Assembly (NCBI GenBank): GCA_902765485.1
Contig: CACWZZ010000001.1
Span: forward strand, 124,001 to 188,000
From: an uncultured Bacteroidales bacterium
Lineage (GTDB): Bacteria; Bacteroidota; Bacteroidia; Bacteroidales; Paludibacteraceae
Length of the DNA stretch: 64,000 bases
Direction: 5' to 3'
Position numbers and translations under genes: made by a program. Positions 1-64,000 of the stretch are shown piece after piece (position 1 is the first letter of the stretch; the number at the start of each line of letters is the position of its first letter). Below the pieces are notes generated by a model. It was not told the origin of the DNA and did not search any database. It was given only the letters and a program-made list of their open reading frames with translations.

Positions 1-1941
1 TTTTTGTGCCGGAATCCACTTCGTCACACCGCCGATTCTTTCTTCGCCTTCCGGTATGGTTTCGCGGTCGTCGAAGATCACCGCAATGGAATAATCAGTC
101 GCGGACGAATTCACAACGCCGTTGTTGTCGCACACGTAGAATTGTTCGGCATTGTCGCAAATGAACGATTCGTCCGGTACGATCACACGTCCGTGGAAAA
201 GAATGCAAGAATTTCCGTCGTTGAAATACGTGATTTGCGGTTTCAGCGTTTCGCCCAATCCGGCGCGACCATATACCATTGAACGGCAACGGCAATATAC
301 GACGTCCGGAATGTTCGCGTCAAGAATTTCGATCACATATCCTTCGGACGTTTCGAATTGCGCAACAAAATTTTCGGCATTGATCGTGTCAATGACTGAA
401 TGTATGTCGTACACTTCGTCGTCGAACGTCACGCGCGAACCTTTGACGATGTATTTCGTATTTTCCGCCAATGTCGCTTGCAAATTCGCGTCGGCGTGCG
501 TTTCTTCGCCAAACGGGTTGTTTTTCGAAGCGATCCAACCATTCTTGATTCGGCGCGTCAAATTGGCATACACACCATTGTATTGCACTTCATACGGATT
601 GGTGCGGATCACCTTTGACATGATCCGTCCGGACGTTTCTTGCGACGCCGTGTCAATCTTGATCAATCCGTTTTCGACCTTCAAACACCCGTCAATGGAT
701 CGGTTGTCCCAACAACCGGCAACGCCGTCCGATCCGGAATTGCCCGTGCCCAAAATCGGAATGTTCAATGACGGCGGCAATGCGCCCAAATAATGCCATT
801 GATTCAACACGGCGGGCGAATCTTCTTTCGTCGTGAAATCGTATTGTTCCGGATTGTTGAAGATTTGATTTGATGTCAGTTCCGACCAAATGCAATTTGA
901 ATCGAAGTATGTTGCCGGATTGATCGTGATATGTCCGTTTGCATACAACGCCAACAATGCGTCGTAAATGGATTTGATCCCGACACCTTCGACGATCATT
1001 GCGCCGCCGGTTGCCGTTCCGGTGAAATCCAATTCCGTGTCACTTGCAACGTATGTGAACGACGGCGTTTCGTTTTCTCCTTCGCGCGGAATCAGTTTCA
1101 AACGTTTGTTCGTGTAATCCGTGCCGGACGTTTTGTCCACGTAAAACATGCGGCAATCCGACGCGAACAAACATTGGTAGAAATAATCGTTGTGTTCCAA
1201 AATGAAATCAACTTTTCCGAATATCCACCGGTACATGTAACCGGCTTTCGTTTGTGCCGATTTTCCGATTGCGCGCACTTGCAACGGCAAATCGTAAACC
1301 ACGCAATTGCCGATTCGCGCCGTCGCGCTCAAACTATATCCGCCGAACGTCGTTCCGCATGTGTTTTGATTTGCGACGTATGGCGTGCATTTGATCTTCG
1401 CGTAAATGTTCCAACCCGTTGATTGAAGACCGCCAATGCAACCGCGATACATTTTGGAATTCCCTATAAGAATAGGCGAAGAAGCCACGCCGTACACATA
1501 GTTCGCATCGTACGCAGCGCCCGCATAGTCAGCCCGCCCGCAGCCCGCAAAGGCGGCGTGGATATTATTTCCATAAGGTGATACGCCGTAATCAACGTCG
1601 ATCGTCGTTCCGCCGTTTAAGTAAATAAGATTGCGCATTGTGCAATAAATGATTTGCGACGTTCCGCCGCCGTCATAAATTGCCGCGCCCCAATAATCGC
1701 CAATGATTGTGAATGCGTGATTGCCGACGAATGCTTCGTTTCCGTGTCCACGTACGACCGCACCCGTTGGTGTGATATTGGCGGCGCGTTTGACGTTCCA
1801 ACCATGCGAAATCGTGCCAAACGGGTGTTCCGGTGTTCCGTCACCGCCTTTATAATCCGCACCCAAATCCCAATCAACGAATATCGTTTGATTTCCGGCG
1901 GCGTTTCGTGCCATACGCCACCAATTTGCGTTTGTTGCCAT
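1..1941 (-). CDS. putative beta-helix tail spike / receptor-binding protein (partial)
   Basis: The frame is open from ATG at 1941 to the left edge (647 codons, no stop), so the C-terminus is missing. Around residues 27-45 there is a DGTPEHPFGTI segment, a form typical of right-handed beta-helix (pectate-lyase-like) proteins in which repeated coils start after a 'G-DGS/TPxxPF-TI' motif. The following 150 residues are rich in Gly, Asn and Tyr. It is the most distal tail gene, directly after a fibre gene and 3 bases from its stop, so a host-surface-binding role is inferred. No catalytic residues can be assigned. Confidence 0.7.
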   Translation of the reverse strand, partial: MATNANWWRMARNAAGNQTIFVDWDLGADYKGGDGTPEHPFGTISHGWNVKRAANITPTGAVVRGHGNEAFVGNHAFTIIGDYWGAAIYDGGGTSQIIYCTMRNLIYLNGGTTIDVDYGVSPYGNNIHAAFAGCGRADYAGAAYDANYVYGVASSPILIGNSKMYRGCIGGLQSTGWNIYAKIKCTPYVANQNTCGTTFGGYSLSATARIGNCVVYDLPLQVRAIGKSAQTKAGYMYRWIFGKVDFILEHNDYFYQCLFASDCRMFYVDKTSGTDYTNKRLKLIPREGENETPSFTYVASDTELDFTGTATGGAMIVEGVGIKSIYDALLALYANGHITINPATYFDSNCIWSELTSNQIFNNPEQYDFTTKEDSPAVLNQWHYLGALPPSLNIPILGTGNSGSDGVAGCWDNRSIDGCLKVENGLIKIDTASQETSGRIMSKVIRTNPYEVQYNGVYANLTRRIKNGWIASKNNPFGEETHADANLQATLAENTKYIVKGSRVTFDDEVYDIHSVIDTINAENFVAQFETSEGYVIEILDANIPDVVYCRCRSMVYGRAGLGETLKPQITYFNDGNSCILFHGRVIVPDESFICDNAEQFYVCDNNGVVNSSATDYSIAVIFDDRETIPEGEERIGGVTKWIPAQK

Positions 1942-1943
1942 GA

Positions 1944-2894
1944 TTATGAATTATAAATGTATTGAACGTTTATGTCTGCAATTGATCCGGCGGTTGTACG
2001 TCCGATTTGCCATACCAACAATGCGTTGTCCGGTACGGATATTTCGCCCGTCCACGCGCCGTTTGTCAACGTGATCGTCTGCAATGTACCATTGATTGAC
2101 ACTTTCAACGAAGACACGTTGTCGGTGACAATCTTTGTCAGTTTGATTGCGCCTTTTAGATTGCGCATTTGCACTATTTCGCGCGCGTCTTGAAAATCAA
2201 TGGTGAACGCGTGAATGATGTTTTGCATTTGTGCCAACAACGAATTGATTGCACCGACGATCGTTTTGTCGGACGTCTGCAATGTGTTGTCCGTTTTGTC
2301 TTGCTTCGTCGTTGTTGCCGCCGCGATTGCGTCCGCCAATCCGGTGATTTGTTCAACGGAATGCGTGTGTCCTTCGAACGAATATTTTGTCCACGACCAA
2401 CGCCCGTTCAATGTGACGGCATATCCCATGCGACCGGTCAACAAACGAATACGACCGCGCAATGCGGACGACACATTCAATGTGTACGATTCCGTTGTCA
2501 ATGGTGTCACACACGCCACCGGATAAACACCGGCGGGCAATGACATGTCAATCAACGCACCGATGTCGTCAACATAAATGGTGTTGTCAATCTTTCGATT
2601 CGTGGACAACACGAATTCTTCGCCGTTGTACGTGTACAATTCGCCGGTGTCTTCGGTAATGTACACAACTTCGGTTGACGGGTCTTCGATGTCGAACAAT
2701 GCGTCGTAATCTTCAACGGACACGACTTCTTTTGGCACATTCGCGGCAACGCTTTCTATTTGTTGTTCGATCGCGTCCAATGCCGCCGCAATGATTTTGT
2801 TTTGTACGGGGTTTGTTGATATTGGTGACAACGCGTCGTCAATCGTGATCGCGTTTCCATTGATCGCCCCGAATCTCACTTCAATTATGATCAT
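1944..2894 (-). CDS. phage tail fibre / baseplate appendage protein
   Basis: A 316-residue protein. The N-terminal STNPVQNKIIAAALDAIEQ segment is a hallmark of phage fibre proteins, where 'S-NPVQNKV' precedes a short trimerising helix. A second stretch near residues 195-225 (KQDKTDNTLQTSDKTIVGAI) is the common collagen-free fibre linker. The C-terminal third is beta-rich. It overlaps the upstream gene by four bases (ATGA), indicating coupled translation. Specific receptor binding is not deducible; the neighbouring spike may be the tip protein and this one its adaptor. Confidence 0.72.
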   Translation of the reverse strand: MIIIEVRFGAINGNAITIDDALSPISTNPVQNKIIAAALDAIEQQIESVAANVPKEVVSVEDYDALFDIEDPSTEVVYITEDTGELYTYNGEEFVLSTNRKIDNTIYVDDIGALIDMSLPAGVYPVACVTPLTTESYTLNVSSALRGRIRLLTGRMGYAVTLNGRWSWTKYSFEGHTHSVEQITGLADAIAAATTTKQDKTDNTLQTSDKTIVGAINSLLAQMQNIIHAFTIDFQDAREIVQMRNLKGAIKLTKIVTDNVSSLKVSINGTLQTITLTNGAWTGEISVPDNALLVWQIGRTTAGSIADINVQYIYNS

Positions 2895-3244
2895 AACTTC
2901 GTTTCTTGTTTGATTGGTGTTGAAATAATGTTGATTCCGGTTTGGAAGCGACGTATTTGTTCGATGTCACCATTCGTCGGATAAATGTATATGTCAACGT
3001 ACAAATCGCCCGACATGACACGCGTGTCCGCCGATCGGATCACGCCCGTCAATTGCGTTGGCGAAGATACGACCAAATTGCCATATCCGGATTCGTTCAA
3101 CGAAGAAAACTTCGCAATATGATTGGTGTGCGTATAAAAGTACGCAACAATGCGTTGCGCTTCCGACCATGATTGCATGTCATTTTGCGAAAGTTTGATC
3201 AACGACAATGCAAATTCAATGTCTTCGCCTTGATAATGTACCAT
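2891..3244 (-). CDS. small tail-associated protein, unknown
   Basis: A 117-residue, beta-rich, acidic protein. It sits between the tail tube and the fibre genes and overlaps the next gene by four bases. It has no signal peptide, membrane segment or recognisable motif. The sequence resembles small baseplate or fibre-connector proteins of Bacteroidota phages only in position and composition; function is inferred from context. Confidence 0.65.
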   Translation of the reverse strand: MVHYQGEDIEFALSLIKLSQNDMQSWSEAQRIVAYFYTHTNHIAKFSSLNESGYGNLVVSSPTQLTGVIRSADTRVMSGDLYVDIYIYPTNGDIEQIRRFQTGINIISTPIKQETKL

Positions 3245-3315
3245 GTTACGATGTTTTAATTGGTGAAAAAAGTGCGGAACGCGTCATGAGCAATCCACAA
3301 CGCGCCCCGCTTTGA

Positions 3316-3909
3316 TCATTCCGCCGTGCTTGCGCTTGTGCTTGCGCTTGCGCTTGAAGATCCGTCGCGTACTTCAATGCAATCAATGAATTCGGCGATC
3401 GGCTCAAATTCAACTGCCTTCGGGTCTTCTTGTGCATTCCACTTGATTTCGACGTTCCATACAACGCGCGAATCCAAACCTTCTTCGACGGGTGCTTTTG
3501 CCGTGATCGAACAATCCGCGTCCACGTAATGCAAAAGCGTTTCCGTGCGATACGCGATGTTCCATTTGTGACGTGACGCCGCCTTCCAAAAATCGTGATT
3601 GTCTTTGTATGCAGGGTCTTTGACGGACAATACATAATCGGTTGACAATACTTTTTCGGTGTCGTCGCCGTACCCGTCGCCGGTCTTCGGTGTGCCGCCG
3701 TCAAACGAACCAATCGTCTTCGGAATGACGATAATTGATCCGGCTTCGATCGCCGCGCGCCATTGTTCAACGGACAACGGGAAATCAATTTGTGTCCCCT
3801 TCTTTATGAGAATAAGGGAACGAACACGTCCCATTTCGGGCGTGTCGCATGGATCGCATTTATGCACCAATGCGCCAATGCCTTCCGTACATGATTTTTT
3901 GTAGATCAT
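3316..3909 (-). CDS. putative major tail tube protein with Ser-Ala tail
   Basis: A 197-residue protein. The N-terminus has three Cys (residues 7, 18, 21) and the body is beta-rich, as in tail tube proteins. The last 15 residues are low complexity (SSSASASTSASTAE), encoded by short GCTTGC-like repeats at 3322-3357. Similar Ser-rich tails end the capsid (5463-6695) and portal (10640-12538). It lies after the connector genes, where tail tube genes normally sit. A longer open frame at 3246-3788 overlaps out of frame but has a Lys/Arg-rich, non-protein-like composition. Confidence 0.62.
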   Translation of the reverse strand: MIYKKSCTEGIGALVHKCDPCDTPEMGRVRSLILIKKGTQIDFPLSVEQWRAAIEAGSIIVIPKTIGSFDGGTPKTGDGYGDDTEKVLSTDYVLSVKDPAYKDNHDFWKAASRHKWNIAYRTETLLHYVDADCSITAKAPVEEGLDSRVVWNVEIKWNAQEDPKAVEFEPIAEFIDCIEVRDGSSSASASTSASTAE

Positions 3910-3921
3910 ATTTGTGAATAT

Positions 3922-4449
3922 TTAGTGACACGGACTTTGAACCCGCGTCAATTTGTAATTGATTTTGAATAAGAAAATATCCGGTTCAATCGGGAACGGC
4001 AAACCGGCATATTCCGATTGCCAAACTTCGATTCGATTGAAATTCGTTGTTGTGACTTCCGTTTGCACGGATTTGTCACGCATTGCAACGTCTTCAATCG
4101 CACGCACGCAAATACGTTCAAGACGCATGAAATCAATTGCCGAACGTTTGCCATAAACCACCAACGACATGTCGTACACAACGGCACGTTGCGGATCGTT
4201 TCCGAATCCTTTTGACATGATCGTCGTATATGACTTTTGTTTCAACCGGTGATATGACGTGATGTCGCGTATGTCGTCGTGTAAAACGTCCGTACATTCG
4301 CCGTCCGGCATGATTATGACCGGCACGACAACGTCCATGTAATCACCTTCGCGTCGCACAACCGGTTCGGCAACGCCAAACAATGTCACGTTGTCCAATC
4401 CGGCTTCGTTGCCGATCTTTGCATTGATTATTGATACAATTTCGTTCAT
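3922..4449 (-). CDS. putative tail terminator / completion protein
   Basis: A 175-residue protein without signal or membrane segments. Its position between a gp10/virion-morphogenesis-like protein and the tube protein is that of tail terminators. It overlaps the upstream gene by four bases (ATGA). The mixed alpha/beta pattern with a Tyr/Lys-rich C-terminus fits, but no diagnostic motif was found. The assignment rests mainly on gene order. Confidence 0.5.
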   Translation of the reverse strand: MNEIVSIINAKIGNEAGLDNVTLFGVAEPVVRREGDYMDVVVPVIIMPDGECTDVLHDDIRDITSYHRLKQKSYTTIMSKGFGNDPQRAVVYDMSLVVYGKRSAIDFMRLERICVRAIEDVAMRDKSVQTEVTTTNFNRIEVWQSEYAGLPFPIEPDIFLFKINYKLTRVQSPCH

Positions 4450-4904
4450 AATTGCCCGAAAACTTCTTTGATGTAATTGCGCCCGATTTCTTCAACGATC
4501 AATCGTTCGGATTCAGTCGGCGAAAAGATCGCACGTGATCCATACGCGGGTCGTTTCTCCTGCCATTTGGCGCGTTGGAATAATTCCGGTGTTGCGTACC
4601 CAATTGCCGTGCCTTTTGCGATCGGAAACAAGACCATGCCTTGTTCCATTGAACGTGTCAACGACAACACGACTTTGTCACCTTCTTTGCGCCCGTATTT
4701 GGGACGTACCTTCGAAAAATAATACGTGGAATATTTCCCGATTGGTCGTCCGTCGGACGCAAGACCTTCGGTGTGTATGCGCTTGCGCATGAGTGCCAAC
4801 AACGTTGACGCCTGCAAACGTGTCATGCGGTCAATGTCCAAATCCGACATTGCTTTGTCAATCTTGTTGACAACCACGTCCATGTTTGTTTCAATGCGCA
4901 ACAT
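4446..4904 (-). CDS. phage virion morphogenesis (head-tail connector) protein
   Basis: A 152-residue basic protein. An N-terminal helix is followed by LMRKRIHTEG and a later YATPELFQRAKW segment. Proteins with 'RIxxEG..SDG.PIG.YS' belong to the gpG/virion-morphogenesis type connectors that join head and tail; the segment here reads HTEGLASDGRPIGKYST. The gene is tightly packed between an adaptor and a putative tail terminator. Confidence 0.62.
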   Translation of the reverse strand: MLRIETNMDVVVNKIDKAMSDLDIDRMTRLQASTLLALMRKRIHTEGLASDGRPIGKYSTYYFSKVRPKYGRKEGDKVVLSLTRSMEQGMVLFPIAKGTAIGYATPELFQRAKWQEKRPAYGSRAIFSPTESERLIVEEIGRNYIKEVFGQL

Positions 4905-4910
4905 ACTTTG

Positions 4911-5438
4911 TCAAATGATTGGTTCACGAAATACCATGATGTCGTTGATCTCCGGTTGATCGGCGCATGTGAAACACGCGGACGCATGAACGTCTATTCC
5001 ATGCACGGCAACTTCAAGTTCACGTGTGAATTGGACATGGAATTCGTCACGCATTTCGCGCGCCTTCGTATGGTCAATCGTCGTATATGTGTTCATGCGG
5101 CTTGATGTCGCACGGGCGTTCATGATCTCTTCGCCGATCAAATACCATAATGCCGTTGCCAACAAATCTTTGTGTTCGCAAATAAGGCATTCGCATTTGT
5201 CACGATCCGAAATCTTGTGCGCTTCGTTGACTTCGCGAATGAAAAACGTGCGGAATTTCAAAATGGCGCGTTTCTCAATCTCCTTCCACAAATCCGACAC
5301 CCCTTGTTCGCCGTCAACCAATTTGGCGACGGACGCTTCGGAAATGTCGGGCAATGCGTCGGCGTACAATCCGGATTGGACTTCCCCCGACACATTGGAC
5401 GACAAACCAATAAATCCAACTAAACAATCAAACGTCAT
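4911..5438 (-). CDS. head-tail adaptor-like protein, Cys-rich
   Basis: A 175-residue protein immediately downstream of the capsid gene. It has clustered Cys (CECLIC near residue 83 and CFTC near residue 155) that could bind a metal. The helical middle (WKEIEKRAILKFRTFF) suits a head-completion adaptor. No enzymatic motif is visible. The role is inferred from its place between capsid and connector genes. Confidence 0.55.
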   Translation of the reverse strand: MTFDCLVGFIGLSSNVSGEVQSGLYADALPDISEASVAKLVDGEQGVSDLWKEIEKRAILKFRTFFIREVNEAHKISDRDKCECLICEHKDLLATALWYLIGEEIMNARATSSRMNTYTTIDHTKAREMRDEFHVQFTRELEVAVHGIDVHASACFTCADQPEINDIMVFREPII

Positions 5439-5462
5439 GTTTGTTCGTTTTTATACGTTCGT

Positions 5463-6695
5463 TTATGCCTGCGATTCGGACGCGCTTTCGCTTTCGCTTG
5501 CGCTTGATTCACTTGCGGGTGCAACGGATTCGCTTGAAGGCGTCGGCGCGGGTTCGGTGTGGAACACGGCGTCAGCGGTCGGACGTACGGCGGTTGCGCC
5601 GTCGTCGGCTTTTGCGATGTAATGGAATGCACCATTGACACCACGCAACGGATCACCAACGGCATACATATCATTGGGCGCAACGAATAATCCGTAATGC
5701 AGACCAACAAGAAGTACCCAACCACGATCGGCAACCTTCTTTCCGTTGTCGTCGTAAACCGGACAATCTTTGTATTTCAATTGGCAATCGAACATGAGTT
5801 GCGACAATTCGCCGTTTGCAAGTTGTACCGGCATTGGAAGCGTGAAGAAGGCACTTCCGCCGCGTTCGCCTGCATAATCACCAACGTTTTTGTTCCACGG
5901 AACGAAGCCGATTGAACCTTTGCCGAATACGCCGAAATGGTTTGCACCCCATTTGGTTGCGGTCTTCGGATCAACGTATGTATTCAGTCCCATTGCACCG
6001 ATACCGGCGGCGTCGAATCCATTTTTGAAACGATTGTACAAATCAAATTGACGTACAACACCCGAACCACACACAAGAAGATCGCCCGCAACTTCGTTGG
6101 CTTCCGCGTCTGCAAGAAGTTTCACAACGCCGTCATTCATACTTGCGGTCGTGCCGAAGGTGATTTCATGTGCGTTCGCGTCGCCGTATGCAGCGTTCAC
6201 GCCCCATTTGGACGCCATTGCGGACACCAAATTCGCGTCGATCTTTTGAACAAGTCCGTTCACCTTCGTCAATAACGTTTGGTACAATCCAACCATAAGC
6301 GGGGTTTGAAGTGTATTGACGCCATTGATTTGTGCGGCGGCGGTCTTTGCGGCTTCTGCTTCGTACGTACGCATTTGATCGTCGGTGATCAATATGCCGA
6401 TTTTGGAATACATGCCGTGTCCGATCTCGCACGTCTGCCATTCGGCGGTGACGCTTGTTTCGCAATCGTCGCGATCGGAAACGTCGTCTTCCGTTCCGCG
6501 ATTCATGTATCGTACTTTGATTTGTTGGTCTTGCCCTTTCAGCAATTCCGACATGTTGACAACTTGTGTCGTTGCGTTGTTCTCTAACAACATTTTGAGG
6601 AATCCAACGGGCGACACCTTCATTTGCGGATCATTCAAACCCGCGATCATGGCGATGTTTACATACAACGCCGTAATTAAACCAATAAGTTTCAT
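5463..6695 (-). CDS. major capsid protein
   Basis: A 410-residue protein directly after a scaffold-like gene and before the connectors, the standard place of the capsid gene. The long body (residues 20-380) mixes helix and strand and has Gly-rich loops (GIGAMGLNTYVDPKT; GERGGSAFFTLPMPVQ). The fold family is probably HK97-like, but that is an inference. The last 30 residues are a Ser/Glu/Ala tail (ASESSASESESASESQA), probably disordered and surface exposed. The alternative start at residue 15 (MIAGLNDP) is possible, because residues 1-14 look like a short hydrophobic leader. Confidence 0.8.
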   Translation of the reverse strand: MKLIGLITALYVNIAMIAGLNDPQMKVSPVGFLKMLLENNATTQVVNMSELLKGQDQQIKVRYMNRGTEDDVSDRDDCETSVTAEWQTCEIGHGMYSKIGILITDDQMRTYEAEAAKTAAAQINGVNTLQTPLMVGLYQTLLTKVNGLVQKIDANLVSAMASKWGVNAAYGDANAHEITFGTTASMNDGVVKLLADAEANEVAGDLLVCGSGVVRQFDLYNRFKNGFDAAGIGAMGLNTYVDPKTATKWGANHFGVFGKGSIGFVPWNKNVGDYAGERGGSAFFTLPMPVQLANGELSQLMFDCQLKYKDCPVYDDNGKKVADRGWVLLVGLHYGLFVAPNDMYAVGDPLRGVNGAFHYIAKADDGATAVRPTADAVFHTEPAPTPSSESVAPASESSASESESASESQA

Positions 6696-6729
6696 TGTTG
6701 ATTACTTGTTTTTGATTAAACATTCAGTT

Positions 6730-7647
6730 TTACGCATTGCCACTTCCGCCACCGCCGGTCAAATCTTGCATTGCTTGTGCAATTGCGCTTGTGACTTTCG
6801 ACGTGTCAACTTGTTGTTGACCGCCCGCCGGTTGTTGCACGGGAATGGTAATGTTTGGACGTTGTTGCGGCGCGGGTTGCGGTGCGGTGACACGAAGCAA
6901 TTTTGCGTCCGCCAATGCTTTGTCGGCAAATCCGGCGAATGTGTACGGCTTGTTGTTTGCGTCCAACAAATCCAAATCGGTTGCGTTGGCGTTTTTCAAC
7001 TGCAATTTGCCGTCCTTGATCACAACAACACCGCCCGCCGTTGCCAATGCTTTGTCAAGAATTGCACGGGCAATCGTAACGTTGGTCGTTGCGTCCAATT
7101 GGTCGTTCGCGTAATTTTTGCCGGATAATTCGAAATCAATGAGTGATTGACGCATGGCGGCTTCGTGATCCGACTTCAACTTCGCAATTTCGGCGTCTTT
7201 CGCCGTCTGCAATGATGTCAGTTGGTTTTGAAGTTTCGTCAATTCGCCATTCAATCGTTTGACTTCGGTGTCCTTCGTCACGTCGCCCGACGCTTGTTTG
7301 GCTTCCAATTCCGCGATCTTCGCTTGAATCTTCGCCGAAAGAATGTCCATACGTTTGTACGTCGAACGTTCGGATTCGAATTCAGTTGTTGCGCCGTACG
7401 TTTCCGCAAGCGGGTTCAACTTCGCGTCGATTGCGTTTAATACCAATGCGTCGTAATGCTTTTTGACGTCGGTGTTGTTTTTCGCGCCTTCAAGTGACAT
7501 AAGACCGGTGTTGATCGGGACGGCGACTTTGTCGTCGAATTCGATTTGTGCCAATTGCGGGTTCGCTTGAATGAACGCAACAAATGTTGGGTCGTTTTGC
7601 AGTCCTAATTTGGACGCCGTTGTGTTGAGAAAATCTCCTAATTTCAT
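6730..7647 (-). CDS. capsid scaffold / head assembly protein
   Basis: A 305-residue protein upstream of the capsid gene. Residues 95-170 form a long heptad-type coiled coil rich in Lys, Glu, Gln and Ala (QAKIAELEAKQ, ELTKLQNQLTSLQTAKDAEI), followed by a Pro/Gln-rich segment and a Gly-rich C-terminus. This matches phage scaffolding proteins (DUF4355/gp6-like). No Ser-His protease motif is visible, so a separate prohead protease was not found. Confidence 0.7.
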   Translation of the reverse strand: MKLGDFLNTTASKLGLQNDPTFVAFIQANPQLAQIEFDDKVAVPINTGLMSLEGAKNNTDVKKHYDALVLNAIDAKLNPLAETYGATTEFESERSTYKRMDILSAKIQAKIAELEAKQASGDVTKDTEVKRLNGELTKLQNQLTSLQTAKDAEIAKLKSDHEAAMRQSLIDFELSGKNYANDQLDATTNVTIARAILDKALATAGGVVVIKDGKLQLKNANATDLDLLDANNKPYTFAGFADKALADAKLLRVTAPQPAPQQRPNITIPVQQPAGGQQQVDTSKVTSAIAQAMQDLTGGGGSGNA

Positions 7648-7661
7648 AATGATTTATGTTT

Positions 7662-8123
7662 TTAATTGTTTTTTGCCCTTCGACCGCCACGCGACTTCGG
7701 TTTCTCCGGTGCGGCTTCTTCGGATTTCTCCGGATCGCCCGCCGCCGGTTCGTGATTCTCCGGTGCGTGATCGGCGTGTGACGTTTTGATTTCTTCGATC
7801 TCTGCTTCCAATCGCGCGATTTCCGCGTCCTTCTTTGCGGCTTCTTCGCGCAACGATTGGTTTTCGCGTTTCAGTTTGTCGCGATCATTGCGCAATTCCG
7901 CCAATGTGTTTTGCGCTTTTGCACGCGCGATTTCCGCGTTTTTCTCTGCGATCTTCTTGCGTTCTGCTTTCTCCACTTCGGGAAACGCTGCAAAAATTTC
8001 GGCTTCCGTTGGTGTTTCAATCTTCGCACCCTGCGAAAGATAAAATGCGCGGTTTCCTTCCGGTAATACGACCGGACGCCCGCCGTCTTTCGGTGTTACT
8101 TTGATAAATGCTTTCGTGTTCAT
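7662..8123 (-). CDS. coiled-coil phage head-region protein
   Basis: A 153-residue protein, first gene of the second late transcription unit. ATG at 8123 is chosen because the in-frame upstream extension (to 8243) merely translates the promoter. Residues 60-120 form a charged coiled coil; the C-terminus is a Glu/Pro/Ala-rich tail ending in Arg/Lys (RGGRRAKNN). The N-terminal 40 residues (KVTPKDGGRPVVLPEGN) look globular. It may be a head decoration or scaffold accessory protein. Confidence 0.62.
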   Translation of the reverse strand: MNTKAFIKVTPKDGGRPVVLPEGNRAFYLSQGAKIETPTEAEIFAAFPEVEKAERKKIAEKNAEIARAKAQNTLAELRNDRDKLKRENQSLREEAAKKDAEIARLEAEIEEIKTSHADHAPENHEPAAGDPEKSEEAAPEKPKSRGGRRAKNN

Positions 8124-8149
8124 AACTATATGGTTTTGATAAAACGTCG

Positions 8150-8181
8150 CAAAATTAGTAATCATTTTGTATATAAACAAA
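8150..8181 (-). promoter_or_regulatory. Bacteroidota promoter for capsid/tail unit
   Basis: On the minus strand the boxes are TTTG (8181-8178), exactly 20 bases, then TAATTTTG (8157-8150). This fits the Bacteroidota consensus TTTG/TAnnTTTG. It lies 27 bases upstream of the ATG at 8123. Together with the upstream AT-rich arm it is almost identical to the promoter at 23551-23582. Confidence 0.85.
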
Positions 8182-8208
8182 TTTTCTTGATTATTTTTTT
8201 CAAGATTT

Positions 8209-8240
8209 TTTGTTTTCGTACCGGAAATGTAGTAATTTTG
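8209..8240 (+). promoter_or_regulatory. Bacteroidota promoter for the inserted gene
   Basis: TTTG (8209-8212), 20 bases, TAATTTTG (8233-8240), an exact consensus match. It is divergent from the capsid-unit promoter, with the two -33 boxes 27 bases apart. It drives the single plus-strand gene at 8259. Confidence 0.85.
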
Positions 8241-8258
8241 CACAAAATTTCTTCATGT

Positions 8259-8519
8259 ATGAATATTGATCCAAAAAAATTGCACGGACGCGACTTGTTT
8301 ATTTATTACACACAAGATTGTCCGGACGAAAATTTGATGTCCATTGTTCGCATGTTGCCGATCGCGCTTCCGAATGACGAAGACGTGTTCGCGGTGTTGG
8401 AACGTGTTGCCAATGGCGAAATGATTGACGTTTGCTATCCGTCCGAAGGTAACGTCCCAACCGGTGTTGAAAAGATCGGCGAAATTTCGGACGGCTTCTT
8501 GTATTTTACAAAGAATTGA
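8259..8519 (+). CDS. small moron-type gene, unknown function
   Basis: An 86-residue acidic protein starting at ATG 8259, 19 bases after a perfect promoter. It is the only plus-strand gene inside the leftward late region, and its 3' end overlaps the minor head gene tail-to-tail by 14 bases (8506-8519). Independent promoter plus opposite orientation is the classic signature of a moron, a gene expressed from the silent prophage. The sequence has no signal peptide, membrane segment or known motif; Asp/Glu are frequent, as in several DNA-mimic or anti-defence proteins, but that is only a suggestion. Confidence 0.72.
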   Translation: MNIDPKKLHGRDLFIYYTQDCPDENLMSIVRMLPIALPNDEDVFAVLERVANGEMIDVCYPSEGNVPTGVEKIGEISDGFLYFTKN

Positions 8520-10626
8520 TAAATTCGACCATTTCCGCGTAAATTGTCGGCAAATACTTTTGGAAAAACGCATTTCCAATGAATTTGTTTTCAAAAGCGT
8601 GTGCCATATATTCGTGTGTTCGGTTTGACGGATCGGACATGTAACTTTTTGTGTGTCCCCAACCATACTTCGGCGTCAACGACATGATTGCGTCTTGAAC
8701 GGCTGCAATTTGTTCGATCACGTCATGACGTCCAATGCCAAATTCTTTCACGCATTCTTCTTCCGACATGTTGTACAACACGCGTTTGTATATTTCGTCC
8801 AATTCTCCCGTAATCTTTTGCGCACGGCAAATTTTCACCTTCTTCATATATTCGTCATATCGGTATTCCTTCGAATTCCAACGATACGCCTTTTGTTCGG
8901 TTGTTTCGACCGCTTCCATAAGGTATTTGCGTTGACGTTCGCGCATTTCTATCACGCGTTGATCATATACCAATCCACGTTGATTCACGATCGCGTGTCC
9001 GGTTTCATGATACACGACGGATTCTTGTTCCCATGCCGAATTCAAACCGCGTTTGCCAACTTCCAAATGTACTTCATATCCACGGCAAAAACTTCCGCCG
9101 CTTTTCTCCAATACGATTTTCACCGGACGCGCCGGATCAACCAATGCAAATATTGCTTTGTTCAATGTCGTTCCGCGTCCCTGCCAATATGACGATCCGG
9201 TCTTCAATTCTTCGGGAATTCCGGATTTGTTCGCCTTCCATTCTTCGATTTCCTTTTTGTATTTGGTGACGACTTGATTGAAGAATTGTATTTGTTGCAA
9301 ACGTTCGCCGTTCGTGCGTATGGTTTCCCAACGCGAATATGGTGATATTTCCGCAACCAATCGTTGCATGATTTCGTCCGCACCAATGAAAACCGCTTCG
9401 CGTCCCAAATCAATACATGCTTTGTGCGCCTTTTCCCACGCCGATTTTCCGTTGTCAATTTCTCTGCCTTTCACCATTGCAAGGTGATTCAATTGATCAC
9501 GTGTCAAACGGCGATTGTCGAACGCTTGAATATCAACGCCGGTACGCAATGCGTCTTCGCGTATATTGCGCAACCATTCCGCATAATCATTCGTCCATTC
9601 GATCCATTCTTCGTTGACTTCGTTTTCCGGAACGGGTTTCGGTTTGTTTTCGATCCGTTCACGAATATGTTGCGGCACGGCTTCTTTCGCGATCGGGACT
9701 AATTGGTGACGACAATTCCAACCGCCAACGTTGATTTGGAAATTCTCCGGTGTTGTGTCTTCGATCATGCCTTTTGGCAAACCGGTTTTCGGGTTCAACG
9801 CAACGTGGATCACTTCGCCGGTCTTTTGTGATACGACTTCGCCTTTCAATAAATTCGGAATTTCCGAAACATGAATGTACGGGTGGTGTTCGACGATCAC
9901 ATTGCAGAATTCACGCGTTGATTCGATCGTTGATCCGACGTATTCGAACCATTCCGCGCCCAAATCGTCGGTGAACAATTTGTTGTTTTGACCAACATAT
10001 TGCGTCATGGCGGTTGTTGCATACGTTCCGGCGTATCGTGCAAATGCCGATTGTCCGTCTTTCGACGACACCAATTGCGAACGGAAATCCGCAACCAAAT
10101 CCGAATATTTCGCACCGGACGTCACCGCCTTCAACAACATTTTGTTGAGTTGATCCAACACGCCCGTTTGCAAACCCGCGCCGGTCAATCCGTCAATGGT
10201 ATTCGCCACGGCGACACGCTGCATGGCTGCATACTTCGATTTGTGGTTTTCGCCCAACGTCTTTTGCGCAAACGCGTTGGAATAATACGCAACTTGCGTC
10301 CGGTATATGTCGTCGAACGCTTGCGCCACTTCTTTGACGCCGCGCAAATATTCTTTATTGTTGGCAACACGCGCCAACCGCGTTTTGATGTCGGACAACA
10401 ACTTCAAATTGGCGGTTGTATTGCGAATGAACCCGCCGCCGTCAATGTCCAATTTCTTGATCAGTTCCACGGCGGAATCGAAGATCGCTTTTTCGGTCTT
10501 CGTAATGACACCCGCAAAGTGATCGGACATTGCGTCCATTTTTTGAACAATAGTGTTTATCGTTGCATTTGCCATGATTGGTCGTTTTTTCGCCATTTGG
10601 CGGACTTTCGCCCGCCGCATGGACAC
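8506..10626 (-). CDS. minor head protein (Mu gpF-like) with C-terminal metalloprotease-like domain
   Basis: A 706-residue protein just after the portal. Residues about 190-320 match the Mu gpF-like head-morphogenesis domain, ending in NVGGWNCRHQLVPI, whose Cys-Arg-His signature is typical. The C-terminal half carries HETGH (residues 540-544), the HExxH zinc site of gluzincin metallopeptidases, and a later EYMAHAFENKF helix that could give the third ligand. Fusions of enzymatic or toxin domains to gpF-like proteins are known; a peptidase fusion is less usual. Alternative start ATG at 10575 (MANATIN) is plausible. Confidence 0.78.
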   Translation of the reverse strand: MSMRRAKVRQMAKKRPIMANATINTIVQKMDAMSDHFAGVITKTEKAIFDSAVELIKKLDIDGGGFIRNTTANLKLLSDIKTRLARVANNKEYLRGVKEVAQAFDDIYRTQVAYYSNAFAQKTLGENHKSKYAAMQRVAVANTIDGLTGAGLQTGVLDQLNKMLLKAVTSGAKYSDLVADFRSQLVSSKDGQSAFARYAGTYATTAMTQYVGQNNKLFTDDLGAEWFEYVGSTIESTREFCNVIVEHHPYIHVSEIPNLLKGEVVSQKTGEVIHVALNPKTGLPKGMIEDTTPENFQINVGGWNCRHQLVPIAKEAVPQHIRERIENKPKPVPENEVNEEWIEWTNDYAEWLRNIREDALRTGVDIQAFDNRRLTRDQLNHLAMVKGREIDNGKSAWEKAHKACIDLGREAVFIGADEIMQRLVAEISPYSRWETIRTNGERLQQIQFFNQVVTKYKKEIEEWKANKSGIPEELKTGSSYWQGRGTTLNKAIFALVDPARPVKIVLEKSGGSFCRGYEVHLEVGKRGLNSAWEQESVVYHETGHAIVNQRGLVYDQRVIEMRERQRKYLMEAVETTEQKAYRWNSKEYRYDEYMKKVKICRAQKITGELDEIYKRVLYNMSEEECVKEFGIGRHDVIEQIAAVQDAIMSLTPKYGWGHTKSYMSDPSNRTHEYMAHAFENKFIGNAFFQKYLPTIYAEMVEFINSL

Positions 10627-10639
10627 TTCTTCGTTTCAA

Positions 10640-12538
10640 TTATTCTTCGCCGCTTTCGCTTGATTCATTTGCGGTTGATTCGCTTGCGCTTTGTGATTGT
10701 GAACCCGAACCGGATTGCGAACCGGAAAACATGCCTTTGAACATTGGCGATTCCTTCGGTTCGTTCGCCTTTTTGACTTCGTCGGCGTACGTCTTCAAGA
10801 TCGCACATTGTTTGCCGTAATCCAATTCGGCGAATTTGGCATTGTCACGCATTGCACGACGTACGAACGCGACGATGTTGCATGATATGATGTAATCCGA
10901 TTCGGTGATTCCGTCGTTTTGGCGCATTGTCATTTTCGCGTCGTCGGACATACCGAACAACGGGTCAAGATCGAACGTGATTTCAACCATGCGTGCGACT
11001 TCCGGATCGGTGTTGAATTGCTTTTTGGCATAATCAATTTCCAATTCACGCAAGATCATTGGATTCACTTGTGCGTCGCGTGCGGCTTTCAATTCCGCCA
11101 TGAGTGTTGAAGTATTCAAAATGTCGTACTTCGTCGGCACATTGATCTTCGGCAACAATGCTTTGCGTGCGTCGTTGTTCGGCACAATGATCTTGTACCG
11201 GTATTCGTTCACGAAGAAATATACGTTGTCAAGAATACGCACGATGTCTTCGGCAATGGCGTTCACAAAGTTGTTCAATTCGTCTTTGTCGTATGCTTTC
11301 GCCGTTCCGGATTGCGCGATCGGTGTTTCTGCAAGAAATTCCATGTTGATCGCCGCCAATGCGTCATATATATGTTGGCGCACGTGTTCGTCTTCAAACT
11401 TCGCGATGTCGGTTGACTTGTTGACGTACCCGATCGGCGGTGTCGGTATGGCGTTTTCGCCGAATTTCGACGCGTTGATTATATATTCGCCGTATGGTGA
11501 CACGTTCGTCACCGATCCGCGACCATGACAATGGTGACACACCTTCGTTTCGTATATGTCGTTGCCGTGTTCGTCTTTTTCTCCGGTCTTGAACGATTCA
11601 TTGCCCGTTCCATTGCAGACCGGACACGTCGAATTGGCGAACATGTATTTTTCCGAATGGATATGTTGCAAAATTTCCGCTTGCAAATCGGAATATTCGC
11701 GTGCGGCTTCGTCCAATGATGGAATCATTCCGGAAATACGCGATTCGTAAATCGTTTCGTTGTTGACGCGCGAATGATACAATCCGCCACACTTGAACGC
11801 GGGCAATATACCGATGTTGTGTTGATATATGCCGTTTTCGATCACGTCTTCTTTCGCGGCGGATCGTTGTTCGTACCGGCAACATTGCGTCGGCGTGATC
11901 ACGTAATAAATCGCGCCATTGTCATTGCGCTTTTGTCCGTTTTCCGTGTAATACGTTGACGTGTCATGCGAACGCAACACCGCGTATTCGCCTTCGACGT
12001 AATCCACAATTTGATCGGAATTGAAGAAAAGTGCAATCGGGCGCACATATTCTTCGGGTTTGACTTGCATTTTTTCCGGAACGATCGCCACAATGCCGTT
12101 TGCGTCCAATAGATACGACCGCATGAGTACGGAAAACGCCCAATTGGTGATTGACGTGAAATGCGGGTATTTGCTTTCGCAATAGTCTTGCAACGTTTCG
12201 CCGTCTGCAATCTTGCTTTGCTTCGCCTTCGCGTCATACTGAATGTTCCAATCTTGCGACCGGCGGATTTTCTCCAATGACGAAATCACCTTCGACATGG
12301 TGCGTTTGGTGATCGGAACGTATATTTTTTCGCGATATGATTTGATCGCTTCGGATTCGTTCGGGCGTCGTTCTTCAATAAGTTTTTTCGGCACGTCGCC
12401 GTATGCGTGCGTTTTCAGTTTCTCCGAAAGCGAAACACACAATGTCCGGTTCGGGTACAAACCACCACCGACAATTTCTTTGACGGATTGCGGTGTCAAT
12501 ACCATTTGTCCGTCGTTGTCTTTGACTAAATTTGGCAT
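10640..12538 (-). CDS. portal protein with zinc-finger insert
   Basis: A 632-residue protein next to the minor head gene, of usual portal length. The core has the SAT-like fold pattern with long helices at about residues 275-300 and 385-430, and a C-terminal helical part. Two CxxCxGxG motifs, CPVCNGTG (C305, C308) and CHHCHGRG (C334, C337), form a DnaJ-type zinc-binding insert. The last 27 residues are Ser/Gln/Glu-rich (QSASESTANESSESGEE). It forms the dodecameric DNA gate of the capsid. Confidence 0.8.
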   Translation of the reverse strand: MPNLVKDNDGQMVLTPQSVKEIVGGGLYPNRTLCVSLSEKLKTHAYGDVPKKLIEERRPNESEAIKSYREKIYVPITKRTMSKVISSLEKIRRSQDWNIQYDAKAKQSKIADGETLQDYCESKYPHFTSITNWAFSVLMRSYLLDANGIVAIVPEKMQVKPEEYVRPIALFFNSDQIVDYVEGEYAVLRSHDTSTYYTENGQKRNDNGAIYYVITPTQCCRYEQRSAAKEDVIENGIYQHNIGILPAFKCGGLYHSRVNNETIYESRISGMIPSLDEAAREYSDLQAEILQHIHSEKYMFANSTCPVCNGTGNESFKTGEKDEHGNDIYETKVCHHCHGRGSVTNVSPYGEYIINASKFGENAIPTPPIGYVNKSTDIAKFEDEHVRQHIYDALAAINMEFLAETPIAQSGTAKAYDKDELNNFVNAIAEDIVRILDNVYFFVNEYRYKIIVPNNDARKALLPKINVPTKYDILNTSTLMAELKAARDAQVNPMILRELEIDYAKKQFNTDPEVARMVEITFDLDPLFGMSDDAKMTMRQNDGITESDYIISCNIVAFVRRAMRDNAKFAELDYGKQCAILKTYADEVKKANEPKESPMFKGMFSGSQSGSGSQSQSASESTANESSESGEE

Positions 12539-12551
12539 GATCGTATATGTT

Positions 12552-14090
12552 TTAATTGTTTGAATTGCGTGATGTTACATTGGCAACCATTTTCCATTCG
12601 GCTTTCGTGATCTTCGTGCCGCATTCCAATTTCGAATAGTTTTCCCAATTGATTTCGTATGAATCCGACTTCGTCAAACGTTGTCCGTTGATTTTTACGA
12701 TGTCGCAAGACAACGCCATGACAATGCGTTTGTGCCATTCATACGGCACATAATCGGTTTCGCACTTGTATTTCTCGTTGATCGTCGCGAACATGACAAC
12801 GCGTTCGCCGGACAACTTTTCATACACTTCGTCTTTTTGTTCGGGTTGCGGGTCTTTCACCATGATCGGCAACCATTGACGGATCGGACGATTGGTTGTG
12901 AACGGCAAATCGAACGTTTCCGTTCCGCATGTGTACGACAACAACGACAATCCGCCGTCTTCGTTTTCATACCGGCGCAACAAATTCGAATATACGTACG
13001 TGTATATAACTTGCGAAAGATACAATACAAAAGACGCGGAATAAATGAACCGATCACCAACGGAATTGACGTGCAACGCTTCGTGCGTGAAGGTGTGTTC
13101 GTAATATGTCGAATTGACGCCCAATTCAATGCCGCATGACACCAATGTGTTGTATTCGGATTCGGTGAAGTCGGTGAGATCAACGCCGCCGGTTGACTGA
13201 ATACCCGTCATGAATTGTTGGTATTCATGCGATTCGTATGCAACTCCGCGATGTGCTGCAATGATTTTTCCGGCGGTTGATCCCCAACCATGACCCGCCG
13301 CCAAATATCCGGTAATGTGAAGATTGTATTTCTTCGTGCGATTGTTCCGGTATATAATTTGACATGCACTTCCGCCGATTTCTTTATATATCAACGGGTT
13401 GTGTCCTTCGGTAATACACATTGTCAGTTCTTGCGCGGATTCTCCAAACAAATTCGTGATCGCCGGTGTGTCGGTAATGTCAACAAACGCCGATCCGTTC
13501 CACACGTAATATTTTTCCGTGTCCAATGTATAGTACAACCGATGTTCGTATTTCGGTATTGAAGACGAAGACGCCATGCCGGACAATACGGCATAAGTTT
13601 GTACTTCGGTTGTCGGAATCACAATATTACTTCCGATCGCATACAAGTCATATTCCAAACCCAACATATCAAACGCGCCATTCGCGGAATAAATGCCGTT
13701 GTATGGATAACGCGATTCCAACCACTTTCGTTGTGTGTCGGAAGGTACGCCCAAACGTATGCGGAAACATTCGTATGGTGCAACAAATTCGCGCGCTTTG
13801 TCGGCGTGGAATAATGCGATACCCTGCGAATAATAGTGTGTCGGATAAACGCCGAACATGTTGCGAACGTAATTGCCCGCCATGTCGCGGAATCTGCCGG
13901 ACAATGTTTCGCCGTCACCATTCAAAAACGGCACACCGGACGCGTCAACGATCGTGAATTCAGTTTCCGGACGTTCGTTCACGTCTGCGAAAAATGATAT
14001 TCCGTCGTCACCGAAGACAACCGGCAATGGCATTCCGCATTCTTGCGGATCAATTGTCTTCGTGAATTTCAAAAATTGGTTTTCGTACAT
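12552..14090 (-). CDS. tail/baseplate structural protein, unknown family
   Basis: A 512-residue, Tyr- and Asn-rich beta protein between the 780-residue baseplate protein and the portal. It has no signal peptide or membrane helix. The segment HTFTHEALH includes an HExxH pattern (HEALH), but no third ligand was evident. The gene follows the tape measure and tail-tip genes, so a distal tail or adhesion component is the best guess. Confidence 0.6.
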   Translation of the reverse strand: MYENQFLKFTKTIDPQECGMPLPVVFGDDGISFFADVNERPETEFTIVDASGVPFLNGDGETLSGRFRDMAGNYVRNMFGVYPTHYYSQGIALFHADKAREFVAPYECFRIRLGVPSDTQRKWLESRYPYNGIYSANGAFDMLGLEYDLYAIGSNIVIPTTEVQTYAVLSGMASSSSIPKYEHRLYYTLDTEKYYVWNGSAFVDITDTPAITNLFGESAQELTMCITEGHNPLIYKEIGGSACQIIYRNNRTKKYNLHITGYLAAGHGWGSTAGKIIAAHRGVAYESHEYQQFMTGIQSTGGVDLTDFTESEYNTLVSCGIELGVNSTYYEHTFTHEALHVNSVGDRFIYSASFVLYLSQVIYTYVYSNLLRRYENEDGGLSLLSYTCGTETFDLPFTTNRPIRQWLPIMVKDPQPEQKDEVYEKLSGERVVMFATINEKYKCETDYVPYEWHKRIVMALSCDIVKINGQRLTKSDSYEINWENYSKLECGTKITKAEWKMVANVTSRNSNN

Positions 14091-14094
14091 AATT

Positions 14095-16437
14095 TCATAT
14101 TTTTGGAATCAATGTCAATTCAGTTTCGCCCGACTTGAACGTGAATGTCATTTCTTTCAACCAATACGACATTCCGTCAACGCGGATCAATCCGTATGGA
14201 TTATGTTTTATCATTTGATATTCCGGAATCGTCAACGGATATTTGATTTTGAGTGTTTCCGCCTTCATTTTTGGCGTTTCGTTGGCGATTGTGGCGTTTT
14301 CTGCAAGTTGTCCGGACACATTCCCATTGGACAAATAAAAACGTTTGTAATTGCCAAATGATCGCGTGCCGTAACATTCGTATTTCGCTTGATAATTCAC
14401 CGAACCTTTTGTCAGTTCAAACGGCGATGTTGTATTGAAGATCGCCAAACGCGGTTTCCAACGTTCCGCCATGCGACGCGGCGACAAACGCGGGTTCACT
14501 AATTCCGAAGGTTTTGCAATTCCTTCGACGTTCGTGACGGAATCTTTTGCAACGCGATATGATACCGAAGGCGACGACAAATAGACGTCCGCTTCTAATT
14601 CGAACACGAAGATGTTTTCGTCATATTTGAATTCTTCATTGCTATTCACAATCGCTTTTCGCCGTGTTGCTTCGATCGAATAATTGTCCGCAATCCATTT
14701 GCAGAGTTTCGACACGTCTTTCGCAATGGCTTTGATCTTCGAAGTGAATGTGCGTTCCGAATGCACGGAATCAATCGAATTTATTTCTTCGTTGGTCGTA
14801 TATTTCTTGTACCCGATATTCAATGACGTGATCATGCGGTCGGTGTCTATCTTCAACGTCTTTTCGTTCGGATTGTTGATCGTCAAAATGATGTTGTTTT
14901 TGTAAAACCAATCCCATTGTTCAACGCGCACGTACAACGTGCCGTCTTCTTCGACGAATCCCCACCCGACACAATCCAACGCGTCCAACGCTTCGATGAT
15001 GTCTTTGAACGACAATGGCATGTTTCGTTCGGTTTCTCCGTCCGAATACAAATTGCGTATCTTGTACCCGTTCGTGATCGCCTTTAATGCGCCCGCGCCG
15101 AATGGATTTGCGCTTTGTAACGCAAGCGGATTGACAATTGAATCAATACGTCCGTACAAATCCGATTTGCATGTCATTTGGTTGTCGGATATACATTCAA
15201 CAATCTTGTTCAATGCTTCGTGAACCGGCAACATGTCCGCGTCAATATCTTTGTTCGTTCCGTACGATTCGCATGTCATTTTGATGTACCCGCCTTCGGA
15301 TATTGTCAATCGCATTGGCGTTCCGATTCTTATTCCTTCTTCGTCAACGCCCGCGCTACACCAATAATATGAGTTCAACACATGGTTGTAATTGTCGTTG
15401 CGCATGTACACACCGAACCACAATTTTGTGTGTTCAAGATTCGTCAAATGCAGATTGACCGAAATTGTTTTGGAATGTCCGCCGGAATCGTCGTTCATGT
15501 GGAACAATTCCGATTTCCACAATGGTGTGAAGTCTTCAAGATTGCGTCCAAACTTCGTGTCCATGTCAATTAACGCCAAATAACAATCGTATTCATAACG
15601 TCCGGCGGAAACGGTCACATGTTGGTCAAACAATTTGTCAAGTGCTTCAATTTTGACATTCATGTTGATGTCAAGTGTGTACTTCGTTGTGTCGCCGTAC
15701 TTTTCGTCCCAACCCGAACCCTTTGCAAAGAATGGTTGATAATACGATCCGATTTTCGCGTCTTTAATTTGTTGTTTGTCCGCCAATATAGAATCGGCGA
15801 TGTCGCACATTCCGCCAAATTCGCCGAATTCGTCCAATTGCGGGTTTTCGGACGGCACGAAGTTTATGAATTGGTGTGATTTATCAACAGCAAGCGAAAA
15901 ACGCCCCGTTTGCACACTATCGGTATTGAATATGACTTGCGTTGCCGCACGTGATTCGTTTTGGTACAATATAGTTTTTCGCGGAATTCGTAAACGTTTG
16001 AACGCGGGCAAATGCGCCAACGGCGAACCGCCGATCGTGTCTTCGCGGTTCAAGTCCACTTCCGTTTCGCTTCGGTTGTTGAATGTCGTTTTGACACCTA
16101 TTTCGCCGACTTTGCACGAAATCTTCGTTGCATTGCCGGACGCTTCCGAATACGTTGCAAGATCAACAACGCCCGTGTACACAACTTCGTTTTGCCACAT
16201 GACTTTGTATGTCACTTCCGTGTCAATATTCGCGTTGTATGCGTTCCGGATCAGCGTTGCGGCATTGTAGTTCGACGAATTGTAGAATTCCAACGTGCCG
16301 ACGGACACTTCCGCCGACATGCCGTGATAATCGCCGCGTTTGATCGTGGTTTTCAGTCCGTCAAAACCGACCGGTTCGTCAATGGTGTGTTGTACGCCAC
16401 CAATGATCAAATAATGTGTCAATTGCGTCAAGTCCAT
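14095..16437 (-). CDS. tail tip / baseplate hub protein
   Basis: A 780-residue protein immediately after the tape measure gene, whose stop it overlaps by 10 bases. The first 110 residues are beta-rich with a VVYTGVVDLATYS segment resembling the OB-like start of distal tail proteins; the rest is beta-rich with a late helical part. Size and position match the tail-associated hub proteins of long-tailed phages. No lysozyme or peptidase motif was seen. Confidence 0.65.
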   Translation of the reverse strand: MDLTQLTHYLIIGGVQHTIDEPVGFDGLKTTIKRGDYHGMSAEVSVGTLEFYNSSNYNAATLIRNAYNANIDTEVTYKVMWQNEVVYTGVVDLATYSEASGNATKISCKVGEIGVKTTFNNRSETEVDLNREDTIGGSPLAHLPAFKRLRIPRKTILYQNESRAATQVIFNTDSVQTGRFSLAVDKSHQFINFVPSENPQLDEFGEFGGMCDIADSILADKQQIKDAKIGSYYQPFFAKGSGWDEKYGDTTKYTLDINMNVKIEALDKLFDQHVTVSAGRYEYDCYLALIDMDTKFGRNLEDFTPLWKSELFHMNDDSGGHSKTISVNLHLTNLEHTKLWFGVYMRNDNYNHVLNSYYWCSAGVDEEGIRIGTPMRLTISEGGYIKMTCESYGTNKDIDADMLPVHEALNKIVECISDNQMTCKSDLYGRIDSIVNPLALQSANPFGAGALKAITNGYKIRNLYSDGETERNMPLSFKDIIEALDALDCVGWGFVEEDGTLYVRVEQWDWFYKNNIILTINNPNEKTLKIDTDRMITSLNIGYKKYTTNEEINSIDSVHSERTFTSKIKAIAKDVSKLCKWIADNYSIEATRRKAIVNSNEEFKYDENIFVFELEADVYLSSPSVSYRVAKDSVTNVEGIAKPSELVNPRLSPRRMAERWKPRLAIFNTTSPFELTKGSVNYQAKYECYGTRSFGNYKRFYLSNGNVSGQLAENATIANETPKMKAETLKIKYPLTIPEYQMIKHNPYGLIRVDGMSYWLKEMTFTFKSGETELTLIPKI

Positions 16438-19286
16438 GCGGCTTCGTATTTATGGTTCAATATATGGTGTGTGTCGTTTCCTTCGGACACAAGAATTCCG
16501 GATCGGTCAATGTTGACGTGAACCGCCTTTTGTGCCGGTATGCGTACGTTGTCGGCGATCGTGCGTCCCAATCGGTCGTAATCAACCGGCAATCCCATTT
16601 GTTGCGCGATCATGTATCTTGCAATGTCCGAATCAACGTTTGGCATTGTTGGTCGTGCGCCTTCCGGAATGCCGTATTGTCCCCACAATTCCGGACGTGA
16701 CAATTTGTCATGCGGTACGATTGACGCGCCTTGCGGAATATACATAAGTTCCGCGCCACGTTCACCAACCATTGCGTATTCGCCTTTTCCACCGGCACGA
16801 CCTTTTGCGTATTGCGGCAACGGCTTTGCCAATACCATTGCCAATTGTGTTGCACCCAACGCCGCCGCCATTGCAGTCATGACGATCGTTGTGACACCGA
16901 AATCGGCTTTTGGTACGTCCGCCCAAATACGCATGATCGCCATTGCCGTGTTCATTGCAATACTGAATGCGGCTTCCGCTTTTTCCACGGCGGCGGCTTT
17001 GCGTTTCAATGCCAACTTTTTATCTTCCAATTCCTTTTCGGAAATGTACTTTTTGTCCGCGTTTTCCTTCGCTTCTTCGGCGTCGGTTGTGTACATTTCG
17101 TCCAAATCTTCCAATTCGCGTTGTATTTGGTCTTGAACAAACCCGAAGATTTCCGACGCCATGTCGCCAACGAATTGAAGAATATTCGTCACCAATTCTT
17201 GTTGTTCCGCCATGCGTTCGGCGATCACTTCTTTTTCCTTCTCCAATGCTTCGCGTTCAATATCCAATTTGGCGTCTTGATATTCGCGTTCGGAAATCAA
17301 CCCTTTCGACAATTGATCTTCGATTTCTTGCATTCGTATGTCACGCAAATTCGCTTCGTGATTCGCAAGTGTTTCACGCGCCGCACGGATTTGTTCATTG
17401 GTCGAATTTTCGTCGTTGAGAATACGCAATGCGGCGTTTTCGGCTTCTTTGATCCGCATTTCCGCCGCCAACTTCGCGTCGGCAACTTCGGCGGTTGCAC
17501 GTGCCTTTTCATTCGCCGCCAAATCCGCTTGCAACTTCGTATTGATCGCCAAAATCTTTTCGGCGCGCAATTCTTCGTTTTCTTCGGATCGTTCAATTGA
17601 CGCGATTTCCAATTCGGCTTGTTTCTGCAATACCTCGGCGCGTGTGTCATATAGATATTGCCCGCCGAATGATTCAGCCATTGCCATGTCATTTTCAAGA
17701 CGCAATTTCGCCAATTCTTGTTGTTGCGACAATTCTTGTTGCGCCAATTCGTCATTGACACGTTGTATTTCTTGCGAACGTTGTTGTTCAAGTGCCTTGC
17801 GCAATTCGATTTCCGTTGCGGAATTGCCTTTGATCGCTGCAATCTTGCGGTCGAAGTCCAAATTGATTTTCGCGATCTCCTTTTCCGATCCGTCTTGCAT
17901 AAGTGCGATCCGGACGTTCAACAATTGGTTTTCCGCTTCGGCGATTTCTTCGCGTCGGCGTTGTTGGTATTCGCGTTGTTTCTGCAACTTTTCTTCATTC
18001 TGCTTCGTCATTTCGGCAACTTCGCGAATGTGTACGTCCTGCCGGTGTTTCTTGATGTCTTCGTCGAATTGTTCCCATGTTTCGCGCATTTCGTCCAACA
18101 TTTTTTGTTCTTCGTCGGATATTTTCCCGTTGGCGGCTTTTTTCTTCGCCACCATGTCATTGTATGCGCGTACGGCTGCGTTGCGTTGTTTCATGAGTCC
18201 GTTTTCTTCGATTTGCGCAACTTCTTTCCACGATTTGCCTTCGGCTTCCGCAAGTTTCGCGGCATAATCGGATTCCGCCTTCGTGTCCTTGATCAACTCT
18301 TTCGTGCGTTCCATTGTGCCGTTGAAGTCGCGTTGTGCTTCGGCATTCTTCTTCGACCATGAGAAAAGCGCAATCAAACCACCAACCAATGCCGCCGTGC
18401 CTGCGACGATCAACATGACGGGGTTTGCCAACAATGCAGCGTTCAACGACCATGTCGCGGCGGTTGCACTTGTGGTTGCGGCGGTTTGTGCGCCCTTCGC
18501 CACGGCGTCCGCACCGGACGCGGCAACACCCGCCATTGTCTTTGCGGTTTCTTCGGTCTTCGCCTTGTTGAATAGTTTTTGCAATGCCGTCCGGATCACT
18601 ACATTCGCGACGGAATCTTTGTTCAACGTGTTCGCCACTTGTTGCACGCCATTCAACACCGCCAATGCCGCTTGTACCTTCAAGAATGCTTGTTGCAATT
18701 CTTCGGATTCGCCGCCCAATAATGCCATTGCAGACGTCGCCACGTTGAATGCACCGGCAACACCCGATCCAACGGACATTGCGGCGTCAAGATTCGCGGT
18801 GTCGGACGAAAGAATGCGGATTTGCGCTTGCGTATCTCCCATTTGATCCGTCAATTTGGCGGCTTGCACGGACAAATCAATGAACGTTTGCGAAGATGTG
18901 TCGCCCGCCATTTCCATTTGCGCCAATTGTTCGCGGATCGCACGAATTTGTTGCGTCATTTTCGCACCCGCACCGGACATGACGTTCATTGTTGATACGG
19001 ATTGTTTCAACGACGCAATGGATTTTTCGTTCGTTGTGATTTCTTGTTGCAATGCGGTCTTCAATTCCTTGTGATAGTCAATCACACGTTGAAGTTCCGC
19101 CGCGTCTTCTTTTCCGGCTGCAATACGCGCTTTGACGGCGGCGATGTCTTCGGCTTCCGCTTTCGCAAGATTGCGCATTTGCGCTTCAAGTTCCTTCGAC
19201 CGGTTCGTCATTTCGCGCAACTGCAATTGCGCTTCGTTCAAATCGGATTCGCCGGTGACACGTACTATGATGTTTTGATCTGCCAT
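16428..19286 (-). CDS. tape measure protein
   Basis: A 952-residue protein. Residues 20-110 and 410-780 are long Glu/Lys/Gln/Arg-rich coiled coils. Hydrophobic segments lie near residues 285-310 (NPVMLIVAGTAALVGGLIAL) and about 850-875. The C-terminal AMVGERGAELMYIPQGASIV block is the 'GERGPEL' signature found at the end of many tape measure proteins. It sets tail length and passes into the host membrane at injection. A tail assembly chaperone gene lies just upstream, as in lambda. Confidence 0.9.
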   Translation of the reverse strand: MADQNIIVRVTGESDLNEAQLQLREMTNRSKELEAQMRNLAKAEAEDIAAVKARIAAGKEDAAELQRVIDYHKELKTALQQEITTNEKSIASLKQSVSTMNVMSGAGAKMTQQIRAIREQLAQMEMAGDTSSQTFIDLSVQAAKLTDQMGDTQAQIRILSSDTANLDAAMSVGSGVAGAFNVATSAMALLGGESEELQQAFLKVQAALAVLNGVQQVANTLNKDSVANVVIRTALQKLFNKAKTEETAKTMAGVAASGADAVAKGAQTAATTSATAATWSLNAALLANPVMLIVAGTAALVGGLIALFSWSKKNAEAQRDFNGTMERTKELIKDTKAESDYAAKLAEAEGKSWKEVAQIEENGLMKQRNAAVRAYNDMVAKKKAANGKISDEEQKMLDEMRETWEQFDEDIKKHRQDVHIREVAEMTKQNEEKLQKQREYQQRRREEIAEAENQLLNVRIALMQDGSEKEIAKINLDFDRKIAAIKGNSATEIELRKALEQQRSQEIQRVNDELAQQELSQQQELAKLRLENDMAMAESFGGQYLYDTRAEVLQKQAELEIASIERSEENEELRAEKILAINTKLQADLAANEKARATAEVADAKLAAEMRIKEAENAALRILNDENSTNEQIRAARETLANHEANLRDIRMQEIEDQLSKGLISEREYQDAKLDIEREALEKEKEVIAERMAEQQELVTNILQFVGDMASEIFGFVQDQIQRELEDLDEMYTTDAEEAKENADKKYISEKELEDKKLALKRKAAAVEKAEAAFSIAMNTAMAIMRIWADVPKADFGVTTIVMTAMAAALGATQLAMVLAKPLPQYAKGRAGGKGEYAMVGERGAELMYIPQGASIVPHDKLSRPELWGQYGIPEGARPTMPNVDSDIARYMIAQQMGLPVDYDRLGRTIADNVRIPAQKAVHVNIDRSGILVSEGNDTHHILNHKYEAAWT

Positions 19287-19290
19287 GTCG

Positions 19291-19530
19291 TCAATGTTTT
19301 TTCAATTTGTTTTCCAATTCTTGTTGTTGTCGTTGCTTTCGTTCCATGTCCGCGATTTCGCGATCCAATTGTGACATGAATTGAATGAATGTCAACGATA
19401 AAAGACGGGTATTATTGCCGCCCGTCACGATTTGTTCCCATTCGTCGAACGCTCGTTCCCTTTCGTTGAGCCATTCAAACGAATCAAATCGGCGTGAAGT
19501 TGGTTCAATTCTTGATTCAGTTCGAAAAAC
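19291..19530 (-). CDS. -1 frame extension of the tail assembly chaperone (GT-like)
   Basis: This frame, -1 to the gene upstream, encodes an acidic, aromatic, coiled-coil-like stretch (FEWLNERERAFDEWEQIV ... SQLDREIADMERKQ) that ends 4 bases before the tape measure start. It lacks a convincing start of its own. Lambda gpG/gpGT and many long-tailed phages make exactly such an extension by a programmed -1 shift. A possible slippery site is GTTTTTC at 19530-19524, read ATG TTT TTC in the zero frame; the exact site is uncertain, and the start of this feature is therefore approximate. Confidence 0.5.
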   Translation of the reverse strand, partial: VFRTESRIEPTSRRFDSFEWLNERERAFDEWEQIVTGGNNTRLLSLTFIQFMSQLDREIADMERKQRQQQELENKLKKH

Positions 19531-20066
19531 ATGTCGAAATTGCCAACGGCATTGTTCAAGAATGGAATTAACTCCTTCAACGGCTTTTGCAAGAAAAAAT
19601 CCGTCACCGATTGATCCTTTTTCCAACGTGCGATTTTCTTTTCCGCGTATGCCGGTTCGTATGATTCCGGTTTTTCGGTTTCGTCGAAAAAGACGATCGC
19701 CGCAAGACGATAACACAAATCCAAATCGGCGGTCAATGACAACCGGTCTTTCAATATGCCGTTCAATTCGTGGATTTTGAACACGTCAATTTCCTTCGCG
19801 TGCAATACTTCGTCCATTTTCTTTGTGTACTGCAATAGGAATTCGCGCGAACAACGCATTTCCACTTCGTTGTATGCCGTCAATGCGGCACGCGTACGAA
19901 GGTACGGCAAATTGTTGATGTCTTCGAAACAATAATATTTGCGCCCGCCTGACGTGAATGCGTATTCGATCCGGTGCAACGCTTGTTGTGCGCGGCGATC
20001 TTCTTTCGTCTTGCGCCATACTTCCGCACATTCTTTGCAGAGGTTTACAAATTGTCTAAATCCCAT
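19425..20066 (-). CDS. tail assembly chaperone (gpG-like)
   Basis: A 213-residue mostly helical protein in the fixed chaperone position before the tape measure gene. The N-terminus has CxxC-like spacing (CKECAEVW). The last 20 residues are low complexity (Gly, Ser, Asn), as expected where a zero-frame product ends after the real domain. The downstream -1 frame continues with protein-like sequence. In lambda the G and GT forms coat the tape measure protein during tail assembly. Confidence 0.62.
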   Translation of the reverse strand: MGFRQFVNLCKECAEVWRKTKEDRRAQQALHRIEYAFTSGGRKYYCFEDINNLPYLRTRAALTAYNEVEMRCSREFLLQYTKKMDEVLHAKEIDVFKIHELNGILKDRLSLTADLDLCYRLAAIVFFDETEKPESYEPAYAEKKIARWKKDQSVTDFFLQKPLKELIPFLNNAVGNFDMFFELNQELNQLHADLIRLNGSTKGNERSTNGNKS

Positions 20067-20314
20067 AATTTTTGTATTTGATTGATTAGTGATTCACGTG
20101 TTGTTCCATATCCGATTTTGTACCGGTCTTGATACAAATGCCAATATCCGCGTGCGTGCCATACGTCCAATTCATACCGGTGATTGCCATGACATGCCGT
20201 GTATATCAGTTGACTGCCCGAACACATGCAACCATAATTGGAAAAAGCGAATCCAAATGGCATTGCGGCTTGTTCGATGTCGCGTTTGTATTGGTCTTTT
20301 TCATTTGCCGTCAT
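20045..20314 (-). CDS. small phage protein, unknown
   Basis: An 89-residue protein; ATG at 20314 is used because the upstream extension overlaps the previous gene out of frame. Two Cys and one Cys-His pair (GCMC, TACHG) and a Tyr/Trp-rich C-terminus (ARGYWHLYQDRYKIGY) are the only features. It overlaps the chaperone start by 22 bases. Confidence 0.55.
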   Translation of the reverse strand: MTANEKDQYKRDIEQAAMPFGFAFSNYGCMCSGSQLIYTACHGNHRYELDVWHARGYWHLYQDRYKIGYGTTRESLINQIQKLWDLDNL

Positions 20315-20681
20315 TGTTTTTCCCTTCCATGATTTCGCCGCCATTCGCACGTGCAATGATCGCGTTGCGGAAATCAACGTCAAGATAATGCGACACGCGG
20401 TTCGACACGTAATTTTTGTATTTGCGGTCAATCTCGCGTTTCATTTCTTCGCGCGTTCCGGTGAAAAAGACGTCGTCCCATTGGCAAACGTACACAACTT
20501 TGTCGGTCTTCTTCGACATGCGCTTCGCTTTTGCGATTGCGCGCCGTTTACGTGACGCAAGACGCCACATTTTTGACCATTTGTACGGAAATATGATCCA
20601 CGCAAAAAGTATCGTCAAAACAACGGACGCATACCACATTGCGTTGTGTTCGATTTGAATGACGTTCGTTTTATTCTGCAT
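20301..20681 (-). CDS. small single-TM phage protein
   Basis: A 126-residue protein starting at ATG 20681. Residues 17-34 form one membrane helix (VVLTILFAWIIFPYKW), followed by a strongly basic cytoplasmic stretch (RLASRKRRAIAKAKRMSKK). It overlaps both neighbours by about 11-14 bases. A holin partner or spanin-like role is possible, but no lysin gene lies nearby. Confidence 0.55.
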   Translation of the reverse strand: MQNKTNVIQIEHNAMWYASVVLTILFAWIIFPYKWSKMWRLASRKRRAIAKAKRMSKKTDKVVYVCQWDDVFFTGTREEMKREIDRKYKNYVSNRVSHYLDVDFRNAIIARANGGEIMEGKNNDGK

Positions 20682-20970
20682 AATACAAATATTTAATGAT
20701 TGCGGCAACAATAACGTTTGCGCCGATCACGCCCAACATGACGGGTATGATGTACCAATCAAACCCATACAAAATCGGGTACAATACCAATGTCCAAACG
20801 CCACCCATACACACGTTGCATTCGTACAATGGTTTTTTCAACACGCCCAAATGCAGTTTGTCCAACGCACGGGCAATGTAATCTTTCAGTTTGCCGAAGA
20901 TCATGCCGTCGTACATTGAAACATGAATGGCGGTGATCATAAGTGCAATCAATACAATTTTTTCGATCAT
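20671..20970 (-). CDS. small multi-TM phage protein with CxxC (holin candidate)
   Basis: A 99-residue protein with a membrane helix at residues 3-20 and a hydrophobic C-terminal half that can hold two helices (about 57-72 and 75-92). Between them lies ECNVCMGGVW, a conserved-looking CxxC motif. Three helices in under 100 residues would fit a class I holin. The position right after the large terminase is unusual for lysis genes, so this remains a suggestion. Confidence 0.5.
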   Translation of the reverse strand: MIEKIVLIALMITAIHVSMYDGMIFGKLKDYIARALDKLHLGVLKKPLYECNVCMGGVWTLVLYPILYGFDWYIIPVMLGVIGANVIVAAIIKYLYYAE

Positions 20971-20993
20971 AATTTTGGTGTTTTATTGTTGTA

Positions 20994-22505
20994 TCAATGG
21001 TTGATCGGTGTGAAGTGCGAATAAAAGCGGTGAAAGAAGTATCGTGCATTGTCCAACATATCGGCTTTTTGCGCTTCGTTTTCACGACTTGTTTTTATTG
21101 GCTTGTTGTCTTCGTCCGATTTCACATTCTCAAAATCAAATATCAATGGTTTGCACCGGTCTTTGTCAATAATGACGACGAATCGTTCAAATATGCTATT
21201 GACGAACAAACGTGATTGCGCCAATGGCGGGTTCGTCTTCGCGACTTGCATTGCGGCTTCGCCCAATCGGAAGTAATATTGCACTTCTTTGTAATTGTCA
21301 ATCAATGACATTGTCGTCAAATTGCTTCCGGAACAATCGCCGGTGATAATCAAATTGGCGTGCGGGTATCGTTTTTCGATCTCCATGCAAATCATTCGCG
21401 TCGTGCCTTCCATTTTGATTGTGTCAATGCACGTGATCCGTTGCGGATCAATTTGCCACAAACTGCATGTCATTGGTGATCGGTTGAAGTCCAACGACAC
21501 ATACAATGGCATTCGCGGATTGTACGTTGTTGTGCCGGTGTGACGCTTGCGATCGAAAGTGAACAACCACAATTTGTCGTTCGACGTCCACGGGTTTTGT
21601 TGGTACTGCGTTTCGAACACGTATTTGTTTTGTTCGCGCATGATCTTCAATTCTTCCAACGAATGTTTGAACGGGTACAACGGGCGTTCGTTCCCGTCTT
21701 CGTCCGTAACGATCGCGGGCAATGAAATGACGCGCCAATCGTACTTTTCTTCTTCGCGTTGAAGATACCCGCACAAATCGTCTTTGTGTAAACGCTGCAT
21801 GATAACAATGATCGGTGTGTTGCGATCGTTCACACGCGAACGGATTGTGCCTTCAAATATGTCAATGACCTTTTGCCGCATGACGGGCGAATCTGCGTCA
21901 ATCACCTTCAACGGGTCGTCAATAATGATCGCGCCACCAAATTTGCGCTTCGGATCGTCGTTTTCCGGTGTTTCGGTTTTGTCGTCCGGTTCGACGTCGT
22001 CACCATTCAAGAATGATTCGATGTCGGTTGATTCCGTTTGTACGACACCCGCACCAAAACCGGTGATTTGTCCGCATGACGATGTTGCGTAAATGCCGCC
22101 GCCCGCCGTCGTGTACCATTTTTGTTTTGCCTTCGCGTCTTTTTTGACAACGACTTCCGGAAACAAATTTGTGTACCAATCGGACGTCACCGCGTCACGT
22201 ATCTTTTCGGAATCGTCCAACGCAAGATTGGCGGAATACGATGTCAAAATGTACTTCGACGCCGGATTCAATGCCAATCCCTTTTTGACAAACGCTTTTT
22301 TCATTTCCGTTTTCGAATAGCGCGGCGGCAAATTGATAATCAAAAAGCGCGTTTTGCCTTCAAAAACGTCGTCGAATGCTTCCGCGATCGTCTTGTGGTG
22401 TTCGCCAACGTTGAATTTTTGTCCGGTTTCCGACGCAAAGAAAAACCGCGTTGCAAACAATGTGTCTTCGAATATACAATGTCGTATTGCTTGCGATTTT
22501 GTCAT
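20994..22505 (-). CDS. terL: terminase large subunit
   Basis: A 503-residue DNA-packaging motor. The ATPase half has a Walker A-like LPPRYSKTE (residues 59-67), the reduced form used by many phage terminases, and Walker B IIIDD (193-197). The nuclease half has D339 (VSLDFNRS), D390 (IITGDCSGSN) and D482/D485 (KADMLDNARYFF), the RNase H-like metal site. It lies 4 bases after the small subunit gene. Confidence 0.93.
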   Translation of the reverse strand: MTKSQAIRHCIFEDTLFATRFFFASETGQKFNVGEHHKTIAEAFDDVFEGKTRFLIINLPPRYSKTEMKKAFVKKGLALNPASKYILTSYSANLALDDSEKIRDAVTSDWYTNLFPEVVVKKDAKAKQKWYTTAGGGIYATSSCGQITGFGAGVVQTESTDIESFLNGDDVEPDDKTETPENDDPKRKFGGAIIIDDPLKVIDADSPVMRQKVIDIFEGTIRSRVNDRNTPIIVIMQRLHKDDLCGYLQREEEKYDWRVISLPAIVTDEDGNERPLYPFKHSLEELKIMREQNKYVFETQYQQNPWTSNDKLWLFTFDRKRHTGTTTYNPRMPLYVSLDFNRSPMTCSLWQIDPQRITCIDTIKMEGTTRMICMEIEKRYPHANLIITGDCSGSNLTTMSLIDNYKEVQYYFRLGEAAMQVAKTNPPLAQSRLFVNSIFERFVVIIDKDRCKPLIFDFENVKSDEDNKPIKTSRENEAQKADMLDNARYFFHRFYSHFTPINH

Positions 22506-22509
22506 GGCG

Positions 22510-22932
22510 TCATATCTTTGTTTGCAACTCTTTTATAAATTCGGCGGCTTCCGCCGGTGTCATGTCGTGTTCGTGTTTCACTTTTGCCGTTCCGGACACT
22601 TCGATTTGTTGTGCCGGTGATTGTCCGGTCAAATCCGCAAGAAGTTTCGCGGCGGACGTGTCACCGGACATGGCTTTGCGATATAATCCAACGATGACCG
22701 CGCCGTCCCATGTCGCGTCTTCTTCTTTGCCTTGCGGGTTTTTCAATTTGATGTGTTGTTTGCCGTAAAACTTCGCCCATTCACGATATGAACGATTGCG
22801 TCGCGCCGATTCACGTGACTTCTTGTTGGCTTCTTTCGCCGTTTTCGAATTGAATGACGTTGCATTCCGCTTCGATTTTTTCGGCGTTGCCTTCTCTTTT
22901 GCTTCCGTTTTCGATGTCTTTTCCTTTGCCAT
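22510..22932 (-). CDS. terS: terminase small subunit
   Basis: A 140-residue protein starting at ATG 22932; residues 1-50 are a Lys/Arg-rich tail. The rest has REWAKFYGKQHIKLKNPQGK and then the GDTSAAKLLADLTGQ helix typical of small terminases. It binds phage DNA at the packaging start and hands it to the large subunit encoded directly downstream. The satellite protein at 36729-37076 has a comparable GDTTA helix. Confidence 0.78.
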   Translation of the reverse strand: MAKEKTSKTEAKEKATPKKSKRNATSFNSKTAKEANKKSRESARRNRSYREWAKFYGKQHIKLKNPQGKEEDATWDGAVIVGLYRKAMSGDTSAAKLLADLTGQSPAQQIEVSGTAKVKHEHDMTPAEAAEFIKELQTKI

Positions 22933-22960
22933 GCCGTAAATCGCCGTTTTCCACGGCAAA

Positions 22961-23533
22961 TCATTGTTTGTCCAAATAGAAGCGCAAATCGCTTGCGTCG
23001 ATCGAATCACCGGCGGAATACATGGTGTTGCCGATCATGAGTTCGTCACAATCGTTCAATTCGATGTATATGCAATTGCGCTTGTGGCTTGATTTCTTCT
23101 TCTTTTCGTCTTCGGGAACGCCCCAATTGGCTTGTTTGACGCCCCAATCCGCAAGTTTGACGGCGTCCCATTCATTCGCCAACATATCGTTGTCATATTC
23201 GCCGTCGTGGGTATTCTCCAAAATGATTATTTCTTGCAATGTTTCCGCGTCTGCATTCTCCGGAACGACGATACATGGAACGTCGGTGAATTTGAGTTGT
23301 CGCACGGCGCGCAAACGTTGGTTTCCGCCCAACACAACGTATTTGCCTTCGTATTTGAAGACGCGCAACGGGAAAACGCCCAACAAATTGTTTTTGGCAA
23401 TCCGTTGTTTCAATTGTTTGAATTCGTCTTCGGTGATCGTACGCGGATTCGCCGGAACGTTTGGTATTTGTCCGGTGTTGTTGACAAGATGTCGCGTCGC
23501 GATTTTTACTATTTGCGCAAATTCGATGTGCAT
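22961..23533 (-). CDS. ParB-like (ParB/Srx) domain protein
   Basis: A 190-residue protein starting at ATG 23533; the longer frame to 23641 only reads through the promoter. Residues 24-110 form a ParB/sulfiredoxin-like domain with the signature GGNQRLRAVRQL (69-80) and the preceding NNLLGVFPLRVF strand. Residues 140-150 are basic (DEKKKKSSHKR). Such proteins are found beside phage PAPS-reductase-like genes, as here (23648-24595), and beside terminase genes. Whether it cuts or only binds DNA and nucleotides (CTP) cannot be told. Confidence 0.75.
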   Translation of the reverse strand: MHIEFAQIVKIATRHLVNNTGQIPNVPANPRTITEDEFKQLKQRIAKNNLLGVFPLRVFKYEGKYVVLGGNQRLRAVRQLKFTDVPCIVVPENADAETLQEIIILENTHDGEYDNDMLANEWDAVKLADWGVKQANWGVPEDEKKKKSSHKRNCIYIELNDCDELMIGNTMYSAGDSIDASDLRFYLDKQ

Positions 23534-23550
23534 GAACGTGAAATTTGGCG

Positions 23551-23582
23551 CAAAGATAGTAATCATTTTGAATACAAACAAA
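23551..23582 (-). promoter_or_regulatory. Bacteroidota promoter for terminase-tail unit
   Basis: On the minus strand TTTG (23582-23579), 20 bases, TATCTTTG (23558-23551), an exact consensus. It is 18 bases from the ATG of the ParB-like gene. It shares 40 of 42 positions with the other late promoter (23559-23600 against 8158-8199). Confidence 0.88.
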
Positions 23583-23601
23583 TTTTCTTGATTATTTTTT
23601 A

Positions 23602-23630
23602 TAAAAAAAACGCCGGTGTGGATCACCGGA
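23602..23630 (-). terminator. intrinsic terminator ending the early operon
   Basis: On the minus strand the hairpin CCGGTG / CACCGG (23629-23624 and 23618-23613, loop of 5) is followed by an eight-base U tract (23610-23603). It separates the early genes from the late promoter 20 bases beyond. Confidence 0.85.
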
Positions 23631-23647
23631 CGTTTCGTCATTGAAGA

Positions 23648-24595
23648 TCATTCGTCGAATTGCAATTTGAGTTCCAAATTTTCGTCGGGCAAAAACAATC
23701 CGTTCACCTTCAACATTTTTCGCATTGCTTCGCGGAACGTGACGCCGTTGTTTTCGAATTTCATGACCATGTCATAATATTTCGGGTACAAATCACGCAA
23801 GATCGCCAAACGGGTGTCATTCTTGAATTGGCAACCGAACCCGCACGCGGCACAACCGGTGCGCCGGACGCCCTTCGAATAGATGTCCGCGATTTCAACA
23901 TTGTTTTCCCGTATGAATTGCCAAATGTCGTCTTCAAGCCATATTGACAACGGAAGCGATTGCGCGTTTTCTCCAAACACGTTGCACCCGCCACGTCGGA
24001 TATACGTTTTTTCACGCAATTTCGATTCGGACGCCATTGTGCCGACGATCGGAAACAATCCATATTCCTTCGCAAATTTGTGTGACGGGTCTTTTTTCAA
24101 CTTCTTGCAACACATGTTCGACGTTTCGTATGGTTCGTTGATAAGGTATTTCCATTTGTCGGACAATACGAATTGCGAATCCGGATTGCGAAGACCAAAC
24201 GCATTTTGCGATTTGATCGAATTTGGGTTCGTGCGTATGCAATGGATATATTCCGCAACTTCTTTCGATACAAGCGGAAATCCGTATTGTTTCCATACTT
24301 CGCGCGGCGTGATCTTCGGACGAATGATCTTGATGTTGTGTCCTTCGTCTTGCATTTTATGGACGAAATGGACAATGGACGGATATTCGCAACCGGTGTT
24401 GACGAACACGCACAAGATGTCGCGTTTGATTATTTCGCACAACTTCATAAGAATCGTTGAATCTTTGCCGCCGGAATATGCCAAATACACATTGCCGTTG
24501 TTGCGCGCAATGAATGAATCAATCACGCCCAACGAATGATCAATCTTTTGGTTCAACGTCCATGTTTGGCGTTCGTGTAGTTCTTTTGCCGTCAT
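23648..24595 (-). CDS. PP-loop (PAPS reductase / DndC-like) protein
   Basis: A 315-residue protein starting at ATG 24595, one base after the stop of its neighbour. SGGKDS (residues 41-46) is the ATP-PPase loop. C162-C163 and CAACGFGC (C248, C251, C255) are Cys that could hold an iron-sulfur cluster, as in APS/PAPS reductases and DndC. Phages often carry such genes without sulfur-assimilation genes; roles in DNA modification or, for IbrA, in regulation have been proposed. A ParB-like (IbrB-type) gene follows beyond a terminator. Confidence 0.82.
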   Translation of the reverse strand: MTAKELHERQTWTLNQKIDHSLGVIDSFIARNNGNVYLAYSGGKDSTILMKLCEIIKRDILCVFVNTGCEYPSIVHFVHKMQDEGHNIKIIRPKITPREVWKQYGFPLVSKEVAEYIHCIRTNPNSIKSQNAFGLRNPDSQFVLSDKWKYLINEPYETSNMCCKKLKKDPSHKFAKEYGLFPIVGTMASESKLREKTYIRRGGCNVFGENAQSLPLSIWLEDDIWQFIRENNVEIADIYSKGVRRTGCAACGFGCQFKNDTRLAILRDLYPKYYDMVMKFENNGVTFREAMRKMLKVNGLFLPDENLELKLQFDE

Positions 24596-24596
24596 G

Positions 24597-24932
24597 TCAA
24601 TCAAATAAACTTGTTTGTAATTGTCCGGAATAAAAACCGACCGGTTCAAACCCCGCGTCTTTATGGAATACGCTTCTTTTCATTGGTGCGTCTTTGTGAA
24701 AATACAACAATACCGGATCATGCGGCAATCCTTTTATTGGCGTAACTTCAAACGATGTCCCCAATACGAATGAAACATACGATGTCAAACCATTGGCAAA
24801 CAAAACACAATTCCCGACTTCGATATTTTCAAAATCAGTCCGCAACGATTTTGCGATGTGATCGTTGATTCGCTTGAACCAATGTTCGTGCGTTTCGCCT
24901 TCGTGTATTCCGTTGTTTTTGGTCTTTGCCAT
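24597..24932 (-). CDS. small phage protein, unknown
   Basis: A 111-residue protein starting at ATG 24932. Residues 25-60 hold a strand-rich core (ENIEVGNCVLFANGLTSYVSF). No signal or membrane segment is visible. It lies between the MazG-like and PP-loop genes with 1-2 base spacing. Confidence 0.6.
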   Translation of the reverse strand: MAKTKNNGIHEGETHEHWFKRINDHIAKSLRTDFENIEVGNCVLFANGLTSYVSFVLGTSFEVTPIKGLPHDPVLLYFHKDAPMKRSVFHKDAGFEPVGFYSGQLQTSLFD

Positions 24933-24934
24933 GA

Positions 24935-25381
24935 TCAATATGCCTTTCCGTGTTTGATTGGTCGTATTTGGTTGTACGCGGCTTTCGCTTTGATGTGCCA
25001 TTCGATGTCAATGCCATATTCGCCGCACAAATCCATAAGTCGCAAGAAGGCGTCCGCGATTTCGTCTTCGAACGTGTCTTTGATGTGCTTTTCGAATGCG
25101 TGTTTGCACATGGCTTGCGCGAATTCTTTGTCCGTCAAATGTCCGTTCGGCATTTTGTACAAAACCGCGTCGTCTGCAATACTATGAATCGTTGTCGGCG
25201 TTTCATTGTTCCACGCTTCGGTGTCGGCATGTCGGTTGTGCCGGTCTGCTTCCATTGCTTCGGACAATTCCGATACAATCAACATAAGATTGGTTGCGAT
25301 CGGTTGATGTTCAAAACCCTTCGCCAATACTGCTTCGTGTTGCTCTTTGCACGCTTCGTTGATTTTCAATACGTCAAACAT
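24935..25381 (-). CDS. MazG-like nucleotide pyrophosphohydrolase
   Basis: A 148-residue all-alpha protein. The helices LIVSELSEAMEADR (about 33-46) and FEDEIADAFLRLMDL (about 102-116) give the paired ExxE/ExxD metal motifs of MazG/dUTPase-2-type enzymes that cleave NTPs to NMP and pyrophosphate. Phages use them to adjust nucleotide pools or lower ppGpp. An insert between the motifs (residues 47-95) is longer than in the shortest MazG proteins. Confidence 0.75.
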   Translation of the reverse strand: MFDVLKINEACKEQHEAVLAKGFEHQPIATNLMLIVSELSEAMEADRHNRHADTEAWNNETPTTIHSIADDAVLYKMPNGHLTDKEFAQAMCKHAFEKHIKDTFEDEIADAFLRLMDLCGEYGIDIEWHIKAKAAYNQIRPIKHGKAY

Positions 25382-25383
25382 GA

Positions 25384-25635
25384 TCAGTCAATTTTGATTG
25401 GTTTTAATGATTCCCATTTGTTGTCATGCGCGGTGTTGTAAACGAACAACAACCGGCGGTCAATCCACTTCAACAACACTTGCACTTGTTGATTGAGTAA
25501 TGCTTTTGCGGGCATAATGCGATTCCAATGCACGCAATAGATCGCGCGGTTGCATTTTGCCAATTGGACGATTTGTTCGATCCATTCAATCCGGTTTATG
25601 TTGTCCGGAATCAAACGTTTTGTGTAATATGCCAT
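25384..25635 (-). CDS. small early phage protein, unknown
   Basis: An 83-residue protein, slightly basic, with an Ile/Val-rich centre and no motif. Spacing to the MazG-like gene is two bases, so it belongs to the same operon. Confidence 0.55.
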   Translation of the reverse strand: MAYYTKRLIPDNINRIEWIEQIVQLAKCNRAIYCVHWNRIMPAKALLNQQVQVLLKWIDRRLLFVYNTAHDNKWESLKPIKID

Positions 25636-25647
25636 GATGTTTTGTTT

Positions 25648-25866
25648 TTATTCGTTGAACAATGATTGTTGCGCGTCCGGCTTCTTCGGCGTGTTGAATT
25701 CGATGTGTTCGTCAATCCACTTTTCCCAAAACTTCGCTTTGTCCAATGCCGTTTTGGATCGGTTTTTGAAGAATTCTTTTTGCCATTTGCGCATTTGTAC
25801 GACGGCGCGGTAAAAATCCGTTTCATTCCGGATCGGTAATCCGGCGAATAAAGGTTCATTTTCCAT
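25648..25866 (-). CDS. small early phage protein, unknown
   Basis: A 72-residue helical protein from ATG 25866, which overlaps the upstream gene by 11 bases. The Lys/Trp-rich helix (MRKWQKEFFKNR) and the C-terminal QQSLF ending are notable: QxSLF-like ends are known clamp-binding motifs, and a clamp-like gene lies at 26522-27160. The same ending (QQLSLF) closes the next gene. Confidence 0.55.
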   Translation of the reverse strand: MENEPLFAGLPIRNETDFYRAVVQMRKWQKEFFKNRSKTALDKAKFWEKWIDEHIEFNTPKKPDAQQSLFNE

Positions 25867-26167
25867 ACTTCGATTCGAATTTATTGTTTGAACACTTGAA
25901 ATGCGGCATGGTGAAGTGTACATGCGGCGCGTGCGGATTCTTCGGATCAACCACGACGCATTGATGTTTTCCGGCGTTGTACCCTTCGCGGATTGACACC
26001 ATACATTTGCAGTTTCGGCAAATGCGTTCGCAATATTGCGATTTCAGTTTCTCCAATTCCGCCGTTTTCCCATGTGAACGCGATTTTTCAATGATAGCGC
26101 GTGCCATTGGACTTTGCGGCGTTTGAAATCCGCTTGCGATCATTTTGTTTCCATTTTCCATATTCAA
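25856..26167 (-). CDS. small Cys-rich phage protein
   Basis: A 103-residue protein with CERICRNCKC (residues about 46-55) and later Cys/His residues (KHQC, PHFKC), a plausible zinc knuckle. The N-terminal part is helical. It overlaps both neighbours by a few bases. Nucleic-acid binding is a guess. Confidence 0.58.
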   Translation of the reverse strand: MNMENGNKMIASGFQTPQSPMARAIIEKSRSHGKTAELEKLKSQYCERICRNCKCMVSIREGYNAGKHQCVVVDPKNPHAPHVHFTMPHFKCSNNKFESKYGK

Positions 26168-26454
26168 AATAATGATAATTGTTGTTTGTCAATTGATTTT
26201 GCGATTTCGTTTTCGAACGTGCGTATGATGTCACCGGCGATTTCCGATGTGCCGTAACCGGCTTTGTTGATTGCATACGCAACGGCATTGCGCGCGTCTT
26301 CTATCGTCACCATGTCCGGACGTTGTACGGAATCCGCGAAATGTGCGCCATACATGACGGCGTCTTTGATCGTGCGTATTTGTCCGAATTTCGACACCTT
26401 TTCCGCCGTTGCGGTGAACATGTCTTCGCGTGATTGTTGTTGTGATTCGTTCAT
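26164..26454 (-). CDS. small early phage protein with clamp-binding-like end
   Basis: A 96-residue helical protein using ATG 26454; the upstream extension to 26505 is Arg/His-rich and probably not translated. The last residues are QQLSLF, fitting the bacterial clamp-binding consensus QL(S/D)LF exactly. This suggests contact with the host or phage sliding clamp. The central helix region (DAVMYGAHFADS) is unassigned. Confidence 0.6.
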   Translation of the reverse strand: MNESQQQSREDMFTATAEKVSKFGQIRTIKDAVMYGAHFADSVQRPDMVTIEDARNAVAYAINKAGYGTSEIAGDIIRTFENEIAKSIDKQQLSLF

Positions 26455-26521
26455 TGCCTTCGTTCGATATGCCTTCCGGACGTGCCGTTGACGCGCAACG
26501 GACACGCCGGTTGGCGGTTGA

Positions 26522-27160
26522 TCACTTTTGATATTCCTTCATGTTGTCCAACAACATTGGCATGACAATTCCGACGATGTCTTCGTTGCGATGTTCACGA
26601 ATGTCAATCAATGGTCGAACGTGGATCGCCTTGTTGTCACCTTTGAAGAAGAATGCCAATTCGTTTGCGTTCATTGCACGCGATATTTTTTCCAACAAAC
26701 AATATTTGATTCCGATTGCCGGTGTTGGTTGCGTGTTCGCTTGAAAATCGTTGTCAATGATCGCGTCAAAATTCGGTATCTTCAACATGTAGTTTTTGAA
26801 TAATTGCACGCACCGGTCTTCGGTGATCTTGTGGAATTTGAACGTTTGCGAAATGTCGCCCGAATCGTCATTCCACACAAACCCGTCCGGCGTGACTTCA
26901 ACGCGGCGGCGTTGGATCAGTTGACGGAATAAATGTCCGTGAATGGATTTGTTGTTCAACATTGCGATTTCTTCTTCGGTGAAATCCGAAATATCCGCGA
27001 TCTTTGCCCGAACCATGACATGTGCGTCGGTTGCGTACGCATACCCGTTTATGAAATGCACATATTCCATGACGGGACGGATCATATCTTCGGCGCAACA
27101 CAAATGCAGTTTGTACGCCGGATCGAAGTTGTGACGATCGTATTTGTCATAACGTGCCAT
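26522..27160 (-). CDS. sliding-clamp-like (DnaN-like) protein, compact
   Basis: A 212-residue protein. The N-terminal GYAYATDAHVMVRAKI segment matches the 'l.AtDg.rL' strand of beta clamps, and the C-terminal IVGIVMPMLL matches the clamp ending 'vMPMrL'. At 212 residues it is much shorter than the three-domain bacterial clamp (about 370), so it may be a two-domain clamp or a clamp relative. Its position in the replication region and two neighbours with clamp-binding-like ends support this. Confidence 0.55.
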   Translation of the reverse strand: MARYDKYDRHNFDPAYKLHLCCAEDMIRPVMEYVHFINGYAYATDAHVMVRAKIADISDFTEEEIAMLNNKSIHGHLFRQLIQRRRVEVTPDGFVWNDDSGDISQTFKFHKITEDRCVQLFKNYMLKIPNFDAIIDNDFQANTQPTPAIGIKYCLLEKISRAMNANELAFFFKGDNKAIHVRPLIDIREHRNEDIVGIVMPMLLDNMKEYQK

Positions 27161-27172
27161 ATTCGTGAATGT

Positions 27173-27595
27173 TTATGCCAACGGGCGTTTGTAAATGTCA
27201 ATGATCTTCGTTTCTTCGACGGACAATAATTCCGCGTCATACGACCGCAAATAATCGGTGATCGTCTTGCGTGCGGATTCCAAATCGTCCGCGCCAACAT
27301 AAAAGAATACCGGTTTGCGTGATTCTTTGTCGCCGTCAACGACAATCAATACGGCTTTGCACTTGAACACCTTTTCCGGCGATTCACATGCAATGATGTC
27401 GTGCGGCGCAACCTTCTTCATGGCAACGACTTCGATGTCACCGCCGAATGCGTACGGCATAAGAAGATTCAACAAGATTGATTCCGCACCGCCGAAATTG
27501 ATGTCTTGCACAACATACTTTTCAGTTACTTTTGCGGGGTTGTCTTCGCCGGTCTGCTTTGTGTACCGGACTTTTGATTCATAAAAATAAAACAT
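27173..27595 (-). CDS. DUF4494-type phage protein
   Basis: A 140-residue protein with the layout I recall for DUF4494: an N-terminal ESKVRYTKQT strand, a KVTEKYVVQ segment, and a late VGADDLESARKTITDYL. The family occurs in Bacteroidota phages and integrated elements near replication genes; its function is unknown. Spacing to neighbours is 12 and 25 bases. Confidence 0.65.
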   Translation of the reverse strand: MFYFYESKVRYTKQTGEDNPAKVTEKYVVQDINFGGAESILLNLLMPYAFGGDIEVVAMKKVAPHDIIACESPEKVFKCKAVLIVVDGDKESRKPVFFYVGADDLESARKTITDYLRSYDAELLSVEETKIIDIYKRPLA

Positions 27596-27620
27596 AATTT
27601 CAAAAATTTATTGGTGAATA

Positions 27621-28235
27621 TTATTTGTTGGATTTACGGGGTTTGTGTACGAACATTCCCGTGGTTGCCAATTGGCGCATTTTTTCGTCAAACGTCTTCG
27701 CTTTGATTGTTGGATCATTCTTGATCCGGACGAAATCCGTGCGTGTCAATTTCGGGTTTTTATGTTTCAACGTTTGATATTCGCGGCATACCTGCAACCA
27801 AAAGTTGTCGTCATGGTGAACAACTGAATGTTCAACCGGTGATTTGCGCTTCGGTTTGTCCGGATCGGCGGGTTTGTGTTCCGTCACCGGTGCTTCGAAT
27901 CCCAATGCCATTTGCGTGTCGGCACGTTTCGCGGCTTCCGTTGCGGCGGCTTCTTTGCGCTTGCGTTCCGCTTCGGCTTTTGCTTTTTCCGCAACTTCCG
28001 CAGCCGTTTGTGCGATCTTCGTTGCCGCTTCGATCGGGTTTGTCGGTTGTCCGGATTGTTGAAGTTCCGCCAATTGGCGTTCGTGTTGTTCGATCGCTTC
28101 TTTCAGTTTTTGACGCGACTTTTCTTCTTCCAACATGCGTTCGTGTTCACGTTCCATGTCGGACGCGTTCGTCAATACTTTCACGACGAATGCAATGATC
28201 ACGACCGCCGCAAGAATAATAAGAATGATTTTCAT
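27621..28235 (-). CDS. membrane-anchored coiled-coil phage protein
   Basis: A 204-residue protein. Residues 3-19 are one membrane helix (IILIILAAVVIIAFVVK). Residues 28-110 are a long Glu/Lys/Ala coiled coil. The C-terminal 60 residues form a small globular part (DDNFWLQVCREYQTLKHKNP). The type-II-like anchor places the body in the cytoplasm or periplasm; the role is unknown, with superinfection exclusion or membrane tethering of replication possible. Confidence 0.6.
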   Translation of the reverse strand: MKIILIILAAVVIIAFVVKVLTNASDMEREHERMLEEEKSRQKLKEAIEQHERQLAELQQSGQPTNPIEAATKIAQTAAEVAEKAKAEAERKRKEAAATEAAKRADTQMALGFEAPVTEHKPADPDKPKRKSPVEHSVVHHDDNFWLQVCREYQTLKHKNPKLTRTDFVRIKNDPTIKAKTFDEKMRQLATTGMFVHKPRKSNK

Positions 28236-28729
28236 TGTTTTGTTGATTTTGATTGTTTGATAAATTTTTCAATTCCATGCCATATTTCCGATGTGCATTT
28301 GCGCTTTGCCGACTTGTAATATTGTACGGCTTCGCGTGAAAAATACTTCGGATTGGCAACCGGTTCGCCATTTACGAAAGCGGGTACTTCGCCGCGATAC
28401 CGAACGATTTGTCCGGTCATGACGGGTTCGCCGTGTTTGTAAATGATTTCGCCTTTGTCGTCACGAAGCGGAACGGGTTTGTATTCCGGATCGCATGTGA
28501 ACGGCGCATGTCCTATGACATACCGGTTGATTGACACCAATTCGTTTTCGTATATCAGTTTGTAAAATCGAACGCGCCGATCCTTCAACAATACCGGACG
28601 AATGGTGTTGAATATGCGGTCAATTTCGTCGCACATTTCGCGTGTGAACACGCGTCCGTTCGGTGCGGTGTATTTCAATATGCCGTCGTTGATTTCGTAC
28701 GGACATTCTAATTCTTCAACGTAATACAT
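28232..28729 (-). CDS. early phage protein, unknown
   Basis: A 165-residue protein, alpha/beta, with no cofactor motif. The C-terminus is strongly basic (YYKSAKRKC ... FIKQSKSTKQ). It overlaps the coiled-coil gene by four bases and follows the replication initiator by 50 bases. Confidence 0.58.
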   Translation of the reverse strand: MYYVEELECPYEINDGILKYTAPNGRVFTREMCDEIDRIFNTIRPVLLKDRRVRFYKLIYENELVSINRYVIGHAPFTCDPEYKPVPLRDDKGEIIYKHGEPVMTGQIVRYRGEVPAFVNGEPVANPKYFSREAVQYYKSAKRKCTSEIWHGIEKFIKQSKSTKQ

Positions 28730-28779
28730 GGCGTTTGGTGTTTTTGTGCCGGTTTTGAAGTGATCGCCACCGGCATTGA

Positions 28780-29760
28780 TTAGATCGTTTTATAATACAA
28801 CGTTTGTGCCTTTGGGAATTGCTTTTGAAGTTCGGAAAATAAGATTTGCTTTGATTCTCCGTCACTTTCAACGTACTTCCGGAAATTCAACAATGTGTTG
28901 CGGTTTGTGAATAACATTGCAATGTCGTCGCCTTCATTCCGGAATCCGCGAAAATGATTGATCACGTTTTCGAATACTCGCAAACCTTCGCCGTTGTCCG
29001 TTTGCACCTTCTTTTCTGCAATTTTCCGGATTATGTCCGCGAACAACATGCCGTCCGCCGGTGCGAAGATTTGTTCGTTTTGCCGTTTCCAACCGCGCAA
29101 CCATGACAACGGGTTCGTGATTTTCTTTTTTTGCACGTCACCATTGGGTTTTGTGGTTTCCGTCGTCCAATTGGTTGATTCATTGTATTCGTACGCTTCG
29201 CGCGCTTCTTTGCTCGCATTTGGGCGTCCTTCGGACAATAAAATCAATGAAAAGTCGAAAATTATTTTTTCTTTCTTTTGAGAAAAAGAAAAAGATTTAT
29301 CTTTTTCGTTTTCATTTTCTATATCCTTTTCATAATCATATTCATTATCATTATCACTTCCATTTGTTCCGGCTTGTTCCATTTGTTCCACTTTCGGAAC
29401 ATTTGTTCCATTTGTTCCGGCTTGTTCCATTTGTTCCACTTTCGGAACATTTGTTCCATTTGTTCCGGCTTGTTCCATTTGCGCGCGTGAATATTGGTTG
29501 CCCGTGTGACGCCTTCCGGCTTCGGCACGCTTCGCGCAAATTTCTTCGTATTTGCCTTTGTCCGAATTTATGTCGGCGACAATGAAATGAATTGCGGTAT
29601 GAACGGCGTTCATTGGATCGTATTCCGGTTCAATTCCTTCAAAAACATATTTACACAACGCGTCGTATATTTCTTCGCGTCTGCAATCCGGAAACATTTT
29701 GATTTGAATCCACCATGATTCGCGAAAAATGAACGTGTCGTATGTTTTTGATTTCTTCAT
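28780..29760 (-). CDS. replication initiator-like protein with internal iterons
   Basis: A 326-residue protein. The N-terminal 70 residues (DTFIFRESWWIQIKMFPDCR...) match the Bacteroidota phage/element family I know as DUF6291, often in replication modules. Residues 94-134 are a 16-residue tandem repeat (EQMEQAGTNGTNVPKV unit). Residues 135-160 are Asp/Glu/Lys-rich and coded by an AT-rich stretch. The C-terminal half is helical with Trp/Arg-rich segments (WLRGWKRQNE). Repeats plus an adjacent AT-rich block inside the initiator gene resemble lambda O and its origin. Confidence 0.65.
   Translation of the reverse strand: MKKSKTYDTFIFRESWWIQIKMFPDCRREEIYDALCKYVFEGIEPEYDPMNAVHTAIHFIVADINSDKGKYEEICAKRAEAGRRHTGNQYSRAQMEQAGTNGTNVPKVEQMEQAGTNGTNVPKVEQMEQAGTNGSDNDNEYDYEKDIENENEKDKSFSFSQKKEKIIFDFSLILLSEGRPNASKEAREAYEYNESTNWTTETTKPNGDVQKKKITNPLSWLRGWKRQNEQIFAPADGMLFADIIRKIAEKKVQTDNGEGLRVFENVINHFRGFRNEGDDIAMLFTNRNTLLNFRKYVESDGESKQILFSELQKQFPKAQTLYYKTI
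29255..29358. other. AT-rich block, possible DNA unwinding element
   Basis: About 100 bases dominated by A and T (runs such as ATTATTTTTTCTTTCTTTTG) directly beside the iteron array, still within the initiator coding sequence. In lambda an AT-rich region beside the O-binding iterons melts at origin opening. Here the function is inferred from arrangement alone. Confidence 0.5.
29361..29481. repeat. 48-bp tandem repeat, candidate origin iterons
   Basis: Two perfect 48-bp copies (29361-29408, 29409-29456) and a 25-base partial copy (29457-29481). Each full unit holds four TTGTTC elements and one GGAACATTTGTTCC palindrome, giving about ten TGTTCC sites in 120 bases. The repeat stays in frame with the initiator (16 codons). 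Confidence 0.9.
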
Positions 29761-29831
29761 TTGTTGATTGAATGTGCCAAAAACGCGGTTTTCTTGCGAT
29801 CTGCCGCGTTTTCGGCGGTTCGTGGTACATT

Positions 29832-30734
29832 TTATTGTTCGGACGATTCAAAATTGATTTCCGACGATTCTTGCGCGTTTGTCGGTATTCCCAAATTGCG
29901 TTTGGCGCGTTCCAACGTCGCTTCGTACGATTGCGCTTTCGGTTTTTGTTCGCCTTCGGGTTGTTCAACTACAATCGCCACAAGCGGTTTCGGCTCTTGC
30001 GCACCTTCGGCGGGTTGATCGGCGGGTTTTTCCGGTTCGCTTGTTGCCGGTGCTTCCGGTTTCTTCTTTCCGATTGATTCTTGCAACGCTGCAATCGCGG
30101 CGGCATTCTTCTTTTCGGCTTCGTCCGGATTGTCGGCGGGTTTCACTTCTTCGAATGCGATGTCTTCGACTTCGTATTGATCTTTGATTCCCATTGTGAT
30201 GTTCGGCGCATACAAGCGTTGCCAAAATGCGGCGGAACGATAACGCAACATTTGTTCCGGCATGGTTTGCCATTTGCCGCCCCAATGTTCGTCACGTGCC
30301 ATTTGCAGCGATACCCACGAACCGATCAATTCTTTTCCGGTCTTCAATTCCGTCGCCTTTGCACGCATTCGCCAATTCGCCGTGCCGTCATTCTCCGATT
30401 CCCATTCAAGCGTGCTGAATAATCCGCACGAATTGATCCGTCCAATGATATATGTTGCGTACCATGACGTGCGACCTTGCACGACAATAAGGTTTTGCAA
30501 TACTTCCATGACGGGCAATTGTCCGCGATGTGCGATTTCCAATGCGATCATGCAATTGCCGATGTTTTGTTCACCTTGAAAGTGTTTCGGCAACATGTTT
30601 GCGGACGCAAGACATTTACACATGCGCAATGCGTGTTCGAAATGTTCGATCGAATCGAACACCAAAAAGTTTTGTTGTGGTTTCGCAACCGCCAATGTTT
30701 GTTGTTGCGGTGCATTTGGATCAGTCTTTGACAT
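29832..30734 (-). CDS. recT: RecT-family single-strand annealing protein
   Basis: A 300-residue protein. Residues 30-180 have the RecT features: helical start (EHALRMCKCLASANMLP), GNCMIALEIAHRGQLPVMEV, and MLRYRSAAFWQRLYAP, the conserved 'R..A...l.r..yp' block. The C-terminal third is Glu/Pro/Lys-rich and disordered. It pairs with the exonuclease upstream to perform RecE/RecT-like recombination, important for phage concatemer formation and mosaic exchange. Confidence 0.87.
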   Translation of the reverse strand: MSKTDPNAPQQQTLAVAKPQQNFLVFDSIEHFEHALRMCKCLASANMLPKHFQGEQNIGNCMIALEIAHRGQLPVMEVLQNLIVVQGRTSWYATYIIGRINSCGLFSTLEWESENDGTANWRMRAKATELKTGKELIGSWVSLQMARDEHWGGKWQTMPEQMLRYRSAAFWQRLYAPNITMGIKDQYEVEDIAFEEVKPADNPDEAEKKNAAAIAALQESIGKKKPEAPATSEPEKPADQPAEGAQEPKPLVAIVVEQPEGEQKPKAQSYEATLERAKRNLGIPTNAQESSEINFESSEQ

Positions 30735-30761
30735 AATAGTTTGAATTTAGAAATGAAACAT

Positions 30762-31733
30762 TTATTTGATTGTCACGTATGCTTTGCGCTTTGTGACTTT
30801 GGTGTTGTACTTCGCGAAGATGTCCGGATTCTCCGACTTGAATTTCGCTTGATCAAAACCGACGGATTCCGTGGCGGCAACGTACGTGATACCGAACGCG
30901 TCACATTTGATAGACTTGATACCATGTTCGTTGTACAACTTTTCCATTTCGGTTTGCATTTGCGTCTTGAATTCTTCGACTTCTTTTTCCATTGCTTTGA
31001 TCGCGTCCATTTTATGTTTCAATGCGACCAATGCTTCTTGCGTTGCGGCGGGCAAATTGTACGCGGCAATTTCTTCGGGTTGTTTCCATTCGAACGTCGG
31101 AAGCGTTGCGGCAATGATCCGAAGACCTTTGATCAGTTCGTCAACGTCGGCGCGCACGGAATCTTCGTCAATCTCAATGCGGCGCGATCTTGCGAATTCA
31201 TACGAATCGGCGTTGAACATGCCGTTTGTCGGATAGTGCAACAAAAACAATTGTGCGTCCGCACCGATCGCGTTTGCCTTTTCACGCAACAACAACCAAT
31301 GCCATGCAAGTTGTCCGGAATACGTGTTCAGTACGTCGGCGGTTTCCAACTTCGACGCTTTGCATTCGAACCATACCAATGTTTTTGCGCCGGTTTCTTT
31401 GTCTTCGACAATGACTTCGATGTCAATGTGGTTCAATACGGAATATCCCAATTCCTTTGAAAGTGCGTCGGACACGTACAACGGGTTTGATTCCGCTTGC
31501 GGATAAACGCTTTTGATGTCGTTGTACAACTTCATTTCGACGTCGTCGCCCAACTGCATTGCGGCGGACTTGTTGAATTCGGGTTTTTCCGCAAGACCCA
31601 ACATGACGGCAATGCGAAGTTTCGCCGAATCCGTCAATTCACTTGAACGTGCAACGGACAATACCATTGCGGCGTCACTACTTCCCAACCCACCTTTGCG
31701 GGTTGCAATGATGTTTTCTTTGTAATTCTCCAT
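30762..31733 (-). CDS. YqaJ-type phage exonuclease
   Basis: A 323-residue protein from ATG 31733; the longer frame overlaps the upstream gene. GGLGSSDAA (residues 14-22) is the start motif of YqaJ/lambda-exonuclease-like PD-(D/E)xK nucleases, and VWFECKAS (about 121-128) gives the ExK of the metal site. A C-terminal coiled coil (VALKHKMDAIKAMEKEVEEF) may mediate oligomerisation. It would generate single strands for RecT. Confidence 0.85.
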   Translation of the reverse strand: MENYKENIIATRKGGLGSSDAAMVLSVARSSELTDSAKLRIAVMLGLAEKPEFNKSAAMQLGDDVEMKLYNDIKSVYPQAESNPLYVSDALSKELGYSVLNHIDIEVIVEDKETGAKTLVWFECKASKLETADVLNTYSGQLAWHWLLLREKANAIGADAQLFLLHYPTNGMFNADSYEFARSRRIEIDEDSVRADVDELIKGLRIIAATLPTFEWKQPEEIAAYNLPAATQEALVALKHKMDAIKAMEKEVEEFKTQMQTEMEKLYNEHGIKSIKCDAFGITYVAATESVGFDQAKFKSENPDIFAKYNTKVTKRKAYVTIK

Positions 31734-31746
31734 GAGTGCAAAAAAT

Positions 31747-32052
31747 TTAGTGTTGTTTATAAATTTGTTTGATACGTACAATTTCGTTTCCGTCAATCCG
31801 GATCACGCCGCCGATCTTCGTTGGACGTATGATCTTTTTTGCGATCCACGCTTCGATCGTCCGGACGTCAACGTCGAACATGTCGGCGACCTTCTTTTTT
31901 GTGAATACCGGATCGAATTGTGCGTCGTGTTGTTGTTGCCATACGTGTTGTGCATGTTCAACCGCTACATTCGCGCATTGTTGCCCGAATTCTTTTAGTT
32001 GATCACCATTCACGATGTACAACGATTGTCCGGAAATCTCAAATTGGTTCAT
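31747..32052 (-). CDS. excisionase-like / MerR-type HTH protein
   Basis: A 101-residue protein. The C-terminal half (FTKKKVADMFDVDVRTIEAW ... GGVIRIDGNEIVRI) is a winged helix-turn-helix of the AlpA/Xis type. The N-terminal half has GDQLKEFGQQCANVAVEHAQ. The satellite protein at 38534-38821 has the same architecture with LKEF at the same place. A role as excisionase or early regulator is likely. Confidence 0.72.
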   Translation of the reverse strand: MNQFEISGQSLYIVNGDQLKEFGQQCANVAVEHAQHVWQQQHDAQFDPVFTKKKVADMFDVDVRTIEAWIAKKIIRPTKIGGVIRIDGNEIVRIKQIYKQH

Positions 32053-32303
32053 TTCGGCAAATTTGCAGCCGCGTCCGCGACGCGTTGGTTCAACAATGCT
32101 TTGTCGGCAACCTTCTTTTCAACGAACGTCACAAATTGTTCGTATGCTTTGCGTTCCTTCGGCGTCAATTCCGTCGCGTCGGTACGCTTCCACGCGTTGA
32201 ACAATGTTGATGTCGTGCAATCCGCTTTCTTGCAGATTTTCGCAATGTCGCCCGCTTCTAATTGGGCGCGCAATTTTTCGGTGTTTGTTTGAAATTCAGT
32301 CAT
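32049..32303 (-). CDS. small HTH-like early protein
   Basis: An 84-residue helical protein from ATG 32303. Residues 18-40 (GDIAKICKKADCTTSTLFNA) look like a helix-turn-helix, with a charged second half. It overlaps the excisionase-like gene by four bases. The longer frame upstream only translates the tRNA-like region. Confidence 0.6.
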   Translation of the reverse strand: MTEFQTNTEKLRAQLEAGDIAKICKKADCTTSTLFNAWKRTDATELTPKERKAYEQFVTFVEKKVADKALLNQRVADAAANLPK

Positions 32304-32335
32304 TTTGATGTGATTTTTTATAGTTACACAATATT

Positions 32336-32418
32336 TTGCGTTGTGCGGCGTCCGGAATCGAACCGGCAAAACCTTTCGCCGCATACGGGTGCGACTTTCG
32401 CAAGCCGCAGCCGCCAAC
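32336..32418 (-). other. tRNA-like hairpin (acceptor plus T-arm minihelix)
   Basis: On the minus strand a 7-bp stem TGCGGCG / CGCCGCA encloses a short linker and a CCGG/CCGG stem with the T-loop TTCGATT. These are the acceptor and T arms of a tRNA without foldable D and anticodon arms. I could not fit a full cloverleaf, so I do not call a tRNA gene. It occupies a gene-free gap of 137 bases (32304-32440). Confidence 0.45.
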
Positions 32419-32440
32419 ATAAACAAATTAAATTGCCGGA

Positions 32441-32716
32441 TCAATCACGCAATGTCGGATATATTGCCGGCATGGTTTCAATGTTTCGCAATGGTGCATT
32501 CTTCGGAAGTGACGGACACGGCGACCAATAATCGCAAACGTCCGTGCCGAAGTACAATTTGCCGTCGCGTACATTCGCGGAATTGCAAAGTGTTTCAGCA
32601 AAGAAACGACGTTCGCCGTTGCCGCATTTGCCAATGTACGACACGAAGATGTGTTCTTGTGGATTCTCCGGAAGTTGTTTCGCGGATTCATACCAATGAA
32701 ATTTTTGCGTTGCCAT
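32441..32716 (-). CDS. small early phage protein, unknown
   Basis: A 91-residue protein from ATG 32716. It is Cys/Pro-containing with an alternating strand pattern (HIFVSYIGKCGNGERRFF). The same type of 'W.ES..QLPEN' start (HWYESAKQLPENP) is seen in Bacteroidota phage proteins of the DUF551 kind; this similarity is tentative. Confidence 0.55.
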   Translation of the reverse strand: MATQKFHWYESAKQLPENPQEHIFVSYIGKCGNGERRFFAETLCNSANVRDGKLYFGTDVCDYWSPCPSLPKNAPLRNIETMPAIYPTLRD

Positions 32717-32744
32717 AAGATTGAAGATTTGGTGATTGAACAAT

Positions 32745-32933
32745 TTATTTCCCACGGATCGCGGCGTCAATGGTTGCCCAAATAGCCGCCGGACATGCCG
32801 TGTAATATGCAATTGCGGCGATCAATGATTCCCAACCGCAACCGGCGTTGTACCAATATACACATGTGCCAATGCACGTTGCCAATGATAATGTCGCCCA
32901 AAATGCGCCATTGATAATTCGTTTCGTCTTCAT
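32745..32933 (-). CDS. small membrane protein
   Basis: A 62-residue protein with two predicted membrane helices (about 10-28 and 36-56) joined by a Cys/Gly loop (NAGCGWES). It follows the next gene by two bases and has no recognised family. Confidence 0.55.
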   Translation of the reverse strand: MKTKRIINGAFWATLSLATCIGTCVYWYNAGCGWESLIAAIAYYTACPAAIWATIDAAIRGK

Positions 32934-32935
32934 GA

Positions 32936-33172
32936 TTACAATTCATTTAATGATTCTTTGACCATATCGTTGAACGTCTGCAATGCCGTTCCGAAATTGC
33001 AAGACGAAAATTCACACTTCATTTCACGCGGTTTGCCGATCCATACTTCGCCACCGGCACACGTTCCGTCTTCCATGACAAACGCTTTCAATACGATTGT
33101 CACTTCCGGTTTGTCGTACCCTTCTTTCGAAGTGTACTTCGCATAATTGTATTGTTTCATTTTACGTTTCAT
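32936..33172 (-). CDS. small early phage protein, unknown
   Basis: A 78-residue beta-rich protein with a basic N-terminus (MKRKMKQYNY) and a CEFSSCNFG pair of Cys. No motif was recognised. It is spaced by 2 and 12 bases from its neighbours. Confidence 0.52.
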   Translation of the reverse strand: MKRKMKQYNYAKYTSKEGYDKPEVTIVLKAFVMEDGTCAGGEVWIGKPREMKCEFSSCNFGTALQTFNDMVKESLNEL

Positions 33173-33184
33173 TGTTGATCAATT

Positions 33185-33466
33185 TTACAATCTGCCATAA
33201 TATTCGCGAATTCTAAATGATAACTTTTCGCCGTCCATTGTGACTTCGTGCGTGTCGCACCAACGTTGCGCGTTTTCGCGTGTCCGGAATCTCCGGTAAT
33301 GTTCGCGATCCGGAAAAATACATGAACGCGGATCAATGAATGTGTCAACGAAGCGTTTGCCGTTCTTGCGGGCGATCAATATGAATGGTTCTTGAATGAA
33401 TCCCAATTCATTTTCACCGGTTGATCCGAAACGGGTGCGGATTGCATATACTAAATATTGTAACAT
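33185..33466 (-). CDS. small early phage protein, unknown
   Basis: A 93-residue basic protein rich in Arg and Tyr (REHYRRFRTRENAQRW). It is compact with alternating strands and likely nucleic-acid binding by charge. No family was recognised. Confidence 0.52.
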   Translation of the reverse strand: MLQYLVYAIRTRFGSTGENELGFIQEPFILIARKNGKRFVDTFIDPRSCIFPDREHYRRFRTRENAQRWCDTHEVTMDGEKLSFRIREYYGRL

Positions 33467-33520
33467 GGCGATTTGGTGATTTGTGGCGGGTTTGATGTTG
33501 TCGCCCCCGCCGGATTGATA

Positions 33521-33793
33521 TTAAATGCAATTTGCAATGATTTCGTCTTTCGTCATGTCTTTCGCACGACGTAAAAATTTACGATAACAATCCGAACCAA
33601 TACCCCAATATCCCAATTCGGCGCATGGTTCAACTTCAATTGGATCGTCTTTGTCGTCAACGAACGTGCCGTCCGGCATAAGATGTAACATGATTCGGTG
33701 TTCGTCTTTCAATGTTTTTCCGCAGAGAAGGCAACCGCCGTTGTTCATTCCGTCATTGACTTTTTCCGATTGTTCAAAATACAATGCTTTCAT
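33521..33793 (-). CDS. small zinc-finger-like protein, first early gene
   Basis: A 90-residue protein, first of the leftward early operon, 150 bases downstream of the early promoter. CLLCGK (residues 21-26) with later Cys at about 57 and 69 suggests a treble-clef or zinc-ribbon site. An early regulatory or anti-host function is possible. Confidence 0.6.
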   Translation of the reverse strand: MKALYFEQSEKVNDGMNNGGCLLCGKTLKDEHRIMLHLMPDGTFVDDKDDPIEVEPCAELGYWGIGSDCYRKFLRRAKDMTKDEIIANCI

Positions 33794-33862
33794 AATACTT
33801 TTTTGAATTTTAATTTGTTTATGTTAAAAATTTTATTTTATCGGCATTTTTTCGTCAAATTA

Positions 33863-33894
33863 TTTGCGTATGTCGATTTTTTGTAGTATTTTTG
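33863..33894 (+). promoter_or_regulatory. rightward lysogeny promoter
   Basis: TTTG (33863-33866), 20 bases, TATTTTTG (33887-33894), an exact consensus. Transcription should start near 33902, on a perfect palindrome (33899-33912), and run to the repressor at 34055. The start region overlaps the leader of the opposing early transcript. Confidence 0.85.
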
Positions 33895-33898
33895 CAGT

Positions 33899-33912
33899 CG
33901 AATTGCAATTCG
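33899..33912. promoter_or_regulatory. 14-bp palindrome, candidate repressor operator
   Basis: CGAATTGCAATTCG is a perfect inverted repeat placed at the expected start point of the rightward transcript. It is framed by two TTTGCAG direct repeats. The adjacent repressor gene makes it the best operator candidate. Confidence 0.6.
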
Positions 33913-33949
33913 TTTGCAGATTTTTTGTAGTCTTTTTTGAATTTCGGTG

Positions 33950-33981
33950 CAAAGGTACTACAATTTTTCCGCATTTCCAAA
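33950..33981 (-). promoter_or_regulatory. leftward early promoter
   Basis: On the minus strand TTTG (33981-33978), 20 bases, TACCTTTG (33957-33950), an exact consensus. It points at the rightward promoter 55 bases away. It drives the early genes from 33793 leftward. A tandem GCGGAAAAAAT repeat (about 33988-34009) sits just upstream. Confidence 0.85.
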
Positions 33982-34054
33982 TTTTTTGCGGAAAAAATGC
34001 GGAAAAAATGCACTTTCTTAAAAAATGACACAAAAATCTTAAAAATTGACACGT

Positions 34055-34456
34055 ATGAACACGCAAAAAGACCGATTATTCGCATTTATCAATCTTCATG
34101 GATATTCCGTCCGTGAATTTGAACGTGCGTTGGGCGTATCGAACGGAACGATACGACACCTTAATGACAATTTGAGTGCGAACATAAAAGAAAAGATTTC
34201 CGCAAAATTTCCGCAAGTGAACATGGATTGGTTGTTGTTCGGCACGGGCGACATGTTGAAGGTTGACCAATCCGCGACGCAAAACAATGCGCCCGTGTAT
34301 CAAAACAACGGAAAAGGCGGAAACAATGTCACGCAGGGCGCGCCGATGTCAACCATTGACAAATTGATCGAAGAAATGCGCGCGCAACGTGAATCGGCGG
34401 AAAAACAAATTGATCGTTTGTTGACGATCATTGAAAACATGAACACACCAAAATAA
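34055..34456 (+). CDS. CI-like XRE repressor with coiled-coil end
   Basis: A 133-residue protein from ATG 34055. Residues 14-45 form a helix-turn-helix (SVREFERALGVSNGTIRHLN); residues 60-72 (NMDWLLFGTGDML) are the short C-terminal motif of Bacteroidota phage HTH repressors. Residues 100-130 are a coiled coil (LIEEMRAQRESAEKQIDRLL) for oligomerisation. There is no LexA-type peptidase domain, so induction would not be by RecA-driven self-cleavage. Confidence 0.78.
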   Translation: MNTQKDRLFAFINLHGYSVREFERALGVSNGTIRHLNDNLSANIKEKISAKFPQVNMDWLLFGTGDMLKVDQSATQNNAPVYQNNGKGGNNVTQGAPMSTIDKLIEEMRAQRESAEKQIDRLLTIIENMNTPK

Positions 34457-34463
34457 TGTCAGT

Positions 34464-34838
34464 ATGAAAAAATCGCTATTCCTTATTTTATTATGCGCAA
34501 TATGCGCGTGCGCGTATTCGCAAGGTCGTTCGATCTCACTTGCAAAGAAGATCACAACGCCGTACGTCACCGACGAAGGCGACACAATCGCCGTCAAGAC
34601 GTCAACCATTCAATTGTTGGATTGTTCCGGCGACAACAACCAATACCGGTATGTGCAATTGTTGAACAATGCCAACGAACCGATCCAACCGGCAACGGCG
34701 AAACATGCAATGAAAAAACAACCCGTCAAATTCTTCAAGACGCAAGACGATGTCATGTATGCTTTCACCGAATATTTTTGCATAAATATCGAAGCCGCGT
34801 TGTATGCAAAGGAAATCCGAATATTAAAAACGAAATAA
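34464..34838 (+). CDS. secreted protein expressed with the repressor (conversion candidate)
   Basis: A 124-residue protein with a clear signal peptide (MKKSLFLILLCAICACAYSQ), so it is exported. The mature part is beta-rich (ISLAKKITTPYVTDEGDTI) with Cys near residues 53 and 105. It lies 7 bases after the repressor and is probably co-transcribed in the lysogen, which makes it a lysogenic-conversion or immunity candidate. No family was recognised. Confidence 0.7.
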   Translation: MKKSLFLILLCAICACAYSQGRSISLAKKITTPYVTDEGDTIAVKTSTIQLLDCSGDNNQYRYVQLLNNANEPIQPATAKHAMKKQPVKFFKTQDDVMYAFTEYFCINIEAALYAKEIRILKTK

Positions 34839-34840
34839 TT

Positions 34841-35089
34841 ATGAACGCAACCGAAGTTACACAACGATTTGTACAATCGTACTTCAATTTGTACCAACAC
34901 CGGATCGTCGAAACGAAGAAGCAATTTTGCGACGCCGTCGGATTGTACACAACCAATTTGAATTTGATGTCGAAGGGCGAACGCCAATGCACCATTGCAC
35001 AAATATGCAGTCTTTTTGACAAATACGGCGTCAATCCCGTTTGGTTGTTCACCGGAACGGGTGCATTCTTCGCCAATGGTGACAATTGA
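34841..35089 (+). CDS. second HTH regulator (repressor-like)
   Basis: An 82-residue protein from ATG 34841. Residues 25-60 (KKQFCDAVGLYTTNLNLMSK) resemble a helix-turn-helix, and NPVWLFTGTGAFF (about 66-78) matches the WLLFGTGDML motif of the main repressor. It overlaps nothing but is 2 bases from both neighbours. It may balance the lysogeny decision or control the integrase that follows. Confidence 0.65.
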   Translation: MNATEVTQRFVQSYFNLYQHRIVETKKQFCDAVGLYTTNLNLMSKGERQCTIAQICSLFDKYGVNPVWLFTGTGAFFANGDN

Positions 35090-35091
35090 TC

Positions 35092-36372
35092 ATGGCAAAC
35101 GTTGTTTTCCGTCTATCGTCGAAACGATCCGGTGACAAATCCGAATTGTTGGTGCGCTTTTATGCGTCGCGCGTGATTGATTTGCGTGCGCATACGCGAT
35201 TGTTTGTACCAACGGAATTGTGGAACGACAAAATGCAACGTTTGTTGATTCCACGGCGCGTCGTCACCGAAGACACAATCGCCGCAACGGAAATACAATC
35301 GAAGATCGAAGAATTGCGCACGTTGATATTGAATGAGTACACACAAACGCACGACGAACGCGATGTCACGAAATCATGGTTGGAACGGATCATTGACCAA
35401 TTCCACAACGTTGATCGCCACGAATTGACGCCGCTTTCGGCAATGGTTGACCGGTATATCGTCGCACGGAATATCACGCCGCGAACCGGCGATCAATACG
35501 AAGTGTTGAAACGCATGTTGGATCGTTTTGCCGAAGCCAACAAAACGTTGTACGTCGGACGGATCGAAACGGCGGACATTGGCGCGTTTGAATTATTCTT
35601 GCGCGAAGAAGAAGTCACGACGAAGAATGGAAAAAGACGCATGGTCGAAAGAAGCCGAAACACGATCAATTCCAAATTGCGCCGCTTGCGTGCCTTGTGC
35701 AATTATTGTGTCGAAATCGGCATGACGGATTCAAACCCGTTCAACCGGTACAAAATACCGGCGGACGTGTACGGAACGCCCGTGTTTTTGACATTGGACG
35801 AACGCGACAAACTATATGCAACGCACTTCGACAATCCGTCATTGGAACGGCAAAAAGACATATTCGTGTTTCAATGCCATATTGGTTGCCGTGTGTCCGA
35901 TCTGCTATCCATGACAACCGAAAACGTCACGCCGGACGGATTCATTCAGTACATACAATTCAAGTTGCGCAAATCCAATCCGATTGTCGTGCGCGTGCCT
36001 TTGACGGAAACGGCAAAAGAAATCATTGCGAAGTATGCCGGACAACCGGACGGGCGATTGTTGCCGTTCATTTCGCAAGACAAATACAACGACGCAATCA
36101 AACGTGTGTTGACGGACGCCGGTATTGATCGCATGGTATTGGTGCAAAATAAACATTCGTACAAAAGCGAACCGAAGCCGATTTGCGAAATCGCCGCGTC
36201 ACACCTTGCGCGTCGCACCTTCATGGCGAACATGTTTCGTCAAACGCGATCGGAACGGATCGTGTCGTCATTCACCGGACATGCGCGCGGATCGGCTGCA
36301 TTCAGTCGGTACACCGACGTTGACGACGAAATGAAACGTCAAATCATATCCGGCATTGATACGTCGAAATAA
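35092..36372 (+). CDS. int: tyrosine integrase of the prophage
   Basis: A 426-residue site-specific recombinase. Catalytic residues are visible: R267 (CHIGCRVSDLL), H371-x-x-R374 (SHLARRTF), H397 (FTGHARGS) and the nucleophile Y407 (FSRYTD). The N-terminal 90 residues are the arm-binding part, followed by a SAM-like core-binding domain. ATG 35092 is preferred to the TTG at 35086. The stop lies 138 bases from the attachment core at 36510. Confidence 0.93.
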   Translation: MANVVFRLSSKRSGDKSELLVRFYASRVIDLRAHTRLFVPTELWNDKMQRLLIPRRVVTEDTIAATEIQSKIEELRTLILNEYTQTHDERDVTKSWLERIIDQFHNVDRHELTPLSAMVDRYIVARNITPRTGDQYEVLKRMLDRFAEANKTLYVGRIETADIGAFELFLREEEVTTKNGKRRMVERSRNTINSKLRRLRALCNYCVEIGMTDSNPFNRYKIPADVYGTPVFLTLDERDKLYATHFDNPSLERQKDIFVFQCHIGCRVSDLLSMTTENVTPDGFIQYIQFKLRKSNPIVVRVPLTETAKEIIAKYAGQPDGRLLPFISQDKYNDAIKRVLTDAGIDRMVLVQNKHSYKSEPKPICEIAASHLARRTFMANMFRQTRSERIVSSFTGHARGSAAFSRYTDVDDEMKRQIISGIDTSK

Positions 36373-36509
36373 ATTGCCGACATTTTGCCGACGCGATTGC
36401 ATGTTCATTTACTTTCATTTCGCAATGGCAACAACACCGGCACAAACAAATATGTTGTAAAACACGAAAATTGGAGAAATAAAACGAAAAGTCCCCTTGC
36501 GCGCCTTTG

Positions 36510-36524
36510 TCCTGCATGGATCAC
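36510..36524. repeat. attachment core, prophage-satellite junction
   Basis: TCCTGCATGGATCAC, repeated exactly at 42028-42042. The sequence reads as the T-stem 3' strand (CCTGC), acceptor strand (ATGGATC) and discriminator A of a tRNA. It is the junction of two integrated elements. Confidence 0.85.
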
Positions 36525-36530
36525 TACTAC

Positions 36531-36571
36531 AAATCGTAAGTCGTTGAAAATAAACGATTTACGATTTTTCT
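36531..36571. terminator. hairpin just inside the satellite left end
   Basis: A 15-bp stem with one G-T pair (36531-36545 and 36553-36567), loop of 7, followed by TTCTTTT. It works as a rightward terminator and would also replace the tRNA terminator displaced by integration. Confidence 0.7.
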
Positions 36572-36680
36572 TTTGTAGATTTGCCCCACATTTGCCCCTA
36601 CCTCCGCTATATTTAGGCACTTTTGCCCCTCTTTTGGGCGGCGGTCATTTAAGCCGCAGCCGCAGCAGTGTATATACACG

Positions 36681-36706
36681 AAAAAGCACCCACTTTTGCG
36701 GGTGCT
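36681..36706 (-). terminator. terminator of the satellite operon
   Basis: On the minus strand AGCACCC / GGGTGCT stem (36706-36700 and 36691-36685, loop of 8) followed by a U run (36685-36681). It closes the leftward satellite transcript after the terS-like gene. Confidence 0.75.
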
Positions 36707-36728
36707 CTCTAGGTGGTCTAGTGGTGCT

Positions 36729-37076
36729 CTAGCTATGCGGCATGATATCCGCATAGCGTATAGGCTTGCCGCTGCTGGTTAGATCTACTTGCATTTCGCT
36801 CTTTTCTCCCCAGCCTCTCTGCTTTCCTTTGCTCTTAAGGGCAAAGATTATAGCCGTAGTGTCTCCGGCTCGCATACGCTCTACTAGGCAGTCCTCTGCA
36901 AAGTCTAGAAACTCCTCTTTTACCTCCTCTACTACTGCGGCAAATTCCGGATCTTTCTTGCACCACTCTCCAAAAGTACTGCGGGCTACTTTGTGCCTGC
37001 GGCATGTTTCGGATAGGTTGCCTAGCGTCTCTCGATAGGTGGCTAAAATAGCCTGCTTTTGCTCTTTCGTGTACAT
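36729..37076 (-). CDS. small-terminase-like protein of the satellite
   Basis: A 115-residue protein. Residues 1-45 form a helix-turn-helix of the phBC6A51 type (GNLSETCRRHKVARSTFGEW). Then RMRAGDTTAIIFALKSKGKQRGW matches the GDTSAA helix seen in the prophage small terminase. Satellites of the PICI type use such a protein to redirect a helper packaging motor; here that is inferred from the family and gene set. It is the last gene of its operon. Confidence 0.7.
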   Translation of the reverse strand: MYTKEQKQAILATYRETLGNLSETCRRHKVARSTFGEWCKKDPEFAAVVEEVKEEFLDFAEDCLVERMRAGDTTAIIFALKSKGKQRGWGEKSEMQVDLTSSGKPIRYADIMPHS

Positions 37077-37190
37077 ACTCTTTTTTTAGTGTTCGATTTG
37101 TACGATTTTACAATAGTGCTGCGGCTCTTTCTCTAGCCTAGCCGCTTTAGGCTGTAGGTGCACCGGCTTTTGGTTTCTCTCCGGTTGTTT

Positions 37191-37718
37191 CTAGGTTGTT
37201 AGCCTCCTATATAGCTCTAGGTACTCCGGAAAGTTATGCACAAATTCGTATATACCCCCAGCGGCTCTATATTCAGCCTGCACTCGCAGTTGATCGGTGC
37301 GCGGTCTATCCGTTCCGGCTTTTATCTCCAGCTGTACTGCTTTGCCTGCTATGATCGCGGATATATCGGCCATACCTTTGCGGGCACTTGTGGTGCGATA
37401 TTGTCCGCGTGTGGGATCATATACTCCGGTGGTGTTCACTCGCGCGGCAAAATAGCCGTGAAACTCTAGGTGCGCGATAATTGCGCGTGTGAGGCTGTTT
37501 GCGTCTTTGTCACTAAAGTGGGTGCGCGCTAGGCACTCCGGCGGGATCTTTGGAAACTTTAGCGCCTGCGCTGCATTGTAGGCTGTTTCAAACTCCACTA
37601 GCTCTGCTGGCTTTATGTATCGCTTTGCCGGTTTCGCTGCTTTGGGCTTTTTAGCCGCAGCGGGGCGGCGGTGGTACATACCCCACAGCTCCCCTACTAT
37701 TATTTCGTTACTGGCCAT
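37191..37718 (-). CDS. VRR-NUC-like endonuclease
   Basis: A 175-residue protein. The C-terminal 70 residues read as a VRR-NUC domain: KGMADISAII (metal-binding D), QLEIKAG (ExK), RPRTDQLRVQAEYRAAGGIY. It is a PD-(D/E)xK fold that cuts branched or double-stranded DNA. The N-terminal 50 residues are Ala/Lys-rich and probably disordered. Overlap of 11 bases with the upstream gene shows operon structure. A role in processing replicated satellite DNA is plausible. Confidence 0.78.
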   Translation of the reverse strand: MASNEIIVGELWGMYHRRPAAAKKPKAAKPAKRYIKPAELVEFETAYNAAQALKFPKIPPECLARTHFSDKDANSLTRAIIAHLEFHGYFAARVNTTGVYDPTRGQYRTTSARKGMADISAIIAGKAVQLEIKAGTDRPRTDQLRVQAEYRAAGGIYEFVHNFPEYLELYRRLTT

Positions 37719-38490
37719 TGCAAAAATACTCTATGCGGTCTGCACCGCAGGTTTCTAGATATGTGGCTATATTGGCTTTGCTCGCTTTGCTCAATACCTC
37801 GCGTGCTGCGGCTGTGCATCGCACCTCTAGTACCGGTGTGCCATCGTCACTAATTTTGCCTGCTCCATACACCTCTAGTGCTCGCGTATTTCTACAGCCG
37901 GTAGCCTCTATAAAGTTAGCTGCAATAGTCAGTGCTGCGCGGTCTGCTGCCAGTACCATCGCTTTTGCTGCGTAGGCTAGTGGGTGCTCTTTCTGCGCTG
38001 CTCTTTCATATACGCTGTGCAGATCTGCTGCTTTTACTAGGTAGCCATTGCGCAGCAAAGCTAGTCCTAGATCAAACTCTTTTATAGCTCCATCGGTCGC
38101 AAGGTTCGCTAGAACCTGCTTTGCATTGCTTTGACTTGTATTGTTATTGTCTTGTATTGTATTGCTTTGTAAGGGGCTGCTAGTACCTGCTAGGGTCTGC
38201 TCGGTGCTGTTAGGTATTGCTTTTGCTCCGTTCTCCCTGCGTCTGTCGTTATTCTCTCTGCGCTCCTCGCATAGTTCCTCTAGATCTCCCTCATAGCATG
38301 CCATAGCTACAGCCGCAGCCGGCGAAAGTCTCTGCGCGTCCGGCATCTCTGCTGCTCCATATACTTTGGCTAGTTGGTAGTCTATAAAATACTCATATAA
38401 GCCGCAGCGTTCAGCCTCATTAGGTACTGCTTTGCGTATTCCTCGCACCCACTTTTCGTATATATGTGCGTGTGGTCTCGCTTTGCTCAT
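37708..38490 (-). CDS. replication-type protein of the satellite
   Basis: A 260-residue protein. The N-terminal 50 residues (WVRGIRKAVPNEAERCGLYE) resemble the start of the prophage initiator-like protein and other DUF6291-type proteins. Residues 105-130 are a low-complexity Ser/Asn/Gln linker encoded by TATTG-rich repeats (about 38121-38170). The C-terminal half is Ala-rich and helical. A replication-initiation role is inferred from this layout. Confidence 0.55.
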   Translation of the reverse strand: MSKARPHAHIYEKWVRGIRKAVPNEAERCGLYEYFIDYQLAKVYGAAEMPDAQRLSPAAAVAMACYEGDLEELCEERRENNDRRRENGAKAIPNSTEQTLAGTSSPLQSNTIQDNNNTSQSNAKQVLANLATDGAIKEFDLGLALLRNGYLVKAADLHSVYERAAQKEHPLAYAAKAMVLAADRAALTIAANFIEATGCRNTRALEVYGAGKISDDGTPVLEVRCTAAAREVLSKASKANIATYLETCGADRIEYFCNGQ

Positions 38491-38533
38491 AGTTCTAATA
38501 ATTTTGATTTGTTAGTACTCATTTTGATTAGAT

Positions 38534-38821
38534 CTACTTGCGTACTCCCTTTATGCGCTTTACCTCCGAAAGCCAGTAGAAACACTTTGCGCCTACTTTG
38601 ACTGGTACTAGGTAGTTCTCACGTCCCCAGCGCCAAAGGGTGCTGCGATCTACTCCCAGCATAGTAGCTGCCTGCGTGGGTGTTATCTGCATATCGGCCT
38701 GCTCGCGCTCCAGGCGCTCTGCGGTCTCTGCTGCGATAGTGTTTGCAAACTCTTTGAGGTCTTTGGCATCTACTACCAGTAGTGCGCCGTTTTCGTTTTT
38801 CAAAATCTCTGCTATATTCAT
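38534..38821 (-). CDS. excisionase-like HTH protein of the satellite
   Basis: A 95-residue protein from ATG 38821. The C-terminal half (ITPTQAATMLGVDRSTLWRW ... WLSEVKRI) is an AlpA/Xis-type helix-turn-helix. The N-terminal half (DAKDLKEFANTIAAETAERL) parallels the prophage protein at 31747-32052. Own promoter at 38950-38981. It probably drives excision and the replication operon. Confidence 0.76.
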   Translation of the reverse strand: MNIAEILKNENGALLVVDAKDLKEFANTIAAETAERLEREQADMQITPTQAATMLGVDRSTLWRWGRENYLVPVKVGAKCFYWLSEVKRIKGVRK

Positions 38822-38949
38822 ATTATTTGCTGCGGCCACTATAGGGGTGCTACTGGGGCACTGTTACCCTCCTCCTCCCCTTTGGCTCGCTGGGTGGTTT
38901 CCGGTCAGTCCTACCTAGTAGCGGCGGCGGTGCTTTCCGAAAGCCGGTG

Positions 38950-38981
38950 CAAAAGTACTATATTTGCAGCAGATATGCAAA
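38950..38981 (-). promoter_or_regulatory. satellite promoter for xis-rep-terS operon
   Basis: On the minus strand TTTG (38981-38978), 20 bases, TACTTTTG (38957-38950), an exact consensus. It lies 129 bases upstream of the ATG at 38821. A tandem CGGCTAGAAA repeat (about 39012-39031) upstream could bind a regulator. Confidence 0.82.
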
Positions 38982-39070
38982 AAATAACTAGCCGCCTCTA
39001 ACTGGTCGGCTAGAAACGGCTAGAAACGGCATAGAAGCCTGCAAAGATTTGCTACAAAATCGTAGAAAAT

Positions 39071-39952
39071 CTATAGATCTGCGGGTATGTATATATCTAA
39101 GGGGATAGGTCTTTTAGGGTGTCTCTCCGGTTGTAGATATTGGGCTATGCTCTCCCACTTTCCGCACTCCGGAAACTCTGCGGCAAAAGCCTGCGGTTTT
39201 GGGTACATAGTTATGTATTGCTTTTCGCGTAGTGCTATTATGTGCGCAGCCACAAAAGCGCCCCCTCTGCCATCTATTTGTGCGTGCAGCCACTCTATTA
39301 GTGCTGCTTTGTCTTTGGCTTTAGCGCTCACTATATCGCTAAATAGCGCCGGTGCTGCGGCTCTCCTCTGCTGCGGCTTGGCTAGGTTCTCCAGTGCTGC
39401 GGCTATCGTTTCTCGATCTACTAGGCTGGCTAGGATCTCCGGCGCGTCCTCTGCTGGGTGTGGGTGTTTGCAGTGTGCAGCTACTAGCGCTGTCTGCGTG
39501 CGCTCTGCGTGTGTTAGATCTCTACGCTCTAGCAGTAAAGCCGCAGCGTCCTCGATAGGCTGCTGCACGCTCTCCCAGCGGGTGTGCCAGTTCTCCAGCC
39601 ATTTAGCCGCAGCCTCTGCGGTGTCTAGTCTCTCGATAGCCATCTGCATCGCATAGCCGTAGGCATAATAGAAAGCACGCAGCCACTCCCACAAATTCCG
39701 CAGCGGGTGGTGGTGGCTGGTGCAGTAGTTCGCTAGCTGTAGGCCGTATATAGGGCACTGCGCAGCCTCCGGTGTTGCGGCTACTAGGTACAGCGTAATA
39801 TGCGCGCGGCTGTTTCCGGATAAGCCGCAGCGCTCTAGGTCTGCTGTTAGGTACTCTGCGCCGGTTCTATAGGCGCTTGCTGCGCAGTGAGGGCGCAGAA
39901 TCTCTAGGCATACGCGCACTGCGTCTAGGTCATTTAGTTTGCTATAGTCCAT
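39071..39952 (-). CDS. satellite protein, unknown
   Basis: A 293-residue Ala-rich, helical protein. Residues about 100-110 hold HHHPLRNLWEWLRAFYYAYGY, aromatic-rich; the C-terminal 60 residues carry ALREKQYITMYPKPQAFAAE. Similar C-termini occur in Bacteroides mobile-element proteins of unknown function, but I cannot name a family safely. It is the largest unknown gene of the satellite and the best candidate for helper interference. Confidence 0.65.
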   Translation of the reverse strand: MDYSKLNDLDAVRVCLEILRPHCAASAYRTGAEYLTADLERCGLSGNSRAHITLYLVAATPEAAQCPIYGLQLANYCTSHHHPLRNLWEWLRAFYYAYGYAMQMAIERLDTAEAAAKWLENWHTRWESVQQPIEDAAALLLERRDLTHAERTQTALVAAHCKHPHPAEDAPEILASLVDRETIAAALENLAKPQQRRAAAPALFSDIVSAKAKDKAALIEWLHAQIDGRGGAFVAAHIIALREKQYITMYPKPQAFAAEFPECGKWESIAQYLQPERHPKRPIPLDIYIPADL

Positions 39953-40160
39953 AGGTCTCTATTTTGTTGCGTCTGCTGCATTTTCTTTTGCGGGCTGGGT
40001 GTTTTATCGGCTAGCCTCCAAATAGGCTTGCAGGTGGCTTTGTGTGGTGGTTCTCGCTGCGGCTCTAAAGTAATTATTTTAATTAGTTTATAATTATTTT
40101 GATTACCGGCTAGGCTATACCTCCCCTGCAGCCGTTCACATACCCAGTGCGCCTGCTCTC

Positions 40161-40394
40161 CTACTTTGTGGCTACTCCATCGCTGTAGGCTAGTGCCTCT
40201 AGGATCTTTGCACCCACTATAGGCGCTATAGCCTGCTGGTAGTCTGCTAGCGCGTTTGCTGCGGCTATAGCCTCTGCGCTCTCCTCTCCATACTCTGCGG
40301 CCACTATGTCATGTAGGCGGCTGGCTGCGTTCTCTACCTCTTTTGCTGCGGCTAGCAGTTTGTTAGCCTCGCTGTCTAGAATTGTGTGTGTCAT
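40161..40394 (-). CDS. small satellite protein, unknown
   Basis: A 77-residue Ala/Glu-rich helical protein from ATG 40394 (HTILDSEANKLLAAAKEVEN). It could form a coiled coil. It follows the integrase by 38 bases and shows no known motif. Confidence 0.55.
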   Translation of the reverse strand: MTHTILDSEANKLLAAAKEVENAASRLHDIVAAEYGEESAEAIAAANALADYQQAIAPIVGAKILEALAYSDGVATK

Positions 40395-40432
40395 TGTGTT
40401 TGTGTATTTAGTTAGATTATATAGCGGGGGCA

Positions 40433-41824
40433 CTACTGCGCCTCCTCGATTAGTTCTAGATCTGCACCCACTTTATAGGCTGGCTGGCGAAAAGCTACAC
40501 ACATAAGCGCAAAGCGATCTGCGCGCTCTAGGTTTGTATAGCGTTTCACTGCCTCGCTATTCTCACTATGCAAGCCGGCTGCATATTCATTTATCTGCAC
40601 TTTGTTCAGCATATCTACGTGCGTTTTGCGTGCTAGTTTGCTGCTGCCAAATTCATATAGCGGGCGGTACTCATTAGTTCCGGTCTCTGCGTTGTACTTT
40701 GTTACTTTGCGATCTATTCCGCAAGCTTTTAGCAGGTCTTTTATTTTGGCATTGTAGCCACTAGCGCCGTAGCGGTTGCGCAGGATAGGAAACGAAAAGC
40801 CGCAGCCCTTTATGATATCTAGTGCATAGCGCATGATAGGTGTCTCTACCTCGCTATAGTCTGCTGCGGCCTCTGCGGTCTTTTCCGGCAAATAGTGGAT
40901 ATAAGCAAAGCCGCTGGGATCTACTGCTATATTGTCCATAGATAGGCGCGCAAAGTCTCCCAGCCTACAGCCGAAAGCGCACTGCACTACAAAAGCGCTG
41001 CGGGTCTCCTCTAGTTTCGCTGGGATCTTTGCAGATAGTACGCGCTGCAGTTCCTCTGCTACTAGGTATATAGGCGCATCGTATTTCTCGCGCAGTACTT
41101 TGCGCGTGTGCTCTTTGCCTAGTCTCCGGAAAGGGTTTGCGTCTATCTCTCCAGCGTCCTCTAGTGCAGTAAAGAATGTGCGCAGCATCTTTAGCTTTGT
41201 AGCTGCTGTGTTATCGGATCTGCGCTCCGTTGGTATGTCGATAGTCTTGCAGTCTGCGTACAGCTGCGGCCAGTCTGCTGTATAGCGGTATTCGTCTAGC
41301 ACGAAAGCGCGAAAGTCCATAAGCACCGGCGCAGTCACTTGCGCGGGTGTTATGTCTATACGATTAGTAACTACTAGGAAGCGGCGCAGTATTCTAGCCA
41401 CTACGCTATAGTGTCTGCCTCGCGCATTGCCTATCAGTCCATCGCGCTCGCTGTCTGCTATGTACTTTTGGAAACGCTCTAGCAGGGTGCGCGGCTGTCC
41501 GGTCTCTATGTTAGGGCGCTTTATACGCTCTATATAGGTGTGCAGTGTTTCGCCGGTCATGGGTGCACCATCGGCGCGCATAGCTGCATAGGCTGCGGAT
41601 ATGATCCGGCGCTCCTCGCGTATATCGGCTACTAGTTCCGGATCGTATTTGCTCACGTGCTTTGCCGGTTCGCCGGTGTTATCCAGCTTTGCTAGGTCGC
41701 GCAGATCTGCTACTATGTCGCTGGGGTGTGTTAGATCACACTTGCGGCCATCTTTTAGACGAAAGCGCAGCCGGATAGTTCCGGTGCTCTTTGTAGTCCT
41801 CAATTTTAGCGTTACTTTTTCCAT
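40433..41824 (-). CDS. int: tyrosine integrase of the satellite
   Basis: A 463-residue recombinase, clearly different from the prophage one. R287 (CAFGCRLGDF), K396-x-x-R399 (SSKLARKTH; the usual first residue is His), H419 (GLHSEN) and the nucleophile Y429 (VKRYTN) are visible. It is transcribed away from its attachment site, whereas the prophage integrase is transcribed toward its own. Promoter at 41855-41886. Confidence 0.9.
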   Translation of the reverse strand: MEKVTLKLRTTKSTGTIRLRFRLKDGRKCDLTHPSDIVADLRDLAKLDNTGEPAKHVSKYDPELVADIREERRIISAAYAAMRADGAPMTGETLHTYIERIKRPNIETGQPRTLLERFQKYIADSERDGLIGNARGRHYSVVARILRRFLVVTNRIDITPAQVTAPVLMDFRAFVLDEYRYTADWPQLYADCKTIDIPTERRSDNTAATKLKMLRTFFTALEDAGEIDANPFRRLGKEHTRKVLREKYDAPIYLVAEELQRVLSAKIPAKLEETRSAFVVQCAFGCRLGDFARLSMDNIAVDPSGFAYIHYLPEKTAEAAADYSEVETPIMRYALDIIKGCGFSFPILRNRYGASGYNAKIKDLLKACGIDRKVTKYNAETGTNEYRPLYEFGSSKLARKTHVDMLNKVQINEYAAGLHSENSEAVKRYTNLERADRFALMCVAFRQPAYKVGADLELIEEAQ

Positions 41825-41854
41825 CTCGATAGGGCTTTATATCAAAAACTGGTG

Positions 41855-41886
41855 CAAAGATACTGCTTTTTTTTGATATATGCAAG
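41855..41886 (-). promoter_or_regulatory. promoter of the satellite integrase
   Basis: On the minus strand CTTG (41886-41883, one base off TTTG), 20 bases, TATCTTTG (41862-41855). It is 31 bases from the integrase ATG. Confidence 0.72.
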
Positions 41887-42027
41887 AATTTGCCCCACTT
41901 TTGCCCCACATTTTTGCAATTTTTTGCAATAATTTTGAAAAAGCCTGCAAAAGTGTATGCGCGTATATATGTAATATATAAGCAGTTACGATATTTCAGC
42001 GTTTTTCAAAAGTATTGTATTATTGAA

Positions 42028-42042
42028 TCCTGCATGGATCAC
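42028..42042. repeat. right attachment core
   Basis: Second copy of TCCTGCATGGATCAC, with the host-side terminator starting one base later. The preceding TTGAA plus the core reads like a tRNA T-loop/T-stem, which fits insertion into a tRNA gene whose body lies left of the window. Confidence 0.85.
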
Positions 42043-42073
42043 AAGCGTCTGAGGTTGCCTCAGACGCTTTTTT
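42043..42073 (+). terminator. strong intrinsic terminator (of the target tRNA)
   Basis: A perfect 12-bp stem AAGCGTCTGAGG / CCTCAGACGCTT (42043-42054, 42058-42069), 3-base loop, and a T run to 42073. Lying directly after the attachment core, it is probably the original terminator of the tRNA transcript. Confidence 0.9.
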
Positions 42074-42097
42074 GTGTCGGTAACGTATCACGAATAT

Positions 42098-42158
42098 CCC
42101 CCTAATCACCCCTTAATCACCCCCTTATCACCCCCTAATCACCCCCTTATCACCCCCT
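42098..42158. repeat. C-rich tandem repeat, about 11-bp unit
   Basis: Five units of the type TTATCACCCCC / TAATCACCCCC in 60 bases. The opposite strand has five G-runs and might form a quadruplex. It lies upstream of the FHA-protease promoter. Confidence 0.85.
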
Positions 42159-42205
42159 TTTGGCACGAAAAAAGGAAAAATAATTGTAAAAAAATGACAT
42201 TGTCT

Positions 42206-42237
42206 ATTGCATAATTAAAAAAAATACAGTATCTTTG
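42206..42237 (+). promoter_or_regulatory. promoter of the signalling cluster
   Basis: ATTG (42206-42209, one base off), 20 bases, TATCTTTG (42230-42237). Expected start near 42245. The flanking bases (ATGACATTGTCTATTG) resemble those upstream of the promoter at 51969. Confidence 0.75.
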
Positions 42238-42275
42238 CAGCCGAATTTATACCAAATGCCGCAGAAGGCGTATAT

Positions 42276-42423
42276 GAAGCCTTGTATTATTTGGAGGAAA
42301 CCTTGTATTATGTGGCGGAAGCCTTGTATTTGTGTGTATAGCGCATAGTGCATAGTGTATAGCGCATAGTGCATAGTGTGTATAGCGCATAGTGTGTATA
42401 GTGCATAGTGTGTGTAGTGCATA
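42276..42423. repeat. two minisatellite arrays in the leader
   Basis: Three copies of a GAAGCCTTGTATTATGTGG-type unit (42276-42330), then several copies of a GCGCATAGTGCATAGTGTATA-type unit (42331-42423) with small deletions. They fall within the predicted 5' untranslated region. Confidence 0.85.
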
Positions 42424-42497
42424 AAAGGCAGGAATACCATTATAACGGAGTTAGCCGAAAATCCGTAGAAGAGTAGGCACCCGAAAATCAAAACAAT

Positions 42498-44066
42498 ATG
42501 AAAACCATCTACATTGGAAAAGGAACTGACAACGATTATGTTGCCAATGATTCGACTGTATCCCGTAAACATGCTTCAATCACAGTAACCGATGACGGTC
42601 GGATAGTGCTGAAGGATCTAAATTCCACAAACGGAACTTTTGTCAACGGCAAGCGTATTCAATCCGAGGTGGTACTTCAACCGAACGACGTGGTGTTATT
42701 AGGCCGATATAATCTGGACTGGAAGAGCGTAGCGTCTTCTTCGAACGGAGGTCATACCCGCCGCGTGTCAGCATATAATCCCAACAAGAAAGTGATCGGT
42801 CGTGCCAATACATGTGATGTATGCCTGCCGTACGAAGATGTGTCTTCGGAGCACGCTTTTTTGGAGAAATTGTCCAGCGGCGAAATCGCAATAACCGACA
42901 ATCGTTCGACCAACGGCACTTATGTGAACGGCGAACGGATCAGTTACAAAGTGCTTCACAGCGGCGATGTAGTGACGATTTCGAAAGGTCATGTGCTGGA
43001 ATGGGAGAAACTGATGCCGGCAGCAGCTGCGGGTGCAGCAGGCAAGCAAGGGGCAGGAAAAGCGAATAATAATCTGACCTTTATGGTAGCCGCCATAGCG
43101 GCTCTGCTGATCGTCTTAGGCGGCGGAATATTCTATTATATCAAGCACAAGGCATGGAGCCCGGAGAAAGTTTATTCGACCTACAAAAACAGCGTGGTAT
43201 TAGTGGGCGCAACCGTTCATTACACGCCTTATTATAAAGGAACGAAGTTGTCTGAGGCTGCGTGCAATGAAGGTTTCGGGCAATACAGCGTGCAAGAAGG
43301 CGAAGTGTACCGCAAATCAATCTCCTGGACAGGAACGGGTTTCTTTGTGTCGAAAGACGGCTATATAGCAACAAACCGCCATGTGGCGAACATGATAGCC
43401 AAAGAAGATGCGGTAAACAAAGAGAAAATCCGCAAGCAGATAAAAGTGGATCTGGAGACCTGGTTCAATTCGCTATATGCTGCCTATCTGAGTTTGCGGG
43501 ATGCAGAAGCACGTACTAAGTACGCCAATGTGCTGAACCTGTTGTCGGAGATCTACCAGCACGAAGAGGACATAACCATCGAGTTGGAATATGATTTCCT
43601 CGGCGCCGCTTTGAACGATACGCACGTATCGACGCTAAGCGATTTCTATCCGTGTACCTTTATCCGTAATCATAGCAACGAAGATGTGGATGCAGCTCTG
43701 ATCCAGTTGAACAGCAAGCAGACTCCGGAGCACGCGGTGGTAGTCAGTCTGCAGGATATCTCGCGCGACAAGGATCATGCCCTTGGCAGCAAGATTTACA
43801 CGATCGGTTTCCCGCGCGCGTTTATATTAGGTCAGACCGACACAGGTCTGGAGGCGAATAACCAAAGCGGCGAAGTGACGCAGGAGCAAGGCGATATTAC
43901 TTTTGGTCACAATATCGTCACGACAAGCGGCGCGAGCGGTTCTCCTATATTTGACAGTCATGGTCGTTTCGCGGGCATAGTTGCGACGGTATGGGCATTC
44001 GGCGGAACACCAACCGGTTACAACGGCGCCGTTCGTCCCGAGCGCGCAGCGGAACTAATGAAATAA
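42498..44066 (+). CDS. FHA-FHA-TM-trypsin-like serine protease
   Basis: A 522-residue membrane protein. Two FHA phosphothreonine-binding domains (residues 1-75 and 95-170) carry the STNGT/RSTNGTYVNG loops and SRKHA/SSEHA motifs. One membrane helix spans 194-214. The extracytoplasmic part is a trypsin-like protease: H295 (TNRHVAN), D398 (EDVDAALIQL), S482 (GASGSPIFD). Thus cytoplasmic phospho-recognition is linked to an external protease, an inside-out arrangement. It heads the kinase/phosphatase cluster. Confidence 0.88.
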   Translation: MKTIYIGKGTDNDYVANDSTVSRKHASITVTDDGRIVLKDLNSTNGTFVNGKRIQSEVVLQPNDVVLLGRYNLDWKSVASSSNGGHTRRVSAYNPNKKVIGRANTCDVCLPYEDVSSEHAFLEKLSSGEIAITDNRSTNGTYVNGERISYKVLHSGDVVTISKGHVLEWEKLMPAAAAGAAGKQGAGKANNNLTFMVAAIAALLIVLGGGIFYYIKHKAWSPEKVYSTYKNSVVLVGATVHYTPYYKGTKLSEAACNEGFGQYSVQEGEVYRKSISWTGTGFFVSKDGYIATNRHVANMIAKEDAVNKEKIRKQIKVDLETWFNSLYAAYLSLRDAEARTKYANVLNLLSEIYQHEEDITIELEYDFLGAALNDTHVSTLSDFYPCTFIRNHSNEDVDAALIQLNSKQTPEHAVVVSLQDISRDKDHALGSKIYTIGFPRAFILGQTDTGLEANNQSGEVTQEQGDITFGHNIVTTSGASGSPIFDSHGRFAGIVATVWAFGGTPTGYNGAVRPERAAELMK

Positions 44067-44102
44067 AGATAAAATATTAACCCAATAAAACATACAAAAG
44101 TT

Positions 44103-44675
44103 ATGGCAACGAAAAAATGTATCAATGGTCATCAGTATGATGCCAGTATCTACGGCGACAATTGTCCGTTCTGTCCTTCTCACGAAGCAACCGCAATGAT
44201 TCCGAACGGTGGATCGTCCAGCGGCGGGGAGACCGCAGTAATCGGTCACGAGGCTCCCACTATTCCAATGAACGAAGGCGCGGGCGGCGAGTTCGCAGGC
44301 GGCGGAACTGTGATCCGTCGCGCAGACGGTCAGCCAATGACAGGCGGCGCGGGCGGCAATAAGAAACTGGTAGGTGTGCTTATTTCCTATAGCGTAGATC
44401 CGATGGGCGAGGTATATAAGATATATGAAGGAAGAAATATCATCGGTCGCGCTCCGGTGTGCGACATCGCTATTCCGAGCGACGAGAATATGTCCGGTCA
44501 GCACCTGCTGATTCTGTATGTAGAGGCAGAAGGAATCGTTTGGGCAGAGGACCAGAAATCGTCCAACGGCACGTATATCAACGGTAAGTTCTCCCGCGGC
44601 ATGATCGAATTGCACACGAACGACCAGATTGTGATCGGCGGCACCAAGTTTATTTTCTTCCAAATCCCGAGATAA
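44103..44675 (+). CDS. zinc-ribbon FHA-domain protein
   Basis: A 190-residue protein. The N-terminus has a zinc-ribbon (CINGHQYD ... CPFCPS, C6/H10 region and C26/C29). A Gly/Glu-rich linker with TxIPM and TVIRR sites resembles phosphothreonine tails recognised by FHA domains. The C-terminal 100 residues are FHA (IIGRAPVCDIAI; SSNGTYINGK). It is likely a soluble adaptor between the kinases and the FHA-protease. Confidence 0.85.
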   Translation: MATKKCINGHQYDASIYGDNCPFCPSHEATAMIPNGGSSSGGETAVIGHEAPTIPMNEGAGGEFAGGGTVIRRADGQPMTGGAGGNKKLVGVLISYSVDPMGEVYKIYEGRNIIGRAPVCDIAIPSDENMSGQHLLILYVEAEGIVWAEDQKSSNGTYINGKFSRGMIELHTNDQIVIGGTKFIFFQIPR

Positions 44676-44678
44676 ACT

Positions 44679-46241
44679 ATGGACAGCAAATATAATTATT
44701 GTTTCGTATCCGAACGCACAGACGTCGGTTGCAAGCGTCAAGCCAACGAGGACAATCTGGTACATTTCGAATGTCCGAACGGTTTGGTAGCAACGGTCTG
44801 CGACGGCATGGGCGGTCATGTAGGCGGCGCGGTAGCCTCCCAAGTGGCTGTAGATGCTATCCGTTCGTTCCTGACGGAGAACTATTTTGAGAATCCTCAG
44901 GAGGCGATCGGCATGGCGATCGACGCGGCCAACAAGGCTATTCTGGCTCGCGTACGCGTGCAGCCGGAGTTGCAAGGCATGGGGTCAACCTGCGTGATGC
45001 TCATCGTGCGCGACGGAAAAGTATATATCGGTTCGGTCGGAGACAGCCGCATTTATCTGATCCGGAGCCGCCGAATCATGCAGTTGACGAAAGATCAGTC
45101 TTTTGTTCAGCTCTTGGTCGATCGCGGCGAGATCACGAAAGAGCAGGCGGAACACCATCCCCGCAAGAATGAGATCACGAACTGTCTGGGAATCGCCGAT
45201 ATGCGTGCAGCTACTGTGCTGCCCGATGCGATCATTCCTGAGGCAGGGGACTGTTTCCTGCTCTGCTCCGACGGTTTGAGCGGCATGGTACCCGATGAGC
45301 GAATCGAGCATATCGTAAGCCAGCAAGGTACTTATACGTCGCAACAACGTGTGGATCAATTAGTTGAACTGGCGCGGCAAAACGGCGGTCTGGACAATAT
45401 AACGGTCCAGATCGTGGAATTTGCTGTCAGCCCAGCTGCGTTAGCGAAGAGACGTCTTCCTCTCAAATGGCTGTTTGGGCTGGTGGCTCTGCTTGTCGTG
45501 ATAGCAGCCTGTGCCGGTCTGTATGCATGGTTAGGCGGTGGCAAACCTGAGGAAAAAGCCGAGGTTGTAGTAGTGGACGACACGATCCGTGTGACGTTCT
45601 CGCCTGTTCCTTTTGAGGCGGAGACCCAACTTTCTATCATCCCCGGTGCGGAGATGGATACCGTTGTTCTGCGCGCCAAGGATAAGGCAGACCAGCGCGA
45701 ACCAATTGTCAAATCGGAGAATTTGTTCCAGCAACTGCAAACCCAGTTGCAAGGCAAAGCCGCCGAACTCGAATACCGTCAGGACTGCTACATCATATCC
45801 TCGTTCGACAAACTCTCATCTGACACGCTTGCTCTCGTTCTTCAAAAGGATTCATCTACCTATAAAGTCCAGGTGATCAAAGAGATTCCGTTACCGGCTC
45901 CTGCACCGGAAGCAGGCACTCCTGCTACCCCTGCAAAAACCGACAAAAAACCTGCTCCCAAAACGGACAAAAAGGACGACAACCCCAGCGCGTTAGACCA
46001 TGTTTCCAAAAGTGTCACCGGTGTGACAAAAGTTGAGGAAAAGGACCGCAAGGATCTGCAAAAAGAGGACGACAAAAAGGATAAACCCGCTCCTAAGCAA
46101 GAAACGGCACCGGAGGTAGAGAAGGAACCTGAGCAGCCGCAGGCAGCACCTGCTGAAACTCCAGCTGAAAATCCCGCTGATGGAAAGGCTACCGAAGAGT
46201 CCAAGTCTCCAGAGGAAGACCCCAAGAAACAAACCAACTAA
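44679..46241 (+). CDS. membrane PP2C-type Ser/Thr phosphatase
   Basis: A 520-residue protein. Residues 1-250 are PP2C: NED (23-25), CDGMGGHVGG (41-50), VGDSRIYL (about 119-126), CSDGLSGM and GLDNIT, the metal-binding set. A membrane helix lies near 266-287. The outer part (residues 300-400) is a small beta domain, followed by a Pro/Glu/Lys-rich tail. It opposes the two kinases encoded downstream. The start is 3 bases after the FHA gene stop. Confidence 0.9.
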   Translation: MDSKYNYCFVSERTDVGCKRQANEDNLVHFECPNGLVATVCDGMGGHVGGAVASQVAVDAIRSFLTENYFENPQEAIGMAIDAANKAILARVRVQPELQGMGSTCVMLIVRDGKVYIGSVGDSRIYLIRSRRIMQLTKDQSFVQLLVDRGEITKEQAEHHPRKNEITNCLGIADMRAATVLPDAIIPEAGDCFLLCSDGLSGMVPDERIEHIVSQQGTYTSQQRVDQLVELARQNGGLDNITVQIVEFAVSPAALAKRRLPLKWLFGLVALLVVIAACAGLYAWLGGGKPEEKAEVVVVDDTIRVTFSPVPFEAETQLSIIPGAEMDTVVLRAKDKADQREPIVKSENLFQQLQTQLQGKAAELEYRQDCYIISSFDKLSSDTLALVLQKDSSTYKVQVIKEIPLPAPAPEAGTPATPAKTDKKPAPKTDKKDDNPSALDHVSKSVTGVTKVEEKDRKDLQKEDDKKDKPAPKQETAPEVEKEPEQPQAAPAETPAENPADGKATEESKSPEEDPKKQTN

Positions 46242-46253
46242 TCCTATTTATAT

Positions 46254-47543
46254 ATGGAACTCCCGGGTTATTCCCATATCGAAGAGATCGGCAGAGGCGG
46301 TATGGGCTGCGTCTATAAGGCAATCGAAAACAGCACAGGCAGGATTGTTGCTATCAAAATGATGTCCAACAAAGTGACCTGCTATCCCGAATATCGGTCT
46401 CTCTTTTCCACCGAGGCGAACACCTTGCGTCAGCTGAACCACCCGTCGATTGTGAAAATCATCGGGAACACGTTCAGCGACGCGCAAGGCAATCTGTATC
46501 TGCCGATGGAGTTTGTGGAGGGCGAGACGATCTCTCAGCACGTGCGGAAATACGGCGCGTACAGCGAGGCAGAAGGTCTGCAACTAATGTGCCAGATCTT
46601 GGACGCGATGCAATACGTCTATAGCCAGAACAAGATCCACCGCGACATCAAGCCGAGCAACATCATGCTTCGTCCGGAAGGAGGAATATGTATTATCGAT
46701 TTCGGTATAGCGAAGGACACACATATCTCCACCGGAATGACGGTCGGCAACGTGATCGGAACGAGCGGTTATATGAGTCCGGAGCAGGCAACGGGTCTGA
46801 ATATCGACCATCGGACGGATATTTATTCGCTGGGTTGTCTGCTGTATTATATCTTGTCCGGCCAAGACGCAATCACGAAAGCGGATAACGATTTCGAGAC
46901 CAAGTTGCGCGTGCTGGACACCGTAATACCCGATATTCGCCAGATCAATCCCTCTATCTCTGAGAATACTTCTTTTGCGATCCAGAAGGCGACGAACAAA
47001 AACATGCTGAAACGCTTCCAGACCCCTGCGGATTTCAAGGCCGCTTTGTCGCACGAGGAAACGCGCACGGAGGACGTCTCCAAAACGATCATCACTATCG
47101 GGCGCGACACCGACAACGACATCACCATGTCCACCGACAAAGCGATCAGCCAACATCACGGACGATTGATCTTCATCAAACCGATGCCTACTGTGCAAGT
47201 GTCTATTCTGTATGAAGATTTCAGCACAAACGGCACCGGACTGGACGGCAAATACATCCACCAGGCCCAGGAACACATCTCGCTTGCCCCGATCGATCAA
47301 ATGCCGGAGATACTGCTTGCCGGCAGGCCGGAGAACAAGGTGAGCTGGGACGAAGTAGAAAAGATTTACCGCCAGAAGACGGGACATTCTCTCTTTGTGC
47401 TGCCCGCACCGGAGGAGGACTCTCCGACACTCATCAATATCCCCTCCAAACCGAATCCGAATCCATCCGCTTCGATCTGGAAATGGGTAGTACTCATTAC
47501 TCTCTTTATTCTAATCATCATTATCATATTAGCCAACCTATGA
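46254..47543 (+). CDS. Ser/Thr kinase with FHA domain and C-terminal anchor
   Basis: A 429-residue Hanks-type kinase. Gly loop GRGGMGCVYKA, K35, HRDIKPSN with D131, DFG (149-151) and GTSGYMSPEQ (activation segment) are intact. Residues about 280-370 form an FHA domain (TIGRDTDNDITM; STNGTGLDG). The last 25 residues are one membrane helix, tail-anchored. It probably phosphorylates the FHA partners. Its stop overlaps the next ATG. Confidence 0.9.
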   Translation: MELPGYSHIEEIGRGGMGCVYKAIENSTGRIVAIKMMSNKVTCYPEYRSLFSTEANTLRQLNHPSIVKIIGNTFSDAQGNLYLPMEFVEGETISQHVRKYGAYSEAEGLQLMCQILDAMQYVYSQNKIHRDIKPSNIMLRPEGGICIIDFGIAKDTHISTGMTVGNVIGTSGYMSPEQATGLNIDHRTDIYSLGCLLYYILSGQDAITKADNDFETKLRVLDTVIPDIRQINPSISENTSFAIQKATNKNMLKRFQTPADFKAALSHEETRTEDVSKTIITIGRDTDNDITMSTDKAISQHHGRLIFIKPMPTVQVSILYEDFSTNGTGLDGKYIHQAQEHISLAPIDQMPEILLAGRPENKVSWDEVEKIYRQKTGHSLFVLPAPEEDSPTLINIPSKPNPNPSASIWKWVVLITLFILIIIIILANL

Positions 47544-48043
47544 AAACGCTAATCATTGGAAAAAGCCCTAAATGCGACATCGTCATAAGCAACGATTATG
47601 TCAGTCGCGAGCATGCCGAAATAAGTATCGTCGGCAACCAGTATGTATATTATGACCACAGCAAAAACGGAAGTTCAATAGGCGGTCGGATTATCAACAA
47701 TGAACGTGTGACGGTGGCTCCCGGTACAGAGATCCTGCTTGCCAACCGTGTGCCCCTTCCGTGGACCCAGATCTATATGATGCTGCCGATGCAAGGAGTG
47801 GTGGTAGGCGAGTCCGGCACCCAAGTGGATCGCGTGGCTCCGGTGGCAGATGTGCCGCCTGTGGCTGCCGAGAAAATTCCGGCGTGGGTATATGTCGTCT
47901 CGTTCATTATTCCGATTGCCGGATGGATCATGTATTTTGTATGGCGGGATGAAAACTACCCCAAAGCCAAAGCGGCTTCAAATTGGGCATGGATCGGATT
48001 CGGAGTGAACTTCCTTTTAGGCATGCTGGCAGGAGCAGCCTGA
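47540..48043 (+). CDS. FHA-domain membrane protein
   Basis: A 167-residue protein starting at ATG 47540, which overlaps the kinase stop by four bases. Residues 1-75 are FHA (IIGKSPKCDIVIS; SREHAEI; SKNGSSIGG). After a Val/Pro-rich linker there are two membrane helices (about 117-136 and 147-165). It likely recruits phosphorylated partners to the membrane. Confidence 0.86.
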   Translation: MKTLIIGKSPKCDIVISNDYVSREHAEISIVGNQYVYYDHSKNGSSIGGRIINNERVTVAPGTEILLANRVPLPWTQIYMMLPMQGVVVGESGTQVDRVAPVADVPPVAAEKIPAWVYVVSFIIPIAGWIMYFVWRDENYPKAKAASNWAWIGFGVNFLLGMLAGAA

Positions 48044-48075
48044 TATTGATCAACCATTGAAAAAAACATACAGTT

Positions 48076-51000
48076 ATGATAGGAAAAGAAATTCTAAACT
48101 ACCGCATCGTATCCTTTATCGGTAAAGGCGGAATGGGTACAGTGTATCTGGCGGAACATAAGTTCATTTCTACCCAGAAAGTGGCAATCAAAGTGATAAA
48201 CGCCAATATGGCGAATGACTACACGCGCTCCCGTCTGAAAGAGGAGGCGGAGCATTTGGCGGAACTGAAGCACCAGAACATTGTCACCTTCCATGATTAT
48301 CATATCGACGACGAAGGCAACATCTATCTGATCATGGAATATGCGGACGGCAAGAGCCTGGACGACTACATCCGTACGGAGTCCGGTCTGATCGTACAGG
48401 AGCGTATATGCCCGATCTTCGAACCGATACTGGATGCGGTAGGGTATGCACACAAGCATAATATCCTCCACCGCGACATCAAACCCAGCAATATCGTCAT
48501 TACGAAAGAGGGTACGCCCAAGATTCTGGATTTCGGTATCGCCAAACTGATCAAAAGCAAAGGAGACGAAGCGAACGAGGATTTCATCGTCGGCACACCT
48601 TCCTACATGAGCCCGGAGCAAGTGAAAGGCGAGAAACTGGACGAGCGATCGGATATCTATAGTCTCGGCGTTATGCTCCACCAGATGCTGACAGGCAACC
48701 CTCCGTACGATCTGACGACCATGACGGAATTGCAGATCAACCAGAAAGTGGTGGATGAGCCCTTACCACGTCTGCGCACGTACTATCGTTATGTATCGGA
48801 CAGCGTGCAGAAAGTGGTGGACAAAGCAACTGCTAAAAATCCCGCAGACCGCTACCAGAGTTGCGCGGAATTTAAGAAAGCCCTGCATAACGCCATCTAT
48901 CCGCCTAAAGTCTCCAAGGGCGTTTGGATCGGTATCGCTGCGGCGGTTGCCCTTGTGCTCGGAATAGGTATCTATCTATGGGACTATAACCGACTCAAGG
49001 TCACTTACTACAAAGACTATGTGGAGCAATACGGCGCACCGGTCGGTATCGGACAAGTGAGTGAGAAAGCGGCGCACCACCGCATTGCTACCTATCGTTT
49101 CGAGAGCTCCCAGCGCAAAGTGAGGACCGTATCGCTCGTCAACGCCAATGGACACTTGTGCCTCCATGAAGACTCGGAATTCAAGGATAGACCCGCACGG
49201 CAGGAGATATACTATTCCGACAACGGCAATGTGGATTTCATTAAGATTTACGACAAAGCCGGCAAGGTGCTCTATCGCATCGACTACAACGAGAACCTGT
49301 CTGTGGCTACCCTCCAATACGACGACCAGCATAATACCGAGTTCACCCTTGGCAACATGGATCCCCTTTCCAAAGAGGCTTCCACCGAGTCTGGAACTGA
49401 GAAAAGCCGTATCTCCCGTTACCTGCTGACATACGACGAGAACGGATATGTGATCAAAAAAGAATACGCCGGGCTCTACAACAAGAAAGTGGGTGATAAG
49501 AACGGCATCTATGCGCATGTTTATAAACTGGATGAGAAAGGACGTGTGATCGAGGATCAGTATCTCGGTATTGACGGGCAGCCCAAAGGGCTCTCGAACG
49601 GACTCAATATCCGGACATATACTTATGATGAGAACGACGACTGGATCGAAACACGATACCTGACGGTAGAGCGTTCGGCTTCCAATAACTCGCAAGGTAT
49701 TACCGTCATCAAGATCGATAACGACGAATGGGGCAACCGTATCGCCGAGACCTATTACGACCTGGATGGAAATCTGGCTTATCGTACGGATGCATGCATT
49801 GCCGGAGCACGTTATGTGGTTAAAGACGGTCATAGCATCCAATATACGTTTATCGGCGATGACGGCAATCCCTGTCCTACTAATCTCGGAACCTATACCC
49901 AGTTGATTGAATACGATGATTACGGCTATACTTCCAAAGTGACGGTTCTGGACGAGAACGGCGAGCCCTTTGTCACTACCGATGGATATGCTATCCAGCG
50001 AGCTGTCAATGGTCCGAATGGCGAATTGCTGGAGTGTTGGGTGTATGACGAGAAAGATAGCCTTATGGAGAGTTCCTATGGCTATTCCGGATTCGTGGCG
50101 GAGTATGATTCAGTCGGGAATATGACCAAAATCATTTATTACGACATCAATCGTCAACCTAAGATTCTTGCCGACGGAACAAGCGGCTATATCGATGAAT
50201 ACGACGATAAGAACAGAGTGGTCAAAATCATCAATATTGACGGCAACGGAACGCCTATCGAGAATGAGGACGGAGTGGCTATCACGCATATCCGCTATGA
50301 CGAGAAGGGCAATATTGTCCAATTTGCATATTATGACACCAAGGATTCTGCCCTTGTACTCGAGAAAAGCACCGGTATCGCCGGATGGAATAATACCTAT
50401 GACGACAACGGCAATACCATCAAGCGTGAGTATTTCGGCACAGATGAGAAACTCGCTCCATACAACGACTATATGGCGTATTATACCATGGAGTACGACG
50501 AGAATAATTTCCTCGTAGCCGAGTATTACTATGGTGTCCATGGCGAAAAAGCGGTTAATTCGCAGAGAATCCATGGCTATCAGTATGAGCGGGACAGCCG
50601 AGGCAACATGACCATCAATAAACCGATCGGTATTGACGGCAAATTAGCACCAAACTATCTGATCGCCAAATATGTCTATGACGACAATAACAACATCGTC
50701 GAGACCAGTTATTTTGACCGCGATATGGCTCCCGCAACCAACGCGCGTGATTATCATAAAACGACCTCTGTCTATAATGCACGAGGACAGGAACTGGAGG
50801 AACGCTACTATAATACACGTGGCGAACTGACTCTGTCCAACAAGAAAGCCGCTATCGTGAAATACGAGTATAACTCAAAGGGACTGAACACCCAAGTGGC
50901 TTTCTTCGGAAAGGACGACAAACCTTGCCTCAATGATGAAGGCTATTCGATCCACCGGAGCGAATACGACAATTTCGGCAGAATCATCAAACAGATGTTC

Positions 51001-51885
51001 TTCGATACGGAGGGTAAACCTACCGACCCGCGTGTGATGGTGCCTGTTGGTGTGTGCGGATATGATAAGTACGGCAACATGAATTATATTGCTGCGCAGG
51101 ACGAAAATGGCAATTTCATCATCGGTCCTTCCGGCTACTCAATCCAAAGACATGTCTTTGATAAGGCGGGAAATACATTGGAGAGCACCTACTTCGACCA
51201 AAATGACCAGCCGATGAATATTGCGGAAGGCTATCATAAAGAGGAAATGCAATACAACAAGCTTGGTAAGAAAACCCAGCATGCCTATTTCGACAAAAAC
51301 CTCGATCCTGTTATCGTCAATGGGGCACATCTGAAGAAATTCACCTACGACGAGCAGGGAAATAAACTGACCGAAGAATGGTACGGCAAAAACGGCAAAC
51401 CGATCAATAACAGCTATGGCTATTACAAGGAGGTCTATACCTACGACGAGAAAGGTGAACCCAAATATGCCAAGACCTATGCCGCGAATGGAAAACTGGT
51501 CAATAACTATAAATATTCGCCCTCTACAGGATGGCAAGTGGTGGAGAAACAATCCAAGCCCGTTGCCTCAAAATCGACAGCGTCATGGGAAGATACGGTC
51601 AATGAGATCAATAAAGAGTTGCCGTACGATATGGGTGAAGAGGCAGGACACCTCACCATGGTTTCCTTCAAAGTAACGGGCGATAAGCAATGCCTTATCA
51701 AATATAGAATACCTATGAATAATGATGATATTAGTGATGAGGCGATGAAGGTGCTCAAAGAGGTAATCAGCCAACTTACCCGCAATTTCTGTACGGAACT
51801 CTTCACGGAAAAGGGTATTCGTGTGGATGGTAATTTATATTCCGCAGATGGCAAAATCATCTATGCAGTAGCATACCAAAATTAA
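48076..51885 (+). CDS. receptor-type Ser/Thr kinase with repeat ectodomain
   Basis: A 1269-residue protein. Kinase domain 1-275: GKGGMGTVYLAEH, K39, LHRDIKPSN (D134), DFG 152-154, GTPSYMSPEQ. One membrane helix at 282-302. The extracytoplasmic 850 residues are some 16-18 imperfect repeats of about 45 residues with the pattern YDE.GN...E.YY...G.P, related in style to RHS/YD repeats. A C-terminal 90-residue TonB-like alpha/beta domain follows. It is a candidate surface sensor for sugars or cell-wall material. Confidence 0.88.
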   Translation: MIGKEILNYRIVSFIGKGGMGTVYLAEHKFISTQKVAIKVINANMANDYTRSRLKEEAEHLAELKHQNIVTFHDYHIDDEGNIYLIMEYADGKSLDDYIRTESGLIVQERICPIFEPILDAVGYAHKHNILHRDIKPSNIVITKEGTPKILDFGIAKLIKSKGDEANEDFIVGTPSYMSPEQVKGEKLDERSDIYSLGVMLHQMLTGNPPYDLTTMTELQINQKVVDEPLPRLRTYYRYVSDSVQKVVDKATAKNPADRYQSCAEFKKALHNAIYPPKVSKGVWIGIAAAVALVLGIGIYLWDYNRLKVTYYKDYVEQYGAPVGIGQVSEKAAHHRIATYRFESSQRKVRTVSLVNANGHLCLHEDSEFKDRPARQEIYYSDNGNVDFIKIYDKAGKVLYRIDYNENLSVATLQYDDQHNTEFTLGNMDPLSKEASTESGTEKSRISRYLLTYDENGYVIKKEYAGLYNKKVGDKNGIYAHVYKLDEKGRVIEDQYLGIDGQPKGLSNGLNIRTYTYDENDDWIETRYLTVERSASNNSQGITVIKIDNDEWGNRIAETYYDLDGNLAYRTDACIAGARYVVKDGHSIQYTFIGDDGNPCPTNLGTYTQLIEYDDYGYTSKVTVLDENGEPFVTTDGYAIQRAVNGPNGELLECWVYDEKDSLMESSYGYSGFVAEYDSVGNMTKIIYYDINRQPKILADGTSGYIDEYDDKNRVVKIINIDGNGTPIENEDGVAITHIRYDEKGNIVQFAYYDTKDSALVLEKSTGIAGWNNTYDDNGNTIKREYFGTDEKLAPYNDYMAYYTMEYDENNFLVAEYYYGVHGEKAVNSQRIHGYQYERDSRGNMTINKPIGIDGKLAPNYLIAKYVYDDNNNIVETSYFDRDMAPATNARDYHKTTSVYNARGQELEERYYNTRGELTLSNKKAAIVKYEYNSKGLNTQVAFFGKDDKPCLNDEGYSIHRSEYDNFGRIIKQMFFDTEGKPTDPRVMVPVGVCGYDKYGNMNYIAAQDENGNFIIGPSGYSIQRHVFDKAGNTLESTYFDQNDQPMNIAEGYHKEEMQYNKLGKKTQHAYFDKNLDPVIVNGAHLKKFTYDEQGNKLTEEWYGKNGKPINNSYGYYKEVYTYDEKGEPKYAKTYAANGKLVNNYKYSPSTGWQVVEKQSKPVASKSTASWEDTVNEINKELPYDMGEEAGHLTMVSFKVTGDKQCLIKYRIPMNNDDISDEAMKVLKEVISQLTRNFCTELFTEKGIRVDGNLYSADGKIIYAVAYQN

Positions 51886-51916
51886 CATAACATCCGGCTG
51901 ACAGCTGTGATCCAAG

Positions 51917-51949
51917 GAAAATCGTCTGCTTCATGCGGACGATTTTTTT
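51917..51949 (+). terminator. intrinsic terminator after the giant kinase
   Basis: A 12-bp stem AAAATCGTCTGC / GCGGACGATTTT (one G-T pair), 5-base loop, and a T run, 32 bases after the kinase stop. Confidence 0.85.
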
Positions 51950-51968
51950 GTAAAAAATGATACTATCT

Positions 51969-52000
51969 ATTGTGTATTTCAAAAATTTGTTGTACCTTTG
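51969..52000 (+). promoter_or_regulatory. promoter of the Sel1/TPR genes
   Basis: ATTG (51969-51972), 20 bases, TACCTTTG (51993-52000). Its upstream bases (ATGATACTATCTATTG) closely match those before the promoter at 42206, suggesting shared control. Confidence 0.75.
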
Positions 52001-52037
52001 CGGCTGCAAAGGTCTATTTTATTAAAACTCTATGATT

Positions 52038-53525
52038 ATGAAACGGATTTGCTTACTGATTTTATTAGCCACAGCTTTTGCCACCATGCACGCGGAGAGC
52101 AGCGCTACGGTGAATGCTGAGATAGTGCAAGGCACGGAAATGTACGGCATGCGCGGAATGACGGTCCACCTGCAGCTGCATACTTCCGGCGCACTCAACG
52201 AAATGGCTAAAGTGCGGTTGGTCTTCTACAACAACCAAGGCGACGAAGTGCCCGCGTACAACAAAACTTTCTGCGCGGACGGAAAGGGATTCAGCATGGA
52301 ATACCTGTACGCTATTCCGTACGAAAAGACGGAATTTAACAAACTGACCTATTTCATCCCTTTTATGGCGTTTAGCAAGTTGCAACACGGCGATTATTAC
52401 CTCAAGGCATGGGTCTATCTGACCAATAATCACTATTACGAGGGTGACAGCAAAGCCACCAGTGCACCTGTCCGGTTCCGCTATTCAGGCGGCTCTACCC
52501 AGGCTTCCACTTCCTCTTCGTCCTCCGAAACAGAGAATTTCCGCGCTGCCATCAAAAAAGCGTACTCCATCGGCTCGGCTGAAGCGCAGTATAATGTGGC
52601 TATGCTATACCTAGGTAAAAAAGAGGTTACTTTCAAACTGGCGGAATACCTCTTCTGGCTGAACCTTGCCGTCAAGCAAAACTATCCGAAAGCCATGACG
52701 GATATGGCGTATGTCTATCGGAACGGAATCACAAACAAAGAAGGCAAATATATCTTTGTGCCCAATCTCATAGAGGCGTTGCTCCTGTACGAGAAACTGG
52801 GACGATATGATCTGATCAGTCTTCTTTATGCCGAAGGCGGTTTCGGAATAGACGCCGATCCCCGGATGGCTGCCGAGTACGCAGAGAAAGATTGCGATTC
52901 CAACCCCGCCAAATATTTCTTCCTGGCGAGTATTTATGACGGCGAACCTGTGCCGGATGGAATCCCCGATGACTTGAAGAAATGGTACGAGACCTTGGCG
53001 AAAGTACTGCCGGTGGACAAAGCGAAATCCCTGGAATGCAACAAACGACTGTATGCCCAATCGCCAATAGAGAAAGAAAGCACAGCCCTCGTTATTGCCG
53101 GTAAATACCTGCGAGGAGAAGGTACGCCGGTGAATGTGACTGCTGCCAAAGAGTATTTCGGGAAAGCCGGACGCGACGGCTTCTATTGCGAGGCGTTTAT
53201 CTTCGGACTCGGTGGTAATGCATGCACCCAAAATCCCTATATCGGAAAACACATGGTGGAGGCGGATGTGCAATTCCTGCAGCCTTTCACGGTGGCGAGG
53301 GATTTCAGGACCGCCATAGAGGCGATCGACAAAGCCATCGAGATGGACCAAGGCAATCCGGACAGGCTGGCTGACGACTACAAGTTGAAGGGACTGATCT
53401 ATGCCGCACAAGGCAATGAATATGAGGCGCTGAGGATGTATGCCAAGGTATTGGATTTCAATAACCAGTATTTCAAACAACGCAAGGATGATCCGTTGCA
53501 TCATTGTATCTTTACCGCATTATAA
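52038..53525 (+). CDS. secreted Sel1/TPR-repeat protein
   Basis: A 495-residue protein from ATG 52038 (the ATG at 52032 is also possible). Signal peptide MKRICLLILLATAFATMHA. Residues 25-150 are a beta domain (TVHLQLHTSG...; Ig- or C2-like), then a Ser-rich linker and Sel1/TPR helices (GSAEAQYNVAMLYLGKKEVT; YPKAMTDMAYVYRNG). It is exported and probably acts as a scaffold for the kinase/protease system. Confidence 0.8.
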   Translation: MKRICLLILLATAFATMHAESSATVNAEIVQGTEMYGMRGMTVHLQLHTSGALNEMAKVRLVFYNNQGDEVPAYNKTFCADGKGFSMEYLYAIPYEKTEFNKLTYFIPFMAFSKLQHGDYYLKAWVYLTNNHYYEGDSKATSAPVRFRYSGGSTQASTSSSSSETENFRAAIKKAYSIGSAEAQYNVAMLYLGKKEVTFKLAEYLFWLNLAVKQNYPKAMTDMAYVYRNGITNKEGKYIFVPNLIEALLLYEKLGRYDLISLLYAEGGFGIDADPRMAAEYAEKDCDSNPAKYFFLASIYDGEPVPDGIPDDLKKWYETLAKVLPVDKAKSLECNKRLYAQSPIEKESTALVIAGKYLRGEGTPVNVTAAKEYFGKAGRDGFYCEAFIFGLGGNACTQNPYIGKHMVEADVQFLQPFTVARDFRTAIEAIDKAIEMDQGNPDRLADDYKLKGLIYAAQGNEYEALRMYAKVLDFNNQYFKQRKDDPLHHCIFTAL

Positions 53526-53545
53526 ACCTACAAAAACTCACCGAT

Positions 53546-55648
53546 ATGAAACGAATATATTTCCTTTTGGTTCTGGCACTCCTGATTGCCGCTAATGGCT
53601 TTGCCGCAACGGTGACAGACCGTTTTGGACGCGATGTCAAGATTATCAACAAAGAGACGAACGCGAAGAAACCGGTCAACGAGTGTGCGTATATCAATTC
53701 CACTTTAGTCATCCCTCTGCAGGAGGATGCGAAGCAAACGCAAACCATTTCCTATGACAAGCAGCACAACACGTTCTTCGTGACCATCTATCGCGGCAAA
53801 AAAATCGTCGGTACTGCGCTCTACGATATGTATGGAGGCTTGATCCGGCGCTTTCCAGCTCCGCCGATGCTTATCCGTTATAACGCCAACTCCGTGGTAG
53901 CCAAACAACAGAAAGATACGACCAAGACCATTCAGGTACTGGCGATGTCGATCAATGAATACAACGGACATAAATGTCTGGATCGCGCGAACGGCTACAT
54001 GAACACGCGAAAAACAGATGCGCTACGGCTCTATAAATGGGCGGTGGATTTAGGATGCCCCCTGGCTTCCAAGAGCACCTTGGCGAATCTCTATTACGAA
54101 GTAGCCATAGCAACCAATAACCAGCCGGAATACTACCAATACATGGACGAGAGTGCGCGGCTGGGCAAGGTCGAGGCTATGGAGGCACTGATCGAGAACT
54201 ATACCCAAAAAGCGATAGAAACATCCGATGACGGAAAAGCGGAACAGCTTCTCTTTACGGCATTGGACTGGGCTACCGTGGCGTATAACGAGGGTAGCGC
54301 AGTAGGAGCATACTGGCTTGGCAGAACGACGATGGCGCGCAATGAAGTGGATAAGGCACGCTCCTATCTGGAGTACGCTGTGAAAAACGGCTATCAGCCC
54401 GCCAACGAATTACTCGCCCAACTAAAGGCACAAGTCGCTCCGACCCCGATCAAGTGGCATCTGCCCCAAGAGATGATTACCCATCTGGACGACCTGTCCG
54501 TGGACGATTTGGGCATATTGGCGCATAAGGGCTATAGGGAGGCAATGGAGTATTATTGCCGCAAGAAATTGTTCTTCGACTATTCGCTGACCGATATCTA
54601 TCTGGCGGATGTTACGGACGCGCTATACGGTCGCCGGAAGCCGGATCCGGAACCCTTAGGAAACAAAAAGGCAATGGATGTGCTACCGGTATTGAGCGCC
54701 ATCGCGCCTACCAGCCCCGCGGCTAAATTTATGCTGGCGTGCTGCCTCTCCGACAAACGGTGCTTCGGTGTCGTTTTCGATACGGAAAAGGAACATGCTT
54801 TCGTGGATATGAAAAAGGCACACCAACTGGCGCGCGAGTACCTGCTTAATCCTGCTCCGGAGGGGAATGAACCATGGGGACTCAAGCCGCACGAAGTGAC
54901 GGAAATGGCGGAAAATATCCTTGGCTATGACGCGAATTATCAGCGTCCTGCGCCTACGCTCACCACCGTCAAGGAAATATCCAAGATTCCTACCTATGCC
55001 CAGATATTGGCCACTAAAACAACGGCAGCTACCAAAACAGCGTCCACTACCAAACCGGCGTCCACTACGACCACGACCCCTGCAAAAAATACTACGCCCC
55101 CCAAGAGCACGACCACGACGGCTTCGACCGCTCGTACCATCGAGCAACTTATCAACTACCCCATGGGGCAACTCTATCTGCCGAAAAACGGAGAAGGAAT
55201 GCTGACATACGGACAAGGAGACCGGTTTGAGAAGACGATAAAAGACCATGTGTCGTGGAAATATAAGTACGGCATCGTAACAGAAGGAAAATTAAGTCAT
55301 CTCTATTCATATAGTTCCGATGGTTTCGATCTGAAATACGACGTCTATCCTATTTACGAAACAAAGATGGTTTTTAGTGACAATTCGCAATTCTCCCACT
55401 GGGAATACGATATCAAGTTTCCACAGGACAGATATACCTATGACGAGGTTCAGAAAATCTATAACCGGATAATCCAGGAACTGAATGCGTTGGGCTTAAA
55501 TATGCATGACGAGACAATTTATGGTGACCTGACTAAAATCAATAAACAAGGTCGGCTTGGAGGAAAGCGAGTGGATGCGGAATTGAAGGATTTTAAAAGT
55601 ATAAAAGCCTATTATATCAGCATTGATATTCATCCTAAATGGGATTAA
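53546..55648 (+). CDS. secreted Sel1/TPR-repeat protein with Thr-rich linker
   Basis: A 700-residue protein from ATG 53546, 20 bases after the previous stop. Signal peptide MKRIYFLLVLALLIAANGFA. Residues 130-470 hold Sel1-like helical repeats (GCPLASKSTLANLYYEVAIA; EGSAVGAYWLGRTTMA). Residues 495-545 are a Thr/Pro/Ala/Lys-rich linker, perhaps glycosylated. The C-terminal 150 residues are a separate alpha/beta domain with Tyr-rich strands. Paralogue-like partner of the upstream gene. Confidence 0.8.
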   Translation: MKRIYFLLVLALLIAANGFAATVTDRFGRDVKIINKETNAKKPVNECAYINSTLVIPLQEDAKQTQTISYDKQHNTFFVTIYRGKKIVGTALYDMYGGLIRRFPAPPMLIRYNANSVVAKQQKDTTKTIQVLAMSINEYNGHKCLDRANGYMNTRKTDALRLYKWAVDLGCPLASKSTLANLYYEVAIATNNQPEYYQYMDESARLGKVEAMEALIENYTQKAIETSDDGKAEQLLFTALDWATVAYNEGSAVGAYWLGRTTMARNEVDKARSYLEYAVKNGYQPANELLAQLKAQVAPTPIKWHLPQEMITHLDDLSVDDLGILAHKGYREAMEYYCRKKLFFDYSLTDIYLADVTDALYGRRKPDPEPLGNKKAMDVLPVLSAIAPTSPAAKFMLACCLSDKRCFGVVFDTEKEHAFVDMKKAHQLAREYLLNPAPEGNEPWGLKPHEVTEMAENILGYDANYQRPAPTLTTVKEISKIPTYAQILATKTTAATKTASTTKPASTTTTTPAKNTTPPKSTTTTASTARTIEQLINYPMGQLYLPKNGEGMLTYGQGDRFEKTIKDHVSWKYKYGIVTEGKLSHLYSYSSDGFDLKYDVYPIYETKMVFSDNSQFSHWEYDIKFPQDRYTYDEVQKIYNRIIQELNALGLNMHDETIYGDLTKINKQGRLGGKRVDAELKDFKSIKAYYISIDIHPKWD

Positions 55649-55654
55649 GCATAT

Positions 55655-56914
55655 ATGATCAAACTACCCGATGACCCGAATAAGGAGCCGGAGAGGCTGT
55701 ATTTTGACGGATGGGTGCATTTCTTCCTGTGGGGAAATGTGCTGAGCAATACGATACTCCTCTCTCTGCAACTGGACTCGATCGTCCATTCCGGCGTGCT
55801 GACTCCGCCCTTCCTCGCTTTGAGGGTCGGCTATCTGATTGCGTTTATTCTCACCGGCGCAATGACGATCATCTCCTTCTATACGCGGCAGAAGAACGCC
55901 ATCGCATGGGCAACTACGTTTCTCGTTATGGTGGCATTTAACCTGCTGCAGATCATAGTGTTGATATGCATCAACTATACCAATGCCCGGTTAGCCTATA
56001 TCATCAATGCGGGTATCTGGCTCATTTTCTGGCTGTACCTGATCCGCAATGCGTACAATCTGAAGAAGATTTTTCCTCCCGAGGAGCGCGAATGGAGACT
56101 GCCGGAGCGGATCATATTGGCGGTTTTTATTGCCTGCATGGGCTGTTATTCCGTCGGCGTCATCCAGACGGAACTGGATCCCTACCACAATACCATTTAT
56201 ACCCGCGACATGCAGGTGCAAATAGCCATAGAGGAACTGACCAAGGTGACGAAAAAAGACCACTATGGTGTGTCTCGCGACAGTCTTGTGCGCGAGGGGG
56301 ATACAATATGTATGTACGGCCACTATCGGCGGCTGGAGAGGGAGGATCTTCGCCCGTCCGTACTGGCGACCTTGGGCACAGCCGAGCGGCAAAGGACACT
56401 ATGGTACTATGCGCAAATGAAAGGACCGAAAGCGCTGCGGTGCTATGCCTTTTGGGTAGAGAGCGGTTTTACCTTGAAGACCGTGCTGCGCGACTGCGAG
56501 GGCAATCCGGCTTGTTCGTTCACCGTCTCGCCCGACGAATACCTCGCTGCGCGGGAGCAAGGAGACCATTTCCGGTGCGACCCCAAGGCATGGGAAGATG
56601 TGCTCGCCGGAGAGAACGAAGACGCGCCGGTCAAGAAATGGACATTCTATCAACAGACCCGGCTCAGTCTCGACGGTGAATATCTGCGCTACGATCTGCT
56701 CATGCCGGACTATGGCGATATTGTGCTGGAGAAATTCACTGACGAATTTATCAAAGATGGTATATGCGGACTGATATGGTTTTCCGAATGCCCGGCGTGG
56801 ATTTTAGCTGGTATTGACCATCGGGGTATGCTACTGCATTTCGACCGCAGGGACGGGAGAACACACACGGAGCTGACGATGCCATACCAAGTATATAATG
56901 TAATAGAACTATAA
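55655..56914 (+). CDS. polytopic membrane protein, unknown
   Basis: A 419-residue protein. Four membrane helices lie in residues 20-135 (for example ALRVGYLIAFILTGAMTII, IINAGIWLIFWLYLI) and a fifth near 151-167. The C-terminal 250 residues are a soluble alpha/beta domain with Trp/Asp-rich strands, probably extracytoplasmic. It lies 6 bases after the Sel1 gene. The helix bundle resembles DUF2569-type proteins; the link is weak. Confidence 0.72.
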   Translation: MIKLPDDPNKEPERLYFDGWVHFFLWGNVLSNTILLSLQLDSIVHSGVLTPPFLALRVGYLIAFILTGAMTIISFYTRQKNAIAWATTFLVMVAFNLLQIIVLICINYTNARLAYIINAGIWLIFWLYLIRNAYNLKKIFPPEEREWRLPERIILAVFIACMGCYSVGVIQTELDPYHNTIYTRDMQVQIAIEELTKVTKKDHYGVSRDSLVREGDTICMYGHYRRLEREDLRPSVLATLGTAERQRTLWYYAQMKGPKALRCYAFWVESGFTLKTVLRDCEGNPACSFTVSPDEYLAAREQGDHFRCDPKAWEDVLAGENEDAPVKKWTFYQQTRLSLDGEYLRYDLLMPDYGDIVLEKFTDEFIKDGICGLIWFSECPAWILAGIDHRGMLLHFDRRDGRTHTELTMPYQVYNVIEL

Positions 56915-56930
56915 TTGAAAACAAAAGTAC

Positions 56931-58829
56931 ATGAAGAAAGGAAAAATAACGCTATGGTGGCATAATATCTGGCGGAACGAGACGACCAGCAATGTGGCGC
57001 TTTGTATTCTCAGTCTCGCGCTGGTCATTTTGTTTTGGATCATCGTGACGCTGGTCAATGGTCTCGACTGGGGTGCCACCTTCAGTTCGCTGATGAAAGT
57101 GAGTCCGAACCCTGCGGGGGTAAGCAAGCAACTGCATTTCGTGCTCGGTCTGGTCGGATCGGTCATCATCACGCCTTTCGTCTTCGCCGCCATCACGCTG
57201 GGTATCCGCCATCGGGCGCAGAAAGTGCAACTGGGACAGCGGCGGTACAAAAGCTTGCGCGATCATTTGGTGATGATCGGATATAATGCCTATTCGGGTT
57301 CTATCATTGCCAATGTGTTGGGCAAAGAGGAGAACAGCAACCGCGCTTTAGTGATCTTGACGACCCGTCCTCCGAAAACCATCCGTGCGGAGTTACGCGC
57401 TCTGCTGGCGAAAGAGATCGAGCAGCGCGTGATCATTTATGCCGGTTCACCTCATTCGGCTTTTCATATCCATGCCCTGAATCTGGACCGCGCTGTGGCG
57501 GTATATATGACCCTTGACGGGGCGGAGTGGGAGAGTATGTACACCCGCAGCGTCTCTGTACTGCCGCTAATCGCCAAAGAAGCAGGAAAAGGCGAACGAA
57601 TGCCGCTGCCGGTTTATATGATGATTAATGACTCGGAGGCATACCAGATCAGCAGTCGGCTGACGATCCCGGAGGCTTACAAACAGCACGACGGCAAGCA
57701 GACCATCGATATCCATGTATATAATTTCTATGAGAACTGGGCACGCCTGCTATGGAGTTATAACGGGTTACGGGGAAAAGGCGGAGAGTACGTTTATGAC
57801 CGGCTGGATTACGAGCTGCTGGAGGGCACCGACCGGTACGTCCATCTGGCGATCGTGGGATTCAACGACATGGGCAAAGCGTTGCTCAATGAAGCGATCC
57901 GCATGTGCCACTATGTGAGCCATCAGCTTTCAGATGTCAGCCATCAGACGGTAGTGACGATTATCGACAAACAGGCGGAGCGGCTGGAGCGCAGTTATCG
58001 CTCCAAATACCCGTATATAACTTCGCAGGTGAGTGACATCCGCGTGGAGTTCAAACAAGCGGACATAGAGGACCCTGCGGTGCGGGAAGAGATCAAGAAA
58101 TGGGCGGATGACGAGAAGCAGTTGCTGACGATCGCAGTCTGTTTTGCTTCGCCCGACCACGCCATGCAGACCGCTCTGTCGTTGCCCGAAGAGGTCTATT
58201 ATCGCTACGAGAAAGGGGAGTTGGTTCACCCCAACCGAGTGTTGGTGCATCAGGCCGTGCGCAGCAGTCTGCAAGACCTGCTCGATGCCAACGATGTGCG
58301 GTTTGCCCATCTCAAGACTTTCGGCTCGTATTACGAAGGCGCAACTATGGACTTGCTGAACGACGATATGGCTACGTTCGTCAACGGGCTCTATAATGAA
58401 CATTTCTACGACGATATCAGCCGCGTGGGGGAGATCGAGCACCTCGACTGGCGCGAACGAATGCCTCAGTGGCGGCAGCAATGGATGGCGTTGCCGGAGA
58501 AAAACCGCCGGAAGACCCGCGACCAGATCGACATGTACCGCTCCGTTTTCGCTTATCTGGAGCGCCAGGGAGTGGCGAAAGGAAAGCTACTGACCGATCC
58601 CGATATGATCGAGCACCTTGCCGAAGCGGAGCACCGCCGGTGGAATGCGCAAGCCTCCCTGCTCGGGTACCGGCAGGCGCGCGGAGACGAACCGCGCATG
58701 GAGGACGTACGGGTGCATACATGCATCGTTCCGTATGATAAATTGACGAGATTCGAGCAACTCAAAGACCACGTAGTGGTGATGTCGGCGCTCGTCTTGC
58801 GCGAGTGGGAGAACGCAATACACGCGTAA
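56931..58829 (+). CDS. two-TM TrkA/RCK-like protein with RyR domain
   Basis: A 632-residue protein. Membrane helices at about 22-44 and 69-92 resemble a two-TM channel, but no TVGYG-type K+ filter is visible between them. Two Rossmann-like TrkA/RCK domains follow (LVMIGYNAYSGSIIANVL near 113; LAIVGFNDMGKALLNEA near 305). Residues about 545-625 are a RyR domain (AEHRRWNAQASLLGYRQARG; HTCIVPYDKL). RyR domains are known from ryanodine receptors and bacterial proteins of unclear role. It may sense a ligand or ion downstream of the kinase system. Confidence 0.8.
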   Translation: MKKGKITLWWHNIWRNETTSNVALCILSLALVILFWIIVTLVNGLDWGATFSSLMKVSPNPAGVSKQLHFVLGLVGSVIITPFVFAAITLGIRHRAQKVQLGQRRYKSLRDHLVMIGYNAYSGSIIANVLGKEENSNRALVILTTRPPKTIRAELRALLAKEIEQRVIIYAGSPHSAFHIHALNLDRAVAVYMTLDGAEWESMYTRSVSVLPLIAKEAGKGERMPLPVYMMINDSEAYQISSRLTIPEAYKQHDGKQTIDIHVYNFYENWARLLWSYNGLRGKGGEYVYDRLDYELLEGTDRYVHLAIVGFNDMGKALLNEAIRMCHYVSHQLSDVSHQTVVTIIDKQAERLERSYRSKYPYITSQVSDIRVEFKQADIEDPAVREEIKKWADDEKQLLTIAVCFASPDHAMQTALSLPEEVYYRYEKGELVHPNRVLVHQAVRSSLQDLLDANDVRFAHLKTFGSYYEGATMDLLNDDMATFVNGLYNEHFYDDISRVGEIEHLDWRERMPQWRQQWMALPEKNRRKTRDQIDMYRSVFAYLERQGVAKGKLLTDPDMIEHLAEAEHRRWNAQASLLGYRQARGDEPRMEDVRVHTCIVPYDKLTRFEQLKDHVVVMSALVLREWENAIHA

Positions 58830-58863
58830 AAATAACGGAAAAAAGAAAAAAAGTGCTGAATTA

Positions 58864-58895
58864 TTTGTATAATTCAAAAAAAAGCAGTATCTTTG
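58864..58895 (+). promoter_or_regulatory. promoter of rimP-nusA-infB
   Basis: TTTG (58864-58867), 20 bases, TATCTTTG (58888-58895), exact consensus, 56 bases from the rimP ATG. Confidence 0.88.
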
Positions 58896-58910
58896 CACCG
58901 TGAAATGAAT

Positions 58911-58934
58911 GAGGGGACCCGAAAAGGTCTCCTC
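58911..58934 (+). other. leader hairpin before rimP
   Basis: GAGGGGACC / GGTCTCCTC (9-bp stem with one mismatch, 6-base loop), followed by GCTTTATT. It sits in the untranslated leader and may be an attenuator or processing site; similar leader structures precede rimP in other bacteria. Confidence 0.6.
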
Positions 58935-58950
58935 GCTTTATTAAAATAAC

Positions 58951-59409
58951 ATGGATAAACAGCAATTACAGACTTGGATTGAAGAGTACCTGAGCGGTAC
59001 GGAGTATGAATTAGTGACGCTGGAGATATCTCCGGCGAATGATATCCTCGTGGAGGTGGACCGGCTGGAAGGCGTGGATGTGGATTTCTGCGCAGAGCTG
59101 AACCGTTTTCTCGTGGAACGGCTGGATGCCGTAGAGCCGGATTACTCGCTTGAGGTGGGTTCGCTGAGCCTGACCGCTCCCTTCAAAACCAAGATGCAGT
59201 ACCAGAAGAACTTGGGACACGACGTGGAGGTGCTGGCGGACGGCAAGAAGTACAAAGGACAGCTTGTTTCCGTCGATGAGGAGACGTTCAGCGTTGATGT
59301 GGCGGAGAAAGTAGCGGTAGAGGGCAAGAAGCGCAGAGAGACGCAGATCGTGACCCACACTTGGAGGTACGATGAGCCCAAATATGTGAAATATGATTTA
59401 AAATTTTAA
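58951..59409 (+). CDS. rimP: ribosome maturation factor RimP
   Basis: A 152-residue protein. The N-terminal half has the RimP pattern: YELVTLEISPANDILVEVD and the conserved VDVDFCAELNRFLVERLD helix. The second half is an SH3-like Sm fold with VGSLSLTAPFKT, the RimP 'v.SPGl.rpl' equivalent. It binds the 30S subunit late in maturation. It heads the classic rimP-nusA-infB operon. Confidence 0.92.
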   Translation: MDKQQLQTWIEEYLSGTEYELVTLEISPANDILVEVDRLEGVDVDFCAELNRFLVERLDAVEPDYSLEVGSLSLTAPFKTKMQYQKNLGHDVEVLADGKKYKGQLVSVDEETFSVDVAEKVAVEGKKRRETQIVTHTWRYDEPKYVKYDLKF

Positions 59410-59413
59410 TATA

Positions 59414-60667
59414 ATGGCAAGCAAAGAAGAAACCGTCAACTTGGTTGACATTTTCAAAGATTTCAAAGAGAACAAGAGTATTGACAAGCAGACCTTGATC
59501 ACAGTACTGGAGGACTCGTTCAAAAGCGTGATCCTCAAGATGTACGGTCCGTCTGCCAAGTACACGATTATCGTGAACCCGGACAAGGGCGACTTGGAAA
59601 TCTATCGCGACCGTCTGGTGATGGAGGACGGCGATGTGGCGAATCCGGATACCCAGATTTCGCTCAGCGATGCGCGTGTACTGGACGACGAAGCGGAAGT
59701 GGGAGACGATGTAACGGATCAGGTTTCGCTGGCTTCCTTCGGACGCCGTATGATCCTGAACCTCCGCCAGACTTTGGCATCCAAGATCCTGGAGCTGCAG
59801 AAGGAAAATCTCTACCAGCGGTACAAAGACATGCTGGGACAGATTGTGACCGGCGAGTTGTACCAGGTTTGGAAGAAAGAGATGTTGCTGCTCGACGAAG
59901 AGGGCAACGAGCTCTACCTGCCGAAACAGAACCAGATTCCTTCGGATTTCTACCGCAAGGGCGATATGGTACGCGCCGTAGTCGTGCAAGTGGAGAATAA
60001 GAACCAGCAGCCGAAGATCATTCTGAGCCGTACTGCGCCGTTGTTCCTGCAGCGTCTGTTTGAGCAAGAGGTGCCGGAGGTGAAAGAGGGTCTGATTGCA
60101 ATCAAGAAGATCGCCCGTATCCCGGGTGAGCGCGCCAAAGTGGCGGTGGAGACCTTCGACGAGCGTATCGACCCGGTAGGCGCATGCGTCGGCGTGAAGG
60201 GTGCCCGTATTCATGGTATCGTACGCGAGTTGCGCAACGAGAACATCGATGTCATCAACTATACCCCGAATATCAACCTCTATATCCAGCGTGCCCTCTC
60301 GCCCGCAAAGATCAGTTCGATGGAGATCGACGAGGAGAACAAGACCGCAAAAGTGTACCTCCAGCCGGACGAGGTGTCCCTCGCTATCGGTAAGGGCGGA
60401 TACAATGTCAAACTGGCGGGTATGCTGACCGGATATGAGGTAGAGGTATATCGCGAGATCGACGAGGACTTGGACGATATCTATCTGGACGAGTTCAACG
60501 ACGAAATCGACCAGTGGGTCATCGATGCCTTTAAGGCTGCCGGTCTGGATACTGCTAAAGAGGTGCTGGCGATCAGCAAGGAAGACTTGATCAAACGCAC
60601 CGATCTGGAGGAGGAGACCATCGATGAGGTCATCCGCATCCTCGAAGCAGAGTTCGCAAACGATTAA
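59414..60667 (+). CDS. nusA: transcription elongation factor NusA
   Basis: A 417-residue protein. An N-terminal RNAP-binding domain is followed by an S1 domain (about 130-200) and two KH domains (VGVKGARIHGIVRELRNENI near 257-276; DEVSLAIGKGGYNVKLA near 318-334). The end is a short helix-hairpin region, without the acidic repeats of proteobacteria, as is usual in Bacteroidota. It acts in pausing, termination and antitermination. Confidence 0.95.
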   Translation: MASKEETVNLVDIFKDFKENKSIDKQTLITVLEDSFKSVILKMYGPSAKYTIIVNPDKGDLEIYRDRLVMEDGDVANPDTQISLSDARVLDDEAEVGDDVTDQVSLASFGRRMILNLRQTLASKILELQKENLYQRYKDMLGQIVTGELYQVWKKEMLLLDEEGNELYLPKQNQIPSDFYRKGDMVRAVVVQVENKNQQPKIILSRTAPLFLQRLFEQEVPEVKEGLIAIKKIARIPGERAKVAVETFDERIDPVGACVGVKGARIHGIVRELRNENIDVINYTPNINLYIQRALSPAKISSMEIDEENKTAKVYLQPDEVSLAIGKGGYNVKLAGMLTGYEVEVYREIDEDLDDIYLDEFNDEIDQWVIDAFKAAGLDTAKEVLAISKEDLIKRTDLEEETIDEVIRILEAEFAND

Positions 60668-60720
60668 GTCTAACCCTTAACCCCTCGTACGACGCGAGAT
60701 GAAAGAAGGTCGAAACCGAC

Positions 60721-63390
60721 ATGGCTATAAAACTGATAAAAGCATGTAAAGAATTAAATATCGGAATGGCTACTCTGACCGCATGGTGCGAGAAGAACGG
60801 TCATCCCGTTGCGTCCGACCCGAACGTACGTATAGACGACGATCTCTATCTCTTGCTGGCGAAAGAGTTCAACAAGGACACGGCGCTGAAGATAGAGGCG
60901 GATCGCCGTGCGGCGGAGCGCGAAGAAGCGGTTCGCGCCGAGAGAGAAGCGGCTGAGGCTGCCAAGGCAGAGAAAGCGGCGGCAGAAGAAGCGGCACGCA
61001 AGGCGGCAGCGGAGAAAGCAGCTGCGGAAGAAGCAGCACGCAAAGCGGCGGAAGCTGCCAGGGCTGAGAAAGCGGCAGCAGAAGAAGCGGCGCGCAAAGC
61101 AGCGGCAGAGAAAGCAGCTGCCGAAGAGGCGGCACGCAAAGCAGCTGAGGCGCAAGCTCAGGCACAGGCTGCCAAACCCAAACCATCCAAGCCCGAGATC
61201 TTCACTCTCGGCAAGCCCGAGGTGACCGATGGACCGAAAGTGGTAGGAAAGATCGATTTGGCGTCTATCGACACGTCCACACGTCCGGCGAAGAAGACCA
61301 AGGAGCAAAAACGCAAAGAGCGCGAGGAGCGTCAGGCGGCACAGGCTGCTCAAGCAGCACAAGCACAAGCTGCTGCGGCAGAACGCCGGAGACGGGAGCG
61401 CATCAAGGGTGCCAAAGTGGACCCGACCGACAAACGCAACCAAAGCGGTAAGCCCAAAGGCAAGAAGAACCAGCCTCGCGAGGCTACTCAAGAGGAGGTG
61501 GAAAAGGCACTGAAGGAGACGCTGACGCGTTTGCAGCAGCCCAAGAGCAAGAGCACGACGGCTAAGCATAAACGTGAGCGCCGCGAGCAGGAGCGTGAGC
61601 GTCATGAACTGGAGATGATGGAGGCACAGGAGCAATCCAAAGTGCTCAAACTGACCGAGTTCGTGACCGCCAATGACCTCGCCGTCATGATGAACGTGCC
61701 GGTCAATAAGATCATCGGTACCTGTATGAGTCTTGGTCTGTTCGTCTCCATCAACCAGCGTCTGGACGCAGAGACGATCAACCTCGTGGCAGAGGAGTTC
61801 GGCTTCCAGACCGAGTACGTCGCTGCCCACGTGGTGGAAGAGATCAACGCCGACGAGGTGGTGAACGAAGAGGACATCGAGTCCCGCTGCCCGATCATTA
61901 CCGTTATGGGACACGTCGATCACGGTAAGACCTCCTTGCTCGACCATATCCGCAATGCCAATGTGATTGCCGGTGAGGCGGGTGGTATCACCCAGCATAT
62001 CGGTGCTTATAACGTCAAACTGAAGAACGGCCAGCATATTACCTTCCTTGATACACCGGGTCACGCCGCCTTCACCGCCATGCGTGCCCGCGGAGCGAAA
62101 GTGACGGATATAGCGATCATCATCATCGCTGCGGACGACGCCGTCATGCCGCAGACGGTCGAGGCGATCAACCACGCGCAGGCTGCCGGTGTGCCGATGG
62201 TCTTCGCAATCAACAAGGTGGATAAACCCGGTGCGAACCCCGATAAGATCCGTGAGCAGTTGAGCAACATGAACATCCTTGTAGAGGACTGGGGCGGTAA
62301 ATACCAGTGCCAGGAGATCTCTGCGAAGAAAGGCACAGGCGTTTATGAACTGCTGGAGAAAGTGCTGCTGGAGGCAGAGATGCTGGACCTGAAGGCGAAC
62401 CCCAAACGGCGTGCCAAAGGCTCCGTCATCGAGTCATCCTTGGACAAAGGACGAGGCTATGTCGCTACGTTGCTTGTTCAGGATGGTACGCTTCACATGG
62501 GCGACATCGTCCTTGCCGGTACCTTCCACGGCCGTATCAAGGCGATGTTCAATGAGCGTGGCCAGAAAATCACCGAAGTGCGTCCGGGCGAACCTTGTTC
62601 GATCTTGGGTCTCAACGGCGCGCCGCAGGCGGGTGACGAGTTCAACGTCCTGCCGACCGAGCAAGAGGCACGCGAGATTGCTAACAAACGTGAGCAACTC
62701 CAGCGTGAGCAATCCATCCGGACGAAGAAACATATCGGTTTGGAGGAGATCGGTCGCCGTCTGGCTATCGGAGACTTCAAGGAACTGAATATCATCGTCA
62801 AAGCCGATGTGGACGGTTCGGTAGAGGCAATCAAAGACTCGCTCATCAAACTCTCGACGGAGAATATCCAAGTCAACGTCATCCACGGTGCCGTAGGTGC
62901 TATCAGCGACAGCGATGTCATGCTGGCTGCGGCTTCCGATGCCCTGATCGTCGGCTTCAACGTCCGTCCTACCGGTACGGCGCGCAAGATGGCGGAGCAG
63001 GAGGAAGTGGATATCCGCATCTATTCCATCATCTACGACGCGATCAACGAGATCAAGGACGCGATGGCAGGTATGTTGGCACCGGAGGTCAAAGAAGAAG
63101 TTACTGCGACCCTCGAAATACTCCAGACTTTCCATATCTCCAAGGTGGGTACGATCGCCGGATGTATCGTCCGCGAAGGCAAGATCAAACGCGGCAACAA
63201 AGTGCGTGTCATTCGCGACGGTATCGTGATCAAGACCGCCGAACTGGCGTCCCTCAAGCATGTCAAGGATGATATCAAAGAAGCCGGTGTCAACACCGAG
63301 TGCGGCGTGAGTCTCAAGGCGTACGACGACCTGCAGCAAGGCGATATGCTGGAGGCATTTGAGGAAATCGAAGTTGCGAAAACATTATAA
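60721..63390 (+). CDS. infB: translation initiation factor IF-2
   Basis: An 889-residue GTPase. Residues 1-60 form a small N-terminal domain; 60-150 is an Ala/Glu/Lys/Arg helix with repeated [11 protein letters not shown] units. The G domain has [12 protein letters not shown] (G1, near 396), [10 protein letters not shown] (G3) and NKVDKPG (G4). Domains II-IV follow and end in a beta barrel that binds fMet-tRNA. It is the third gene of its operon, 53 bases after nusA. Confidence 0.95.
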
Positions 63391-63402
63391 ACATTGTGAA
63401 TT

Positions 63403-64000
63403 ATGAAAAAGTTCCTTCGTATATTGTACTTAGTTCCTCTGTCCTTCATGCTGACTGGCTGCTGGACGAGTATCTTCACGGTAGCGCCGACCGTTGAGCC
63501 GGTGGCTCCGGTGAAGACCGTTTATACGACCACGGTGACCACTCCTGCGCCGAAACACACCACGGTGAACACGGTTACCGTGACCACCTACAACAGCGAT
63601 CCGTGTTTCTATCTGGACTTGAATGCCGTGGCTGCAGCATTCGCTGAGAGCCGTTCGGTACGTGAGTTTGAGCAGATCCTCAACTCCAGCCGGTATATGA
63701 TCAATAACTTGGATCTGAACCGTGACGGATGGATCGATTACCTGCGTGTGATCGAGACCCACAGCGGCTATTATCACACGATGTTGATCCAGGCTTGTCT
63801 GGCTCCCGGTGTTTTCCAGGATGTTGCTACGCTGATCGCGGAGCGCAGGACCAGCGCGCTGTATGTGGAGGTGGTAGGTGATCGGTACCTGTATGGATAT
63901 AACTATATCGTCCGTCCGGTGTTCGTGAAACGTCCGCCGATCTGGGATGTGTTCGGCAGACCGACCTATGCTGTATGGACTTCGCCTTATCACTATGGCT
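63403..64000 (+). CDS. lipoprotein with EF-hand-like loop (partial)
   Basis: The frame starts at ATG 63403 and runs off the right edge after 199 codons. Signal peptide with lipobox MLTGC, so it is lipid-anchored; then a Thr/Val/Pro-rich linker. DLNRDGWIDYLRV (near residue 105) looks like a single EF-hand calcium loop. It lies 12 bases after infB and may read through from the operon. Confidence 0.72.
   Translation, partial: MKKFLRILYLVPLSFMLTGCWTSIFTVAPTVEPVAPVKTVYTTTVTTPAPKHTTVNTVTVTTYNSDPCFYLDLNAVAAAFAESRSVREFEQILNSSRYMINNLDLNRDGWIDYLRVIETHSGYYHTMLIQACLAPGVFQDVATLIAERRTSALYVEVVGDRYLYGYNYIVRPVFVKRPPIWDVFGRPTYAVWTSPYHYG

What the first reader, a model, noticed from the sequence alone, without database searches (positions are those of the whole stretch)
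36525..42042. Candidate minimal phage satellite of Bacteroidota
Seven genes only: integrase, excisionase-like HTH, replication-type protein, VRR-NUC-like nuclease, small-terminase-like protein and two unknown proteins. There are no virion genes. This is the functional order of phage-inducible chromosomal islands, which hijack helper packaging with their own TerS. At 5.5 kb it is very small. Satellites of this kind are poorly described in Bacteroidota, to my knowledge.
Basis: partly seen in the sequence, partly recalled or inferred. Interest (0 to 1): 0.85.

Follow-up and report, generated by a model that had tools for sequence, protein, structure and literature searches.

The report
Tiny phage satellite in rumen Bacteroidota
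A 5.5-kb mobile piece of DNA in a Bacteroidota genome carries its own insertion gene and a phage-type packaging gene but no recognised gene for a virus particle, which suggests that it spreads by borrowing the particles of a helper virus.

Summary
The seven genes lie between two exact copies (36510-36524, 42028-42042) of the 3' end of tRNA-Arg(ACG). The only other exact copy in the held genome is that tRNA, 42.5 kb upstream: a prophage and the 5.5-kb element stand in tandem at one site, empty in a close relative (G104). Another species (G078) carries the element alone at 94.5% DNA identity on a chromosome about 77% identical; the integrase differs by 28 synonymous codons and no amino acid, so the element moved recently and is under selection. 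The TerS-like protein matches phage small-terminase profiles, and a large terminase is the next gene in 10 of 16 virus loci with relatives. terS and a small unknown gene are the two most diverged genes between the copies, which suggests exchange. Of 41 nuclease loci found in the phylum, 25 have an integrase upstream and 8 are bounded by a tRNA repeat (5.3-8.6 kb). Packaging is inferred and the helper unknown; the neighbouring prophage has a dissimilar gene before its TerL. Best reading: a minimal phage satellite that works like a PICI; PICI membership is not established, PICMI features are not met.

The parts
36510..36524 (+). att core, distal (terS) end; junction prophage/element
   Evidence: exact 15-bp repeat of 42028-42042 and of the tRNA-Arg(ACG) 3' end
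36531..36567 (+). terminator-like hairpin just inside the element, next to the tRNA-side core
   Evidence: 15-pair stem then T-rich tail; also in G078. 12 terminator-like sites were found in 36400-42200 against 7.7 (sd 3.4) in shuffles
36580..36629 (+). three TTTGCCCC repeats (36580, 36591, 36622): presumed arm-type integrase sites
   Evidence: TTTGCCCC occurs 5 times in the 64-kb window, both strands, all at the two element ends; control
36729..37076 (-). terS: phage terminase small subunit (115 aa)
   Evidence: phrog_309 E 2.3e-11, phrog_4044 E 1.2e-9; relatives beside TerL
37191..37718 (-). VRR-NUC-like endonuclease (175 aa)
   Evidence: phrog_93 endonuclease E 1e-8; conserved GxxD...ExK pattern in A1
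37708..38490 (-). putative replication protein (260 aa), N-terminal part DUF6291-like
   Evidence: hhalign probability 62%; no family above cut-off
38534..38839 (-). HTH_17 protein, excisionase/regulator-like (101 aa)
   Evidence: PF12728 E 1.9e-6; phrog_66 E 1.5e-7
38950..38957 (-). promoter-like -7 box TACTTTTG upstream of HTH-rep-nuclease-terS, with TTTG about 20 nt upstream
   Evidence: in a block conserved in 4 aligned elements; consensus TAnnTTTG recalled
39071..39952 (-). unknown protein (293 aa)
   Evidence: no family above cut-off; weak model pLDDT 61, no PDB fold at E<=0.001
40161..40433 (-). unknown small protein (90 aa; from Met14, 77 aa, as in G078)
   Evidence: homologues in G036, G032 and G078 elements; no family above cut-off
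40433..41824 (-). tyrosine integrase (463 aa)
   Evidence: PF13102, phrog_1; 28 synonymous-only and 0 amino-acid-changing codons of 463 against G078
41855..41862 (-). promoter-like -7 box TATCTTTG upstream of int
   Evidence: one of 6 such boxes on this strand of 36400-42100, so weak by itself
41889..41907 (+). two TTTGCCCC repeats: presumed arm-type integrase sites, int end
42028..42042 (+). att core, int end; junction element/chromosome
   Evidence: the empty site of G104 joins here
1..36509 (.). right part of the 42.5-kb prophage at the same site (TerL 20994-22505, portal 10640-12538, tape measure 16428-19286, integrase 35086-36372); context, not part of the element
36374..36392 (+). prophage's own repeats TTGCCGAC (x2), matched by two at C1:118104 and 118115; context

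Best explanation
The 5,518-bp element is a minimal phage satellite. SHOWN by sequence: it is inserted at the 3' end of tRNA-Arg(ACG) with that end duplicated, has its own integrase and paired repeats at both ends, encodes a protein of the phage small-terminase families, and has recently moved between species. INFERRED: on helper infection or induction the integrase and the HTH protein excise it as a circle; the DUF6291-like protein and the nuclease serve its replication or resolution; its TerS binds a packaging site on its own DNA and recruits the helper's TerL, so that it is packed into helper particles. At 5.5 kb, with no capsid-resizing gene recognised, it would most easily be packed as a head-to-tail multimer in full-size heads, as shown for the 6.1-kb PICMI115. 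Exchange of terS between near-identical copies would be helper switching. The helper is probably not the neighbouring prophage but a phage of the L014 type, whose large terminase has a close relative in the same genus.
For: Exact att repeats at a tRNA 3' end. Empty site in G104: left flank 96.6% over 1,575 bp joins the right flank (95% over 289 bp) directly; G163 (97% over the 113-base query), G170 and G171 (91% and 88% over bases 1-106) are also uninterrupted. Same element 94.5% over 5,553 bp in G078, chromosome 76.8% over 11 kb. dN/dS: int 0, HTH 0.04, nuclease 0.07, p293 0.19, terS 0.25, p90 0.25, rep 0.38; dS 0.49 for terS and 1.12 for p90 against 0.055-0.133 in the other five. TerS profile hits. 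TerL is the next ORF in 10 of 16 virus-contig loci with TerS relatives, 7 after removing near-duplicates, and in Flavobacterium phage 1/32 and phage vB_RanS_PJN03. L014's TerL has matches in 2 of 178 congeneric genomes: G064 (64 and 78% in two fragments) and, remotely, G018 (28%). 25 of 41 nuclease loci have an integrase upstream on the same strand; 8 of these are bounded by a tRNA 3'-end repeat, 5.3-8.6 kb. One of the eight has a TerS of another family (L032, PF05119 and phrog_83); one carries a type II restriction-modification pair (L042).
Against: No evidence of packaging, circular form or induction. terS is not universal: none was recognised in G036 (L027), L029, L030, L042, L046 or L049 (local profile; PHROGs on eight ORFs of the last five, 0 hits). 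One of the 25 loci (L045) carries a TerL, and virion genes were not searched systematically in the 25, so some may be prophages. TerS also matches transposase HTH models (PF01527 E 1.2e-5). TerS relatives go with several TerL types, so the resident prophage is not excluded as helper. No primase or origin was recognised; two proteins are unexplained.
Confidence: 0.75

Rival explanations
1. An autonomous integrative element (or one carried by a conjugative helper) whose terS-like gene is an HTH regulator, unrelated to packaging.
For: The protein also matches transposase HTH models (PF01527 E 1.2e-5); several related elements show no terS and still sit at tRNA sites.
Against: TerS profiles score better (phrog_309 E 2.3e-11, residues 30-104); the nearest phage homologue found (52%) lies directly before a TerL; no relaxase or transfer gene among the seven.
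Confidence: 0.12
2. A remnant of a larger prophage that has lost its virion genes and is now immobile.
For: Small size and the place next to a prophage at the same site; phage-type genes.
Against: Seven ORFs without inner stops in both copies and 28 synonymous against 0 amino-acid-changing codons in int; same compact form in G078 and related ones in G036 and G032; clean ends and empty site.
Confidence: 0.05
3. A composite with the neighbouring prophage: the two move together as one 48-kb unit.
For: Shared core repeat and tandem order; both are absent in G104.
Against: Each has its own integrase and its own end repeats, TTGCCGAC against TTTGCCCC; G078 carries the element without a prophage between it and the tRNA.
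Confidence: 0.05
4. A variant of the best explanation: a satellite whose helper is the resident 42.5-kb prophage.
For: Co-residence and the same core site; the TerL next to some TerS relatives (L067, L074, L078) matches a profile of the prophage's TerL.
Against: The ORF directly before the prophage TerL (22510-22932) is a different protein with only marginal hits (phrog_26239 E 0.0035; DUF5681 E 0.0098, below cut-off); G078 has the element without such a prophage between it and the tRNA.
Confidence: 0.15

Closest known systems
Phage-inducible chromosomal islands (SaPI and Gram-negative PICI)
   Same: Specific att site, integrase, TerS homologue in some members, DNA packed by helper machinery (PMC6092414, abstract and passages)
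   Different: 5.5 kb, where PICIs are said to be usually about a third of the helper genome; no AlpA-family or primase hit; a nuclease is the gene shared by the relatives found here; that paper's main text does not contain 'bacteroid'
PICMI (Vibrionaceae minimalist islands)
   Same: Small, few genes, integrase plus regulator plus replication function, no capsid-resizing gene; PICMI115 is 6,110 bp and was found packed as an 8-copy concatemer (PMC10803314, abstract and passages)
   Different: PICMIs insert next to fis and carry alpA and a primase; the word terminase does not occur in that text; this element inserts in a tRNA gene and carries TerS
NBU-type mobilizable units of Bacteroides
   Same: Integrase-bearing elements of Bacteroidota with specific sites (recalled; NBU1 named in a passage and a reference title of PMC11389934)
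   Different: NBUs encode a mobilization protein; none was found here

Membership tests
Phage satellite (functional class) | Integrates at a specific chromosomal site | tested here: met
Phage satellite (functional class) | Lacks a virion gene set | tested here: met
   no virion hit among the 7 proteins
Phage satellite (functional class) | Encodes a means to use phage packaging (here TerS) | tested here: met
   by homology and TerL neighbourhood only
Phage satellite (functional class) | Packaged into helper particles and transferred | not testable with these tools
   needs virion DNA; recent transfer by an unknown route is shown
PICI | Genome about one third of the helper's | tested here: inconclusive
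   5,518 bp core to core; helper unknown
PICI | PICI regulator (AlpA, or Stl as recalled) and primase/ori replication module | tested here: inconclusive
   no AlpA, Stl or primase family among the seven, but the HTH protein and rep could be diverged counterparts
PICI | Phage-dependent induction | not testable with these tools
   needs a culture
PICMI | Insertion next to fis; int, alpA, primase core | tested here: not met
   inserted in tRNA-Arg; no AlpA or primase hit
Mobilizable element (NBU/IME) | Relaxase or mobilization protein | tested here: not met
   no hit among the seven

The most novel reading that the evidence does not exclude
A phylum-wide, undescribed family of Bacteroidota phage satellites of about 5-9 kb, defined by int, a variable gene, an excisionase-like HTH, a VRR-NUC-like nuclease and a replication gene, with paired repeats about 11 bp apart at both ends and an exchangeable packaging gene at the distal end (HTH-type TerS, P27-type TerS, or a DUF5681-like protein that in one locus lies directly before TerL), which changes helper by swapping that gene.
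Probability: 0.5. Interest if true: 0.8.

Novelty: new variant of a known kind. Interest (0 to 1): 0.65.

Why it matters
The described satellite families that I know of (recalled, and as listed in a passage of PMC11389934) come from other phyla. If this holds, a dominant gut and rumen phylum has its own very small satellites, and the set gives a near-minimal list of what is needed to parasitise a tailed phage. The two near-identical copies with different terS genes make helper switching directly testable.

Tried and rejected
Copies of the nuclease and rep proteins in IMG/VR by single-protein scans: none. Short faecal phage records with a related integrase (MT838662, MT839178, MT836828): no nuclease hit among the ORFs listed, so not counted. 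Two relatives' nucleases against the phage collection: no match. Plasmids: one distant nuclease hit, on a plasmid typed non-mobilizable. Structure of the 293-aa protein: weak model, no fold. Defence library on six of the seven proteins: one hit, mad1 with the HTH protein (E 5.2e-6). Rep against DUF6291 proteins, full length: nothing. TerS profile against PDB: best E 0.14, a ribosomal protein; a 'Phage protein' at 0.73. Origin-like repeats: only a 10-bp pair and a 14-bp pair. Sigma-70-type promoter scan: 5 found, 5.7 expected. A DUF5681-type alignment was too diverse for a virus scan. Integrase relatives in G027 and G010 lie on short contigs and were not resolved as elements. Phylum sample: nuclease profile at E<=1e-10 in 5 of 395 genomes, own included, so the near form is rare. 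Neighbouring prophage as helper: not supported.

Literature: 10 searches of the held open library; among the rows listed (1 to 20 each) I saw no title or abstract on phage satellites of Bacteroidota. A Porphyromonas phage paper holds 'satellite' only in its references. The large satellite survey that I recall from 2023 is not held, nor are bioRxiv preprints, so absence from print is not established.
Full report
WHAT IS THERE. The region holds seven same-strand ORFs, in transcription order int, p90, p293, HTH, rep, nuclease, terS. Family searches support an integrase (PF13102; phrog_1), an HTH_17 protein with excisionase/regulator similarity (phrog_66), an endonuclease (phrog_93) and a terminase small subunit (phrog_309, 4044, 24579, 606); p90, p293 and rep have nothing above a cut-off. 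VRR-NUC is a label from motif shape, recalled; Pfam gave no hit for that protein.

BOUNDARIES. An exact 15-bp repeat flanks the genes. Its 14-bp core occurs three times, exactly, in the held genome (2.1 Mb, 83% complete), all on one strand: at these two places and at C1:118031-118044, the 3' end of tRNA-Arg(ACG). Between the tRNA and the element lies a 42.5-kb prophage with TerL, portal, tape-measure, RecE-like and reverse-transcriptase genes and its own integrase.

EMPTY SITE. A query joining the tRNA to the right flank matched in 165 of 178 congeneric genomes, mostly over the tRNA alone; it ran through in G104 and G163 (97% over 113 bases) and over bases 1-106 in G170 (91%) and G171 (88%) (not all matches are listed). 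In G104 the left flank (96.6%, 1,575 bp) abuts the right flank (95%, 289 bp, then 96.5%, 633 bp) exactly at the core.

MOBILITY. Of 178 genomes of the genus, 3 have the TerS and 5 the integrase at E<=1e-30, own included in both. G078 carries the element at 94.5% over 5,553 bp at tRNA-Arg(ACG) without a prophage between tRNA and element; the chromosomes are 76.8% identical over 11 kb. Contigs of the same length and match in the named collection are Bacteroidales MAGs UBA4331 (G078) and UBA1187 (G036) and a goat-reticulum Paludibacteraceae MAG (G032), so the host is probably a rumen Paludibacteraceae (inference). Codons against G078: int 28 synonymous-only and 0 amino-acid-changing of 463; dS 0.055-0.133 for int, p293, HTH, rep and nuclease, 0.49 for terS, 1.12 for p90. 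Identity in 150-bp windows falls to 81-84% over terS, 72-79% over p90 and 78% in one window of rep. I read the terS and p90 patches, and perhaps the rep patch, as exchange.

RELATIVES IN THE GENUS. G036 (L010/L027): same order, integrase 86%, at tRNA-Arg(CCG), no terS found. G032 (L011/L028): terS 62%, nuclease 67-69%, a diverged integrase, between def and ruvX (names by eye), with a 24-bp, 88% duplication at the def start.

TERS IS A PACKAGING GENE. The nearest virus homologue found (52%, L014) is followed at once by a TerL (PF04466). Of 16 virus-contig loci found with the TerS alignment, a TerL is the next ORF in 10 (L014, L067, L068, L070, L071, L073-L076, L078; 7 without near-duplicates). 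Representatives were tested; L068, L071 and L076 were judged by matching ORFs. Of the other six, L069 and L079 end within 400 bases of TerS, and L072, L077, L080 and L081 showed no TerL among the ORFs listed. In phage records the homologues in Flavobacterium phage 1/32 and vB_RanS_PJN03 lie directly before annotated TerL genes; a third, partial match is annotated terminase small subunit in Pasteurella phage Pmp13. L014's TerL matches G064 (64 and 78%, two fragments) and remotely G018 (28%) among 178 genomes. The G064 phage fragment has another TerS type (phrog_606) and, like L014, queuosine-type genes by eye.

WIDER FAMILY. A scan of genome contigs with the nuclease alignment confirmed 41 loci; 40 titles name Bacteroidota taxa (placement recalled), one says only 'bacterium'. 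With locally built profiles, 25 of 41 have integrase and nuclease on the same strand, the best integrase hit always upstream; 14 lack the integrase hit and 2 the nuclease hit, several on short contigs. L026, L027, L028, L053 and L065 match by construction or near-identity. Eight of the 25 have a direct repeat of a tRNA 3' end on the integrase side: L026, L027, L030, L032, L040, L042, L046, L049, spans 5.3-8.6 kb, all titled Bacteroidales, Paludibacteraceae or Prolixibacteraceae; 5 of these 8 have the HTH profile hit. The loci from Sphingobacteriales and Siphonobacter are not bounded here. Distal genes vary: HTH-type TerS (L026; L028, not tRNA-bounded), P27-type TerS (L032, PF05119), and a similar protein of about 100 aa in L012, L031, L036, L040, L045, L054, L060, L061, DUF5681 above cut-off in 3 of these 8 (L012, L040, L054), with PHROGs hits only to families of unknown function. 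In L045 that gene directly precedes a TerL. No TerS was recognised in L027, L029, L030, L042, L046, L049. L042 carries a type II methyltransferase and a restriction enzyme. Virion genes were not searched systematically in these loci.

ARM REPEATS. TTTGCCCC occurs five times in 64 kb, all near the two element ends: a pair 11 bp apart at each end plus one. The prophage has the same layout with TTGCCGAC, whose longer form TGCCGACA also occurs five times elsewhere in the window on the other strand. A test for a 7-mer present twice, 10-12 bp apart, within 260 bp inside both ends was met in 6 of 8 tRNA-bounded relatives, in the window element and in the prophage; L046 had the repeat pair with that spacing at one end only, L042 none; random window pairs from the same loci gave 11 of 14,723 (102 without the spacing rule). 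L026, L027 and the window share their repeat and are not independent. Distances from the core were about 100-140 bp on the integrase side and 35-61 bp on the other. I read these as arm-type integrase sites: prophage and satellite share the core but differ in arm specificity.

MECHANISM. Shown: specific insertion, precise ends, transfer between species, selection on int, phage-type TerS. Inferred: excision by Int and the HTH protein, replication by rep and nuclease, TerS-directed packaging with helper TerL, multimers in full heads, helper change by terS exchange. The comparison with PICI and PICMI rests on abstracts and passages, with NBU on passages and recall.

VERDICT. A real, mobile, minimal element, most likely a phage satellite. 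The class is known; gene set, size and phylum make it a new variant.

Noticed in passing
L004:15858-17288 (C1:121858-123288), prophage left part: Reverse transcriptase (phrog_1423 E 7.5e-68; RVT_1) in the resident prophage; could be a diversity-generating retroelement, template and variable repeats not sought.
   Followed up: partly
window 42445-42479: DUF805b RNA motif (Rfam RF02914, 43.9 bits) upstream of a gene with FHA and trypsin-like domains right of the element.
   Followed up: no
window 42087-42159: Five copies, 11 bp apart, of a CACCCCCTTAT-like repeat just outside attR; its start is also seen at the empty site of G104.
   Followed up: partly
window 41844-41885 and 42207-42248: Inverted repeat (42 nt, 79%) between the element's int end and the chromosome outside it; a weak 33-bp match of the element's int end shows up in the G104 locus.
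   Followed up: no
window 36531-36567; C1:118050-118095; L010 after its tRNA-Arg: Each element seems to bring a terminator hairpin directly after the tRNA 3' end (the first, the other two by eye), while the tRNA's old terminator (42043-42069) is left at the far end.
   Followed up: partly
L014 and L165 (G064:C192): Candidate helper-type phages carry queuosine/deazaguanine-type genes near terS-terL (named by eye).
   Followed up: no
L042:11635-14392: Type II restriction-modification genes and an HTH gene inside a related tRNA-bounded element: defence cargo.
   Followed up: partly
L060:11433-13864 and L061:12183-13510: Row of similar-looking small ORFs (seven in L060, four in L061, by eye) downstream of the DUF5681-like gene; unexplained.
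   Followed up: no
L122 (IMG/VR): Integrase-HTH-nuclease set in a virus contig that also has a TerS (phrog_606) and an 859-aa ORF that looks like a tape measure by eye but has no Pfam hit.
   Followed up: partly
L023 (G078) against L004: The tRNA-Arg neighbourhood is rearranged in G078: polA (by eye) and its neighbours lie on the other side of the element, inverted.
   Followed up: no
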